Notes under the pieces: model-generated
What the model saw: the letters and a program-made list of their open reading frames with translations, nothing else
The model's database searches: none
What the model was told of the DNA's origin: nothing
From: Anaspis maculata
Lineage: Eukaryota > Arthropoda > Insecta > Coleoptera > Scraptiidae
DNA: 64,000 nt
NCBI GenBank assembly: GCA_949128115.1
Contig: OX421966.1
Span: forward strand, 58,773,416 to 58,837,415
Direction of reading: 5' to 3'
Shown here: positions 1-64,000 of the stretch, one piece after another
Numbering within the stretch: the first letter of the stretch is position 1
Layout of the letters: each line of letters opens with the position of its first letter
Position numbers and translations under genes: made by a program

Positions 1-880
1 GGAAACATCCCGAAATATTCCAGATCATTGTAGAGCATTCAAAATCATTCCATAACAGTCCAAAATGTTTTGGTATGTTCTAAAATGGTCGGGATCATCT
101 AGAACGTTCAAAAACATCCCGGAACATTCCAGATCATTGTAGAGCATTCGTGATCATTTCACAACATTCCAGAATATTCCGGTATGTTCGGGAGTAGTCT
201 GGAACGTTCTAAAACATCCCAGAATGTTCCATTATGTTCTAGAATGATCGAAAATAGTATGGAACGTTCGGAAACATCCTGGAACATTCCAGATCATTTA
301 GGAACATTCGAGATCATTCTATCACATTCCAGAATGTTCTAGAATTGTCAGGAATAGTCTGGAACTCCCGAAAACATCCCGGATCATTCAAGATCACTGT
401 GGAACATTCCAGAACACCCTTGAAAGTTCCTGCAACATTGTGGACCATTCGAAGCCTTTTTGGTGTGAAGCTACCTATTAGTAGAGGTGCAGTACAGAAT
501 AAGTACAGAATATTCGAGAGTATTCAAGATCATTCCACAACATTCCAGAATGTTCCCGTATGTTCTGGAATGTTTGGAAATTATCTGGAACGTTCGAAAA
601 CATCTCGAAACATTCCAGATCATTGTGGAACATTCTAGGACACTTTTGAAAGTTTCTGGAACATTATGGACTATTCGAAGCCTTTTTGGTGTGGGGCCAC
701 CTATTGGTAGAGGTGCAGTACAGAATATTCGAGAGTATTCGAGATCATTCCATAACATTCCAGAACGTTCCGGTATATTCTGGAATATTCAGGAATAGTC
801 TGGAACGTTCGGCCAGGAACATTCCAGAACACTCTCGAATGTTGTGGATTCTGGAAAGTTGTGGTCCATTCGAAACTTTC
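1..880 (+). repeat. Heat-shock-element-like array A (GAAnnTTCnn, 10-bp period)
   Basis: Degenerate array in which GAA-like and TTC-like triplets alternate every 5 bp, so that the pattern GAAnnTTCnn repeats every 10 bp. This is the arrangement of HSF binding sites (inverted nGAAn units). The array is already running at the left edge of the window. It is broken twice, near 446-506 and 676-727, by a short GC-richer spacer that resembles the promoter spacer at its right end but lacks the TATA box. Open reading frames through it are by-products of the short period. It lies directly upstream of a TATA box at 915. That it binds HSF is inference. Confidence 0.8.
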
Positions 881-960
881 TTTTGGTTTGAGTGGTGCTA
901 CCCATTAGTAGGGGTATATAAAGCAAGATCCGTCGTGGTTTTGAACATCTGTTTCTTGCC
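867..960 (+). promoter_or_regulatory. TATA promoter at the end of HSE-like array A
   Basis: A TATATAAA box lies at 915-922, just after the last HSE-like units and a GGTGCTACCCATTAGTAGGGG spacer. The same arrangement recurs at 60027-60130, with the downstream sequence also conserved (GCAARATCCGTCGTGGTTTT). Array, then spacer, then TATA is the layout of an animal heat-shock promoter. Transcription is not shown by the sequence. Confidence 0.5.
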
Positions 961-1236
961 AGTTGTTAATGAAAAGTTGATATGATATACATTTTCCACA
1001 ATGCCCAACGTGGAAGAGGAGATCTTGCCAGTTCTGTTGCAAAATGGCGAAAGAAAAAAACGAACAGCGAAAACATGAGAAAGTCGAAGAGCGCGAAGTA
1101 CGGTAGACGTCCCCAACGAATAAGTAGAATGAGCACCGTTAGATGCAGAGCAGTCACTCATGAAAATATCACCCTACAAAAAGCGCGAGCGAACGAGGAC
1201 TAGGTTTCGCTTAGGGGCCGCTTCCCCGGCGAAAGC

Positions 1237-1239
<3 letters not shown>
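890..1239 (+). mobile_element. Helitron-like 3' module, copy 1
   Basis: This 350-bp stretch is repeated at 60030-60455. It begins at the TATA box, carries a short decayed coding-like stretch (MRKSKSAK..., MSTVR...ENIT), and ends in a GC-rich inverted repeat in which CTAGGTTTCGC pairs with GGCGAAAGCTA, closing with CTAA at 1236-1239. A hairpin followed by CTRR is the 3' signature of Helitrons, and the R/E/Q-rich peptide in copy 2 resembles the N-terminal region of Helitron proteins. No Rep or helicase domain is present, so this would be a non-autonomous copy. The 5' end (TC) is outside the window. Confidence 0.5.

Positions 1240-1278
<39 letters not shown>
1238..1278. repeat. (AAT)n microsatellite
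   Basis: About thirteen AAT/TAA units. On the minus strand this is an (ATT)n tail directly following the AATAAA-bearing 3' end of the non-LTR element to its right, so it is most simply that element's 3' tail. It abuts the end of the Helitron-like module. Confidence 0.9.
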
Positions 1279-1280
<2 letters not shown>

Positions 1281-1498
1281 CGCCTTTATTTACAATTGCA
1301 TAGCAGCGGAGTTTAGCTAGCGCTATTCTTCCACTCAACTGCTATACAACGACCAAAATACAGTGTCTGGGAGAGTATTGACAGATGGAGTTGAACACAA
1401 TCGTTAATTAATATGAATAAAATCCAAATAGCAACAGACCAGAGATACAACACAATACACAAACTAAACGAAAGAAGGCAGAACACGAGTCACAAGCC

Positions 1499-1940
1499 TC
1501 ACTGTAACGAGAAAAAAATGATCTTGGCTTTTTTTCGGAACTGATCAACACTTAAAGACTTTGGAGAGCAGTTGGGCAGCGTGTTGTAATTGCTTGTCGC
1601 ATTGTAAGTAAATGACTTTCTGAATGAAGATGTTGAATGTTTTGGAAGGCTCAATGTATTCAGGTGGCGAATGTTCAAATCATGTAGTTGACCCCGAGAT
1701 AGAAGCTTTTCTTTTAGATAAGGAGGAGTGGAGGTCCGAAGGACTTTATGTGTGAAAACCGCAATCTGCAATTTAACGCGATTTTCAATATTTAACCAAT
1801 TAAGTTCTTTGATTTTTGCAGAAGTCCTGTCATATCTCCGCAGCCCAAACACAAACCTGCAACAAGAGTTCTGAACCCTTTGAAGGCGAGCTCTATCGAC
1901 AAAGTCCAAGCACGGCGCATAGACGAAATTGCCATATCCT
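1499..1940 (-). pseudogene. C-terminal part of the non-LTR ORF2 protein
   Basis: Contains RLQRVQNSCCRFVFGLRRYD followed by a leucine- and lysine-rich tail ending at the stop near 1499. This tail follows the RT domain in CR1/Jockey-like ORF2 proteins. It is in a different frame from the RT domain because of the frameshift near 1935. Confidence 0.75.
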
Positions 1941-3398
1941 AGATGCGAGAGAACACAAGAATTGCATAAGCTTTTTTCGGAGTTGATGATTTAGGAGGTG
2001 ACGATTCGCATAGACCAATTTCAAGCTACAGTATGTCCTTTGTAAAAGCTTGTTTATATGTTCACTGAATTTAAATGATGAATCAAGCACTAAGCCGAGA
2101 TAATTAGAAGACTCCACATTCGGAATGGATTTGTTGTTAATGTGAAAAGAGATATCGTTTTCGTTTATTATTGAACGGTCATGTTTACTTCCAAACAATA
2201 AAATGGCACATTTCTTTATATTCAACGTAAGATTGTGTTTTTGCGAGATGTCGCGTATCATATCTACACTATTTTGGATGGTTCTTACTGAGTCGCGCAA
2301 GCTGGTTTTATTGAAACTGTGATAGAGACCTATGTCATCGGCGTACGCGTGAAAATTTATATTTATTTTATTCAAAATTTCTGTTGTATAAATGAGGTAG
2401 AGAAGCGGCCCTAGGATAGACCCTTGCGGAACTCCAGTAGGCAAAAAGGCGGATTCAGAAAATGTATTGTTGACTTCAACAATCTGTCTTCTATTAGATA
2501 GGTATGACCGTATAAATTCACAAGATGAATTGCAAAATCCATAGAATTTCAGCTTGGAGCAGAGCAAGTCATGTTTGATCTTATCAAAGGCCTTGGAATA
2601 ATCAAGCAATATCATGGCCGTAACTTTGTGATCATCACATGCTCTGAAGATATCGTCAGTAACCTGAGCAAGTGCCGAGATTGTGCTATGTGAGGCTCTG
2701 AATCCTGATTGGTGTTTGTTGAAGAGTTTCTCGCTATTGAAATTATCGTACAATTGTTGAAATATAATTTTTTCTAGGATCTTAGATAGGGCTGGAAGAA
2801 TTGTGATTGGTCGTAGATCAGAAAATGACTGTGGGGTACTATTTTTAGGTAGTGGTTTCACTAATCCACATTTCCAACTTGGAGGAAAGTAACCATTTTC
2901 TAGACAGGAATTGATAAGATGGGTAACGTATTTATCAATGAAGAGCATACAAAGTTTTATCATTTTTATGGAGATGTTGTCAATACCATATGCCTCAGAT
3001 TTTATGTTGATAATCGCTTTACTGATTTCTTCTACGGTGGCTAACCTGAACTCAAAATTTAAGCTGCGCCGCAGTTTACTTTCATTGTTGAGGTCTATTA
3101 AATCCTGGCTGTAGTGATCGACTTTGTTGACAGATGATAGATAGTTGTTAATTTCCTGGGGATTAGATAAGTTTGGTGGTATATCGTATGTAGTCCCAGA
3201 TTCAACGTTGAAGTTTTTAAGAGTACTCCATACTTTTGTGGAATTCAACTTACTTTCCTTGATAACAGACTCCAAATAAGATTTCTTTGCCGCCCTAATT
3301 GCAATCAAAGTAGATTTTCTGAGTTTTTTATAAGTATTCCAACCTGAATCAGTTTTTGTTTTTTTGAATTCACTATAAGCAGTATTTCTGTGCTTCAT
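1893..3398 (-). pseudogene. Reverse transcriptase of the non-LTR element
   Basis: About 500 codons open on the minus strand. Visible RT blocks in order: LRPITILPALSKILEK, HQSGFRASHST, LLDYSKAFDKIKHDLL, LPTGVPQGSILGPLLYLIY, and the catalytic box FHAYADDIGLY. The frame is lost near 1935; the protein resumes in another frame as YGNFVYAPCLDFVDRARLQRVQN. Outside these breaks the domain is well kept, so the insertion is not very old. The enzyme would copy element RNA at a nicked target. Confidence 0.9.
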
Positions 3399-3422
3399 TA
3401 GAATTTTTAATGACTGAGTTAG

Positions 3423-3870
3423 TCAAGGTGCTTTTTGTTTAGTCACTCTAGCAACTCTCAATGGGGCATGTAGATCAAAAATGTGTCTAATAAATTCAGA
3501 AAAAACACTAACTTTGTCATCGATATCATCTAGGGTGATCATAGTGTGCCACGGTAGGTTGCGAAGATCTTGTATGAACAATTCATGATTGAAGTTGCCG
3601 AAGTCTCGATATTTGACAATTTTAGACTGCTTTTTCAAAGTTTCTAAAGTAATATCACAGTGAATCAAATGATGATCACTGATTTCCTCACAGTTTATTA
3701 GGCCCTCGTTTTGAACCAGCCCAGGACAAGTGACGAAAATCTGATCAACCAGGCTCGCAGAATGTTTAGTAACTCTTGTCGGCTCTGTAATTAATTGACA
3801 AAAGCCGTAGGCGTCAAAAGATTATGATCCAGGAAATTTACGTTGAAGTCACCATTTCGCGTACGGGTTC
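3423..3870 (-). pseudogene. Endonuclease (APE-type) fragment of the non-LTR element
   Basis: Reading down the minus strand, GDFN (about 3860) and later ISDHHLI (about 3690-3665) match the catalytic blocks of AP endonucleases in non-LTR elements. The two blocks are in different frames, so one frameshift lies between them near 3825. The reading continues through ...HAPLRVARVTKQKAP and stops at TGA, where the family normally has tryptophan (AP-W). It then continues in frame into the reverse transcriptase part. The N-terminal half of the domain is missing. Confidence 0.8.
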
Positions 3871-3889
3871 GTCTATAATTGAGACGCTC

Positions 3890-4420
3890 ATTCTAAAACA
3901 CACTTTTTATTACTGCGTACTACAATGAATACACGCCAACAATTATTTACGCTTGGAAATATCGCTGAGACTACTTTGCTTTTAATCCGCTGTCTATCGC
4001 GTTGTACTCAATACTGCCGCACAGGCTGAGGACTCTATATGCCTATACCAAATATGCCTTCGTCTAGTGTTCACGAACCTTCTACTGGTCCTCCAGCAAA
4101 TTCCACAGTGACCCGGCATATGGTTTCTGGATGACTACCGAATAATCACACACCTTTCGCGTGCTTCCTGTGCGTTCTGGCATGTCGGCGCCTCCGCCAA
4201 TTTGGCTGATGTTTTCTGATCGACCGTTGAAATCTCCCCATTCAGTTCCACGGGCAAGAGCCTATATGCGAGCTCTGGAAGGCACCAGAACTCCGCACTT
4301 GCACACTGCGATCTAATGGGAAGAGTCTGGAAAGATCGCGTGTTATCCAGAATCGCCGCTCGTAGAGTACTCGGAATACAAGAGGGATCTGTGGGTGGAG
4401 CCTAACTGCGCGAACTGAGT
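3890..4420 (-). repeat. Dispersed LTR-like repeat, copy 1
   Basis: Similar sequence occurs at 15590-15910 and 47890-48310. Shared blocks include TTTCGCGTG, GGCRCCTCCGCC, and (copies 1 and 3) a TTTTATTAC/GTACTAC...AATACACG stretch. On the minus strand, AATAAAAAG followed by TGTGTTTTAG would suit the polyadenylation part of an LTR. No matching internal retroelement lies beside any copy, so solo LTR is only one reading. Confidence 0.45.
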
Positions 4421-5200
4421 TCATCTAGTGGTGGACCTAGATTTGCAGTGGGATTTTGGGTTCGCCTGTGACCTAGTAATGGTCCATCACTGCAGCTGAC
4501 GGTGTTGCTTCCCCTATTTCAACACATACTCGTCCAAAAGATTTTTGTTTTTCTCTTCAGACCCGCCCACAGGTCCCTGTGGTGTGCCGTCAGCTCTAAC
4601 ACTATCTTTTTGTGTTCATTTTTGCTATTGACGCAATTATATTCAAATGAAATAAAATCTGACGGTCCTTCGTCAATCTTTATTGAAAGTTTATCACACT
4701 ACCGGTTTCGAGAGCATCCTCTCATCATCAGGTGTATATCGTCATGAATAGTTAATGAAAATCAAACTTGGAACAAGACAATTGGAAAAACGCATCGTGA
4801 AACTTTGAATTCCAGTCACTTGGCGACATCAGATTGCAGATTGAATGGTGGATGGCCATGGATTTCGGAGAAAAATTGGAGTTTCGGTGGGCACACGTGT
4901 TTCGATCGCCAGGAGGAGGAGAATAACATTCATTCATTATGGGAAATACCAAGCACATGTTTCGTCCTTGTTGGGGCTCGCTCATCAGCGATAATGATAG
5001 CACTCAGGGCATGCCAAGTTCGCAGTAAAGCCTTACGACCCCCCTATATTACCATCACTTAGAAGATGATTAACATTATACCATGGGATTATATACCGTG
5101 TGAGGTAGAGACGAGCCGCTTTTTCGTACCTATATCTGCCTGATGGTTTTTTAGTCGTTTTTCAGATTCCTACCCAGGTGTCGAATTCTGCGGACTCTCG
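4421..5200. other. No gene seen; repeat-derived motif
   Basis: No supportable coding region. Near 4700-4735 is an ACCGGTTTCGAGAG...CATCATCAGG block, a motif I associate with repetitive elements in insect genomes, but I cannot name the family. Confidence 0.4.
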
Positions 5201-5700
5201 CCGTGCGGTCGTCGCGCCTGCTTCAAACGTGATACTTATTTATTGCGGACCGGCAAATTACGATGTTCCCGGGCGAAGAATAAGTGCGTATAAAATGTGG
5301 GGTCGGACGAGGGTCGAAAGCTTGGCTCGATGCGAAAGTTATTGATCTGGTTTTGAAATAAAACACAAAAGTGAGCTCGCAACCAGGGAACTTGGTCACT
5401 CCTTAATAACTTGTCTTCAGATTTGTCACAAATGAGTCCTTGTACCTGGTCGCCCTTGGCAATTGTCTGAGTTGTCACAATTGAGCTCTTGTACTGAGTC
5501 GCATTCAGCGGTTGTCTCTGAGTCGTCTCTAGCGCTTATCTTCGAGTCGTCACAATTGAATCCTTATACTAAGTCGTACTCAGTGATTGCCTTCGAGTCG
5601 CTTTAATTCAGTTCTTGTCATCGGAGTCGACTCCAGCGGTTGTCTCAGCGGTTGTCTCAGCGGTTGTCTCTGAATCGTGTATTTTTTTTATCAACTAGTC
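5200..5700 (+). repeat. Degenerate GAGTCGTCACAATTGAGT satellite, left part
   Basis: Loose tandem repeat of about 40-45 bp with the recurring blocks TTGTCTCTGAGTCGTCACAA and GAGTTCTTGTACTGAGTCGC. The same repeat resumes at 8270 after the 2.5-kb palindrome, which therefore inserted into a pre-existing array. Confidence 0.75.
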
Positions 5701-5707
5701 TTCGTCT

Positions 5708-8268
5708 AATAGCCCAGTCATCCTAGCATTCGAGGTCGGAATCTCTCCCATAAAGCTGGATTTTTGCATACATGTCCAGAAAACAGCTCTCTTTCTATTA
5801 GTGACAAAAAAAAAACTCTGAGGCCCGGAGCGTTTTCAGCCATTTTGAAAAAACTGTCAATGTTTTCAGTTTTTCTTGAATAACTCTGTAAATATTCAAC
5901 TTATTGGCATGAAAGTTTTTGCAGTGATTAGAGCTTGAAATTCTCCATCCAATGCTGCCAAAAATATTCTTTTAGAATTCATGGTTTCTGAGAAACGTCA
6001 AATAAGTTAAGCAACTTTATTCACTTTCATCATTCCATTTGACCAAATGAAAAAGAATCATCGAGCTTTCAACAGATCTGCACTCTTTTGCATTCGAGTA
6101 TACATAAAAAAAGCTTCCAAAAAATATTCATATTATATCGGTCGGTCTGCAGGTCTAACGGTCAGTCTGGTGGTCGGTCTGTTGAATTTTGTGCCCAGAA
6201 TCATTCCCAAGCCGTTGAACCAATCCCGACCAAATTTGGTAGATTCATAAGTGACAAGTTTTGAACGACAAAATCCAATTGTCATCCTGATCTGTCACTT
6301 GGAAATGTCACTACAAAAAATGACAGAAGGTCTATCTCACCGATTGCAACTTGTCATACATCATCTTAAAGCCCTCAAAAAAATGCATACAAAATAGCCA
6401 ATGAGAACCTCCAATGTTGCGTCTGTCAAAAAATCACAAGCTGTCAAACTTTAAATTTTAACTTTTCATAACTCCTGAAGTACGGAACGGAATTGAACCA
6501 AATTTTGTTCCCAACAATAGTGCCTCACAGTAATTTGATAGATCATGAAGAGTACCGGCAGCAGACAGGGATGCAACCTGAGAAAAAAAAAATATGCCTA
6601 GTCATCCGAACCTGTAATATACCTACTTGAAATAGTCAAAAAATCATCTCTTGCTTGAAGGAAGTAGTTGCCAAACGGTTTTCTTGCTATATGGTTAGCT
6701 TTTCCCCACCTCTTTAACATGGTAGAAGCAGACATCCCTGTGACGTGTACTATTGAGTAGACAGGGTGAAGATTGAAAAATGAATATTTAAAAATGTTTA
6801 TTCCGTTGAAATAATCCTCGAGAGAAACAGGCTTTCATTATTTAGCAACATTATAGTCTCCTGTTGAACATGTGAAAAATGTACCACTCCATAGCCGCTG
6901 GTATTCTACGTACAGGCTGCGATCGATTTTTTGTTTTACCCTGTATGTTGTTTTTGCAGTTTGAAGAATCTGACATTTTTGTATCTTGAATAAAAGATTA
7001 TAGGCTTGTAACAGGGCTTGAAATGGTTTATTCGATAAAGATAGAAATATTGGAAAAAATCGATTGCACCCTGTACGTAGAATACCAGCGGCTATAGAGT
7101 GGTACATTTTTCACATGTTCAGCAGGAGACTATAAAGTTGTTTTATGATGAAAGACTGTTTTTCTCGAGGATTATTTCAACGAAAAAAACATTTTTAAAT
7201 ATTAATTTTCCAATATTCACCCTGTATACTAAATACTACACGTCACGGATGTCTGCTTTTACCATGTTCAAGAGGTGGGAAAGAGCTAACCATATAGCAA
7301 AAAAACCGTTTGAGAACTACTTTCTTCAAGCAAGGGATGATTTTTTGACTATTTCAAGTAGGTACACTACAGGCTCGGATGACTAGGCAATTTTTTTATT
7401 CAGGTTGCATCCCTGTCTGCTGCCGGTAGATTATATGATCCATCAAATTATTGCGAGGCACTCTTGTTGGGAACAAAATTTGGTTCAATTCCGTTGGGTA
7501 CTTCAAGAGTTATGAAAAGTTAAAATTTAAAGTTTCACAGCTTGTGATTTTTTGACAGACGCAACATTGAAGGTTCTCAGTGACTATTTTGTACGCATTT
7601 TTTCGAGGGCTTTAAAATGATATATCACAAGTTCCATTCGGTGAGACAGGCCTTCTGTCATTTTTTTGTAGTGACACTTCCAAGTGACAGATCAAGATGA
7701 CATTTGGATTTTGTCGTTGGAACCTTGTCACTTACGAATCTACCAAATTTTGTCGGGATTGGTTCAACGGTTTGGGAATAAATCTGGGCACAAAATTCAA
7801 CAGACCGACCACCAGACTGACCGTTAGACCTGCAGACCGACCGACATATGAATATTTTTTTGAAGCCATTTTTATGTATACTCGAATGCAAAAGAGGGCA
7901 GATCTGTTGAAAGTCCGAAAATTCTTTTTCAATTGGTCAAATGAAATGATGAAAGTGAATGAAGTCGCTTAACTCATTTGACATTTCTCAGAAACCATGA
8001 ATATTCACAGAGTTATTCAAGCAAAACTGAAAAAATTGACAGATTTTTCAAAATGGCGGAAAACGCTCCGGATCTCAAAATTTTTTTCATCACTCCCGAG
8101 GTTGCATGGTAGAGCAGCTTATAGCTGAATGCCGCCTCGTAAAATAAGACAATTAAATAAATAAATAAATAAAAGAGGGCTGTTTTCTGGACATGTGTGC
8201 AAAAATCCAGCTTTATGGGAGAGATTCCGACCTCAAGCCCTGAAATGAGCTAGGATGACTGGGCTATA
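5708..8268. mobile_element. 2.56-kb concentric palindromic (foldback) element
   Basis: The left arm beginning ATAGCCCAGTCATCCTAG near 5708 is mirrored by the right arm ending at about 8268. The arms stay alignable to a centre near 6990. A 67-aa reading (KASKKYSY...GRSAGLTVSLVVG) appears in both arms only because the arms are copies. Inner layer L1 (6760-7226) begins with gACAGGGTGAA and ends with TTCACCCTGTA; inner layer L2 (6911-7075) begins TACAGGCTGCGATCG and ends CGATTGCACCCTGTA. Each inner layer sits at the TA in the dyad of the layer outside it. A short foreign piece with (AAAT)n near 8105-8175 interrupts the right arm. No transposase. Confidence 0.85.
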
Positions 8269-8269
8269 A

Positions 8270-8720
8270 TGTTTTTGAATCGTTATTATTGAGTTCTTGT
8301 ACTGAAGTCGCTTTTGGCGATCGTCTGTGTGTCGTCATAATTGAGTTCTTGTACCGATGTTCCCTCGCAAATATCGTCTAGTGGTCGTAATTGAGTTCTA
8401 CTCAACGCCTTCGACTAATGTCTCCTGAGTTCTGACAACTGAGCTATTAGCTATTGTAGGTACTAAACTAAATAAGTCGCTTTCGGCAAAACTGTCTCGA
8501 GTCGTCACTATCAAGTTCTTGAAGTCTTCATAATTTATTTGTACTGAGTCGCTTTCTGCGATTGTCTCTGAGTCGTTGAACTAAGTCCCTTTCCGAAATT
8601 ACTGCTTGGTTGTCATGATTGACTTATTTGTACAAGGTCTGTTATGAAAGCTCAGAGACAGCTCAGTACAAGAAACAATTTTTTATGGCGGCTCAGAGAC
8701 AGTCATAATATGTACAGTTT
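8270..8720 (+). repeat. Degenerate GAGTCGTCACAATTGAGT satellite, right part
   Basis: Continuation, in the same orientation, of the repeat at 5200-5700, displaced by the palindrome between them. Confidence 0.7.
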
Positions 8721-10900
8721 TTAAAGGTCCGCTCGGTATATTGATGTTTTGTCCAGCCAGCTCATACATGTCGAATACTGTCTCGATTGGCAGTAAGGCC
8801 GGATCGAAAAGCTCTGGAATACCTGCTCATTTGAAGCCTCGCAATAAATTTAAAATCCCCCACTCTCCAGACATCTGAATCCGCTCAAATTCCAAGTCTT
8901 TTTGCTTTCCCATTCCTTCACCTATTGCTTTTTTCCCCTGACATGCGGTCCTATATTATTATAATTGCTGTCAAAACCATTTAAGGGCGATATACGCAAG
9001 ATATTCCATTAATAATACGAGAATGACGTGCACCGTTTGCTTTTTCCCCCCTGCCGCATAATGACGACCAGAGATAGGTACGAACAGGTAGGCATACACC
9101 TGATCTATCTGCGTAATTAGACAAGACGAAATTTTAATGAACCCGTGACTGCCCATCGCGGATAAATTACAATGCAAGCTAATTACAAAAATGATTTGAC
9201 GGTTAATCTCCACGATCTTCGTGGCTGGATGGAGATGAAGAAGACGAGAAAAAAGCGAGGCGGTCATCATCATGCACACACCATTTGTGATTTTTTTCTT
9301 CTCGGAAATGCTCATACGGGCAGTCGAGTGGCAGAGGCATAGATAATTAAAAGGCGCTCACTCACACATGTAATTTTTCATATTTGATGATGGCGGAACT
9401 ACAGTAGCCAGAATGTCACGGTTTCACCATCAACTGGTTAATCAAGCTCTTTTTCGCTACACTAAGCGACCAAGCCTGTCGACCGGTAACCTCCTCGCGT
9501 CTGACCGTAACGCGAAAAGGCAATAAGGGTGGCAATACTGGGGCTAATAACACTGATGATGGAAAATCCACGTTATTGGGAGTTCCATAGCGAGCTTTGC
9601 TTACAAGCATCCGATCCAATAAATTCTTAAGTCTATTAGGTCGTTCTCTTTGAAGTCATATCTGTATTGTTGGTCGTGACAGGCCGCGCAAGAATTATAC
9701 ATTATTTATAACACATTATAAACTAGTTCTTCAGCTCTCGGTGTCACGCTATCGCCGAGCGATGGCCACAGATAACGATCGTTCCAATACATTATTTTTA
9801 AACCGTTTGTTGATGTTGTTGTCTTCTTCTTCACGTAAGTATGGTCTTTAACTCGGTCTTTAGGCGACGATAAGAAAAATCCGTGAGCTAAATTGAATGA
9901 TTTTATGGTTGTGGGTAACCTAAACTAAATGGGTACCACTCGATCAAAAATAAAAACGGTCGTGTGAGCACTGCGGTCAAGTTAATGAACCGTGACTGGA
10001 CCATAGTGTTATGAAGCACGCATTCTTCTTGAGGTATTCTTCTTGATCCTGGCATTGCTGCTGTTGTCTTCGCAAAACAAGGTGCGTTTGTTTACTGATA
10101 AACCAGCCAGCCTTGCCTTGAACGGGAAACTCGACGGGAAATCTCAAAACAGCCAAGATGAACGGGACCTAGGCAACTTACAATTCAATATTTAAAAAAA
10201 AAGATGCTAAGGGGTTGCGCTGACATACAGGAAATAACCCCCTGTATACTGAGAATTTTTATAGGCGATTTATCTTATTGGGGGAAATGGTCCATTTATG
10301 TAAGGAGCTTTAGGGAATTGATTATTTCAGGAGGTTCAAGTTGCCGACAGGCAAACGTCGCCTGTCATGTCAGTTGAAAGAAAGTCAAAACTGTCTGCAA
10401 TCCACTGCCGGAAATTTTTTGCTCTTGTGAACCCTCGGGATCCCGCACGCTCGTTGTTGGGCCCTATGCCGATGACCAGCGTTGTCGCAGACCTTTCTTC
10501 GCAACATCTATAGCTTTCACCCAAGGAACAGCAACAGACGGTCACCTCCGCATGGACGGAGTCCTCACATATTAGGTCTGTTTTGACAGCAGTTGGATCC
10601 AGTTCGAAAACCGTCAGAAATGGGTGCCCACATGGATATTCATTCTGTTGTGCTGGAGGTTCAACGAATTTTCACCTGTGTGCTTGCTTCTGATCATTTG
10701 CGAACCGTTTCTAACTGCTGCCAAAACAGAGCTAAATAACTACTGTTGGCATGCCATGGTTGTATCTGCTGAATCCAGCCAAGAAAAGTTCACCTCGAGC
10801 TGGCCGCGCCGTCGACACCACCTTGTTCTAACGATTTTCTGCTTGTTCTCACCTGCCTAGAAGCGAACTATCGTACTCGATCACTTCCAATTCAATAATG
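8721..10900. other. Intergenic stretch without recognisable gene
   Basis: The short open frames here show no known motif, and codon use does not stand out. Nothing repetitive at high copy was recognised. Confidence 0.4.
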
Positions 10901-10904
10901 AATC

Positions 10905-11290
10905 TGTGGGCAACGAGGGGTAAACTGCAGTGGAAGTCTGGTGTACACTACAGTGGAAGTCAGTGGAAGTCCGTGGAAATCACGTGGAAGTCAGTGGAAT
11001 TCAATGGAAATCACGTAGAAGTCAATGGAAGTCTATGGAAGTCATGGAAATCAGTGGAAGTCATGGAAGTCTGTGGAAATCTGTGGAATTCAATGGAAAT
11101 CACGTGGAAGTCAGTGGAAATCTGTGGAAATCCGTGGAATTCAATGGAAATCACGTGGAAGTCAATGGAAGTCTAGGGAAGTCATGGAAATCAGTGGAAG
11201 TCTGTAGAAGTCAGTGGAATTCAATGGAAATCACGAGGAATTAGGTGAAAGTCATTGAAAATCAGTGAAACTTAGTGAAAGTCAGATGGA
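10905..11290 (+). repeat. GTGGAAGTCA / ATGGAAATCA array 1
   Basis: Degenerate tandem repeat with a basic unit of 10 bp (GTGGAAGTCA and variants), so GGAA recurs every 10 bp in direct orientation. Several joints form CACGTG (E-box). Its left flank (GGGGTAAACTGCA) is the reverse complement of the right flank of the related array at 15165-15510, so the two may be opposite ends of one repeat family. Reading frames such as WKSVEVNGN are by-products of the period. Confidence 0.85.
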
Positions 11291-11299
11291 AGTCAGATG

Positions 11300-11620
11300 T
11301 TTCAAGTTTTATGAAAATCATTCCACCAATAAGAGATATCAATATGGCAGCCAAAGAATCAGTGAATTCAGCGTGAAAATAAGAATGATCATTATTACAA
11401 GACAGGGGTGGATGTCAAGTTCCATGAAAATCGTTCCACACTAATGAGAAATTTCAATATGGCGGCCAAGATAGAGGCGAAATCATGAAACTCAGCTTGG
11501 AAATAAGAATTTCCATATGAGACAAAAGTAAGTTCCAAGTTTTATGACAATCGTTCCACTAATAAGAGGAGAAATCAATATGGTGGACCAGATGGCGCCG
11601 TAACCATGAAATCTGATTTG
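11300..11620 (+). repeat. Three tandem ~110-bp units
   Basis: Each unit reads roughly AAGTTTTATGAAAATCGTTC, then CAC-TAATAAGAGAAATCAAT, then ATGGCGGCCAAGAT. Units start near 11305, 11418 and 11537. A related sequence in reverse orientation lies at 45540-45700. Confidence 0.65.
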
Positions 11621-11941
11621 CTCATTAGTCAGCCTTGAGGACCTTATACCCTTGACAGACTGCACCTTAATGATCATCCAGTGTAATGATCACCAAGGTT
11701 GAATGACGATTGCGAATTTGGGAGTGACACACTGCAAATCGTAATAACTATGAGCTTGCGCCGTAGCGCATGAATAAACGTTTCGATCAATTTTTGCCCA
11801 AAATGTCAATGTCAAATTGTCGAATGGTCCAAAAGTATTGGGCTATTATTGCCATTAACATCTATAATTATAATGATAGTTTCATATTTTAGGTGAGATG
11901 TGAGGTGGTATTCAGCTTAGATTCCATTCAATCAAGAAAGC

Positions 11942-11999
11942 GTGGTGTGAACATTGCAAGCAATAACAAAATAATTATTGCTTGCAATGTTCACACCAC
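11942..11999. other. Perfect 25-bp inverted repeat (hairpin)
   Basis: Two perfectly complementary 25-nt arms (11942-11966 and 11975-11999) around an 8-nt loop CAAAATAA. The arm begins GTGGTGTGAACATTGCAAGC. A perfect stem in a region of decayed repeats implies recent origin or selection. It has about the size of a small-RNA precursor stem, but nothing else supports that. Confidence 0.85.
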
Positions 12000-12450
12000 A
12001 TCATACTATATTTATTTGTTGCCAAAATATATGTTGAATTTTCATTGAGTCGAAAGAAATTGAGGAAACAAAGAATAAGAGACTGATGATTTGTCAACCT
12101 GATCAAAATCGCATAGTCCCATAGTCTAACCAACTTTTAAGCGCGGCCCTGGTTCATGTGCGCGGCTGGCAAGTGGCAATAAGGCAACTGACAGATGCAT
12201 GTTATAGTTCATTATGTTTGTATCAATCGTGAGTATCGTGTGGTTCATCATAACTTTTTTGCAATTTTTAAACTGCTTTTGCGATACGTACCTTCCATTT
12301 CGCTTGCTTTTGCAAAATTTCACATTTTTCACGACAGACGTTTTAGAATATTCCTAATCTAGATAGCATGTTAAAAAGCTATTAGCATAGTTCAAGCCGA
12401 GGTTTAAGCTTATTTATTCGATACTCATGGAAATAAACACTTATATAGAT

Positions 12451-12918
12451 ACCTACCTATCTCACGGATACTTACGGAAAAACCTATTCCCTCATCAATA
12501 AATTCGGCTTTGCCAAGAATAGAGTACTGCCAACCGATACTGTGCTGCAAGTTCGCAATGTTCGTATCATCCAACATTCGCGAACGGGCGCAGGCGGTCA
12601 GTTTCTTATGTAAAGTGAGGAGATTTATAATTTTTCGTACGTGCTTAGATAAACGTGCACGCAACGGGCATCATATACCTACCTGTTTCACGGATACTCG
12701 CGGAAACTTACTTTAGTTTACTTTATACTTTACTTACTAGAGTATCTTCTCATCAATAAATTCGACTTTGCCAAAAAATAGAAGTGCCGCCAATCGATAT
12801 CGTGCTGCGTGTTTACAATGTTCGCATCATCCAAATTCCGCGAATAGGTGGTCATTTCCTATGTAAAACGAGGAGTTTTTATTTTTTCGTGCTTGTTGAT
12901 ACGTGCACGCTACGGGCC
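12451..12918 (+). repeat. Tandem duplication of a ~225-240 bp unit
   Basis: 12451-12672 and 12677-12918 align throughout: CCTACCT..TCACGGATACT, then CATCAATAAATTCGRCTTTG, CGATA..GTGCTGC, CAATGTTCG.ATCATCCAA, and ACGTGCACGC..ACGGGC. Confidence 0.8.
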
Positions 12919-13851
12919 TTGATCGCTATGGGCATTATCCCATAATTTGGTACAAAAGATGTTGTTGCAGGAGACAAGACACAAAATCCAGTTCCTCCAT
13001 TCCAGAAATATACGTGTCTGAATAGCGTACTGAAATGACAGACTCGATGACAGATATCGCGATTCATTGCAGAAAAGCTGGCTAAAGATATTCAAAAATC
13101 ACGACGATGATGCACGACCACCGGCGATTATTCGGCGATTATGGTTACTCCTAGTTGATGATCATTGAGGTCTTCAATGACGTTCTAAATGATCATTGAG
13201 TAACGCGACGTGACACACTAGTAATTTATATCGTAATTTACGCCTAATGATCATTAAGCTTTCTAGTCTGTGAAGGGTATAAGACGGTATAAGCTATCCA
13301 TTGGAAAAAGTTTCAGGGCTTTAGCTTTATTCCCCTAGGAGGAGTTCAACTTCTTTGAAGTGCACAGGAAATCTTTGTTTTTTTTTATAATAATTATGAT
13401 AACAATGTATGGATGAAAAAATAATGCCTATTGGATATCTTTGGGGATATCAGCTATCCATTGGAAAAAGTCTTTTTGTCACAAAAATACGCTGGAAACT
13501 CGGCTGAAAAGCTTGACGGCTTCAAAAATCAACCCTTTTGTCACTCGGTTCTTTGGCTTCCTATATATAATGCACGAAGTCAGCTATGACATAAGTCGAC
13601 ATAAGCGTCCTGCAGCCAAAGGTAAGCTCTTTCGGGGGTCATCAACTTTTTCCAATTCGGATATTTTTTCCTACAGATATCCTCACTTGGAATTGGAGCA
13701 AATTTTGACATATCCTTGACTTATGACGCTCAGTTTAATTCAACTTGACGCGGTCGAGTTTGAAACTCGACTTTATATCCGTAAAAAGATTCGCAGCCTG
13801 GCCCTTCCACGCTTCCGTATATTTCCATGGTCAACTTACCAGAATGGCCAA

Positions 13852-14510
13852 ATCAAGAACGGAGTTGAATTGGTGAAATGAGCGCTGCGGAATCAATCCC
13901 TGTGGATTTATTCCTTGATAGAATCTCACCATTCAGTACAAGGATGTACTTTGATTTGAGCCCATTGGCATGTCCAAAATCCAAAAATTAAAAAAAGGTA
14001 TATTATAATACGAGTTTAATAAAGACGAACTTTGTCGCACGACTGTTTTTGGGGCACGACGAACGTAGTGAGGAGAGTCCCAAAGGAAGGAGTGCGACAA
14101 AACGTCTTATCAAACTCGTAGGTATATAATAATATGCTATTATGATTTTGTAAATGCCAATTGGCTCAAACCAATGTAATCCTTGTACCTTTCGAAAAAG
14201 ACCTAAATGGTGAGATTCTGTCAAGGCATAAACCCACAGGGATTGATTGCGCAACGCTTATTATCAGGGCCGGGCCTGGCCATATCTGCCGCCTGCGTGC
14301 CAACGAAAAATTGCCGCCCCCTTCACCGGCAGTGAAGACCCCCCCCCCCCACAAATGCGGGAATGAGAAAAATCTTCGAAATTCAACTTTATTATTATAT
14401 TGCCGCCCCTATGACTTGCCGCCTGCATGCAGGCACGCACTGCACGCCTGCTAGGCCCGGCCCTGCTTATTATTTAACCAATAGGAGGTATAACTCCGTC
14501 CTTAAAATAC
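13852..14510. mobile_element. Palindromic element interrupted by a hAT MITE
   Basis: The left arm (GGAGTTGAATTGGTGAAATG ... AATCAATCCCTGTGG ... GAATCTCACCATT) is mirrored by the right arm (AATGGTGAGATTCTG ... CCACAGGGATTGATT ... ACCAATAGGAGGTATAACTCC). The dyad lies near 14045-14075, in a GTCGCACGACTG...GAGTGCGAC stretch. The right arm is split by the element at 14265-14465. Confidence 0.7.
14265..14465. mobile_element. hAT-type MITE (201 bp)
   Basis: Begins CAGGGCCGGGCC and ends GGCCCGGCCCTG, flanked by the 8-bp direct repeat CTTATTAT (14257-14264 and 14466-14473). An 8-bp duplication and CAGGG-type termini are hAT hallmarks. The interior contains a run of ten or so C. Non-coding. Confidence 0.85.
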
Positions 14511-14529
14511 ATTTACCACAAGTTCCACC

Positions 14530-15160
14530 ATACAGATAATTTAGGTGACGAAAACTGTATCAAAAGTTGAAAAAGAATCCATTGACTTGTACCTAGATAA
14601 TCATCATTCATCATGTGGTACAAAAATTGAATAAAAAAACACAACGATTTTCTAGGATGTCTCATCTATTCGACTATCTGAACGTCTAGCATGTTACCTT
14701 ATAACTGCTTATATTCTGCCTGAAAGTTTTTGAAATGGATGCTGCTCGAAGTGCTGGCTGTTTGTTAAGAAAACAAGTTAGGTACGAAGGTACCTACTTA
14801 GCCGTAAATATTGTCACCTAGCTCAGTCTTGCTGTTTGTTGACGACGAGTTCACAATAATTATCACTCTAATTTACAATTTGCTGTGGTCGCAAAGCTGC
14901 GGGTTTCTTTGCGGTTGAAGGGGAGTTGAAAACTGAAGACCTCTATAATTTATTTTCTGGAAATTGACTTAGTAACTAGTGGTGAAAAAATATAACATAA
15001 CAATACAAGCTCCAGTCTTTCATGTAGTTATATGCGTCCCTACCGACTGAATTTTAGATTCCTGGACCCAATTCTACCAACAATGTTTTCCTCGAGGTTT
15101 TCCTCGATAGGTACGTATAGTTTGTATACCTAGTAGGTTCCCGGGGGAATATTCCCTACA
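14530..15160. other. No gene seen
   Basis: AT-rich sequence without recognised coding or repeat features, apart from scattered GGTACCTAC-type motifs. Confidence 0.4.
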
Positions 15161-15164
15161 ATCG

Positions 15165-15510
15165 ATGGAATTCACGTGGAAGTCATGGAAGTCACGTGGA
15201 AGTCATGGAAATCAGTGGAAATCACGTGGAAGTCATGGAAGTTCGTGGATGTCATGGAAATCAGTGGAAGTCATGGAACTCAGTGGAAATCACGTGGAAA
15301 TCACGGAAGTCTGTGGAAGTCATGGAAATCAAAGGAAGTCAATGGAAATCAGTGGAAGTCAATGGAAATCCGTGGAAGTCAATGGAAATCCGTGGAAGTC
15401 AATGGAAATCCGTGGAAGTCAATGGAAATCCGTGGAAGTCAATGGAAATCCGTGGAAGTCCATGGAAGTCAATGGAAGTCAGATGGAAATCAGTGGAAGT
15501 CAGTCGATAG
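15165..15510 (+). repeat. GTGGAAGTCA array 2, with a 20-bp near-perfect core
   Basis: Same family as 10905-11290. Between about 15352 and 15465 it is regular: GTGGAAGTCAATGGAAATCC repeated about six times with hardly a change. This shows recent expansion compared with the degenerate flank, which contains several CACGTG joints. Confidence 0.9.
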
Positions 15511-15589
15511 TGGAAGTCTAGTGTACAAAATTTTTCCTTGCGGTTTACCCCTCGGTGGGCAATCAATATGGTGCTTATTTATACCTCCG

Positions 15590-15910
15590 ACTAGTCTTCT
15601 TCAATGTTCCATAGATCCTCCAGCAAATTCCACATAAACCTGGCATATAGTTTCTGGGCGACTCCCGAATAATCTTACACCTTTCGCGTGCAATCCAAAC
15701 GTGCGGTGAAGGCAGCACCTCCGCCAAAATCGAGGCCAAAATGGACAGATGTGTCTTACTCACGTGTTTTAGTCTCCACGTGTTTTGATCGCCAAGCCAT
15801 CGCGTATATTCTCGAAATGTCCAGAGCTCTGCACTTGTACACTATGGCCTAATGGAGAGTCTGGAAAGATCGCGTGTTCCCCAGAATTGCCGCTCGTAAT
15901 ATTATCGACA
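15590..15910 (-). repeat. Dispersed LTR-like repeat, copy 2
   Basis: Shares CCTCCAGCAAATTCCACA, the GGCATAT.GTTTCTGG block, ACACCTTTCGCGTG and CACCTCCGCC with the copies at 3890 and 47890. It lies directly after the GGAAGTCA array. Confidence 0.5.
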
Positions 15911-15969
15911 GTTGAAACATACTTAATCTGGAAAATTCAGGGAAAATCCTAATATACGAGGTAAACTTT

Positions 15970-18060
15970 GTGTCTTCAAATGTTGTTTGGAGTCCCACTG
16001 AGACCTATTATGTGTTATTATTCGAAGTCCTATAATACTTCTCTGTGTCTACATTGTAGTATTTGGAGCCCTGTTGAGCTCCGTCTTTCCTTTTTTGTGT
16101 CATTGGGAGCTGCAGGCATCCACCTTTGTATCTACATTGTAGCGTTTCAAGCTTCGCTGAGCCCTTCAGTTCTAATAAGCCCTCTGTGTGTTGATCGGAG
16201 TCTTACAAGGGCCCCCTTGTGTTTTTAAGCATTTTTGAAGCCCTAGTCAGCTTTTGCAGATCTTTTTGTGATATTCAGAGCCCTATCTTCCCTTGTGTCT
16301 CCAAGCGCTGATAAGCACCCTTGTGACAAAAATGTCATTTGAAGCTCCATCAAGTCGCGTTATGCCTTTCTGTATTAGGTACCTACTCTAAGCCGTATCC
16401 CTCCTTGTGTCTACACTGTAGGCCTTCTGAGCCCTGATGAGCCCTGTTGTTACTTCAAATTTCGTTTGGAGCCCTATTTCTCATTAGTAAGCGTGTCATG
16501 TCCTCTTTATGTTATTCGAAGCCCTATTTTTTCTTGTGTTTAACCTTGTAGCGTTTGGAGTTATGCTGAGACTCGTCGTGTCTTCGAGTGTCTTTGGAGC
16601 CCGAATAACCCCTCTTGTGCCTCCAAAAGTCGTTTGGAGCCCCAGCCCTAGTATGCCACGCCAGGCCTTCTTGCGATGAGCTTCGATTTTTATTTAAGTG
16701 TCATTTCGAGTCCTGATAAGCCCCCTTTGTCTTCAAGAGGTGTTTGAAGCCCTGAGAAGCCCCGTCAAGCCTTCTTGTGATACCCAAAGCCCTATCCTCC
16801 ATTGTATTTCCAATGTAGAATTTTCAAGCTCTGCTGAGCTCCCTCCTGTTATCGAATGTTGTTTGGAGCCCTGTTGACCCCCCTTCTGTCGTGTCTACCT
16901 AGGTTTCTCAGGTCCTATTAGGGCCCCCTGTGTCTTCATGTGCTATATGTAGCCTTGTTGAGCCCTTTGTTTTATCTTGTATCAGTTTTCGAATTCTAAT
17001 AATACCCCTTGTGCTTGATGTGTTGGTCAGAGTCCTACAGAGCTCCCTTGTGCTTCAAGTATCGTCTTGATCCCTAGCAGCCACGTCAGGTCTCTTTGTG
17101 ATATACAGAGCCTTATTTTCTTTTGCGTTTGTATTGTAGCGTTTCAAGCCCTGCTGAGTCCCCTTGTGTGCCAAATGTCGTTTGGAGCCCCACCGAGCCC
17201 TGTTGTAGCTTCTTGTGTTATTCGAAGCCCTATACCTCTCTGTGTCCACACTGTAAAATTTCAAGCCCTGCTGACCCACCTTGTGTCTTCAAGTGTCGTT
17301 TGAAGCCTACTCATACTGTGATTACTGTGCCAAATTAAGCCCCATCATGTTCTCCTGTGTTGTGTGAAGCTTAATTTTTTCTTGTGTCAACATTGTAGAC
17401 CTGTAGCGTACTAGACCTGCTGAGCTCTTTCGTGTCTTCAAGTGTCGTTTAGAGCCCTGAAAGTCTCCAAGTTCCGCTGGGAGCCCTAATGAGCCCTGTC
17501 CGGACCTTCTTTTAATGTTTAAAGCCCTATCCTGCACTGTGTCTACATTGTAGCGTTTTAAAGGCCTGCTGAGGCCCACTGTGACTTCAAGTGTCTTTTA
17601 GAGCCTTGATAAGCCCCCTTGTGTCTCTAGGTAAGTATCGTTTGGAGCCCTGATGATCCCGCCCTCGTGTCTTCTCACTGTTACTGGAACTAAAGGAATC
17701 TTTCATCTGAAATAAAGTTGTATAAATAAATTGTAATCTTCTATCATTTGGAACCCTAGCGAGCTCTGTCAGATATTTTAATAATATTCAGAACCCTATC
17801 CTCCATTGTAGCGGTTTAAATCCTGATGAGCCCTCTTGTGTCGTCAAGTATCTATTGGACCCCCTTCCATCAAGCCCTGCTGAGCCCTCTTGTTCTAGTA
17901 AGCCACTCTTAGTTTTTCCATGCATGTGTTGTTGTGTTGAGCGGAGTCCTACAGGGCCCCGTTATGTTTTCAAGTATTTCTGGAGCCCTAGTTTAGTGAG
18001 CTCCTGCGGGTCTGTTTGTTATATTTAGAGCCCTATCCCCCCTTGTGTAAACATTGTAGT
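15970..18060 (+). repeat. Degenerate GAGCCC satellite, block 1
   Basis: About 2 kb of loosely repeated ~45-50-bp monomers, each roughly GAGCCCTGATGAGCCCCCTT, then GTGTCTTCAAGTGTCGTTTG. Monomers differ by many substitutions and indels, so the array is old. The same repeat in the same orientation fills 52680-55340. Confidence 0.9.
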
Positions 18061-18616
18061 GTTTTAAGCATAATAAATAACAAATTTTTGACGTTTCACC
18101 AGATAATACTACTAATACCATGGTAATTGTATGGTATGTGACCACCGAAACCATTTACAACGGACAAAGCATTTTTTATGTGTGGAAGTTATTTTAATAG
18201 TAGGCTCAGCCACTACCGCATGTGGTGTGCCCTTAGTCACCGCTGTGACAGAACTGACAAGTTATCGTCTAGTTGTCAGTGAAAAGATGAGAAAACACTT
18301 GAACTTGGTTTTCCACCGCATAAAACACAGTGAAGTGTAACCAGAAAAGCAGTAACACCTACAAAATAGGTTATTGATGGTCGTTTTTCCTTCGTTCGGT
18401 AGTGTTGTTATCGGTCAGAAACGAAACGTCGTGTGTCAATGATGAACCAACGTTGTACATGACGTCACGGTAGAAAAAGACGACGGAAATTTGGAAACCC
18501 TAATTGCACAATTATTCTACCGCAACCGCAATGCCTAGTCTTTCAGTGCTTCACCTCTGAAACTAGATCTATTAGTAGCCTACTAAATACGCTAACCACA
18601 ACGTCATTACCTTTAA

Positions 18617-18761
18617 GGCCCAGTATTATAACGGATTTGAACCTCCGGTTGATATTCAATCTCCGGTTAAGAGCAAATTTGAGCGCTGTCATTGGTTTGG
18701 ACACCTTTTACCTCCGGTTGAAACCCAACCGGCGGTTAACTGGACGTTATAATACTGGGCC
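18617..18761. mobile_element. Harbinger-type MITE (145 bp)
   Basis: Inverted termini GGCCCAGTATTATAACG ... CGTTATAATACTGGGCC are flanked by the 3-bp duplication TAA (18614-18616 and 18762-18764). The interior carries CCTCCGGTT repeats, three on one strand and their complement near the other end. TIR and TWA target suit PIF/Harbinger. Confidence 0.85.
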
Positions 18762-18774
18762 TAAATAGAAGACA

Positions 18775-18965
18775 CAAAAGCAAACCCCATTTCACATTAT
18801 TTGTACTTGTCAAATACCATGTCAATGATGTAGTATTGCAGGTATCTACTAGTAAGTGCCCACCAGGCTACTAGACATCCCAGTATGGGTTCCTCTTGAA
18901 AAACTTCTGCACGATCAAGTACCGAGCTTAACCGAAGGTGGCGTTTTCTAAATGCAACTTCTCAT
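18775..18965 (+). repeat. Dispersed repeat, copy 1 (inverted copy at 30375)
   Basis: Matches the reverse complement of 30375-30560: ATTATTT.TACTTGTCAAAT, GTATTGCAGGTATC, AGTGCCCACCAGGCTACTAGA, CACGATCAAGTACCGAGCT, and GGCGTTTT. Family unknown. Confidence 0.7.
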
Positions 18966-19374
18966 GCAACTCGTCTATACATGAATTGGATAGGAAGCTT
19001 GGTCGATTTTGACGTGAAAAGCTGAGTGCAGGATTCGAATTTAGCGGCGGGCCATCTGTTGCCCTGACAAAAACGTCAAAACGCCTCTGACGTGCAAGCC
19101 TGTCAGATTATTATGCAAGATGGCGGTGAAGTTTCCTGTCCAGGTTATGTACTTTCTTGGCTTTTGCAAATGTTTTTTTTTATAACTCGATTGCTCTTGG
19201 TCCCCTAGAGATACACCAACAGTTAGATTAAACTCGTTCGTCCTTATTGTTTTTGTATTTTGGATTGTTGCAGTAATAAAAACTAAAAATAATTAGCAAT
19301 AAAACAAAATTGCTGTGCTAGTGCGTCTATATGTTGTGCGTGACTATAACCTAAAGGCCTTAATGTATCTTCTT

Positions 19375-19793
19375 TTAATAGTAAGTTTCTTTGTAAACTA
19401 CGCCCGATGGGAATTTCCTGATGCACAACTTTCGCAGCTCGTCGAACACCAGGATCATCACGGCGTAGGGCAGGGCGGGCAGGATGTGATGCATTTGGAT
19501 GGACTCGAACTGGAAGATTTTTTGGATTGTGGGACAGTACACGACAAACAGTCCCAGCGCGATCTCGAACACGACGCCCAGGTTCATCACCCAGTTGGTC
19601 ATGCCCTGTTGGAACAGAGACAGCCGTCTGGTCTTGCAGATGAACAGGTCGAAGATTTGCGTCAGCACGATGGCCAGGAAATAGGCGGAGTAGGCCTTGC
19701 GCGAAAGTTTCATCCGCTCTTCGTAGTTCCACTCGCGTCCGAAGTCGTCCGTCACGATCAGGACCTTTTCGTCCAGCCAGTCCATCCTCCTGC
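19375..19793 (-). CDS. ATPase alpha exon 10 (M8-M10, C-terminus)
   Basis: Residues 898-1036 and TAA. Contains the L7/8 stretch [13 protein letters not shown] (usually SYGQEW), [20 protein letters not shown], and M9-M10, and ends ETYY, the C-terminal pair that gates the cytoplasmic ion path in the family. Acceptor GCACGCAG. Confidence 0.96.
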
Positions 19794-22700
19794 CTGCGTG
19801 CGACATAAATTGCGCATGAATTTGGGATAATTGCGAGAGCTTTTACAAGTTGCATTTTTCGCCTCGATCCCATCCGTTACCAACGACCTCAAACTGAGTT
19901 CGTCTTAGAAGACCCGAAAAACTCGCGGCAGGCTACAGGCTCTGGACAAACCGGAACAATGTCAGTTTAAAAACAATTAGTAGTGCTCCAAGATCAAGAA
20001 TGCTTATAGCGTTTTCGAGTCACTAGAACCAAACCAGTTTAGCTCTAAAATCAAAGGATTCGATTGGTTTTCAAAAATCTGTTGCCAATCAGTGATAGCG
20101 ATTTTCGAGCTGAACTAGCTCGGTTTAGCGGTTCGAAAACGCTATTAGTTTCTGGTTGTGGCTGGGCTACTTGGCACAAGCGCTTCCAGACAAAGATTTC
20201 TGTTTTCGTATATTTTTTGCCAAGTACTTCGTGACAACGGCAAACAATTTCCGAGGTTTATCGACGAAGATCAACGCTTGTTATGATTTGTTCCGAGACT
20301 GCTGCAGCCTAGCTCATGGTTGCGCTCTTCAGTTTTGGAGTAGACCGTGCTAGAACTTTATCGGGTTTTCGAGTTCTCGGCCGGGATCCAGGGAAGAAAC
20401 GATCGGACCTACGTGAACTTACTTCCTAGGTTGTACCACAGAAACCCCGCACTGGTCATGATGTGGCAGTACGCCGCGAAACTGGCAAACGACTGTATCA
20501 CGCCGATTTGCGCGTACGTCAGGAAGATCAGTCGGTTGTTGACCAGCCTGTCGTACTTGGGATTCCTCGGCTTCCTGAGCATGATATCCGCCTCGGCCTT
20601 TTCGTACGCCAAACTGATGGCCGGCCACAGATCGGTACCTGTTACATATCCCAAAACGTTCTGAGTTTATTGATTTTTAAAGCAGAAGTTTTAAAGTGCT
20701 CAGCGCATTACCGACGTCTATGATGATGACGGCCATGACGCTGCACACCGGCGGCGTGTTGAAGAAAGTCATCGCGATGAACGGCAAAATTTCCGGCAGG
20801 TTCGACGTCAGCAAGTAGGCGATGCTCTTCTTCAGGTTGTCGAAAATCAAACGGCCCTCCTCTATGCCGGTCACGATCGACGAAAAGTTGTCGTCCATCA
20901 GGATCATGTCGGCCGCTTCCTTGGACACGTCCGAACCGGTTATGCCCATCGCGATTCCTGAAAACAATTTCGATCTTGGGCCATTTTGATCGAACAAAAT
21001 CGATTTCGATGCGCCACAGTCGGATAGGTGCTCGCTGGACTTACCGATGTCGGCCTTTTTGAGGGCCGGCGAGTCGTTGACGCCGTCGCCTGTGACGGCC
21101 ACCACCAGCCCGGATTTTTGAAACGCCTCGACGATCTTGAGCTTCTGCTGCGGACTGGTGCGCGCGAACACGATCTCTCCGAACTGCATGATGGTGGACT
21201 CCAGCTGACCTTCGGCCATGTCCCTCAGGTCCTGCCCGGTGATGACGGCCGCCGTGCAGGCCGCTTTCTCCTGTTCGGTAACCAGGCTGATGGAAACGTC
21301 ACGCCGTAGAGCTATGTCGTACATAGTGATGCTGTCTGAGGACAATATGCCTACCTATGCGTAGTAAGAGAGTAGAATTTGGACAGTGATAGCAGCACAA
21401 CGATCAAACAAGGCACGCCCAAGGTTTCGTTAGATACATACGTCTTCAGAATTTCGTTGCCTATTGGGTAAATGTATATCATAGTAAGTTATGTTGATTA
21501 AATAATCTTGATTCAAAAGTGTCGGACCACCTTGAAAGTGCGGAATATGGAGGTGTAGTAGAGTGCTGAAAAGTTGTTGAAAATATTTTATATGTCTATT
21601 AATTTTGAAGTTATGGTGAGACAAAAGTTGGTCCTTCGATCGCTCCCATTTCCGTTGTTTCAACAGATCTTGGTAGAAAGATCTTAGATCTTAGTAAATT
21701 TTTCCTGTTAATGGAAAAATAATGAGTACAAAAAATCAACCTCTGAATCTGTAGAATTTGTAGAATCTGAATTTTTGTTTTCTATCCAGGGTGAGTCATA
21801 AACTACTAAAATCTAGTTTTCCTGAAAACGCTGGAGCAAACGAAAGAGTTCTATCAAAATGGACTAAGTTTTATTGCACTGTACATAGGTTACGGGACCA
21901 CTGTGACTGTTTGCAGGCACTTAAGGAAAAAAATAATTCTCAGGATTCCAGATAATAGGATAATAATTGTTAGCGCTTCTCGTTCAGCAGTAGAGTATTT
22001 CGGTTCAGCTCGCTTATGCCAACTGTTTTTTATCCGAGCGATTTTCGATCAAGACGTACAAGATCAAGACCTTGGGACTGTTGCCTTTCGAGCTCGGGCT
22101 TTAAGAGCTTGACCGTTTTATGTTAACATCTAGTAGGCCAACGGCTGTCTCACTCTCAAGACTGTGGCTTACTAACACGACGGGTAGATGGCGTTATTTT
22201 TCAAGCGTCTCCCGGTCAAATAACTTGAATTCACTTGAACCGGATTGCGTCAAGTAATATTGCAGTGCGGAAGCTAAACAATCAGCCTACTTTTTTGTTA
22301 TTTAACGTTATAGTGTTTCCTCGCGGCTCTACCTCCACGGCCGCCATGGGCGCGGGATTGATGTCTTATTCAAGGATGCAAAAGTGCCAAAAGTGCTCTA
22401 TGCTGCCAGTTCTTTCTAGGTTGCAAAACCCCTTGATTGTACTGGTAGTTTCCTAGCGGACTCTACTAGCTGTGCAGGCTAGCACCCGAGCTGGCAAAAC
22501 GAGCTCACCCGCCCAAGGTTTCCAAAGAGACCTGTTCGAATTGCGGTGTTAGAACCGCGCACCCCTGGCTTTGTCGCGCCATCAATCACTGGCCGGCCGA
22601 CTGAAGCTCAACCGGGGTGCGTCTTGCACAATCGGACTTAGTTTATACGCAAATCAGCTCGAGTAAATTCAAGTGATTTGACCGTGATTTGACCAAAAGA

Positions 22701-25700
22701 CGCGTAAAAAAACCTCATATGAAAGTGTCAGTAAGCCACAGTTTGAGACAACCCTTGATTTACGAGATATATCATGCGATATACAACTGCTTGACCCAAT
22801 GATTTCACAGCTGATCCAACTTTGAGATGCGCTTCAATCTGAAATGATTTTTCAGGCCGTTCAATGGAATACGTAACGCAGCCGCAACGTTTCTGATTGG
22901 CCCGCAAGGTAATGACAAAACCATTGCAACGCAGCAAGTTCCTTGCCGGCTAGTCAAAAACGTTGCGGCTGCGTTGCGCATTTCATAGAGGGGCCTCGAG
23001 ATTTCAACAGCTGCGAAATCGGGGTTGCGAATGATAATATTGCAGAAGAAAGCCTAACCTGTTTGGCGATAGCGGCGGCCGTGACCGGATGATCTCCCGT
23101 CACCATGATGACCCTGATGCCGGCACTGCGACACTTGGACACGGCATCCGGCACTGAAGGTCTCGGCGGATCGATCATCGATATCAAACCGACGAACCTC
23201 AATCCTGATGGTCAAGCAGAATGCGTTAAGTCACTGGGCGCTCGCAGAACGCGTTAGAGATGCACATAGCAGGATCTCAAGATCTCATCTCTAACCCGAT
23301 ATGGCAGCTACGCAAGAAGATTATTGTGTAGATACGCACCCTTCAGCGGAAAGTTTAGACTGTCCACGTTGAAGCTGAATCCCGGCGGAAATTCCTCTTC
23401 GTCCAGTTCTAGATCGGCGAAGGCGAGGACGCGTTCGCCTTTGGTGCCCAGATTGGTCACGGCCTTCTTGGCGATCTTCAGTTTGTCGGCGTCGAACTCT
23501 TGCGTGATTTTGTGGTGCAGGTACGTCGAGCAATTCTCCAGGACCCGTTCCGGCGCCCCCTTCATCAGCACCAAGTAACGCTTGTCCTGCATCTCGTGCA
23601 CGGACACCTGGTACTTGTTGGCGGAATTGAAGGGGATCTCGGCGACTTTCGGAAACTCCTTTCGCACGAGCTCGACGCCGCCCGTCGCTTTTTCCATGAA
23701 CTTTAAAATGGCCGATTCGCTGGCATCGCCGTGGACTTTCCGCTTGTCCACCGGTTTGTTCTCTTCGCCTTCGACGAACGTGGCCCGGCTGCACAAGGCC
23801 GCCCCCTACTCACAGATACAGTGTTAGGATGGAGGTTGTTTGACATCGTAAGCTTACTGAAATGGTTTGGTAGAAAACTGTATCGACTAACCCGCTCCAG
23901 GCTGTGGAAGTCTTCTTCGTTCGCCTCCACCGAATCCATGTCGTGCAGCACGTGGTGGAGGACGCCGCCGTAGTAAACGTGCGTCACGGTCATCTTGTTC
24001 TGGGTCAGCGTGCCGGTCTTGTCCGAGCATATGACGTTGCAACACCCGAGCGTCTCGATCGCCTCCAGCTTCTTGACCAGGCAGTTCTTCTTGGCCATCC
24101 TTTTGGCCGTCAGCGTCATGCAAGCGGTCATCGTCACCGGCAGACCTTCGGGCACGTTCGCCACTACCAGGGCGATGAAGAACGAAAACGACTGGAAAAA
24201 ATTGAAACCGACGCACATGCTGACGATGAAAAATGTGACGCCCGTCAGCACGGCGATGACCGTGATGATCTTGATGAAGTGGTTGATTTCGCGTCTGATC
24301 GGCGTCTGGCCTTTCTGCAGGGCCGACGTCAGCCCCGCTATGTGTCCCAGCAGCGTGTTCTCGCCGCAGTTGATGGCGATGCCCCTGCCGCACCCCTCCA
24401 CGACGCAGCAAGTGTAAAAAGCCAGGTTGGCCGTTTCGATCGGGTTGTTGTGGGTCAGATCGGTGCTGCGGCTTTGCGGCAACGATTCGCCGGTGATTGC
24501 GCTGTTATCGACCTGCAAAGAAAGATTAATTTGGTGAAGTGTTGATTTTTAGCATCTCGGAACGAGACCATGGCCACGCGCTGCGCTGCCTGGATCTGTA
24601 CAGCAGTTGGTCCAGAATCCCCATGCCCAAATTTTGGCCAAGTACCTAATCTTTCGGAGGGAACTTAAGTTCGGACCATGTATCAGACAACTTCAAATTG
24701 CTTGGCTTTTTCAGGTTCTGTGTGGGAGACTTTCTCGAGCTTTTAATTTCTCTAATTGCCAAAATTCTTGTCCGTAATTACCGCAATCACCACAATCGCG
24801 TCGCGCTATTCGGTGACTGATATTCGAACTACTGATTCGTTCACCAACAAGCGTCTTTAGAAACGGCTCGACCTGACAATGACGGCGGGAATCAGCTGTC
24901 GATTTTCCCTTCCGTTTTGGGTAATTGTTGCTTTGGTTCCTTATCTTACTACGTTCTTTGTGAAGCTAGAGCGAGAAATTGGGTAATTCAGCACTGGAGG
25001 TTGTCACTACAGTCTGCAGCTCATTCTTCAGGTAGGTAGGGTTGGATTGGAGGGAGGGGGTGTCACAGAATGGTCCGCCCCGGGTGCCAAATACGCTAGG
25101 TACGCCACTGGTGGCAGGTGGGCTCCATTTCTTGAAATGAACCATGGGGTATGTACAACATTTCTGCCAAGTGGCATCCCGGCATCGCGATTTTCAAGGT
25201 TGGACCCAAATATGGCGCCTCGCGTCCGGACTACAGTGACATATAGCTAGGTGTTCAAGGGCCTTGAGGCAAACTGTTTCGAAGGCCTCCAAAAAAAAAA
25301 AAGGGATTTAAGGGGAGGTCCACGCCCAAACATGTTCTCCTAGTCCTCCAAACCCACCTTAATAGATAATAATAATAATAATATCAATAATCAATAACCA
25401 ATAGAAACAAAAGTTGCCACATCACACAAACTTCAAAACTTTTATAAAATGAGAAGATAAAAATGACAAAAATTAAATTTATCGACCACGGAGGGTCCCT
25501 TTGAGCACTGGGGCCCTGAGGCCTCGCTTTGCTTATTGATAGCTCCGCCACTGACTTGTGACACTCCACGAATGGCCTTTGAAAACTACCCATCTAGCCT
25601 CTTCGCCTGTAGTACCCAACTACTCGCAAATTACTTGATGGTACTTTACGTTTAGCACCTACCTTCAATCCTTGGGCTTCGATCAGCCTCAGGTCTGCCG

Positions 25701-27257
25701 GGATCCACAAGCCCATTTCTAAAATGACCAGGTCCCCCAGCACTATTTCCTCGCACGGGATGACTTTTCTTTCGCCGTCTCTGATCACCGTCGCCTGTTT
25801 GGGACTCATCTTCGTGAAGCTGTCCAAAATGGCGGCGTTTTTTGCCTCCTGGTAGAAACCGAAGAAGCCCGTCACCAAAATCACCACCATAATTACGACA
25901 CCTGCGACACAAATTTCAGTTATTCTGATTTTATCGAATAAATTTTACGTACTTTTCTCTTCAGATATATTGACAATACTTTTATTGTCAAGAGCAGTGA
26001 TTGCTGCTCTTGACATGCTGATTGATACCATTGATTAAGATCCATAGATTAAGATTTTGTTAGTGGCAACGCTGAATATGGTGCCTTCAACCCCCTGCGC
26101 CCCCTTGCGGGCCAGGCCAAATTCCTGACCAGATTCCCTGCAAAATTTGGATAGTCTCTCTCGCTCTCGAAAGGTGCAGGGGGTAACCGCATCACTTTCA
26201 AGCGTTTCCACCAAAAAAATCTGCTAGCATAGACCTCAACCGATTGGCGTTCAAAAAAAAACCTTTTCGACCTTCTTGTAAAAAAAAGAATAGTAGCTAG
26301 CGGATATAACGAGGGAAAGTCTTCGGTAGTTTGAGAATTTGACGTTTGGTAGAAACAAAGACTACAAGATAGTTCGTGGGTGTGCAAGGAAACTTTGAGA
26401 AAATGCTCGAAGAGGAACAAGGGGAGTGAAAAGACTCCAGAGTCTTTGGGGTTCCAAAAGACCATGCAATTCCTAGTAGACAGTGCAGGCGTTTTTTTTT
26501 TCTGGTTCCATACATAGCTCTTTTGGTTTTGATCTACTGGATGTTCAAGTCCATCTATTCATGGCTTCGAGCTTCGTCTCGGTATTTTTGCCTGTTGATT
26601 CGGTGTTTTGTAGGTGATGACAACGGATTGTCCCACAACAGTCTTGAAAACGTCGGCAATGTCTGCTCGATACGGAAAGCAAATTGCAAAACTACCACAG
26701 CACACAAACCTAAACACAGCTGGTCGAAAGTCGAATGATTGATATTGCCCGTATCCTTGTCGTGCACGTAATTGAAGGCAAAACCGATGATCGACAGCAC
26801 CGCCCCGACCCACAGCAGAGCCGCGAATCCCCCAAACAAAAATTCCAACAACAGCCAGACTTTGGACCTCGGCGGCGAAATGACAAGGGCATTGGGTCCG
26901 TTCTCCACCAGCAGTGCGTCGGCTCGGTCTTGCGTCAGGCCCAGTTCCAGATCAGTCTCGAAACTGAAAAGCCACACGACAATTAACCATCATCACAAAT
27001 ACCTGCCGCCTCTCGGCATGAGTAGACAGATGGCCATCGGCTTGAGACGATCAAAATTCTTACAGCTCCTGCAGTTCTTGCAGGGACAATATGTGCGCGT
27101 TGGTCGAATACTCCGACTTGAACTCCTCGATTTCGTCCTTCGTCCGCTTCTTGGGCATGGATTTCTTGTAATGGATGCCCGTGGAAGACGTCGCCACCTC
27201 GTCCTTGCCCAGCGAGAACCTTCTGCTCGAGCTGCTTTTAGTGCCATCCTTAACCAT
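19375..27257 (-). CDS. Na+/K+-transporting ATPase alpha subunit, divergent paralog (ten coding exons)
   Basis: P-type ATPase catalytic subunit; the family exports 3 Na+ and imports 2 K+ per ATP at the plasma membrane together with a beta subunit. Splicing by hand through nine GT-AG introns gives one uninterrupted 1036-residue frame: 27257-27064, 26963-26710, 25901-25663, 24512-23892, 23805-23340, 23204-23059, 21354-21045, 20957-20712, 20638-20423, 19793-19375. Intron phases are 2,1,0,0,1,0,1,1,1. Landmarks: TGES 236-239, PEGLP 350-354, phosphorylated D393 in CSDKTGT, KGAPE in the N domain, TGDGVND 728-734, and cation residues Y791, S795, N796, E799, D824, D828. It ends ...KETYY as Na,K-ATPases do. 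Exons are GC-rich; introns are AT-rich and carry repeats. It is clearly diverged from the canonical insect alpha subunit, so it is probably a second paralog. It looks functional: no stops and all catalytic residues kept. Confidence 0.96.
20423..20638 (-). CDS. ATPase alpha exon 9 (M6-M7)
   Basis: Residues 826-898: [19 protein letters not shown], the [16 protein letters not shown] cytoplasmic loop, and M7 ([18 protein letters not shown]). Acceptor TAACAG, donor GGAA|GTAAGT. Confidence 0.96.
20712..20957 (-). CDS. ATPase alpha exon 8 (M5-M6)
   Basis: Residues 744-826. [20 protein letters not shown] leads to M5 ([14 protein letters not shown]) and M6 (ending IIIDVG). Cation ligands are kept, but the M5-M6 hairpin [18 protein letters not shown] differs strongly from the usual IPLPLGTVTIL. 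Donor GTC G|GTAATG. Confidence 0.97.
21045..21354 (-). CDS. ATPase alpha exon 7 (P domain hinge)
   Basis: Residues 641-744. [37 protein letters not shown] and [19 protein letters not shown]. The GDGVND hinge coordinates Mg2+ near the phosphorylated aspartate. Acceptor CATAG, donor TCG|GTAAGT. Confidence 0.97.
22135..22770. repeat. Degenerate inverted repeat in ATPase intron 6
   Basis: CTCAAGACTGTGGCTTACTA near 22157 is mirrored by CAGTAAGCCACAGTTTGAGA near 22730, with further arm similarity (GGTCAAAT, TTGAATT.ACT). The arms are several hundred bases apart. An old TIR element is likely; it is non-coding. Confidence 0.55.
23059..23204 (-). CDS. ATPase alpha exon 6 (P domain)
   Basis: Residues 592-640: [20 protein letters not shown], the TGDHP motif, and AAAIAKQ. 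Acceptor CATCAG, donor CAG|GTTAGG. Followed by the largest intron (1.7 kb). Confidence 0.96.
23340..23805 (-). CDS. ATPase alpha exon 5 (nucleotide-binding domain)
   Basis: Residues 437-592. [52 protein letters not shown] and [12 protein letters not shown] are typical of the N domain of Na,K- and H,K-ATPases. Acceptor GAGTAG, donor G|GTGCGT. Confidence 0.96.
23892..24512 (-). CDS. ATPase alpha exon 4 (TGES, M3-M4, phosphorylation site)
   Basis: Residues 230-436. Contains [11 protein letters not shown]3, the M4 unwinding motif [19 protein letters not shown], and [16 protein letters not shown] with the phosphorylated aspartate. The family usually has PEGLL; PEGLP is the SERCA form. Acceptor TTTGCAG, donor CGG|GTTAGT. 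Confidence 0.97.
25663..25901 (-). CDS. ATPase alpha exon 3 (M2, A domain)
   Basis: Residues 150-229, from [20 protein letters not shown] (M2) through the A domain ([35 protein letters not shown]). Acceptor GTCGCAG, donor AAG|GTAGGT. Confidence 0.96.
26710..26963 (-). CDS. ATPase alpha exon 2 (M1 and M1-M2 loop)
   Basis: Residues 65-150. [20 protein letters not shown] is M1. The following extracellular loop is six residues longer than in the canonical subunit, with N129 and Q146 at the positions of Q111 and N122 (pig alpha-1 numbering, hand alignment). Acceptor TTTTCAG, donor TTTAG|GTTTGT. Confidence 0.95.
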
Positions 27258-27270
27258 CTGTTTTGGATTT
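27064..27270 (-). CDS. ATPase alpha exon 1 (first coding exon)
   Basis: The start ATG is at 27257-27255, preceded by an acceptor-like TTCTTTAG (and a second AG directly before the ATG), so a 5' UTR exon probably lies further right and was not identified. It encodes residues 1-64: a serine- and basic-rich N-terminus with an RRFS site and [19 protein letters not shown], then the start of the conserved [11 protein letters not shown]. Donor GTAAGA at 27063. Confidence 0.88.
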
Positions 27271-27973
27271 CTAAAGAACAAGAATGCGGGTTGTTTTTCA
27301 CGCGAGAGGAACAAACGCCAAAGCTACACGCCAAAACTCAAAAGCTGCCGTCAGAGTGACGTGTCGACGCTTTGTTGCCTCAGAATTTTCGTGTCGTCTC
27401 GTAACGCGTGATCCCTGCTCGTGACGCCGAGATGAAAGAGACTATGCAACGTAGAACGTGGAGTTGTACGGCAGGGTTGGAGAAACTTGATCACAGCCAG
27501 ACGGTCAAGCTCTTGACGCCAAGACCCATGGTCGTTTTGCTCTTGATTCGTTCCGCATTTTTCGAGAATCTTTTCATCACCTGTATCTACCGTTGCTGTT
27601 TAGAAACGTTGTTTTGTCATCCCACCTGATGACCGTTAACCAAGGAGACCGAGCATCTGTAAACATTTTATCAAAGGTGAAACCATCAGATAGGTAATAG
27701 GTAGGTGAGTAACTTCCTGAAAACTCCCAAAACCGTCCGTGAAATGCTCCTATTGACCTCCCTGTGCCGCAGGGTCGTTAGTTTTGACATTTTTAAGGCA
27801 TTTCTCTGGAGCCAAAGCTTGATAATTCAAAATTCGACTCAAATATACTTTTTCTTGACGAGCATGCAAGACCCTCCTCTACCTCAAATACCTACCCACT
27901 TGTAATTTCAAGCTTCTAACTTAGTTTTGAAATCACCAGGATCTGTCACAATATCACTTGCAAGCTATCTATA

Positions 27974-29777
27974 ATCAATTTCACGGCTTTCTGCATTAGA
28001 GCATGCTATGGAAAAAATGCGCTGCGTTGGTACAAATGGCACGTTGACGACTTGTTGGCAGCTAGCTGTCTTCATGTGCAATTTTCCATGTGACATTGTC
28101 ACCGTCTCGGGGAGTCATGTACGCGAAAGTGGAAATTTTCGAAAATATGCGATGAATTGTCAAGTTTCCTTTGAGTAATATGCAGTGTGGACGATAAGGG
28201 ACATTGTCTTCACTGGTCCGTGGGCCTTCGCCAGGGCTATTCGATTTTTGCCGGCCACTGAGAAAACTATGCCGAAAGTCCGTGATGCTGTGAAGAAATG
28301 GAATGTGAAAAGGAAAAACCCACTGCTCAAAAGGGAACTTATTCTTCAGATAGACAATATGGATAGTAAGACAATAATTTATGGAGTTGAACTGTACAGA
28401 GACAAGACAATTTGGGCGTGAGTATAGATACACTAGTCTTTTTCGAGCGAGTAACCGTTCATGACCGGTTACACTTGGTTATAGAATTTGACGTTTGAGC
28501 GAGGATTGGTTATAAGCGGTAAAGGAAGTGTCGCCATTTTGATATCATCACCGGTTATACATTTCATAACCTGGTCATGGGGCTGGTTATTGTTGTGGTG
28601 GGGGGACAAATTGTGGCGACAACAGATTTGAATTTGAAAGAAGCAGCAGTCCAGAATTTTCAAACGTCAGACGTACTTAACCTAACCTCAAAAACTTGAC
28701 TTGGTGACAAAGGAAGAAGAATCGAAGACGATGGACTCCTCTGCGCTGGACCCACAAGAACATCGGGTAATCCGGATGTCCGATGGCCGCCTATGGTTAA
28801 CCCCTATGATCTATGATTCAAGTTTTGAACGGATTCTGCAGGGTGTTTCCAAGCTGGTGTTACAAACTTCAAGGGGGGATTCAGGGATTTCCCTTGCGTA
28901 AAAGTGTCATTTACGCCGTTTTTTCAATTGTAGCTTCATTACCGAGATATCAACCTTAAAAGTTGGAGTTTTTAAATTGTTTTCTAGCCGTAACTCAGAT
29001 TTTTCAGGGGTTTTAAATTAGGATAAGGGGTTTTAAATTAGGATACCAATATTTCACATAAAAACAAAAAGTTTCCAGGAAATTGAGTTTTTATTCCCTT
29101 GCCGGTACCGCCAAGTACCGCAGAATTTTCTCATTCAGTTGAATTTACTGTTTTCCCGCCAAATGCTGATAACCCAAGTTATAACCGCAACGTTTCAGCG
29201 AGAAATGTCAAGTGTCAAAAAAATGACAGTATCTGTCAATCTAATGTCAACCGCTAATAACCAACCGGTTGCAAACGGTTATTCGCTCGAAAAAGACTAC
29301 TGTGTTGTCTGCCAGCATGTGTCTTCATACCTTGCTTGCTGTTGCAGTAGGTACAATAGGTAGAGCTAGAGCTAGAGTAGGTACCTAGTGCTCACTACTC
29401 CAGTGATGTGCATCAGAAGATGTAGCCTTTTGGGCGGTGGGCCTTTTCATCCGATGTCGAAGTATCCTGCCGATCTTCGACATCATTCATTAGTAGCCGC
29501 CAAAAATCTAACAACCTTGGCGGAGACCCACCAACCAGTAAAGACAATGTTCCTTATCGTCCACACTGCAAAGCACTCCAAAGAAACTCACGATTCCTGG
29601 CTTATGCTCAAAAATTTTCACTTTGCGTACATGATACCTCGACTCGGTGACAAGATGTCACATTGAAAATTGCAAGTGTAGACAATTGGCTGGCATCCCT
29701 TTGTCATTGTATCATTCTTACCAACACAACACAATTTTCCCATAGCTTGCTCTAATGCAGAAAGCCGTGAAATTGAT
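27974..29777. mobile_element. Outer inverted-repeat element (1.8 kb)
   Basis: ATCAATTTCACGGCTTTCTG at 27974 is mirrored by CAGAAAGCCGTGAAATTGAT ending at 29777. Arm similarity continues inward (GTGTCTTCATG..., GGGCCTT.). A second TIR element sits inside it at 28435-29298. Confidence 0.75.
28435..29298. mobile_element. Nested TIR element with ACT duplication
   Basis: Begins AGTCTTTTTCGAGCGAGTAA and ends TTATTCGCTCGAAAAAGACT, flanked by ACT on both sides (28432-28434 and 29299-29301). The subterminal part carries repeated GGTTA/TAACC motifs in opposite orientations. No transposase. Confidence 0.75.
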
Positions 29778-29779
29778 CA

Positions 29780-30770
29780 TACACCATACCCAGTTGCACC
29801 AAAGAATGTTATCATCAAATAAACAGATCAGAGATTGAAGTGGTCACCCCAAAAACGCGCTCAGGTTCAAATGGGGATATCGAGAGAAAAATGAACCGAT
29901 TTGAAAAAATAATGGTGTTGATGACTCGGGCATTCTTCTGACTGCAAGTTGGACGATACTTGGATATTGTGTTAACATACTGTATGATAATACAGGGTGG
30001 CGGTCTGTACGGCAGAACGTACAGCGCAGCGTTTATCTGCCGAATAGTTACGGAAGTTACGGAACAAATCCGAAGATGGAAATACCGGGCTTAAATGAAA
30101 TACAAGAAATTCAACTTTACTTCTGAGGAACTTATGGTGTGGTGGTGTCGTTCGACCGGCATGTCAAGGGTCGTCGGTTTGATCTCCACCGGGTGGGGTA
30201 GGACTTCCGTCCGGAAAACAAGTTCCTTGGTTTAGTTAGAATGCTTGCCAAATGCAACTGCGTCGTGGTTGCATATCACGTAAAATGTGAGCGATGGTGC
30301 CGACCCCATGCGCTGTTGGTGGCAAAATCCCTACACTGTGCTGGAACAGACAGGGGTTCGGCAGAGTTTCCGGTATAGGCTATTTACGTTTAAAAAACGC
30401 CATTTGGTGTAGAGCTCGGTACTTGATCGTAGAGGATATTTTTGAGAGGAACACATACTCCGACGTCTAGTAGCCTAGGTGGGCACTAATGGATACCTGC
30501 AATACCCACATTATTGACATGGAAATTTGACAAGTAGAAATAATGTGAAAAGGGGTTTGCATTTGTGATTAGAATGAAAAATGCGGATCTCCAGCTGAAG
30601 TCCAAGCCAATAATCTTTAGAAAAAGGCGAGGAAAAAAGGTAGGTGGTGGTTGACTCTGCACGGCCAGCCCGAGGTGATTTTTTCTTGGCTGACAGGCTG
30701 GTCGACGGGCTTGTGTGTTTCCCTCCGTGCGGGTGTGACAGAGTCTGTTGCTCTTCCTTGGGCGGAAGCT
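29780..30770. other. Intergenic, one dispersed repeat
   Basis: No gene seen. A lone ATACAGGGTGG motif lies at 29991. 30375-30560 is the inverted copy of the repeat at 18775-18965. Confidence 0.5.
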
Positions 30771-30773
30771 AAA

Positions 30774-31950
30774 TACAGGGTGATTCATGAGTGACCTTAC
30801 ATAGGCTAATGGGAGATAGAGGACTTCGAGGCGAGTCAGTATCTACTGAAGAAATTTTATTTTCTCCAATGGTTACGAAGATACAGGGTGTTTTGTGTGT
30901 TTCGTATGAAACTTTGATAAGCGATATTTCTGAAACGGTCAGAGGTATTTTGTTGAAATTCACCAGTAATATTTCTCTATTGGAACTCATCCCGAAGCCA
31001 TACCGGGTGAGTCAAAATCCAGGGCCGGGCTAGCAAAAAGGTTCCCCTTTTTTGTTCCATCAAAAAGTACATTTTCTGACCGCTTTTCTAAAAAACTGCT
31101 ATCGGATTCAAAAAGCTAAGGAAAAATGCTTTAAGAATCACTCTTCAATTTAGATGGCACACCTAAACCGTTTCGACAATAAAATTGAAAGTAAAATTTG
31201 TGGGTGAGTTCCCATTTTCGACCAGACATAATCGACTCATTGTCTGATTGAATTCATCCAAATTCATTTTTTAGCTTGTCTCTGTGGAATAGAAGGGCTT
31301 GGCAAGAAGAAAAATTTCATAGCCGAAGATTTTTTTTTGACGAACAAATCGAGTCTAATTTTGGTTTCACTCTCGATTTTGTCATGAAAAAAAATGGTCG
31401 GCTCTAGATTTTTCCTTTCAACTAAGCTCTTCTATTCAACAGAGACAAGCCAAAAAATGAATTTTGATAAATTCAATCAAACAATGAGTCGATTATGTCT
31501 GGTCGAAAATGGGAACTCACCCACAAATTTTACTTTTAATTTTATTGTCGAAACGGTTTAGGTGTGCCATCTAAATTGAAGAGTGATTCTTGAAGCATTT
31601 TTCCTTAGCTTTTTGAATCCGATAGCAGTTTTTTATAAAAGCGGTCAGAAAATGTACTTTTTGATGGAACAAAAAAGGGGCACCTTTTTGCTAGCCCGGC
31701 CCTGGATTTTGGCTCACCCGGTATGGCTTCGGGATGAGTTCCAATAGAGAAATATTACTAGTGAATTTCAACAAAATACCTCAGACCGTTTCAGAAATAT
31801 CGCTTATCAAAGTTTCATACGAAACACACAAAACACCCTGTATCTTCGTAACCATTGGCGAAAATAAAATTTCTTCAGTGGATCCTGACTCGCCTCGAAG
31901 TCCTCTATCTTCCATTAGCCTATGTAAGGTCACTCATGAATCACCCTGTA
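30774..31950. mobile_element. Concentric palindromic element, three layers
   Basis: L0 (30774-31950) starts TACAGGGTGATTCATGAGTG and ends with its complement. L1 (30892-31842) starts TACAGGGTGTTTTGTGTG. L2 (31001-31723) starts TACCGGGTGAGTCAAAATCC. Removing each inner layer leaves the outer arms meeting at a TA (…ACGAAGA-TA-TCTTCGT…; …CGAAGCCA-TA-TGGCTTCG…). Layer steps are about 108-119 bp. A 73-aa reading (MSSNREILLVNFNK...) occurs in both arms because they are copies. A third partial copy is at 45258-45525. Confidence 0.9.
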
Positions 31951-31959
31951 TATGGATGA

Positions 31960-33765
31960 TTTAGAGAAAGGTCTGCGAGGACGCTGGTCATCAACATGGG
32001 GCCCAGTTAAGAGCCTACGGGGTCCCAAGGGTTCACACGAACAAAAGTTTGGTTGTAGTGGACTGCACAAGACAGCAAAGTGGCAGTTTTGACATGCCAC
32101 AAATTGACGTAACAGCCATTTTCCCCAATAAGGTCAATCGCCTATAGAAGTGAAAATCATTCGCCGGCGTCAAATTCGTTACCTTACATCACATTACCTT
32201 ACAATTCATTACCTATCATTTCGTTTCACACAACACAACGCTCCACTCCCCTTACCTAGGCAGTACCAACGTCAACTAAACACTCAAGAAAGTATGCCCA
32301 TTCAGAATTTTATGGGAATTCGTAGTATACCTGTTAGTGTCAGCAATGTAAGCTTCTTGGCCATCATTAGTCAGCGTCAAAACCGCGCTCGCTCTCTAAC
32401 AGATTTTAATTGATAACTCAAACTGTCAGTGCGCAAGTTGTACCAACATAAACTAAGAACATTGTAACACCTATGTTATTACACTAACTTACTCGCATCT
32501 TTCTGACTCTATACGACTTAATTGGTTGACACATTGGGTGAGTACTTACCTGCGATATTCAACACCTCTTGCACATCCAAGTTATATATTACTAACGGGT
32601 ACCAACGTGTTCTTTTTCTCGTCATTGCAGGCTGCTGTATAGGCAAGTCTGCTTGCACAGAAAGAGGTGAAAATGTATGCAAAAATATGCAAAGCGCGCT
32701 AAATATGCAGATTGGAACTGTTCGATTCACTTTACCCGGCTTTTTTGTAATCGCTTCGACCAACACCTTTATAAATCCGATTTTGAATAATCACTCATTT
32801 TTATCGACGCTTGAAGATCTACATTCTGGCTCATAATAGGCACCTACCCACGGAGAAGATTGATTAGAGGTTTGTGAACGATGTTCCGAGTTGTCAAAGC
32901 TCTTGTCTTTGTCAATTTAACAGTACAATACCGATCAGATAAAACAAAAAAACCTGTCTTTGTTTAACTGTTAAATGGTGGTCAGTCATGGGACTGCCGG
33001 CCGGTGGTCTGCCATTACTGACGGCTCATAATAATCGTAGGATACCGATAGATAGATGTTAGATACCCACATTGTCTTTTTTCCTATTGTTCTTCGTCGC
33101 AAATCAAGCCTCGCTGTAGTTATTGGTATTGCACAATAATCCTCCAGGCAGGCAGGTATACCTAAAAGATTTCTTATGGTCTTCAGCGCAAACAGGTAGC
33201 CCGCAAGACATTAATAATAAACGCTCATCCTCGGCCATCAACTAATTAATTACAGAGAATGTTAATTATACATGCCGCACCATAGCTGAGGACTGCTTCT
33301 TCTTTTTCTTCGCCCAGCAAGGTATCTGTTGTTATTGGGTAACCGTCTCTGATGGATGATGAAAAAGCGGCGTTGATGCACCGCTCGAGCTTGTAGATTG
33401 TGCTTGTAGTACGTAGATAGGCAGAAAGGCAAGGCATATGGGTACCTTACCTAATAGATGAAAGAAGTCCAGTGACAACAGTTATAAGACATGGACATTG
33501 AAAACGCTCATACACGGGAAAGAACAAGAACTGGAGGAGTGGATGGAAGCGAGGACATAATTCAATTTGAGGACGACACGCACAGTTATCGACGCATTTG
33601 GACAAGGAGCAGAGGCCAATTTGGCGCGAAACGGCCTCTTTACGACGGACGTACGGATTTTCTTTTGCCTTTTCCTTGTGTTCTTGGAAGCTCTTCGTTT
33701 CCAGGTGGGTTATTGGAATTGCTGTACAATTTTATATTATTTATTACATACGACGCCCTTGATTG
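31960..33765. other. No gene supported
   Basis: The frame at 33567-33710 has a hydrophobic stretch (IFFCLFLVFLEALRF) followed by CAG|GTGGGT, which could be a donor site. There is no start, no upstream exon and no known motif, so I do not call it a gene. Confidence 0.3.
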
Positions 33766-34735
33766 TTAGATCTACAAGGATAATATTAACTTATCCAAAT
33801 CCCACCGTCATCGTCAGTGGCAACGGAATAAAATGGATGTAAAAAACAGAATCTGACAGTTGTCATTTTTGACTTCTTTCTTGCAATTATCATCAAAATA
33901 TCACTCGTGCTCGAGATTTTCCCAGATAATTTTAGCCAAGTGTTTCTCTCTGGCTGATTGTCCCTAGATAAAATGCCCTCCTCCTACGGAGTCGGGCATT
34001 TATCGCTACAACCAGCACTCGCGATCGCCTGGCCAAAATTGTCGTGAAAATCCAAGCACTTGTGATATTACTGTTGATAATTTTGGCCAAGCGTTTCCCT
34101 CGGGCTGGTTGTTCCTAAATAAATTATCGCTACAACCAGCACTCACGATCGCTAGACCAAAATTATCGTGAAAATCTAAGGCACTTGTAATGTTACTGTT
34201 GATTATTACATACAAAGCCCTGGATTAATAGACAAACAAGGATAATATACTCTTGTCTAAATCCCACTGTCAATAGCAACGGAATAAAATTGATGTAAAC
34301 AACAAGATCTGATAGCTGTCACTTCGACTTCGGATTTCTTTTTTGTAATATTCATCAAAATATCACTCGTGCTCGAGATTTTCCCAGCCAATTTTGGCCA
34401 TCGTTTCCCTCGGGCTGGTTGTCCCTACGGAGTCGGGCATTTATCGCTACAACCAGCACTCGCGATCGCTAGGCCAAAATTATCGTGAAAATCTAAGCAC
34501 TTGTGATATTACTGTTGATTATTACAAACAACGCCCTTGATTATTAAACCTACTTCAAGGATAATATCCACTTATCTAAATCCCACTGTCAATGGCAACG
34601 GAATAAAATTGATGTAAACAACAAAATCTGACAGCTGTCACTTTGGACTTTTTTCCTGCAATAATCATCAAAATATCACTCGTGCTCGAGATTTTCCCAG
34701 ATAATTTTGCCCAAGCGTTTTCCTCGGGCTCCACT
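33765..34735 (+). repeat. Three tandem copies of a ~320-450 bp unit
   Basis: Landmarks AAATCCCACCGTCA/TGTCAA, GGAATAAAATKGATGTAAAMAACA, ATCTGACAGYTGTCA, CATCAAAATATCACTCGTGC, TCGAGATTTTCCCAG and CGCTACAACCAGCACTCGCG recur near 33850, 34305 and 34624. Within a unit, TTTTGGCCAAGCG...GGGCTGGTTGT is the complement of ACAACCAGC...GGCCAAAATT, so each unit is itself partly palindromic. The first copy contains an extra internal duplication. Confidence 0.8.
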
Positions 34736-34739
34736 GCTC

Positions 34740-37090
34740 CTGACCTGCCTCAGACATTCGAAATAGTGGACCTTGCGGTTGAGGAAGTCCTGTCCTCCAG
34801 GGAGCAGTGATCGATCACGAAATCGTACGAGTCTACGCCACCATAACACGGATCTTATCACGGTACCCCTTTGCAGCACGATGCGGACAAGCGTATTGGT
34901 GTAGGCATTCAGGTGCTTCATTTCGAAATTCAAACGTGGAGGAAAATCACAAAACGATTCGGCTCAACTCCAGGCACAATCAAACAACAACAATCAATTA
35001 ATCTCAGCTTTTCCGACGAATTTTGAATTTTTCGATCCACGTTTCCCAAAAGGCTTCTGCGCATACCTGTGAAAGTACGACGTTGCCATATCTCATATCA
35101 CGACAACAAGTTCACAACACTGTAATACAGTGTGCGTGTGTAATGTCACGCAAATGGAAGCTGACAGCGCTTGACGTCGATTTGACGTTTCGACAGACCC
35201 AACCTAACAACGCTGTTGTTTCGGTGATCGCCTTGCAGCTCGTGGTGCTTCGTATCACCTGAATCTTTTCTGCGTCTTTTTGCCATTCATTCATTCTAAA
35301 CAATATTGAATGTTGAATGGTTCGGAGGTTATGTTTGTTTACATTTCGATTACTGATTGACAGTTGCCATTGACAGTGACACTTCGTGCGTCAAAATTGA
35401 AATTACCGCCGCGGCAATTCTGATTTGACTTTCACGTAACATTGACACAGATGAGCTTCGACTGTCGGCTGGCAGAGGGAGGGCCAGCAGTTCATCCAGC
35501 TAGCGGGTTGCATACTCTTGCGGCCCATGCATTATGTCGAATGTGCATAGAAGTGAGGTATGTTCGCTGGTACGTGGGGCTTGTATTTTGTATTTAACTT
35601 GTCGAAACACCCACACACAGTCAAACACCCAGTGCTCTGAAACGCTTATGCACTAAAATATGTTGAACGCTCGTTCTCAGAAAACGAATATTAGTAGCCA
35701 CTTCATGAACCTTTTAATTGACGATTTTTTACAATAAGATGATTTGGAATAAGATTTGAGGTTTTCCCGAAAAATTCAAATTCCCCTGACAAAGTTTTCA
35801 ATTTCCTGCTGTAGTATGTTCATTTGTACCGTGATTCTAGTCGGCTGTGAGACTTTGTTTTTAAGTTTCCAAATGTGAAATATAGGAAATGCCCAAAACA
35901 TTGCAGTTGCTCTGGCCGGACCAGTTTTGGAACACATTTTTTGCGTATCTGCTCTGCAGATAGCAGCAACATTTTTGCGGGACGTGATGTCTGATGCTTT
36001 TTTCCATTTTATTGGAAAATGTAGCAATTTTTCGACCTGTTTTTAATTTTCACCAATGAACAAATAAATCAAAAGAGCCTTGAAATTTGACAGCAGTTGT
36101 CAAAAATATTTCTAACATCTCGAAGCCGGTTCAACTTTCGATGGTTCAAATTAAAGAGTATACAATGCCCTTCATCCAAAAAAGGGGCCCCATGCAGTCA
36201 TCAACCCTTTCGCCTCTTCCAGTCAAAAATACACGCCAAACCCTGAAGAATTATAGGCGATACAAGGATCGCCGTGCAGTCTGTCATTGGCAAAAGAATT
36301 TACGTGTAAAAAGTAAATTAAATCAAATTTCAAAAAACCCAGCCGCTCAAAGCTGCGTATTGGACCGAAATTTGGACCAAAATTGATGTTAGTACCTTCA
36401 ATTTGCAATTTGCTATCGTTTTGGGGCTTCTCGGGACAAGTTTTTGTCGACCTTGAATGGGCCGCCATCAAGATGATTTAGATTTGCGGCCGCCCCGTGC
36501 TCTTTTGGTGTCTACATGACGGTAACACAGCTCTGCGTCCCCCCAGTCGCACTTCCACGTATGACCAGGTCAGTTTTCCAAGATTTCAATATCAATTTGA
36601 TCGGAAATATAACTTCACTTCCAGAGAAGTCAGTTTCACACCAAGTGAAAAGGCGGCAAGCCTACAATGCTGGGAAGAAAATTTGCCCAGCCAATAGAGT
36701 CACAGTACAAGTGAACCTACTATAATTATTTTCAATCTTTCTCTCTAATTTCAACTTCCCACCCGAAGAAACGTCTCGAACAAAAATTTACATAGGTTCA
36801 TGGTATATGGGTTCATGGATACTAGTTGGGGAAGTTTGTGGGTGACACAACCGATTTTTTATTTTCTCTGATTCCTAGTTAGGAGAAAATCACCCGCTCT
36901 GATAATTTCCGATAATTCACTATCAATTCTCGCACTCTCGACTTAGCATTAATCGCCAATTTGATCTTCACTGCCTGTCTCGGTCCAGGGCCGCTCCTTG
37001 AACCATCCAAGGATTCTGGAAGGTTTTGGAAAAAAATTTGTAATGTCTTCTAGGCTTTTGGTTGCTTTTTCTGTTTTCTGGGCTATTCCA
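34740..37090. other. Intergenic, no gene seen
   Basis: Short frames only, without known motifs; no conserved repeat recognised apart from CAAAATTGA-type fragments. Confidence 0.4.
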
Positions 37091-37092
37091 GT

Positions 37093-37381
37093 CAGGGCCG
37101 GAGTTACAGCTTTTGGCGCCTAAGGCGAAGTTCTGTGATGCGCCCTTTTATGAATGAAAAAATAGCATCTCAAGAGATTTTTCTAAAAATCATACCAGTA
37201 ATGTTGATAATAATTGAAAATTGCACAAATTGTGACTGAAAAAGCGTCGCAGACGAAATTTTTTCGAGATATTAGAGAGATAAAGAGCGCTCAGGCGCCC
37301 TCCAAAGTTTGTCGCCCTCCAAAGTTTGTCGCCCGAGGCGGGCGCTTCGCTCGCCATACCCGAACGCTAACGCCGGCCCTG
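37093..37381. mobile_element. hAT-type MITE (289 bp)
   Basis: Starts CAGGGCCGGAGTTACAGC and ends GCTAACGCCGGCCCTG, flanked by the 8-bp duplication ATTCCAGT (37085-37092 and 37382-37389). Just inside are GGCGCC and GCGCCC motifs. It shares the CAGGGCCGG terminus with the element at 14265-14465. Confidence 0.9.
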
Positions 37382-37437
37382 ATTCCAGTGTTTGTAGCTA
37401 GTTTAATAGCAAAAGTTCTAGAAAAGTCCAGTCCAGT

Positions 37438-37470
37438 CCCATCTTATCTTATCTTATCTTATCTTACTTA
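37438..37470. repeat. (ATCTT)n microsatellite
   Basis: About five perfect TTATC/ATCTT units bordered on both sides by a TAGAAAAGTCCAGTC duplication. Confidence 0.85.
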
Positions 37471-37479
37471 TCTAGAAAA

Positions 37480-39590
37480 GTCCAGTCATAGCTTCTGGAA
37501 TATCCATGAAGTTCTCGATAGAAGGTTCCTTCACCAATTTTGCAGGTTTGTGTCCTACTCTTGCGTCGAAGTTTCCACCGAGCATTGTAGCAGTATTATT
37601 GGTGAAACAGAGGGAGTAGTAAGTGTTTGGAATTCGGATACCTACTCTGCGTCATTCGCTGTTGTCATACTCTACACTTTTTCTCATTTAACCCTCGGGG
37701 GCCTCAGGCTAGTAATCTGCATAGCATGCAGGGCAATACATTTTGAAACCTATTTATGTATACCGAAACGAGTTGGTCAAGTACATAATTATATGGGAAT
37801 TTACCACAGGTCCAACAACGAGGCGGTGATGAGACACTTTTCGGTTCGATCGAAGCCCCTTGAAGACATCAGCAGGCTACCACTCCGGTCCTGGGCACGT
37901 GTTTTTTCTAAACGCCAATGCAAATTCCGCTTCGAATAAACAACAAATGGCGATTTAAAATATTCCGAAAGGCACACACAATCATTCCTGGAACCGTCGT
38001 CGTCGTCGGCCGGTCGGAATTTACTTCTGCTTGTCAGTCTTCGTTGTAGTACCTTGCATGAGAAAATGAAGAGCCCCGGAATGGAATTTAATTGATTTTG
38101 TATTGTTTATCCATCGGATTGGCATAGTGAATAGTTCTCACGCTCTGATGCAAGTCCCTTCATGAAGAAGTAGCTGTTTGCTCTTTGCTGCAGATAGAAG
38201 TGCTTTTGGAATTGAAAAAAATACGGTTTTTTTGTTTAACCGAGAGAGCTCAGCTGTGTGTAGGTAGGTTTGAGAGCACCTGAAAGTCTTTTCTTTTCAC
38301 CATCGGAGTAGGTATGCTAATTATTTTGCATTTCAATGACACGGCCACACCAACGCCTGGTGTGTTTGAATTTCAATAAAGACGGCCAAGTGACACTCCA
38401 GACAGCTTCCTTCTGATAAACGCTCGGCACTTATACCCCTTATAGCTCTTTACTTGATCGACCTGAGAAATCTTCTTGTGAGAAACCAAAGAATAAAGCA
38501 GCTTGACCACCGTTACCAACTTTATGTGAATTTAACATTAATCTTCAGGTGTAAATTTGACGTGCAATCTTCAGGCTATAACCAATATTTTAAGAGGCTT
38601 TGGGAAGAACGCAAGCCTGAGACGAAGTAGGCATTGCATGACGCAGATAGATGACTTCAAAAAATTGACCCATATCACGCGATGCAATGCCATCCATGCT
38701 CCAGTTAGGTTTCTCCATGTTCGCACGAAGTTTTCTTGGAAAAACCTCTCCGATGGAAAACCTCATCGAACGCATCGAGAATTTTCTCTCGCAGAAACGG
38801 AGGATTGATTTCTACGTGGGCTCGTGCACGCATCGGCGTGGGACCCGGGACTTCCTCGACAGGCTTCACGTTATTAGCGCAATTTCAGCGCATAAGTGCG
38901 CAAAATTTACCGCTACGGGTGCGTCCGACTAATAAACGCCTGAAAACTGCTAAACCGCAGTGAATTATTTCTATAAACACAACACCTAATACCCAATACA
39001 CATAGCAAGAAATGCGCTTCTTTGTCTGACCGAACTCGTGCAAACACCGAGTCAGACAGAGAACCAGACAATGTGGAAGACCTGCGGTGACCTTTATGGT
39101 AATGCAGAAAAACCCCTACGGCGACCATGTTCCGTGTCCACTACGTACTGCAACACGAGTGTGTGTATATTTTACTACTTGAGCACAAGAAATGCTCAAA
39201 AAAACACAACTCAAGGTATCTTAAATTAAGTACAAAAAATGGGTTGTGCCACTCCAAAACTTTCATGACAAGTAGCAAGGAACGGATGGAAGTTTCTGTA
39301 CAAGACCGTCCCTTCGGGTGGGGAGGTGGAATTTGAGAGAAAAGGTAGTGGGAGGGCTTCTTATAAACTCTGGAAGACTTGGAACTGTTTTTATTAGAGT
39401 AATGTTTCACACAGTCTGAACGGTATAATTATGATATTGAGTCTTCTGTTCTTCTTCCGTTGTTATGACTCCCTTCCTTCTTCTTTTTTCCAAAAACAAG
39501 TGAACGATATATACAAAGTTGACAAGCGAACTAACAAACTAATCTAGGATTGCTGCAGCGCCCATCCATCCTCCACCCCGATGTGAGTCA
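37480..39590. other. Intergenic, no gene supported
   Basis: A long open frame (37214-37939) spans the hAT MITE and the microsatellite and has no protein-like character. No other feature recognised. Confidence 0.4.
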
Positions 39591-39763
39591 TGTAAACTAG
39601 TCGTCAATTGAAGTGGGACACCAAAAAAAATCACCAACTTTATGAACCTTAACTTTTGACTTGGATGACCGATTTCAAAAACTCTCAAACTGTTGAATTT
39701 ACCTCAATCTTCAACAATTCACTCATCATGCCATTTCTTTATCTAACTACTTATTGGACTGTA

Positions 39764-41368
39764 TACAGGGTGATTTATCAACACGTGTTTTTCATCCCAA
39801 CTTTGGTCCGTATTTTTTACTTTTGTGGTCACTCTGTAATTATTGTTCATATCTCGTCTTATGAAGTCATGTTTCAGCTACAGGCTCCATTTTGAAATTC
39901 AGCTGTCTTTTTTCAATCTTGAGATATGACCTCAGACATGCGCAGGGGTGGTTTTTTCCAATAATGTGTCTGTACCTGTATCAATAGAGTATTCCATGGA
40001 TAATAAGGTGTCATGATGACATTTTAGTTGATAATTGTTTTCAACAGTAATGCCGCGTATACCACAAGCTGCACTAGAACGGGTGATTGGTACAATAGAA
40101 GCAGGCACCTATCTATTAGGGATGCTGCAAGAATGTACCAGATGTCACGAAGCAGTGTGCATCGTGCTGTCCAAAGGTTCCGAGTAAATCACACGCCACA
40201 ATATACTCATGGTGGAGGTAGAGGAAGAATTACCACTCCTGCTGCAGATAGACATCTGAGATGAACGGTGTACAGGAACCGAATGATAAACGCCACGAAG
40301 ATACGGCAGGAAGTTAACTTGTTCGATGCCAACGCCACCGTTTCGACGTCTACGGTAAAAAGAAGACTTCATGACGTGGGTCTTCACGCTCGTCGTCCTT
40401 TGAGACGTCCAAAATGGACACGCCAGCATAAGAGATGTCGGCTGCAGTTCGCTAGGGAACATGCCGACTGGAACATGAACGATTGGGCCAATTGCGGGTT
40501 TATCGACGAGTCCAGATTTTGCTTGTGGCCAGATAGCCGGCGCACTCTTGTGTGGAGACGTATATACTTGAATGAAAGAACCAACGAATACTGCACGGTT
40601 GGAGTAGTTCCCTTTGGTGGACGGTCCATTATGATTTGGAGAGGCATCGTGCTGGGGCAACGAACCGAATTGGTGGTTTTCAATGAAAATTCAAACGCCA
40701 TACGTTACCTGAATGAGGTATTGGAGCCTGTAATATTACCTCTAGCGAACGAAGTCGGTGAACAATTTCTGCTCATGGACGATAATGTTCGGCCGCACCG
40801 AGCCGCGGTCGTGAACGAGTTCTTTGAGAGGAACAATATCAGGCGCATGGTATGGCCGGCCATGTCGCCTGATATTGACCCCATTGAGCACGTATGGGAT
40901 CTTCTGCAACGCCGGTTGTCAGACAAAGAACCTGCAACAAAGACCGTGGAAGAATTAACTGAATTCATACAGGAAGAATGGGTGGCTCTTCCACAGCAGT
41001 TGATTGATAACTGCATCAGAAGCATGCCACAGAGGTGCCTGGCAGTTAGGGTAGCCGCAGGAGGTCCCACCCGTTATTGATTTTTATGAGGTTGAATTAC
41101 TGTTTTACGATTCTGCATAACGAAAATAAATCTTATCTGATTCGATAATAATTTATAGTGTTTTTATGAAAATTGAATTAGTGGCACTATCCAACATATG
41201 AGGTCATATCTCAAGATTGAAAAGAGAGAGCTAAATTTCAGAATGAAGTCTGTAGCTGAAACATGTCTCTATAAGACGAGATATGAACGATAATTACAGG
41301 TGTCCACAAAAGTAAAAAATACGGACCAAAGTTGGGGTAAAAAACACGTGTTGATAAATCACCCTGTA
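39764..41368 (+). mobile_element. Tc1/mariner-type transposon (1605 bp)
   Basis: Termini TACAGGGTGATTTATCAACA ... TGTTGATAAATCACCCTGTA are flanked by TA. The inverted repeats extend inward for over 200 bp. It encodes one broken transposase. The length, TA target and DD34E transposase all suit Tc1. This is the only CAGGGTG-type element in the window with a transposase, so its relatives may be what mobilised the palindromic ones. Confidence 0.93.
40050..41080 (+). pseudogene. Tc1-type DD34E transposase, broken
   Basis: N-terminal helix-turn-helix region (MPRIPQAALERVIGTIEAG, then SIRDAARMYQMSRSSVHRAV) and catalytic core. Catalytic residues: D in FIDESRF, D in DNVRPH, and E in SPDIDPIEHVWD, with 34 residues between the last two (counted). 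Two lesions: a frameshift near 40110 between the first and second N-terminal blocks, and TGA at 40262-40264 after DRHLR, where CGA would restore arginine. The remaining frame runs to the stop at 41078-41080. Otherwise well kept, so inactivation is fairly recent. Confidence 0.93.
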
Positions 41369-41595
41369 TACAGCCCAATGAGTGGTTAGATAAAAAAAAT
41401 GGTATGACGAGTAAATTGCCACAGAATAAGGTAATTTAACAGTGGAAGGGTTTTTGAAATGGGTCATCTAAGTCTAAAGTTACAGTTGCCCAAAGTTGGT
41501 GAATTTTTTTGGTGTCCCACTTCAATTGACGACTAGTTTACTTTACACCAAATATTGTCAGCTGCAGCAGTGTAGCGTGTAGCTTTCGCTCATCA

Positions 41596-41990
41596 CTATT
41601 CTACTTTGACATCCAATTTTGCTAATTCAGAGACAGGTCGTCGGTATGTTCCAAACTGTGTCTTCACGTCCGCCACTCTTACCACTGGGTCCTGTCCTCC
41701 ATCTGTTTCTATAATTCTCCCTTTCAGCCATCTGTTTCTCTGCATTCCGGTGTCGACGATCAAAACCACATCGCCTTTCCTTACTTCCCGTCCTTCTTTG
41801 TTAGAAAACCATTTTGCACTTCTCGCCAATGTTGGTGTGTATTCCCTGGTCCATCTTTCCCAATAGTTATCTACTAATTCCTTCATTTGTTTCCATTGTT
41901 TTCCAGATATAACATCTTCTTCACTTATTGCGTTTCGGGGTTTCAAGCTTTCAATTCTACCCAAGATAAAATGGTTAGGCGTGATTACTT
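41596..41990 (-). pseudogene. BEL/Pao integrase C-terminal domain (DUF5641-type)
   Basis: TPNHFILGRIESLKPR leads to WKQMKELVDNYWERWTREYT, then KGDVVLIVD, RWLKGRIIET and a VRVADVKT block, which is the C-terminal domain following the integrase core in BEL/Pao polyproteins. Minus strand, same direction as the next three fragments, with frame changes between them. Confidence 0.9.
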
Positions 41991-41992
41991 CT

Positions 41993-42640
41993 TCAGTTTC
42001 TGGGTCTACCGGTACATAATGTTAATGGTCTTGAATTTATGACGTTCTCACTTTCAGCGATAGCGGTTCTCAACACTTTTTCTCTAGGGAACTTTCCTTT
42101 CAAAATATTCGCCAATCCTCTTTTTATCAACCGTATCAAACTTTCCCAGGCTCCACCCATTGATGGTGAAGCTGGCGGAATGAAATTCCAGTCGATCTTT
42201 TGCACGCTTAGCTCCCGAAATATTTCGTTCTGATCTATCGTATCCATCACTCTCTTCAGTTCCGTCGCCGCGCTTCGAAAATTCAACCCATTATCCGAAT
42301 GGAACACCCTTGGACATCCTCCTCTACTTATAAACCTTTTTATTGCGTTCAAACATCCTTCTTTCGTTAGATCATTCAATATATCTAGATGTATGGCTCT
42401 TACAGACAAACAAGTTCAGTAAATATTATTCCATATCCCTTTTCGTTGCGCCTTCCTACTATACCCATATCGGCCCGGAACAATCCATTCCGGTCCAGTC
42501 TCAGCGAACACAACACTTGTTTCGAATCTGCTCTTCGGCAATTGTCCCATTTTGTTGTTGCGTGTAAGTTGAAGCTCTACTTATTTTGCAATCCATGCAC
42601 TCTCTCTATATCTTCCTTACCAGATTTCTCAAGGCAATGA
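41993..42640 (-). pseudogene. BEL/Pao integrase core and zinc region
   Basis: In minus-strand order: KNANHIGREKVINNVRQKC (zinc region), GQLPKSRF..., then SVRAIHLDI, the catalytic-type FHSDNGLNFRSA, and PPASPSMGGAWESLIRLIKR. A frame change lies near 42410 between the two parts. Confidence 0.9.
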
Positions 42641-42729
42641 CAGCATTTCTGTCTAACATTGTTAATAACCTTTTCTCTACCGATGTGATTCGCGTTTTTG
42701 TGATGGTGTTTCACCAGTAATTGTGTAAT

Positions 42730-43340
42730 TCAATACCGTCCGTCCAAAATTATCGGATTTCTTCTTCCTTCGTCCAGACTACTCAATTCCAACCTTCCTT
42801 TGACACACACATTATTCTCCATTACTGGTGTTGAACAATATAATTTGCTTTTTTCTGTTAGCAGTTTTCCTTTACTTAATAGCTCGATCTCGTTCCCGAA
42901 GCTTTCCTCTTGACTCTGTCGTGGCCACTCTTCTTCGCTTCTTTCCATTTTCTTGGCGGTTAGTTCTCCTCTTTGCTCCGTGTTGTTTCTTGCACGTTCT
43001 ATAAACCTTTTAACCCACGTTTTCACTCTCACCATTCTTATCCAGTTCAAGTATCTTTCTGAATCCAATGCGTGATCTTTCCTTTCGATTACCATCCCCT
43101 TCTCCTTCTGTAGTTCTAATTCTTCCTGATTTAATTTTCCAACAACTTTTTCCTTCGGCCATTCGTCGCTTGCAGAAAAGCTGGACCTTTGTACCATAGC
43201 TCTAGGACTAAGCCAGTTCTGGCCCGTGTAGCTACATCGGCTGGATTCTTTCCCGTCGGCACCCAACGCCAATTTTTCACCTCAGTTAGCTCTTGTATCT
43301 CTCCAATTTTATTTGACGTGAACTGCTTAAACCTTCCTCC
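42730..43340 (-). pseudogene. BEL/Pao RNase H-integrase linker
   Basis: RNWRWVPTGKNPADVATRA-type sequence is split across two frames near 43200-43280. It is followed by W-rich LSPRAMVQ and WPKEK, which matches the linker after RNase H in BEL/Pao. The charged stretch down to 42730 is the usual variable part. Confidence 0.75.
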
Positions 43341-43341
43341 A

Positions 43342-43880
43342 TCATCTGTTCTTTATCCAGCACAGCGCTGTTCTACTGTCTGACCATAGATACGTCGCTT
43401 GTATTTCCTTTTTATGCTCATCCTTGATCGTCCTCATCAGCCTACTTCCTAACAAAGCAGCTTGTAGTTCCAAACGTGGTATTGATGTAGGTTTTGATGG
43501 GGCAACCCTCATTCTTGCCGCTACAAACGCTACTTTAGTTCCCGTTGACAACTCGGATATAAGCAATACTTGCGAATGCTTCCTAACTAGCATCACAGAG
43601 CACATGTAGTTCAACTCTTTTGCTTCTCTAGAAGCTTTCAGCATAACATCTTGGTATTTTGATTTTTTCGAAATTTTCAAATCTTCCAGCCAAGTCTTCC
43701 ATCCTCCTTGCATTGATGAGAGTTACGCATCCAATTCCAAATTTCCATGTTTTTTGCAGAATCAACTTGCCTTTTAGAGTGAAAATCGTGAGGAAACTAA
43801 GCGGATCAAAAACGCTCATGATCGTGGCTAATGCTTCTCGCTTTGTTGGCATTCGATGGCCTTCAAGAATGTCTTTTTTA
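43342..43880 (-). pseudogene. BEL/Pao RT tail and RNase H fragment
   Basis: MPTKREALATIMSVFDPLSF (43852 downward), then in another frame GGWKTWLEDL, VAFVAARMRVAPSKPTSIPR, LELQAALLGSRL and LWSDSRTALCWI, the RT C-terminus and RNase H of BEL/Pao. The reverse transcriptase core, protease, gag and both LTRs are absent. The element is cut at about 43885. Confidence 0.9.
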
Positions 43881-43899
43881 TCTGGTTAAATTTTAATTT

Positions 43900-45255
43900 G
43901 AAAATGAAATGATCTCCTTTTCCCCCCAAAAAAGATCCAGGTGCACTACAAGATTTTCTAGTGTTAATTTTCAATACCGGTGTACGAAACTATAAAATTC
44001 GCGCCACATGCGCACCCAAACTAAACGACCATTGAATCACAAGCTCATTCCAAGCTCAACCATTTGAGTCCGGTCTCGATAAGCCAGGCCTGTATGCATT
44101 TTATATAGACACGAAAGAAAGAAGATTGGAGAATAACTCAGGCCATTGGAACGAAACATCATCATCACCATTTGTGGTGTTTCTTTCCCACAAGTATTCC
44201 GCCATCAGTTTCCCTCATTCGGAACAGATTTCTACTACTTATTTACCCTTACCCTTAGCAAATAACAGCGTTACGTGTCCAAGTCCCTGAAGTGTGCACA
44301 CCATCAACCCTCTGATTCTTCCAATAGTTCCAATCCTGATCGATCCAGTGCTAGTGGTGCTACTCCTGATGATGACCCCTATAAACCAGATTATCTGATA
44401 CGCTTTCAATTTACCACCCCTCTTCTTGTTTATTATGACCGAATTTACGAGAGAAGCAGGGTGGATTATTTATTGCTTTTCTTATACGTACGTACGATGC
44501 TACAATGTAGATAGGTGTAGTGAGCAGGAGAGGGTGGGATAAGATAAGGTCATTATAGGTAAACGGTCAAAGGCAGTTTTATTCGGTGCGGTAGACAATT
44601 TTATTGCCATAGAAATAATAGATAGCTTCATTCATGAAACTGGTCTTGCCTTACACTAACAGCCCCAACTTTTCCCGCTTTCCCCTACGCTTTTTCCCAC
44701 TTTTATTACAAATTGAAATCCTCGCAAGCCTTCCTATTTTTTACCTGATTGTGGTGATTTAATCGGTTTTTAAACATTAAAACTTTCGAGTCGAACTAAA
44801 TAAATAAATACGAACATAAACAACAGGTGTCCCTGAATTAGCCTGTCAATATTCAGCAGCAGATTCTACTATCAAAAATCAAAGAACAAGCTACTTCTCA
44901 TGAACATGCCCTGAAGAATGATCTATGAGGGAGCTACAGCCAAGGACCAAACTTTGACCCTTCATAACTTTGAAGATCAAAATTGAAGAATTTTTTTATG
45001 ATTTTTTTTGAGCTTCATAGGTAAGAAGATTTTACATATCACAGTACTGTTCTTGGGCGCCATTTCGTAACAGCTCTGTATAGTTTTGTCCTATTGGAGA
45101 GCTCTAAAAAAAACCAGCAGCTTCGCAATAAGTCCGGCAAGGCCTTGAACGGCTCCTCCACCAATTGCACGTTTCCAGCAAATATCCATATTTACAATCT
45201 TGGAAACATCAGGCAAAAAAAAACAATGCATCAGAGGCCATGGTCGATCTTATAC
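43900..45255. other. Intergenic, no gene seen
   Basis: AT-rich; nothing with coding character or clear repeats. Confidence 0.4.
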
Positions 45256-45257
45256 AA

Positions 45258-45525
45258 GGTGATTCATGGGTGACGGGTGACCTTACATGGGCTGTATGGT
45301 TTCTGGATAAGTTCCAAGAGGGAACTATTACTGGTGAATTTCAACAAAATATCTCTAGCCGTTTCAGAAATATCTCTTATCAAAGTTTCATATGAATCAC
45401 ACAAAACACCCTGTATCTTCGTAGCCAATGGAAAAAGCAAAATTTATTCTGTGGATCGTGACTCGCTTCGAAGTCCTCTATCTCCCATCAGCCTATGTAA
45501 CGTCACTCATGAATCACCCTGTATT
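45258..45525. repeat. Partial copy of the 30774-31950 palindrome
   Basis: Carries one arm of that element: GTTCCAAGAGGGAACTATTA, TCAAAGTTTCATATGAATC, AACACCCTGTATCTTCGTA and the terminal ACTCATGAATCACCCTGTA. Only a remnant of the opposite arm (ACAAGGTGATTCATGGGTGA) remains at its left edge. Confidence 0.8.
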
Positions 45526-46399
45526 GCCTTTAGTCACCTTGGCCGCCATACTGAAATCTGTTATCATTCGAACGATTTTCATGAAACTCGTAATCTACTC
45601 TTGTCTCGTCACGACTTCCCAATTTTCAAGTTACATTTCATGGTTCCGCCGCCCTCTTGGCAGTCATAATATCTTTTATTATTTGAATCATTTTCATAAA
45701 ACGTCTCGAATTCACTCTGCTTGTGTTATGAATTCTTATACTTTCTTATCTTATTTTTAACTTGATTTCACAGTTCTAATGTATTTGAAATTGACAAAAA
45801 ATCATCTCTTGCTATGAGAAAATGGTTTTCAAACGGCTTTTTTCTATATTCATATAGTTGGCGAAAAACCGTTTGAGAACTATTTAGGGTGGGTTTGACA
45901 AATTTTTGAGGCGCCCCCGTACAAAAAGTTTTGGTGGAAAAATCTGGTAGCATATGAAATCGGACCTCAAAGATATGGTTAATTTAACTGTTTCTCTTCC
46001 ACGACTCGATATCGCAAACGGTTCTCGAGAAAAATGGGGGTGAGCTCGTTTCATGAATCACCCTGTATAATGGGATTTTTGTCAATTTTTTGACAGTTTG
46101 CCTTCGGAAATCACTCAACAATATGGTAGGTATATTTGTATCCAGAACAGAAAACTACATCAATTGCAGTTGTAAAATACCTATACAGGGAATCCAAAAC
46201 AAATTTTTTTGCGGCACCCTGTATATCATGAGTTGTAAAAAAACTATTATTTCCAATTTTGGAATCGAAGTATAGAGAAAAAAAATCTAGACACAGCTGC
46301 AAAATTTACCTGGATACCTACGTCTATGTGTAGAGGGTATTGGGGCAATTGGAAGAACAATACGAATTGATATTTCAAAGTGAGGTTATTGAGCACCGG

Positions 46400-47450
46400 T
46401 TGTGGAATGATCTCGAGTGTTACACAATGATTTGACTGAACATTCTAGAACATATCAAAACCTTTTAGAATGTTGTGGATTGATCTCAAATGTTCCACAA
46501 TCATCTGGAATGTTTTGGGATGTTTCCGAACGTTTCAGACTATTTCCGAACATTCCAGAATATACTGGAACATTCTAGAATGTTGTGGAATCATCTCTCA
46601 TACTCTAGAATGTTCTGGACAAATGTTCTGGACGGTTCTAGAAATTTTTAGGGGGTCAAACTTTCAACCCTTATATTTTTAATAGCACGCTCTTCAAGTA
46701 AGACCGGGAACCTTCTTCATGGATGGAAAAAATGGAAATTTTTATAATGTCAATGTAATCTGGAATGTTTCATAATGATCTGGAATCTTCCAGGATACTC
46801 CCGAACGTTTTAAACCATTCCCGAACATTCCATAACATATCGGAATATTCTTGAATGTTTTGGAATGATCTCGAATGTTCCACAATGATCTGGAATGTTC
46901 CGCGATATTTCCGAACGTTCCAGATTATTCCTGAACATTCCAGAACATACCGGAACATTCTGGAATGTTGTGGAATAATCTCGAATACTCTCGAATATCG
47001 AATGTTCAGACTGTTCCCGAATATTAATACATATATGAATATCAGAACATCTGAAATGTTGTGGAATGAACTCGAAGGTTCTGGATTGTTCTAGAAATTT
47101 CTAGGGAGCGAAACTTCCTGAACATTCCAGAACATACCCGGACATTCTGAAATGCTGTCGAATGATCTCGAATGTTCTGGGGTGCTTTTGAATCTTCCAG
47201 ACTATTCCAGAATGCTCTGGTATGCTCTGGAATGATCTCGAATGTCCCACAATGATCTGGAATGTTCCGGGATGTTTCCGAACGTTCCAGATTATTTCCG
47301 AACACTCCAGAACATACCGGAACATTCTGAAATGCTGTAGGATGATCTCGAATGTTCCGGAATGTTTTTGAATGTTCCAGACTATTCCAGAATGCTCTGG
47401 TATGCTCTGGAATGATCTCGTATACTCCAGCGAATACTCCCGAAAGACAC
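46400..47450 (-). repeat. Heat-shock-element-like array B (reverse orientation)
   Basis: Same GAAnnTTCnn 10-bp grammar as the arrays at 1-880 and 56560-60030, but oriented on the minus strand (GAACATTCTGGAATGTTGTG, TGATCTCGAATGTTCC). It contains leader-like pieces at 46640-46720 (reverse complement GAAGAAGGTTCCCGG ... ATATAAGGGTTGAAAG) and near 47100, so it consists of at least two leader-plus-array modules. No TATA or Helitron-like end is seen at its 3' side. Confidence 0.8.
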
Positions 47451-47889
47451 CCGAATATTGCAATAGGAAACAAGGCAAAAACATCCGGAAACGAATGGAA
47501 GTCATCCATGCGTAAGAAAAAGTGGTACCACATGAATAAATCGATTTCTTGAAACTGAGTGCAAACCCAGCTATCATTCTCACCCTCATGGACTTAAAAC
47601 TGTCTTTAGAAGTGAATGTGATGTGTTTCGTTACCGGTAAAAGTGTAGAAAAAAAATGGAGTTTTCTTAACTGTACCCTAATAATTTATTGAATCACCCA
47701 ACAGGATATGTCACAAGGAAAAGTTCACAATGAAAAACACAAACAACGATCCCTGCGTCTAACGATAGAGACAGTTGAAAGATCTCTTGGATTGATAGTA
47801 CGGTCGCGTTGAAATTGTGACATCCCTCCTCGATGTCGGAGTATTTTCGGATCATCTTATAGAGAGGGGAGGACGTCAACACATTCGTG

Positions 47890-48310
47890 TAATCGAGAAA
47901 CAAGATTTCAAACACACTTTGTTGGTTACTCCGTACTACTCAATACACGTCAATTATTATTCGCACTTGGGTATATCGCTTTGGTTAACTCACTTTTGCC
48001 GCTACAAATTGAAATCTGGTGTCGGTCGACTCATCTGTGCTCATATACTCCGAGTGCTACCTTCGGAAACATTCCACCGGTTCTCTGGCATATTCCACAT
48101 TGACCGACGCTAGTAGCTTCGCGACGGCTCTCGAAACTTCCATCAGATTCGCGTGTATACCGGCATGCTCTGGAAAGTCTGCGCCTCCACCAATTGTGCA
48201 GATGTGTCCTACTCGCTTATTGGGGTCTCCAGTCAGTCGATCTGGGCCGAATTTGGTATGCGATATGATGTGGGCACTAGATGAGCAAATAATGTTCTCG
48301 TCAGGATCTG
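47890..48310 (+). repeat. Dispersed LTR-like repeat, copy 3
   Basis: Shares ACACACTTT, CGTACTAC..AATACACG, ATCGCTT, TCGCGTGT and GGCATGCTCTGGAAAGTCTG with 3890-4420. The best internal landmark is GCGCCTCCRCCAATT. Confidence 0.45.
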
Positions 48311-48321
48311 TTGATCAGGAG

Positions 48322-48840
48322 TAGGGAGGGGCAAAACTATTGATATATCAATAAATTTATCAATATATCGATATATCAACTAATGATGTCATTTTTAAAA
48401 CATATCGATATATCAAATATCGATAGTTATCAAAATATCAAATATCGATAATTATCAAAATTTCAAATGTCGATAATTATCAAAATATCAAATATCGATA
48501 AATGTTAACATATATCAAAGTATAGACAATGATTATCATAACATTAAAATATCATTTAATCGAAGATAAAGACCAAAGACCGTCAAAGAAGTAAGTTCCA
48601 CTTATCATGTGAGTCTAGATTGAACATGGATGATATATTTTTCATAATATAACTTGATATCCTCATTTTCATATTGATATTTTTATAATTATCAATTTTT
48701 GATACTTTGATATTTATTGATTTTTGATATTTTGATAATGATCAATGTTTGATACTTTGATAATGATCGATATTTGATATATCAATAATTATCGATATTT
48801 TTTTCTTATCAAACTTTGATACCCGAATCACCTATCCCTA
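48322..48840. mobile_element. hAT-type MITE rich in TATCGATA (519 bp)
   Basis: Starts TAGGGAGGGGCAAAAC and ends CACCTATCCCTA, flanked by the 8-bp duplication ATCAGGAG (48314-48321 and 48841-48848). Both halves are made of short TATCGATA / TATCAAA / AATTATCAA repeats in opposite orientation, so the element can fold. TATCGATA occurs at least four times. Confidence 0.88.
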
Positions 48841-48910
48841 ATCAGGAGTGCCACTACAAGAGGAAATCGACAGAAGATTTTTTGGTTATTTGAAAGCTAT
48901 TGAAAAACTG

Positions 48911-49665
48911 TACAGGGTGTTCATGATAAAATTCACCCCCCCCCTCTAGGAGATTCCCCTTTGAGATATTTTGAAAAACTAAAAACTTTTTCTCAACGAT
49001 TTTTCCCAGGGATCTTGAATCGATCGTCTAAAAGTTTTCAATTGGTACCGTATACAGGGTGTGACATGTAACTTTTTTATTTCAAATGCAACACCCCATA
49101 TTTTATTACGTCATTTGATGAAACCTTTTTTTCTGATCACAAAAAGATATAACATTTATGATTCATATTGACAAGGAAGCTATCAAAAAATAATAAATTA
49201 GGTAGTCAAAAAAATTAAAAATTTAAAATTACGCGACACCCTGTATTAGGAACTAATTAGACCATTTATCCATGCAGAGTTGAATTCTGCAGACAAAATG
49301 CTGCGAAAATGACTTTTTTTTATGTGAACTGTGGAAGCCAAAGCCATCTTGCTGCAACAAAATGATTTGACTACCTATTTTATTATTTTTCCGACAACTT
49401 GCTTGTCAAAATAAATCATAAGTGTTATATATATATTTGTAATCAGAACAAAAGGCTCCGCCAAATAACGGAATAAAATATAGGGTGTTGCATTTAAAAT
49501 AAAAAAGTTACATATCACACCTTGTATACGGTACCAATTAGAAACTTTTAAAAGATTGATTCAAGGTCCTTGGGAAAAATCGTGAAGAAAAAGGTTTTAG
49601 TTCTTCGAAATATCTTAAAGGGGAATCTACTGGAGGGGGGTGAATTTTATCGTGAACACCCTGTA
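48911..49665. mobile_element. Concentric palindromic element, two layers
   Basis: L0 (48911-49665) has termini TACAGGGTGTTCATGATAAA and its complement. L1 (49053-49526) starts TACAGGGTGTGACATGTAAC. The outer arms meet at GGTACCG-TA-CGGTACC once L1 is removed. A third terminus-like CACCCTGTA at 49240 has no partner. Layer steps are 142 and 139 bp. Confidence 0.85.
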
Positions 49666-49669
49666 CCTA

Positions 49670-51650
49670 TTGAAAGTATTAGGAGTAATGCTCGATCGGC
49701 CGTCTGTCACAAATTACAAGCCATCAAAGGCGAAACTAAGTTGTTTCACTCAACTATAAGTTGCTCTATATTTTATAAAGATTTGATGGAAATAAATATT
49801 TAGATTTGATGAAATGCAGAGCTTGCATCTGGAGAAAGAAGAATCAAATAACCTGTCAATGGGAGACCTGAAACTTGACAGAGACGTATTTCGCCTCTTG
49901 GTGAAAGCTCATCAGTACTTTTTCTTCTTACTTATTGCATACTCAATACATGCATATTCTACATCAAGTCCTCCCGAATTTGAATTAGTTGTCAAAAATG
50001 CTTAAGCCATAGTTTCAGGCCTGCATCCAGTAACTATACCGAGATCGTGGTTCGCTTTTTATCTTTTGCTTCCAGAACACTAGGACAAAAACGGCGTATA
50101 GGTACCTACCTACTGCAGACAAATTAAATTGAGCATTATTTCTCATCTCGCAGTATAAGTAATAACGACATAATGGCACTGGGATGTAACGGGTTCGCCG
50201 TCTAAATTACAGAATCCCTTGTATGGCCATATAACACTTCTTCTCGTCGGAGCGAGCCATCCTCTTCTCCAGCCTTAATCTTCACGTGCAAATACGACAA
50301 CATGAAACAACAATCAACTATTCTAATCTTTGCCTAACGGAATCTGATGTTTTGGATTCTTGTCGGGCATTAGGCCATTATGTGAGTCTCTCCACCAGAG
50401 TGCATACAAGAACACACACTCGTGTAGGTACTTTGCGAGCCTTATTTTGAAGGAAACTATCGAGTAAATTATATTCAAAATCTACGCTTCTTAGCATACC
50501 CGCTCCTCCAACGGGTCTTTTCTTCTTCTTCTTCTTCTTCGGGAAAAATTAAAGTCAATTAAGATCGATGCATGCACACACTCGCACGCAGACAACACAA
50601 CGGGAATATTATTAGCGTTTGATTTATCGTCTCGGATGGCAAGTTTCCGGTTTAGTTTCGAGAGGCGTTGTCTCATTTTTCAATGTGAAGGCCACAATCT
50701 GTTATGTCACAGTGTATGTGTGAGAACTCGGCAGGAAATTTGCAATTGTAATTTCGTTCTACTAAGTATGCCCGGCTTGCTTGTCAAACTGTATCAAATG
50801 GAAGATTGGATAATAATTAAAGTTCAATGGGACATCCATCGTTGAACCGATAGGCGACACACTACGGCTATAGAAGTTTCTATACCGGAGCTAACCGTTT
50901 CAGGTCTTAGCCGTGTAACTATTCGCATGCTACCTGGAGGGTAGCTTACAGTTATAGACTTTCAACAGCTCTACTGACAATTATGTTGTCTGGTTTCGAC
51001 GTTATAGACATTTCTCATGCGTGCTGCAATAGGACTTCGGACTCGTAGCGATTCAGTCGATACGTTATGATTTCTCAGAAAATTGAAAAGGTGTCAAAAA
51101 TAAGTTTTATCGTAGAGTTCAAGTTATTAACATACTATTGGATATACTCGTATTTATTAACTCATGCAGAATTCTAATAATATCAGTAAGTAGGTAATCA
51201 TAGTGCTCGCATCACGCCGGCGCGGAGGATGTTCATTGCGAACCACAACTGGGGGATAGTCTTGCTCTCAAGGGCATGCTTTATGTGAACACTTGGTTTC
51301 CTATCTTTCTGGAAACGATCGCACGTGAATTCCACCTTGATTTACCCCCTCGATTAATTGCGATCAACTCCTTAAGCATAGTAGAGAAATGCTTGGTGCT
51401 CGCATCATACCGGCGTGCTTATTGAGCTATGCGAACACTTCGACCTCCTATATTTCGGAATAGACCATCGCATTTGAATAATCTACTCTCGACTGACCAT
51501 TAGGATTCCATTTTACATCGCATAAAATATGTACTTTCAAATCCTGGTAAGAGCTCAACGAGAGCTTCACGCTCGTCCTCCACATGGCGCTACTTATCTC
51601 GCCCATACGAAAGCGTAGCCTTCCCGTTTCTGAACAATACGTTTCTTGTT
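49670..51650. other. Intergenic / upstream of the secreted-protein exon
   Basis: Includes a (CTT)n microsatellite at 50516-50540. An upstream exon of the gene at 51655 must lie here or further left, but I cannot identify it. A duplicated GTGCTCGCATCAYRCCGGCG block occurs near 51203 and 51393. Confidence 0.4.
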
Positions 51651-51654
51651 GCAG

Positions 51655-52246
51655 GTACTTGGTGCTGTTGGCGGCACTGGTGTCCTTCATCGCCTGCGCG
51701 GACTCCGGCACGGCCAAGAACCACGAGCTGTTCCAGAAAATCGGCCTGACCAGGCTGAGGGCGCCCAACACCCACCACAGAAAGCGCCTGGCGGTCGAGT
51801 CGCGGCACCACTCCCGCTCCGACGACTCCCACATGTTCATCATCAAGCTGCCCCCGAACCCCCACTACTACGCCCACAACCGTCCCAACGACATCGACTT
51901 CCCGTCGAGCAAAAACATCCCCGTCGGCTTCAAGTCCAACGGCAAGCCGGCCAAGGTCTACCACTGGAACATCCCCGTCCTGAAGAAGATCGTCTCGAGC
52001 AAGCACAAGTCGCGGAACAACGACTACGACGACATCGACTTCCACAACCCGGAGAGCTGGAACGAGGTGCTGGACAAGTCCGACAAGGACCTCAACAGGA
52101 TCAAACCGCTGAAGCCGTCGTTCTACATCCCGGCCAAGCCGAAGAAGGCGTCGTTCATGAAGTACTTTCCCGGCAACGGCAAGCCGCACTCGTTTTACGT
52201 GATCCAGAAGAACAAGAAGGAGCACTACCACAGGTTATTGCCGTGA
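51655..52246 (+). CDS. Secreted basic protein of unknown function, terminal exon
   Basis: The acceptor TTTCTTGTTGCAG ends at 51654. The exon enters with one base of a split codon and gives 196 residues plus stop. It opens with a signal-peptide core (YLVLLAALVSFIACADSG). The mature part is His/Lys/Asn-rich: HMFIIKLPPNPHYYAHN, GFKSNGKPAKVYHWNIPVL, FMKYFPGNGKPHSFYVIQKN, and ends YHRLLP. No enzyme motif and no cysteine framework. Codons are strongly GC-ending, unlike the surrounding DNA, which marks it as a real gene. An AATAAA polyadenylation signal lies at 52472-52477. The first exon is not identified. Probably an insect-specific extracellular protein; function not inferred. Confidence 0.85.
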
Positions 52247-52471
52247 TGGTGAGAATGCGGCGAGAATACGAAGAAGGAGGAGAGAGGAGGAACAGAAGGA
52301 AAAGATTGGTGTTGTGTAAAGACTCAAGGTGCAATAACAAGCGGTTATTATTACGTATTTAATATTAGTATTAACATCTCAGACTGACTCAGATGCTTTT
52401 TGTAAAACAATGTACTAATTTATAAGGATATTATTGCATTTAAGTGATTTTGTTTATGATTACTTCCGATA

Positions 52472-52477
52472 AATAAA
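52472..52477 (+). terminator. AATAAA polyadenylation signal
   Basis: Lies 226 bp after the stop codon of the secreted-protein exon, in AT-rich 3' UTR-like sequence. Confidence 0.6.
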
Positions 52478-52529
52478 ATTGTATTCGATTTGTTAATTAT
52501 TTTCTATCGATCGTTTAGTAGGCCGTGAC

Positions 52530-52650
52530 CGAACAATTCGTCACACGGACAATTCGCGGCACGGACAATTTGTCACACGGACAATTCGTCGCGTGAACAA
52601 TTCGTCGCGGACAGTTTGTCGCACGGACAATTCGTCGCAATTTTTTTTGC
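52530..52650 (+). repeat. Short tandem CGGACAATTCGTCGC repeats
   Basis: About seven variants of (A)CGGACAATTCGTCGCAC. The complement, GCGACGAATTGTACGTG, occurs on the far side of the satellite block near 55380, so these may be subterminal repeats of one large element enclosing it. Confidence 0.75.
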
Positions 52651-52679
52651 CCTTTGCCTTGGTTTATTAACCCGTTTTG

Positions 52680-55340
52680 TGTTTTCTCTTGCTTTTAGAG
52701 TTCTAATGAGGCCCTTATACCTTACTGTATTATTTAAAACCCTTCTGGGCACCCTTGTTTTTTTGATGTCTTTGAACCTCTAGTGAGTCCCCTTGCATTA
52801 CTCCGCGCACTTCTGTAAGTGCACCGAGCTTCCGGAACTCTAATTCGGAACCCTATCGAGCCCCTTGTGTCCGCAAGTGTTGTTTGGAGACCTAATTAGC
52901 CATTCAGGTTTTTTTATGACTACCAGAATCCCAGCAAGCCCTCTGTCCTGCGTTCTTGTGCTATCCAGACATCCATTGGGCCTCCTTGTGTCTTTAGTGC
53001 AATTTAATGAAGCCTTTGGCGAGCCCCTTGCATTTCTCCGTGACTTCCGTAGCAGTGAGCACCTTTGTGTTTCCATGTCATATTCGGAGCCCTACCGGTC
53101 CCCTTTGTTTCTTGAAATGTAATCAAAGCTCTGATAAGCCCCAGAGCTGATAGGCTTCCAGAGAAAATACGTACCCATAAGCCTATTTTATTATACAGAT
53201 CTCCAGAAGGCGTCCTTGTGTCTTTAACATCGATTGAAGCTCTGTTGGGCCCCCTTTTATTTTTCCGAGGCTTTAGGAGCACTAGTGAATCCCTTGTGCC
53301 TTCATGTGATATTCAGCCTCCTATCGGGCCCCCGTTGCGTCCTCAAGTACCGTTATGTGTTTCATAGCTTTCAGAATTCCATCAAGCCCTCTTTCATCAT
53401 CTTCTGTTATCCAGAGCTTCATTGGGCCCCCTTCTTTTGTCTTCAATGTAATTTGAAGACCTGCTGAGCCCCCTTGTATTTTCCGTTACTTTCGGAGCAC
53501 TAAGCACCCTTGTGCCGTCATGTCATTTGGAGCCCTATCGGTCGGAGCATTAGTAAGTCTCTTGTGTCGTCATATAATATTTCGACCCTTGTTGCCCCCC
53601 CCATGTGTCTGCAAGTGTAGTTTTAATTAGCCCTATCATGTTTTTTTCATGGCTTTCAGGGTACCGTCGAGCTCCATTGTGACGTCTATATCATTTGAAA
53701 TCCTGCTGAATCCCCTAGCATTTCTCCGTGGGTTATGTCCGAGCTCCATCGACCCCCCTTGTGCCCTAATGTATCGTTTGGAGCCCTGATGAGCCTGCTT
53801 ATGCTTTTCGTAGCTTTCAGAATTTCAGTGAGCCCCCTTGTTGCCCTATAGTTGCTCTCTAAGGGCCCCCTTGCCTCTTCAACGCCTTTTAAAGCCCTGC
53901 CGAGCCCCATAGCATTTTACCGTGGCTTACGGAGCTCTATCGGGCCCCCTTGTGTCCTCATGTATCGTTTGGAGCCCTGATGAGACCCCTCATTCTTTGC
54001 GTAGCTTTCAGAATTACAGTGAGCCCCCTTGTGCCTTCTTGCGTTGTTAGAGGCTCTAGTGGCCCTTCAAGAGCCCCCTTGTTTCTTTAATGTCTTTTGA
54101 AGCCCTGCTGAGCCTCATAGCATTTTTCCGTGGGTTACGGAGCTCCATCGAGCACCCTTGTTTCCTCATGTATCGTTTGGAGCCCTGATGAGGCCCCTTA
54201 TTCCTTCCGTAGCTTCAGAATTCCAGTGAGCCCATTTGTGCCATTCTTGCGTTATTAGAGGCCCTAGTGGCCCTCCAGGAGCCCCCTTATTTTTTCATCG
54301 TCTTTTGAAACCCTGCTGAGCCCCATAGGATTTTTCCATGACTTACGGAGCACCATCCGGCCCCTTGTCTCCTTATGTATCGTTTGGAGCCCTGATGAGC
54401 CCCCTTATTCCTAACGTAGCTTTGAGAATGAGCCCCCTTGTTGTCCTAGTTGCCCTCTAAGGTCCTTCTTGTTTCACTAAAGTCTTTTGAAGCCCTGCTG
54501 AGCCCCCTAGCATTTTTCCGTGGCTTACGGAGTTATATCGGGTTCCCTAGTGCCCTCATGTATCGTTTGGAACCCTGATGAGCCTCCTTTTCTGTAGCAT
54601 CCAGAATTCCAGTGAGCCCCCTTGTGCCTTTTTGCGCTGTAAGAGGCCCTAGTGATCCTTCGTGGACCCCCATTGTTTCTTCAACGTCTTTTGAGACCTC
54701 GCTGAGCCCCCTCACTTTTTTTGTGTCTTTTGGAGCATTAGTAAGTTCATAAGAAGTTAGACAAATCTCATAGGTCGCAGTGCAGAAAGGATCCTCCGAG
54801 ACCAAACGACCACCTCTAATCTACAATCTACAATCTACAAGTTCCTTGTGCTTCCATGTGATATTCGAAGCCCTATCGGCCCCCTTGTGTCCGGAAGGGT
54901 AGTTTCGAGCCCCAATTAGCCTCCTCATGTTTTTTCACAGCTAGCGATCTGAATTCAAGCGAACTTCATTGGACCCCCTTGTTTCTTCAAGGTGTTTTGA
55001 AGAACTGCTGAGCCCTCTAACATATTTCTTGATTTTTGGTGCATAAATAAGCACCTTGTGTTTTCATGTGATGTTCGCAGCCCTATCAAGCCCCCTTGTG
55101 TCCTTGAGTGCGGTTTAGGGCCTCAATTAGCCCACTTATGTTTTTTCTTGGCTCTTAGAGTACTACAGTGAGTCCCCTCTTGCCTTGTTTTGTTATAGAG
55201 AGCTCCATTAGGACTTCTTATGTCCTCGATATAGTTTGAAGCCCTGCTGAGCCCCTTTGCTTTTTTCCGTGGCTTCGGAGCTCTATCGGGCTTCCTTTTA
55301 TCCCCATGTGTATTTTGGAGCCCTGATAAGCCCCTATGTG
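52680..55340 (+). repeat. Degenerate GAGCCC satellite, block 2, with higher-order structure
   Basis: Same monomer as 15970-18060. Between about 53720 and 54750 it has a higher-order period of about 180-220 bp: the block CCGTGG.TTACGGAGCTC..TCG returns near 53722, 53910, 54127, 54336 and 54515, each followed by CATGTATCGTTTGGAGCCCT. All open frames here are fortuitous. Confidence 0.88.
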
Positions 55341-55439
55341 TTAATTGTCCGGCCACGCATCGAGAAGTGTCGTTCCTTTTGCGACGAATTGTACGTGAGA
55401 CGAATCGTCCTAGAACCTTAGAACGGGGACAGAAATTAT

Positions 55440-56390
55440 TCGAGTCAGACAATTTGGTTTCTGCTAAGCAAAAAAGCTCAAAAGTAAGTGAGATCCAGTT
55501 GAAAAACATTCATTCAAATATGCGTTGTTTCAATACTTACTTTCCTGGCTCCACTGTTCATGACCTTGCCCTGCTCAACAATGCGTCTCCATCTCTGCCG
55601 GTTTTGGCCTTTTCTTTTCCACTTAGCTACCCCAAGTCACCTCAAATTTTCTTGCACATCGTCGTAACAATTTTTTTTTTCCTTTTTCCGCGTTCCTCCC
55701 TGGTCTCTGTCAAATGCTTGTCTCGCTGGCCGATTGTCAACCTAGATAGCCATTCTTCACCTATATCTTTCAACTGTTGAGCATTGTGTATGTGTAGTAT
55801 ACCAACCATATCGTGAGTATACTCCTCACGTCTTTCTCCTTCCATCTCATCTCCTCATAAGCGCTACTTACTACATATGTCCATCGTCTATCCTGTATTT
55901 ATCAATTTTACCAATTAGCTTCAGACTTCAGCTGAAGTCGTCATCGATTATCTGGTCGGTTATAAATTCTTTGAGCTCTTATATCAGTTTTTGAACGTAG
56001 TTAATCCAAATTCAATTATTATGAATAATACATATTTCCCTTCAGCTACTTCGTAACCCAACGCCAACGCAAAACTTATAATAATCTTTGGCTCCTTATT
56101 TTTCATTTTAATATTGGCAGAGATCTTGTTTTCAGGACCTCCTCTATCCGCCACTCGAGAGACGCGCTGTGTAGCATTTCAGGCTCTGCCCGCAGAAAGT
56201 TCAATACAACAATAACTGACAATTCTTGAATAGGTCGAAAATCATGGGATCATGGATGAAAATAGTGAAAATACCAGCCCGTACTAGATCGGTGAGTAAG
56301 GCGAAGAGGGGGTAAATATGAAAATGGGGCAAATGTGATATGACCAAGCACATTTATAAAATTAAATAAATCTATAGATATCTATAGATC
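55440..56390. other. No gene seen
   Basis: Contains a T-rich tract near 55670 and no recognised coding or repeat feature. Confidence 0.4.
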
Positions 56391-56399
56391 TTTTATATA

Positions 56400-59300
56400 T
56401 AAAACTCAGAAACGAGTCCGGGTACGATCAAGGGAGTTATATGGTGGGGTAGACCTTTATCCCCTATCGATGAAGAAGGTTTCCGTTTTTCCCTCAAGGG
56501 CGTGTTTTTGGAGATATAAGGGCTGGAAGCTGAAAGTTTCTCGCCTTCTAGAAGTGTCCAGAACAGTCCAGAACATTCGAGGGTATTCGAGATCATTCCA
56601 CAACATTCCAGAATGTTCTGGTATGTTCTGGAATGTTTGGGAATGGTCTACAGTGTGCGTGCCAAAACTCAGAAGCGAGTCCCGGTACGATCAAAGGAGT
56701 TATAGTATATTGGAAATAGAATATCTACCGGAATTAATTCAAACAAAAACGATTTTTTTACCATGGCTAGCTTTCAGTTCCCTCTTCAACATATCAAAAG
56801 TCCCCAACTCTAGGACTGCTACAAATTAGTATACAGGGTGAAAGTTTATTATTTTTCTTTATTTCCTTTCTTTCTCAAAAAACTGATTACTGAAAAAAAG
56901 GGTTTTAAGCTAGTTTGATAGGCCATAGTCTTCCAATAAACATATAAGAAATATACTACTCAGCAACTGCTGTGTATCAAGTTACAGGGTGAAAACTATT
57001 TTTCATCTTCAATTTTTTTTCTTAGTGGAACTGACCTAGATTGAAGCCGGTTCCAGTTCTTTTGCAAGCTTATAATGTCATACTGAACATATAAAAAGGA
57101 TACATTTCTGCAACTGGTGCTTTTCAATTTACAGGGTGAAAAGTCATTTTCACGTTTCAATTTTTTTCTTGGTGAAATTGGCTCACACATCAATTTCGAC
57201 TGATTCTTCTGTAAACTTGAAGTTTCTAGTCAAACATATCAAAATAATACATTTCTGCTACAGCTATGTTTTTTTTTACAAATTTAAATGTTTGGGTATA
57301 TTCGGGAATATTGCATCAAAAATTCAAAAAATCTTGGAACGCAACCAAACATTTAAATTTGTAAATAAAAACGTAGCTGTAGCAGAAATGTATTATTTTG
57401 ATATGTTTGACTAGAAACCCCAAATTTACAGAAAAACCAGTCGCAATTGTTGTGTGAGCCGATTCCATCAAGAAAAAAATTGAAACGTGAAAATGACTTT
57501 CCACCCTGTAAATTGAAAAGCAGCAGATGCAAAGATGTGTCCTTTTTATATTTTCAGTATGACATTATAAGCTTGCAAAAGAACTGGAACCGGCTTCAAT
57601 CTAGATCAGTTCCACTAAGAAAAAAAATTGAAGATGAAAAATAGTTTTCACCCTGTAACTTGATACGCAGCAGTTGCTGGGTGGTATATTTTTTATATGT
57701 TTATTGGAAGACTATGGCCTATCAAACTAGCCTGAAACCGTTTTTTTCGGTCATCAGTTTTTTAAGAAAAAAAGAACGTAAAGAAAAATAATAGACTTTC
57801 ACCCTGTATACTGATTTGTAGCAGTCTCAGAGTTGAGGACTTTTGATATGTTGAAGAAGGGACTGTAAGCTTGCCATGGTAAAAAAATCGTTTTTGTTTG
57901 AATTAATTCCAGCAAAGCACCTATTTTTTTCTATTTCCAATATACTATTATATGGTGTGGTAGCCCTCTATCCCCCCTCCATGAAGAAGGTACCCGGGTT
58001 AAGCTGAAGGGCGTGTTTTTCAAAGATATAAGGGCTGGAACTTTCGCCCTCTATAATGTCTAGAGTAGTCCAGAACATCCAAAAGTATTCTAAATAAATC
58101 CACAACATTCCAAAATGTTCTGGTATGTTTTAGAATGTTCGGGAATAGCCTGGAACGTTCGGAAACATCGCGGAACATTCCAGATCATTGTGGAACATTC
58201 AAGATCATTCCATAACATTCCAGAATGCTCGAGTATGTTCGGGAATAGTCTAAAACCTTCGGAAACATTCCAGAACATTCCAATTCATTGTGGAACGTTC
58301 GAGATCGTTCCACAACATTGCAGAATGTTCTGGTATGTTCTGGAATGTTCGGGAATGGTCTACAGTGTGCGTGCCAAAACTCAGAAGCGAGTCCCGGTAC
58401 GATCAAAGGAGTTATATGGTGTGGTAGCCCTCTATCCCCCATCCATGAAGAAGGTACCCGGGTTTAGCTGAAGGGCGTGTTTTTCAAAGATATAAGGGCT
58501 GGAACTTTCGCCCTCTATAATGTCTAGAGTAGTCCAGAACATCCAAAAGTATTCTAAATAAATCCACAACATTCCAAAATGTTCTGGTATGTTTTAGAAT
58601 GTTCGGGAATAGCCTGGAACGTTCGGAAACATCGCGGAACAATCCAGATCATTGTGGAACATTCAAGATCATTCCATAACATTCCAGAATGCTCGGGTAT
58701 GTTCGGGAATAGTCTGAAACGTTCGGAAACATTCCAATTCATTGTGGAACGTTCGAGATCGTTCCACAACATTGCAGAATGCTCCGGTATGTTCCTAAAG
58801 GTTCGGAAAATCCCGTAACATCCCAGATCATTGTGGATTATTCGCGATCATTATAAAACATTCCAGAATGTTCCGGTATGTTCTAAAACGGCCGGGAATG
58901 ACCTGGAACGTTCAGAAATATCCCGGAACATTCCAGATCATTGTGGAGGATTCGTTATCATTCCACATCATTTCAGAATGTTCCGGTATGTTCAGGAATA
59001 GTCTGGAACGTTCGGAAACATTCCTGTACATTCCAATCCATTGTGGATTGTTCTAGATCGCTCCACAATATTCCAGGATGTTTTGGTATGTTCTAGAATG
59101 TTAGGGAACATTCCAGATCATTGTAGAACATTCGAGATCATTCCACAACATTCCATAATGTTCGAGAATGTTCGGGAACATTCGAGATCATTCCACAACA
59201 TTCCGTAATGTTCGAGAATGTTCGGGAACATTCCAGATCATTGTAGAACATTCGAGATCATTCGACAACATTCCAGAATGTTCGGTTATGTTCGAGAATA

Positions 59301-60030
59301 GTCTCTGGAACGTTCGGAAACGTCCCCGAATATCTCGTAGGTAGAATATTTCGGTATGTTCTAGAATGTTCGAGAATAGTCTGGAACGTTCGGAAACATC
59401 CCGGAACATTTCAGATCATTATGGAACCTTAGAGATCATTCTGGAACATTCCAAAATGTTCCAGTAGAAATGTTCCATGTTCTGAAATCTCCGGAAAAAT
59501 CGAGAGTATCCGCGATCACTCTACAACATTCCAGAATGTTTGGGAATAGTCTGGAACAATCGGGAACATTCCAGATCATTGTAGAATATTCGAGATCATT
59601 CCACAACATTCCAGAATGTTCCGATATATTCTGAAATGTTCTGATAACTCGAGATTATTCGAGATCATTCCACCACATTCAAGTATGTTCTGGAATGTTA
59701 GGGAATAGTCTGAAACGATCAAAAACATCTTGGAACATTCCAGATCATTGTGGAACATTCCAGAACACCCTTGAAAGTTGTGGAAGGTTCTGGAACATTT
59801 TAAACTATTCGAAGCTTTTTTGGTGTGGGGCCACCTATTGGTAGCGGTACAGTACAGAATATTTGAGAGTATTCGAGATCATTCCGCACCATTCCAGAAT
59901 GTTCCGCTATGTTTTGAAATATTCAGGAATAGTCTGGAACGTTCGGAAACATCCAGGAACATTCCAGATCGTTGTGTGGAATATTCTAGAATATTCTCGA
60001 ATGTTGTGGAATATTCTGGAACATTGTGGG
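56400..60030 (+). repeat. Heat-shock-element-like array C with tandem leaders
   Basis: Three tandem modules. Each starts with a leader (AAACTCAGAAGCGAGTCC, GGTACGATCAAAGGAGTTAT, GGTAGCCCTCTATCCCC, CATGAAGAAGGTACCCGGG, GGGCGTGTTTTTCAAAGATA) followed by HSE-like array. Leaders begin near 56405, 56667 (split by the palindrome at 56703-57947) and 58376. The last array, 58540-60030, is the longest. From 59071 to 59305 I count 47 consecutive 5-bp steps without any indel: 19 of 24 TTC slots and 10 of 23 GAA slots are exact. Five consecutive perfect units occur at 59161-59183 and 59211-59233. Confidence 0.88.
56703..57947. mobile_element. Concentric palindromic element, four layers, TTA duplication
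   Basis: L0 56703-57947 has the perfect 17-bp TIR TAGTATATTGGAAATAG and a TTA duplication (56700-56702, 57948-57950). The uninterrupted leader at 58376-58430 gives the empty site. L1 56832-57808, L2 56983-57657 and L3 57130-57510 each start TACAGGGTGAAA and sit at the central TA of the next outer layer. Steps are 129/139, 151/151 and 147/147 bp. The arms of L1 and L2 are recognisably related to each other (AACATATAARAA.ATAC, CAACTG.TG). The loop is at about 57298-57345. No transposase. Confidence 0.92.
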
Positions 60031-60145
60031 CCATTCAAAACCCTTTTGGTATGGGTGGGGCTACCCATAGGTGGGGGTATATAAAGCAAAATCCGTCGTG
60101 GTTTTAAACGCATGTTTCTTATCAGTTGTTGATAAGAAGCTGGAA
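60027..60145 (+). promoter_or_regulatory. TATA promoter at the end of HSE-like array C
   Basis: TATATAAA at 60078-60085 follows the last HSE units (about 60013) and the spacer GGGGCTACCCATAGGTGGGG. An arthropod initiator-like TCAGTT lies at 60122-60127, inside a 9-bp hairpin (TTCTTATCA...TGATAAGAA). Array, spacer and TATA spacing resemble a heat-shock promoter. Confidence 0.55.
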
Positions 60146-60455
60146 AGCTGATGTGATTGATTGCCCAAACGCAAAGGAGCAGGAGATCTTGCCAGTTCTG
60201 TAGCAAAACGGCGAAAACAAAAAGAAGTAAAAGAACAGTGAAGAAATGAAAAAGTCGAAGAGCGCAAACACGTTTATGTCCTCACGAATGAGCACCGTGA
60301 GAAGCAGAGAAACTGAAGAACAACGAAATGAACGAATTGCGACACAATCTCATGACAAAACACTGCTAATGCAAGTCACCTTTGAGAATATCACCCTACG
60401 AGAAGCGCAAACGAGGACTAGGTTTCGCTTAGGTAGCGGCCCCGGCGAAAGCTAG
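60030..60455 (+). mobile_element. Helitron-like 3' module, copy 2
   Basis: Second copy of 890-1239. The terminal inverted repeat CTAGGTTTCGC...GCGAAAGCTAG ends with CTAG at 60452-60455 followed by T, as in Helitron insertions between A and T. The small frame 60246-60455 gives MKKSKSANTF...STVRSRETEEQRNERIATQS, whose R/E/Q pattern resembles the N-terminal part of insect Helitron proteins. No Rep or helicase. Confidence 0.55.
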
Positions 60456-61814
60456 TATGTATATAAAAATTGCTTCCTTTAGCACTGAACTAGAGCAGGT
60501 TAAAGTTCGACTTTACCGACCGAGCACAAAATTACAGGTCAACAGAACTGTGTGGGGAGCACGCCGTCTGTTTACGAATTTCGTATAGGTACAAAGCTTG
60601 CGTATTTTCTATTGTATAAACTTGCGTATTCTTCTTCGTCTTTGTAATCGGAAACGATCGTAAAAAGTCGTGGCCTTGGATAAAAGCCGCCATATTGTTG
60701 AAATTTTAGCAACGAAGGGGGAAGATGCAGATATATTATGCTAGACAAAATACAAGAAAGATCGACACTTTACGCAAAACCTAGAGTTTTCGTATTTGTA
60801 CGGAGCTTGCGGGCTGTGCATAGGCACGGCTGTGGGTAGGATACGCAAAGGGCTGGTCGATTTTTACGAAACATGAAAGTGGCGTGCTAGCAAAATTCAT
60901 ATACGAACACGAATTTTGTAACTGATTGACGGCGTGCTTCCACCACTGCACTGGTGCGACTTGAGATTTGAGGTTGGAAATCAAGTGTAACAAATGAGAT
61001 GAGTCTTAAACTCACTCATGCAATCGAGCTTCCAGAAGTAGTCTTTCAAAAACCTGATCACAGATGTAAAAGAACTGAGTAGTTTTCATCGTTGTCGATA
61101 GGTTCAATAATGATAGGTTATAATTGCGTCTGTTTTTGAATAAATATAATAATTGTACACTGAAATAGCCGAGGTAATAATAGCTTATGCAATCAGTCTT
61201 GAAGTTGGCGATCAGGTGGTGACTGAGAGTTCAAGTTAAGTATGTCATCATAGGCCACCTTCCCCTAAATAAAAATTCAATTAGCATTATTAAAAATCCT
61301 ACTTCATGCAGGGAAAATCTTGATTAGATCGTAGGATAAGTATAGGTAGAGATATGTTTAGGTATCACATTACAAACTTTTTAACACCAAGCCAAAAGTC
61401 GGTAGGTACACTCCGCGTCAACGGCTGTAAGTACCTACGCGTTTTTATTGGGCAATGACCGTACAACTTAGGTACTTTAGCACCTCGTTTAGCATCTTTG
61501 GATTTCATACTTATTACGACGCCTAGGCCTAGCTATATACTAAACCTTCTAGGTACCTACAAAGTTCTTGACTGCTGATAAGAGCTAACAATATGGATTG
61601 GGGAATAGGAAATCATCTCGCTAGTCTGGCCTGTCCTGTGATGTTGCATAGGTATGTACCTACCTATGATACCTGTATCGATCAAACGTTTTCCAGGTTA
61701 CTTCTATAGGTAGGTAAATATTACCTTACGTTCCCAAGCAATCTCACACCCTCACCCACACGTCGTCGCCCCGCACGTGAATGTGACATTTTATCTGATA
61801 CTTGCGTCTGAAAA
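60456..61814. other. Intergenic, upstream of the CFAP57-like gene
   Basis: AT-rich, with many GTAGGTACCTA motifs from 61320 to 61730. No TATA box or other gene recognised. Confidence 0.45.
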
Positions 61815-62026
61815 ATGACGGCCCACTTGCCAGTGCCGCAACCGCGTCTTATACTGGGGCTTCGGACGGACATTCCCGGAAATGCCCTCTTTGTGTCCGA
61901 CGAGGACATCGTGTACCCCGTGGGGGCAGTTCTCGCCGTACACAACATCAACCAGAACAAGCAAAAGTACATTAGACTCACAGATAGAGGCAGGCACATT
62001 ACTGGAGTCATCGTCAGTCCTAACAA
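61815..62026 (+). CDS. CFAP57 (WDR65)-like, first coding exon
   Basis: The ATG at 61815 opens 70 codons ending in SPNK with donor GTGAGT at 62027. The sequence GLRTDIPGNALFVSDEDIVY-PVGAVLAVHNINQNKQKYI...ITGVIVSPN follows the N-terminus of CFAP57, a WD-repeat protein of the ciliary axoneme: YPVG, then the first beta strands and an AISPN-like turn. Codon use matches the other real exons here. Expression would be expected in ciliated sensory neurons and sperm; that is family knowledge. The homology call is from memory of the family, without a search. Confidence 0.8.
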
Positions 62027-63338
62027 GTGAGTAGTTGCATCCTCCTTTTCAATTTCTACACCATACTTATCGCATGAGACTGAAGAGATTAGAAAGATTC
62101 CACAAGATTACAAACGGAATTTAATAGCAACTCGACAACAAAAAAGGGGTACGTCTATGGTACTGTACGGTTAACGGCCACAATGTTTACACCTTTTACA
62201 ACCACGGAACCAATTCTGTTGCCTTCTACTCACGATTTTTAGTCGCCACTAAGAGGGAGATCACGATCAGACTGTAGATTTTTTGCGATTCCATTGTTTA
62301 GGCCGTACTACTCTCCTCTGCGGTGCCCTTCTCAGGCCCACGCGCAACACTGGTTATTTTGGTAGCTCTGTTTGGAATTGACCTTATTATCACTACGTCA
62401 GTGTACAATTTTTGTAACATGCTTTAATTTTCCACTGATATGATGTAGGCAACCAACAATACAACTTGTGCACTTCGACCTTGACGGAGCAAAACTGCAC
62501 CAAATCGTTGGGCTCAAACAAAGATGGACTGAGAAATTGTTAAAAAACGACTGCCACAGCACTGCCTACAAAAGCGCTCTCAGCAAACGATCTAGAAACT
62601 TTGACTGGTGTTGTTCCTTCTTTTGACAATATTTCCATTGAATTATCGCGATTTTTCGGGTTTTTTTGCGGTATTTCAAAAGCGACGGTTCTTCTACTGT
62701 AGCGTGTCCTTTTTAGTTCATCCCTGCCTCAACACCCATTTTTTGCTCTCAAGTCCCGTTAGTGCTACTGAATTGAGACGGTTTTCTTTTGTTTTCTCAC
62801 TATTTTGAGGGCCAGGAGACCACTATACAGTTGCTCATTTTAAGCTTCCTCCCACCCAACGCCCCTTTTTTGCTCCCTGGCCCTGCTGGTGTGTTTTATG
62901 GTATCATGACCGTTATCCGTACAGACAGAGGTGGGAATAAAAAAGAAGCAGAGGGAGACCCAGGTTAGATTACTGCTCCCAGATACTTAATGAGGTAGGA
63001 TGTTCGACCTTTGGAGAATGCGTAAGTTAACGCAGGATAGAAAGGGATGGGGGTAAGCTGGATGCGGTTTGATACCAGTCCTTTAGGCTGAGAGCTTCGT
63101 GTTGATAATGATGACATCGCATTTTATCTTCACCTACAAATTCAGCTTTTGAACCTTTAATCCAAAATAATTCCAAATTCAAGACATTTCAAATTTTGCT
63201 ATGGGTACGGGCCATAGGTACGGGCAAGTTCTAGGGCTGCAAAATTTCAAACTATAGATACCGTTTCATCCAACCCTCCTCTAATTGTATGAATAAGAGA
63301 CCATGCAATTAATGTGCCTGTACTGAACCGATTTGCAG

Positions 63339-63612
63339 AAAGCTGATATGCGTGTTGGAGTCTGGAGAGAAGCCGTTCGCCACTCTGTGGTGCCCGTTGA
63401 CGTTCAAGAAGAAAAGGGTCATCACTTTGCCCACGGACAGGGACATCGACGCCGAAAGGTTCGCCTGTGGCTGCTTCACTTTCGATTCGAAGAATCTGGT
63501 GCTGATCACAGCCGAAAGTGACTGGACCCTGTACTACTACAAGTGCGACAAAGGCCGTTTGGAAAGCTCGACCAGGGCCAACAATTCCTCCAATACCGGT
63601 TACATTAGGCAG
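63339..63612 (+). CDS. CFAP57 (WDR65)-like, second coding exon
   Basis: Acceptor GATTTGCAG at 63338; donor CAG|GTAATA at 63613. It continues in frame from the first exon: K|KLICVLESGEKPFATLWCPL, KKKRVITLPTDRDIDAERFA, CGCFTFDSKNLVLITAESDW, TLYYYKCDKGRLES, with WD-type strands. The remainder of the gene lies beyond the right edge. The 1.3-kb intron before it shows nothing notable. Confidence 0.85.
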
Positions 63613-63660
63613 GTAATAATTTCAATTTCATAGGCAGCTTAAATTCACGTGGGTAGGTTT

Positions 63661-64000
63661 GTACAGGGTGATTCACTGATTCAGTTTTGATATTCGACAA
63701 CTCTACTATCGGAGCAGACAGTTGGACCCAGAGAGCTTTGAGCTCGGAACTTCTCATGAGATATTTGCCCACTGCGATCTGTGCTGTCCGAGCTTTCATT
63801 TCCGCTATCAGCAAGTCAATAGCAAAATCTTTCCGTTGCTTTTCTCATCGCAAAACGATCCAGTTTTGTGGAATATCAAAAGGAATTGCATTGACCTGTA
63901 CATATACTGCATTTCGCTGCTCGTCGAGCAGTCGTTTCCATATGGCCTTCGGTAAATAGCGTAGGGTAAATCCCAACTTAATCTGCTTCTGAAACAGTAT
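63661..64000. mobile_element. Left end of a CAGGGTG-type element
   Basis: GTACAGGGTGATTCACTGAT at 63661 matches the termini of the palindromic elements elsewhere in the window. It lies in the intron after CFAP57-like exon 2. The other end is outside the window. Confidence 0.5.

Follow-up and report, generated by a model that had tools for sequence, protein, structure and literature searches.

Near-continuous heat-shock element arrays adjoin the probable transposase start of a Helitron family in the beetle Anaspis maculata

Organisation of the locus

The window, by which we mean the whole 64,000-nucleotide stretch of DNA analysed here, covers C6:58773416-58837415 of the 758-Mb assembly of the beetle Anaspis maculata. 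It contains long arrays in which TTC and GAA triplets alternate every 5 bp, as they do in the heat-shock element (HSE) read by heat-shock factor (HSF). The window also holds a reverse transcriptase ORF (1896-3422), minus-strand exons of a P-type (E1-E2) ATPase that by eye resembles a Na/K-ATPase alpha paralogue (19286-26989), a Tc1/mariner-type transposase (40268-41077), a weak integrase-like match (41996-42415) and a DUF4786 gene (51554-52243) whose best named relatives are from the beetles Rhamnusium bicolor (76%), Asbolus verrucosus (72%) and Coccinella septempunctata (68%). Two further arrays with a period of 10 bp, both of the TGGAAGTCAG type (10951-11296 and 15166-15523), were considered as HSE arrays and rejected, with 0 HSE pairs in either.

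The Helitron copy E56 occupies 56400-60455 on the plus strand. Its 5' end is altered, and the family's terminal ~35 bp are absent left of 56400; position 56389, an earlier guess at the 5' end from one copy, was discarded when 17 genomic junctions gave another terminus. From left to right, a first leader block (56401-56540, an 86% match to 58376-58504) is followed by array a (56540-56655; 21 units, in register) and by the left part of a second leader block (56663-56704), which resumes at 57948 beyond a non-Helitron foldback insertion of 1.25 kb (56702-57948). The inverted arms of this insertion are 89% alike, and it has internal sub-repeats ~147 bp apart. Array b (58060-58368; 60 units with zero off-register steps), a third leader block (58375-58530) and array c (58530-59815), the longest in the window with 253 five-bp units and 4 off-register steps, precede a promoter-like spacer (59804-59870) that recurs at 444-501 and 670-736. 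The promoter-proximal array d (59855-60046; 36 units) comes last, and beyond it lie a putative TATA box, TATATAAAG (60078-60086), the remnant of a transposase N-terminal ORF (60161-60455), whose frame is broken in E56 and which reaches into the 3' end, and a 3' hairpin with a CTAG end before T (60417-60456, with CTAG at 60452-60455).

A second copy on the plus strand, E1 (1-1239), has its left part beyond the window and ends in CTAA before T; its arrays lie at 1-440, 500-665 and 720-880, with TATATAAAG at 915-923. The element E46 (46285-47455) is on the minus strand, with arrays at 46390-46640 and 46750-47455, and a flank that is 84% identical over 73 bp relates it to a second type of array-bearing element, which has no TATA/transposase tail.

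Extent, register and enrichment of the arrays

The original prediction of kilobase-scale arrays in 56400-60030 stands as regards near-continuous HSEs; the array DNA there is divided among the four pieces a to d, 1,903 bp in total, with no single array. The pieces are separated by the repeated leader blocks, the promoter-like spacer and the foldback insertion. A recount of 59071-59305 reproduced the earlier figures exactly, with 19/24 exact TTC and 10/23 exact GAA in an unbroken 5-bp register without indel, and the runs of five perfect units noted there were recovered, the longest perfect run in 58520-60030 being 5 units, at 59161. The related arrays that had been placed at 1-880 and 46400-47450 are both real, the latter on the minus strand. 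Over the ten array segments of the window we counted 696 units with 13 steps other than 5 bp. The earlier suggestion that a 10-bp period would place every site on the same helical face is wrong, because neighbouring 5-bp units sit on alternate faces and because a period of 10.0 bp, set against the ~10.5 bp per turn of the DNA helix, drifts by a full turn every ~200 bp.

Exact HSE counts lie far above those of dinucleotide-shuffled arrays, the control that the original prediction had proposed. The window's arrays (3,627 bp) contain 47 exact three-unit HSEs, as against a mean of 0.15 and a maximum of 3 in 100 shuffles, and 58520-60030 contains 20, as against a mean of 0.08 and a maximum of 1 in 200 shuffles. 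The remaining 58.4 kb of the window has 1. The arrays also score better than shuffled repeats of the same period: when the ten columns of the repeat were permuted, the observed count was reached in 1/5,000 permutations for 58530-59815, in 2/5,000 for 46750-47455 and in 18/5,000 for 1-440. STAT-type sites (TTCn3GAA and TTCn4GAA, 0 and 0 in the arrays) and the GR-type palindrome (0) were rejected as what the arrays spell.

The arrays contain a ~110-bp unit, read from the sequence, in which a CA-type half and a TG-type half face one another, and such inverted halves could form hairpins or cruciforms serving rolling-circle transposition. We regard this structural role as very improbable. The array adjoins the TATA box, whereas both termini of the Helitron and its 3' hairpin lie elsewhere. 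Furthermore, when all 64 triplets t were scored for the pattern t-nn-rc(t)-nn-t, TTC gave 11 matches, GAA 9 and ATT 2, with the next at 0, so the symmetry of the array is carried by the HSE letters.

A dispersed Helitron family carries the arrays

The arrays had been placed inside a mobile unit, with Helitrons only alluded to; this unit belongs to a Helitron family that is dispersed through the genome. The genome-wide count that had been called for gave, for the tail at 60030-60460, at least 41 matches in the beetle genome (317 first-look candidates, 40 scored). From the 40 matches outside the window we fetched the 20 best-scoring copies, three of the first 23 being skipped, two of these having no 3' end. 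Hallmarks of Helitrons are a 5' TC after a target A, a 3' CTRR before a target T and a 3' subterminal hairpin. CTRR before T is present in 19/20 fetched copies, which were chosen for reaching that end and whose 20-bp flanks are 0.32 alike, and in both tailed copies of the window. A 5' end of the A-TC form, with A before TCAATATA, was found at 10/17 first-leader junctions; the other 7/17 differ, two of these being tandem. In L061 and L063, the CTAG of one element abuts the 5' end of the next. The 3' hairpin folds at -11.7 and -11.0 kcal/mol in the two copies tested, compared with -5.1 and -4.9 in mononucleotide shuffles. These 3' ends, 5' ends and hairpins identify the array-carrying family as a Helitron.

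Copies of the family are 1.4-6.6 kb long (15 measured). In all 20 fetched copies the nearest HSE (at least 8/9 letters) stands 17-29 bp ahead of the promoter/leader tail, and the 3 kb upstream of the tail holds from 24 (L065) to 214 (L059) HSEs at the same threshold; L071 has just 6 HSEs within the last 500 bp before the tail. The densest 1-kb stretch of each genomic copy contains 7-15 HSEs, with at least 10 in 9/15 measured copies, and the 59-kb bin of the window, with 17 exact three-unit HSEs, exceeds the density of more than 10 per kb that defines a worm-type cluster.

The repeat could also be read by another factor. The MCAT motif of TEAD/Scalloped is CATTCC, and the ancestral 10-mer GAACATTCCA holds HSE and TEAD motifs together. 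If TEAD/Scalloped rather than HSF reads the arrays, growth (Hippo) signals would be what controls the promoter. Indeed, the TEAD-type octamer ACATTCCA occurs 45 times in the 3,627 bp of arrays, as against 0.43 in shuffles, and is present in 18/22 promoter-proximal stretches. However, exact three-unit HSEs are enriched 313-fold and TEAD octamers 105-fold. Similarly, exact three-unit HSEs are found within the proximal 130 bp in 21/22 copies, with a mean of 2.3, compared with a mean of 1.1 for the TEAD octamer. Between elements, the GAA columns, which TEAD does not need, mismatch at 114/578 positions and the CATTCCA columns at 331/1351. Enrichment, promoter-proximal HSEs and the per-column pattern favour HSF over TEAD, and we consider a TEAD reading unlikely, although a serious rival.

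The tail is a probable Helitron transposase start joined to the 3' end

Downstream of the array lie a GC-rich box, TATATAAAG and a leader, followed by an ORF that extends into the 3' end and that opens with MPKRKGAGDLASSVAKRRK in the consensus of 22 tails. TATATAAAG is exact in 13/22 tails and TATAAA is present in 15/22 and missing from 7/22; the TATA stretch is conserved to much the same degree as the remainder of the tail (0.929 vs 0.918). Among three database candidates, the tail peptide is 80% identical to P0121 (E 1.2e-25) and 65% identical to P0122 over half of the query (E 6.1e-6). Both relatives extend past the point at which the window tail jumps to the 3' end, P0122 as far as GKMDNICQFCNAKKFSGETPGFCCMNGR. 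This stretch of P0122 was 12/34 identical (E 2e-5, calculated for a single comparison) to GKLEHICKYCGSLNFYEE...CCHNGQ of the beetle's best Helitron ORF, which itself matches PF14214 at E 1.9e-60; neither P0121 nor P0122 nor the ORF remnant in the window has a Pfam match. The continuation of the peptide relatives into a Helitron-like Cys motif indicates that the tail probably represents the first part of a Helitron transposase, truncated by an internal deletion. Near-continuous HSEs adjoin a TATA/leader tail in which this probable ORF start is joined to a Helitron 3' end, and the order of arrays, TATA and N-terminal codons is one seen in deletion derivatives only.

Searches of the beetle genome with PF14214 and P0122, and of flanks and upstream DNA, did not turn up any array-bearing copy that encodes the transposase. 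PF14214 matched 18 places (24 candidates), made up of a single frame of 1,017 aa, a class whose frames reach 2,411 aa, and fragments. The 1.5-kb flanks of these places have at most 1 exact three-unit HSE each, those of the long-frame class falling within the ORF. For two of the 18 places, upstream DNA was covered to and past the ORF start: an array is absent from a further 6 kb upstream of the 1,017-aa gene and from a further 5 kb upstream of a long-frame gene, where the ORF start lies 4.8 kb into the added sequence. P0122 gave 45 matches in the genome (89 candidates), none extending past residue 72, so that the Cys motif was never reached. A long-length protein search for an autonomous partner yielded 16 candidates, 0 at E 0.001, and a search of the PDB gave no relevant match. 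In viral contigs, 30 records contain the 3' end word and 15 a six-unit HSE; the peak count of exact three-unit HSEs per record, 8 in 8.3 kb, was taken as chance. Separately, the PF14214 Helitron-like ORF class (L075-L087) includes many frames of ~2,300-2,400 aa without a stop and several members tied in match score, which suggests recent activity of this class.

Age and conservation of the copies

The tails are 0.87-0.97 identical to their own consensus, with 0.955 for the closest pair and 0.90 for the median pair. Variation by codon position is flat (0.070, 0.070 and 0.061), with a dN/dS-like ratio of 0.96, indicating that the copies decay neutrally. Within the arrays, the HSE columns are better kept than the spacers, by a difference of 0.072 compared with 0.000 +/- 0.012 in 60 neutral simulations. 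Between elements, mismatches amount to 221/1156 (19.1%) in the core and 224/773 (29.0%) in the spacer, over 11 alignments whose sites are not independent. For the G of GAA, 64/194 positions (33%) are mismatched, and core G over both strands, at 118/378, fares little better than spacer G, at 137/389. These unprotected G columns weaken any argument for selection from core conservation, and shared letters might also be favoured by concerted exchange among 10-bp units; we do not put HSE-column conservation forward as selection for HSF binding. Depletion of indels, at 0.075 gap openings per mismatch in arrays, 0.193 in tails and 0.058 in leaders, was dropped as an argument for selection because gapped alignment is ambiguous in period-10 DNA.

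These patterns bear on the reading that the arrays are a neutral minisatellite, a 10-bp repeat that spells HSEs by accident and expanded in a Helitron without a regulatory role. Repeats are common inside Helitrons, a tandem history is clear here at about 10, 50 and 100 bp, and both the neutral decay of the copies and the unprotected G of GAA agree with such an origin. Against it stand the retention of HSE columns above spacers, a pattern that concerted exchange could mimic, and the array end, which is fixed beside the promoter in 20/20 fetched copies. On balance we think a neutral minisatellite unlikely.

A putative heat-shock promoter and its relation to known systems

We propose, with a probability of about 0.73, that the arrays are an enlarged heat-shock promoter of a beetle Helitron transposase, retained in deletion derivatives and predicted to bind HSF. 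Under heat stress, HSF trimers would load cooperatively along the array, and in complete elements the loaded array would turn on transposase expression. The present copies would be internal-deletion derivatives that keep the promoter, the first codons and the ends and are mobilised in trans, and the arrays would have lengthened as 10-bp units, ~100-bp units and whole modules of leader plus array were duplicated. The beetle genome encodes an HSF DNA-binding domain on C1 (E 3.5e-28), with two more pieces on C9, one of them with a stop. In C. elegans, Helitron1_CE RNA rises on heat shock in an HSF-1-dependent manner (PMC6765114), and HSF-1 and Pol II occupancy increases on Helitron HSEs (PMC6927752). 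HSF-1 DNA-binding domains are reported to bind cooperatively to most tested HSEs, up to five at once (PMC9148306).

In Caenorhabditis, HSEs are carried by Helitron1_CE, Helitron2_CE, HelitronY1_CE, Y1A_CE, Y4_CE and Helitron7_CB; eight HelitronY4_CE copies in C. elegans have more than 100 HSEs each, and 14 and 85 HSEs lie upstream of the Rep-Helicase gene in Helitron1_CE and Helitron7_CB, respectively (PMC6927752). Worm and beetle Helitrons share overlapping clustered HSEs upstream of the transposase, and many worm copies are likewise non-autonomous. They differ in host, in that HSF-1 binding and heat induction have been measured in worms, whereas both are predicted from sequence in the beetle, and in that the worm HSEs precede a Rep-Helicase gene, whereas a transposase-coding copy with the array was not found in the beetle. 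Garrigues et al. (2019) report HSE enrichment in Caenorhabditis only, among UCSC genomes with annotated Helitrons, and an absence of high-density HSE clusters across a broad bilaterian range (PMC6927752). The HSE pattern printed in that study, which may not be the form that was run, has 0 matches in our window, so that it may be worth re-examining other genomes.

The original prediction held that arrays of this size in an insect would be new. The source is indeed an insect, a beetle, and our searches of the open-access literature turned up no account of such arrays in the Helitrons of insects. The insect host appears to be the new part; the size as such is already known from the published account of HelitronY4_CE (PMC6927752). 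Among other systems, the wheat Helitrons Feng8/Xuan have a heat-activated transposon promoter, with neither HSE nor HSF in the main text of the report (PMC13286980). ONSEN of Arabidopsis, a retrotransposon, also has a heat-activated promoter; the beetle family is a Helitron. Human satellite III is an HSF1-bound tandem repeat and shares with the beetle arrays long tandem DNA with HSF sites, but the beetle arrays do not form a tandem block outside mobile elements and sit instead inside dispersed elements with ends.

A broader reading, which we hold tentatively and at somewhat less than even odds, is that Helitrons have acquired a link to HSF in more than one animal phylum, and that the beetle arrays act as dispersed heat-shock enhancers and an HSF sink, as in Caenorhabditis. 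The coupling would have arisen by convergence or by horizontal transfer, and dozens to hundreds of HSE arrays would have been seeded. If so, transposon copies would shape the beetle heat-shock response. A beetle family with worm-like architecture would mean that the coupling recurs or moves between phyla, and it opens insect tests of whether Helitrons use the heat-shock response for their own transposition and whether the remains they leave behind rewire or titrate that response.

Perfect six-unit HSEs occur at 75 places genome-wide, compared with 3 for the reversed pattern. Among the 50 listed of these 75 places, 6 have one of the 41 tails at a distance of 6 kb or less (0.03 for random placement) and 11 are one identical 28-mer; part of the 75, unlike the family in look, may be chance matches. 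Two of the places with the identical 28-mer (in L093 and L094) belong to the second element type, located at 362-1890 in L093, which carries HSE arrays of the same kind but lacks the TATA/transposase tail.
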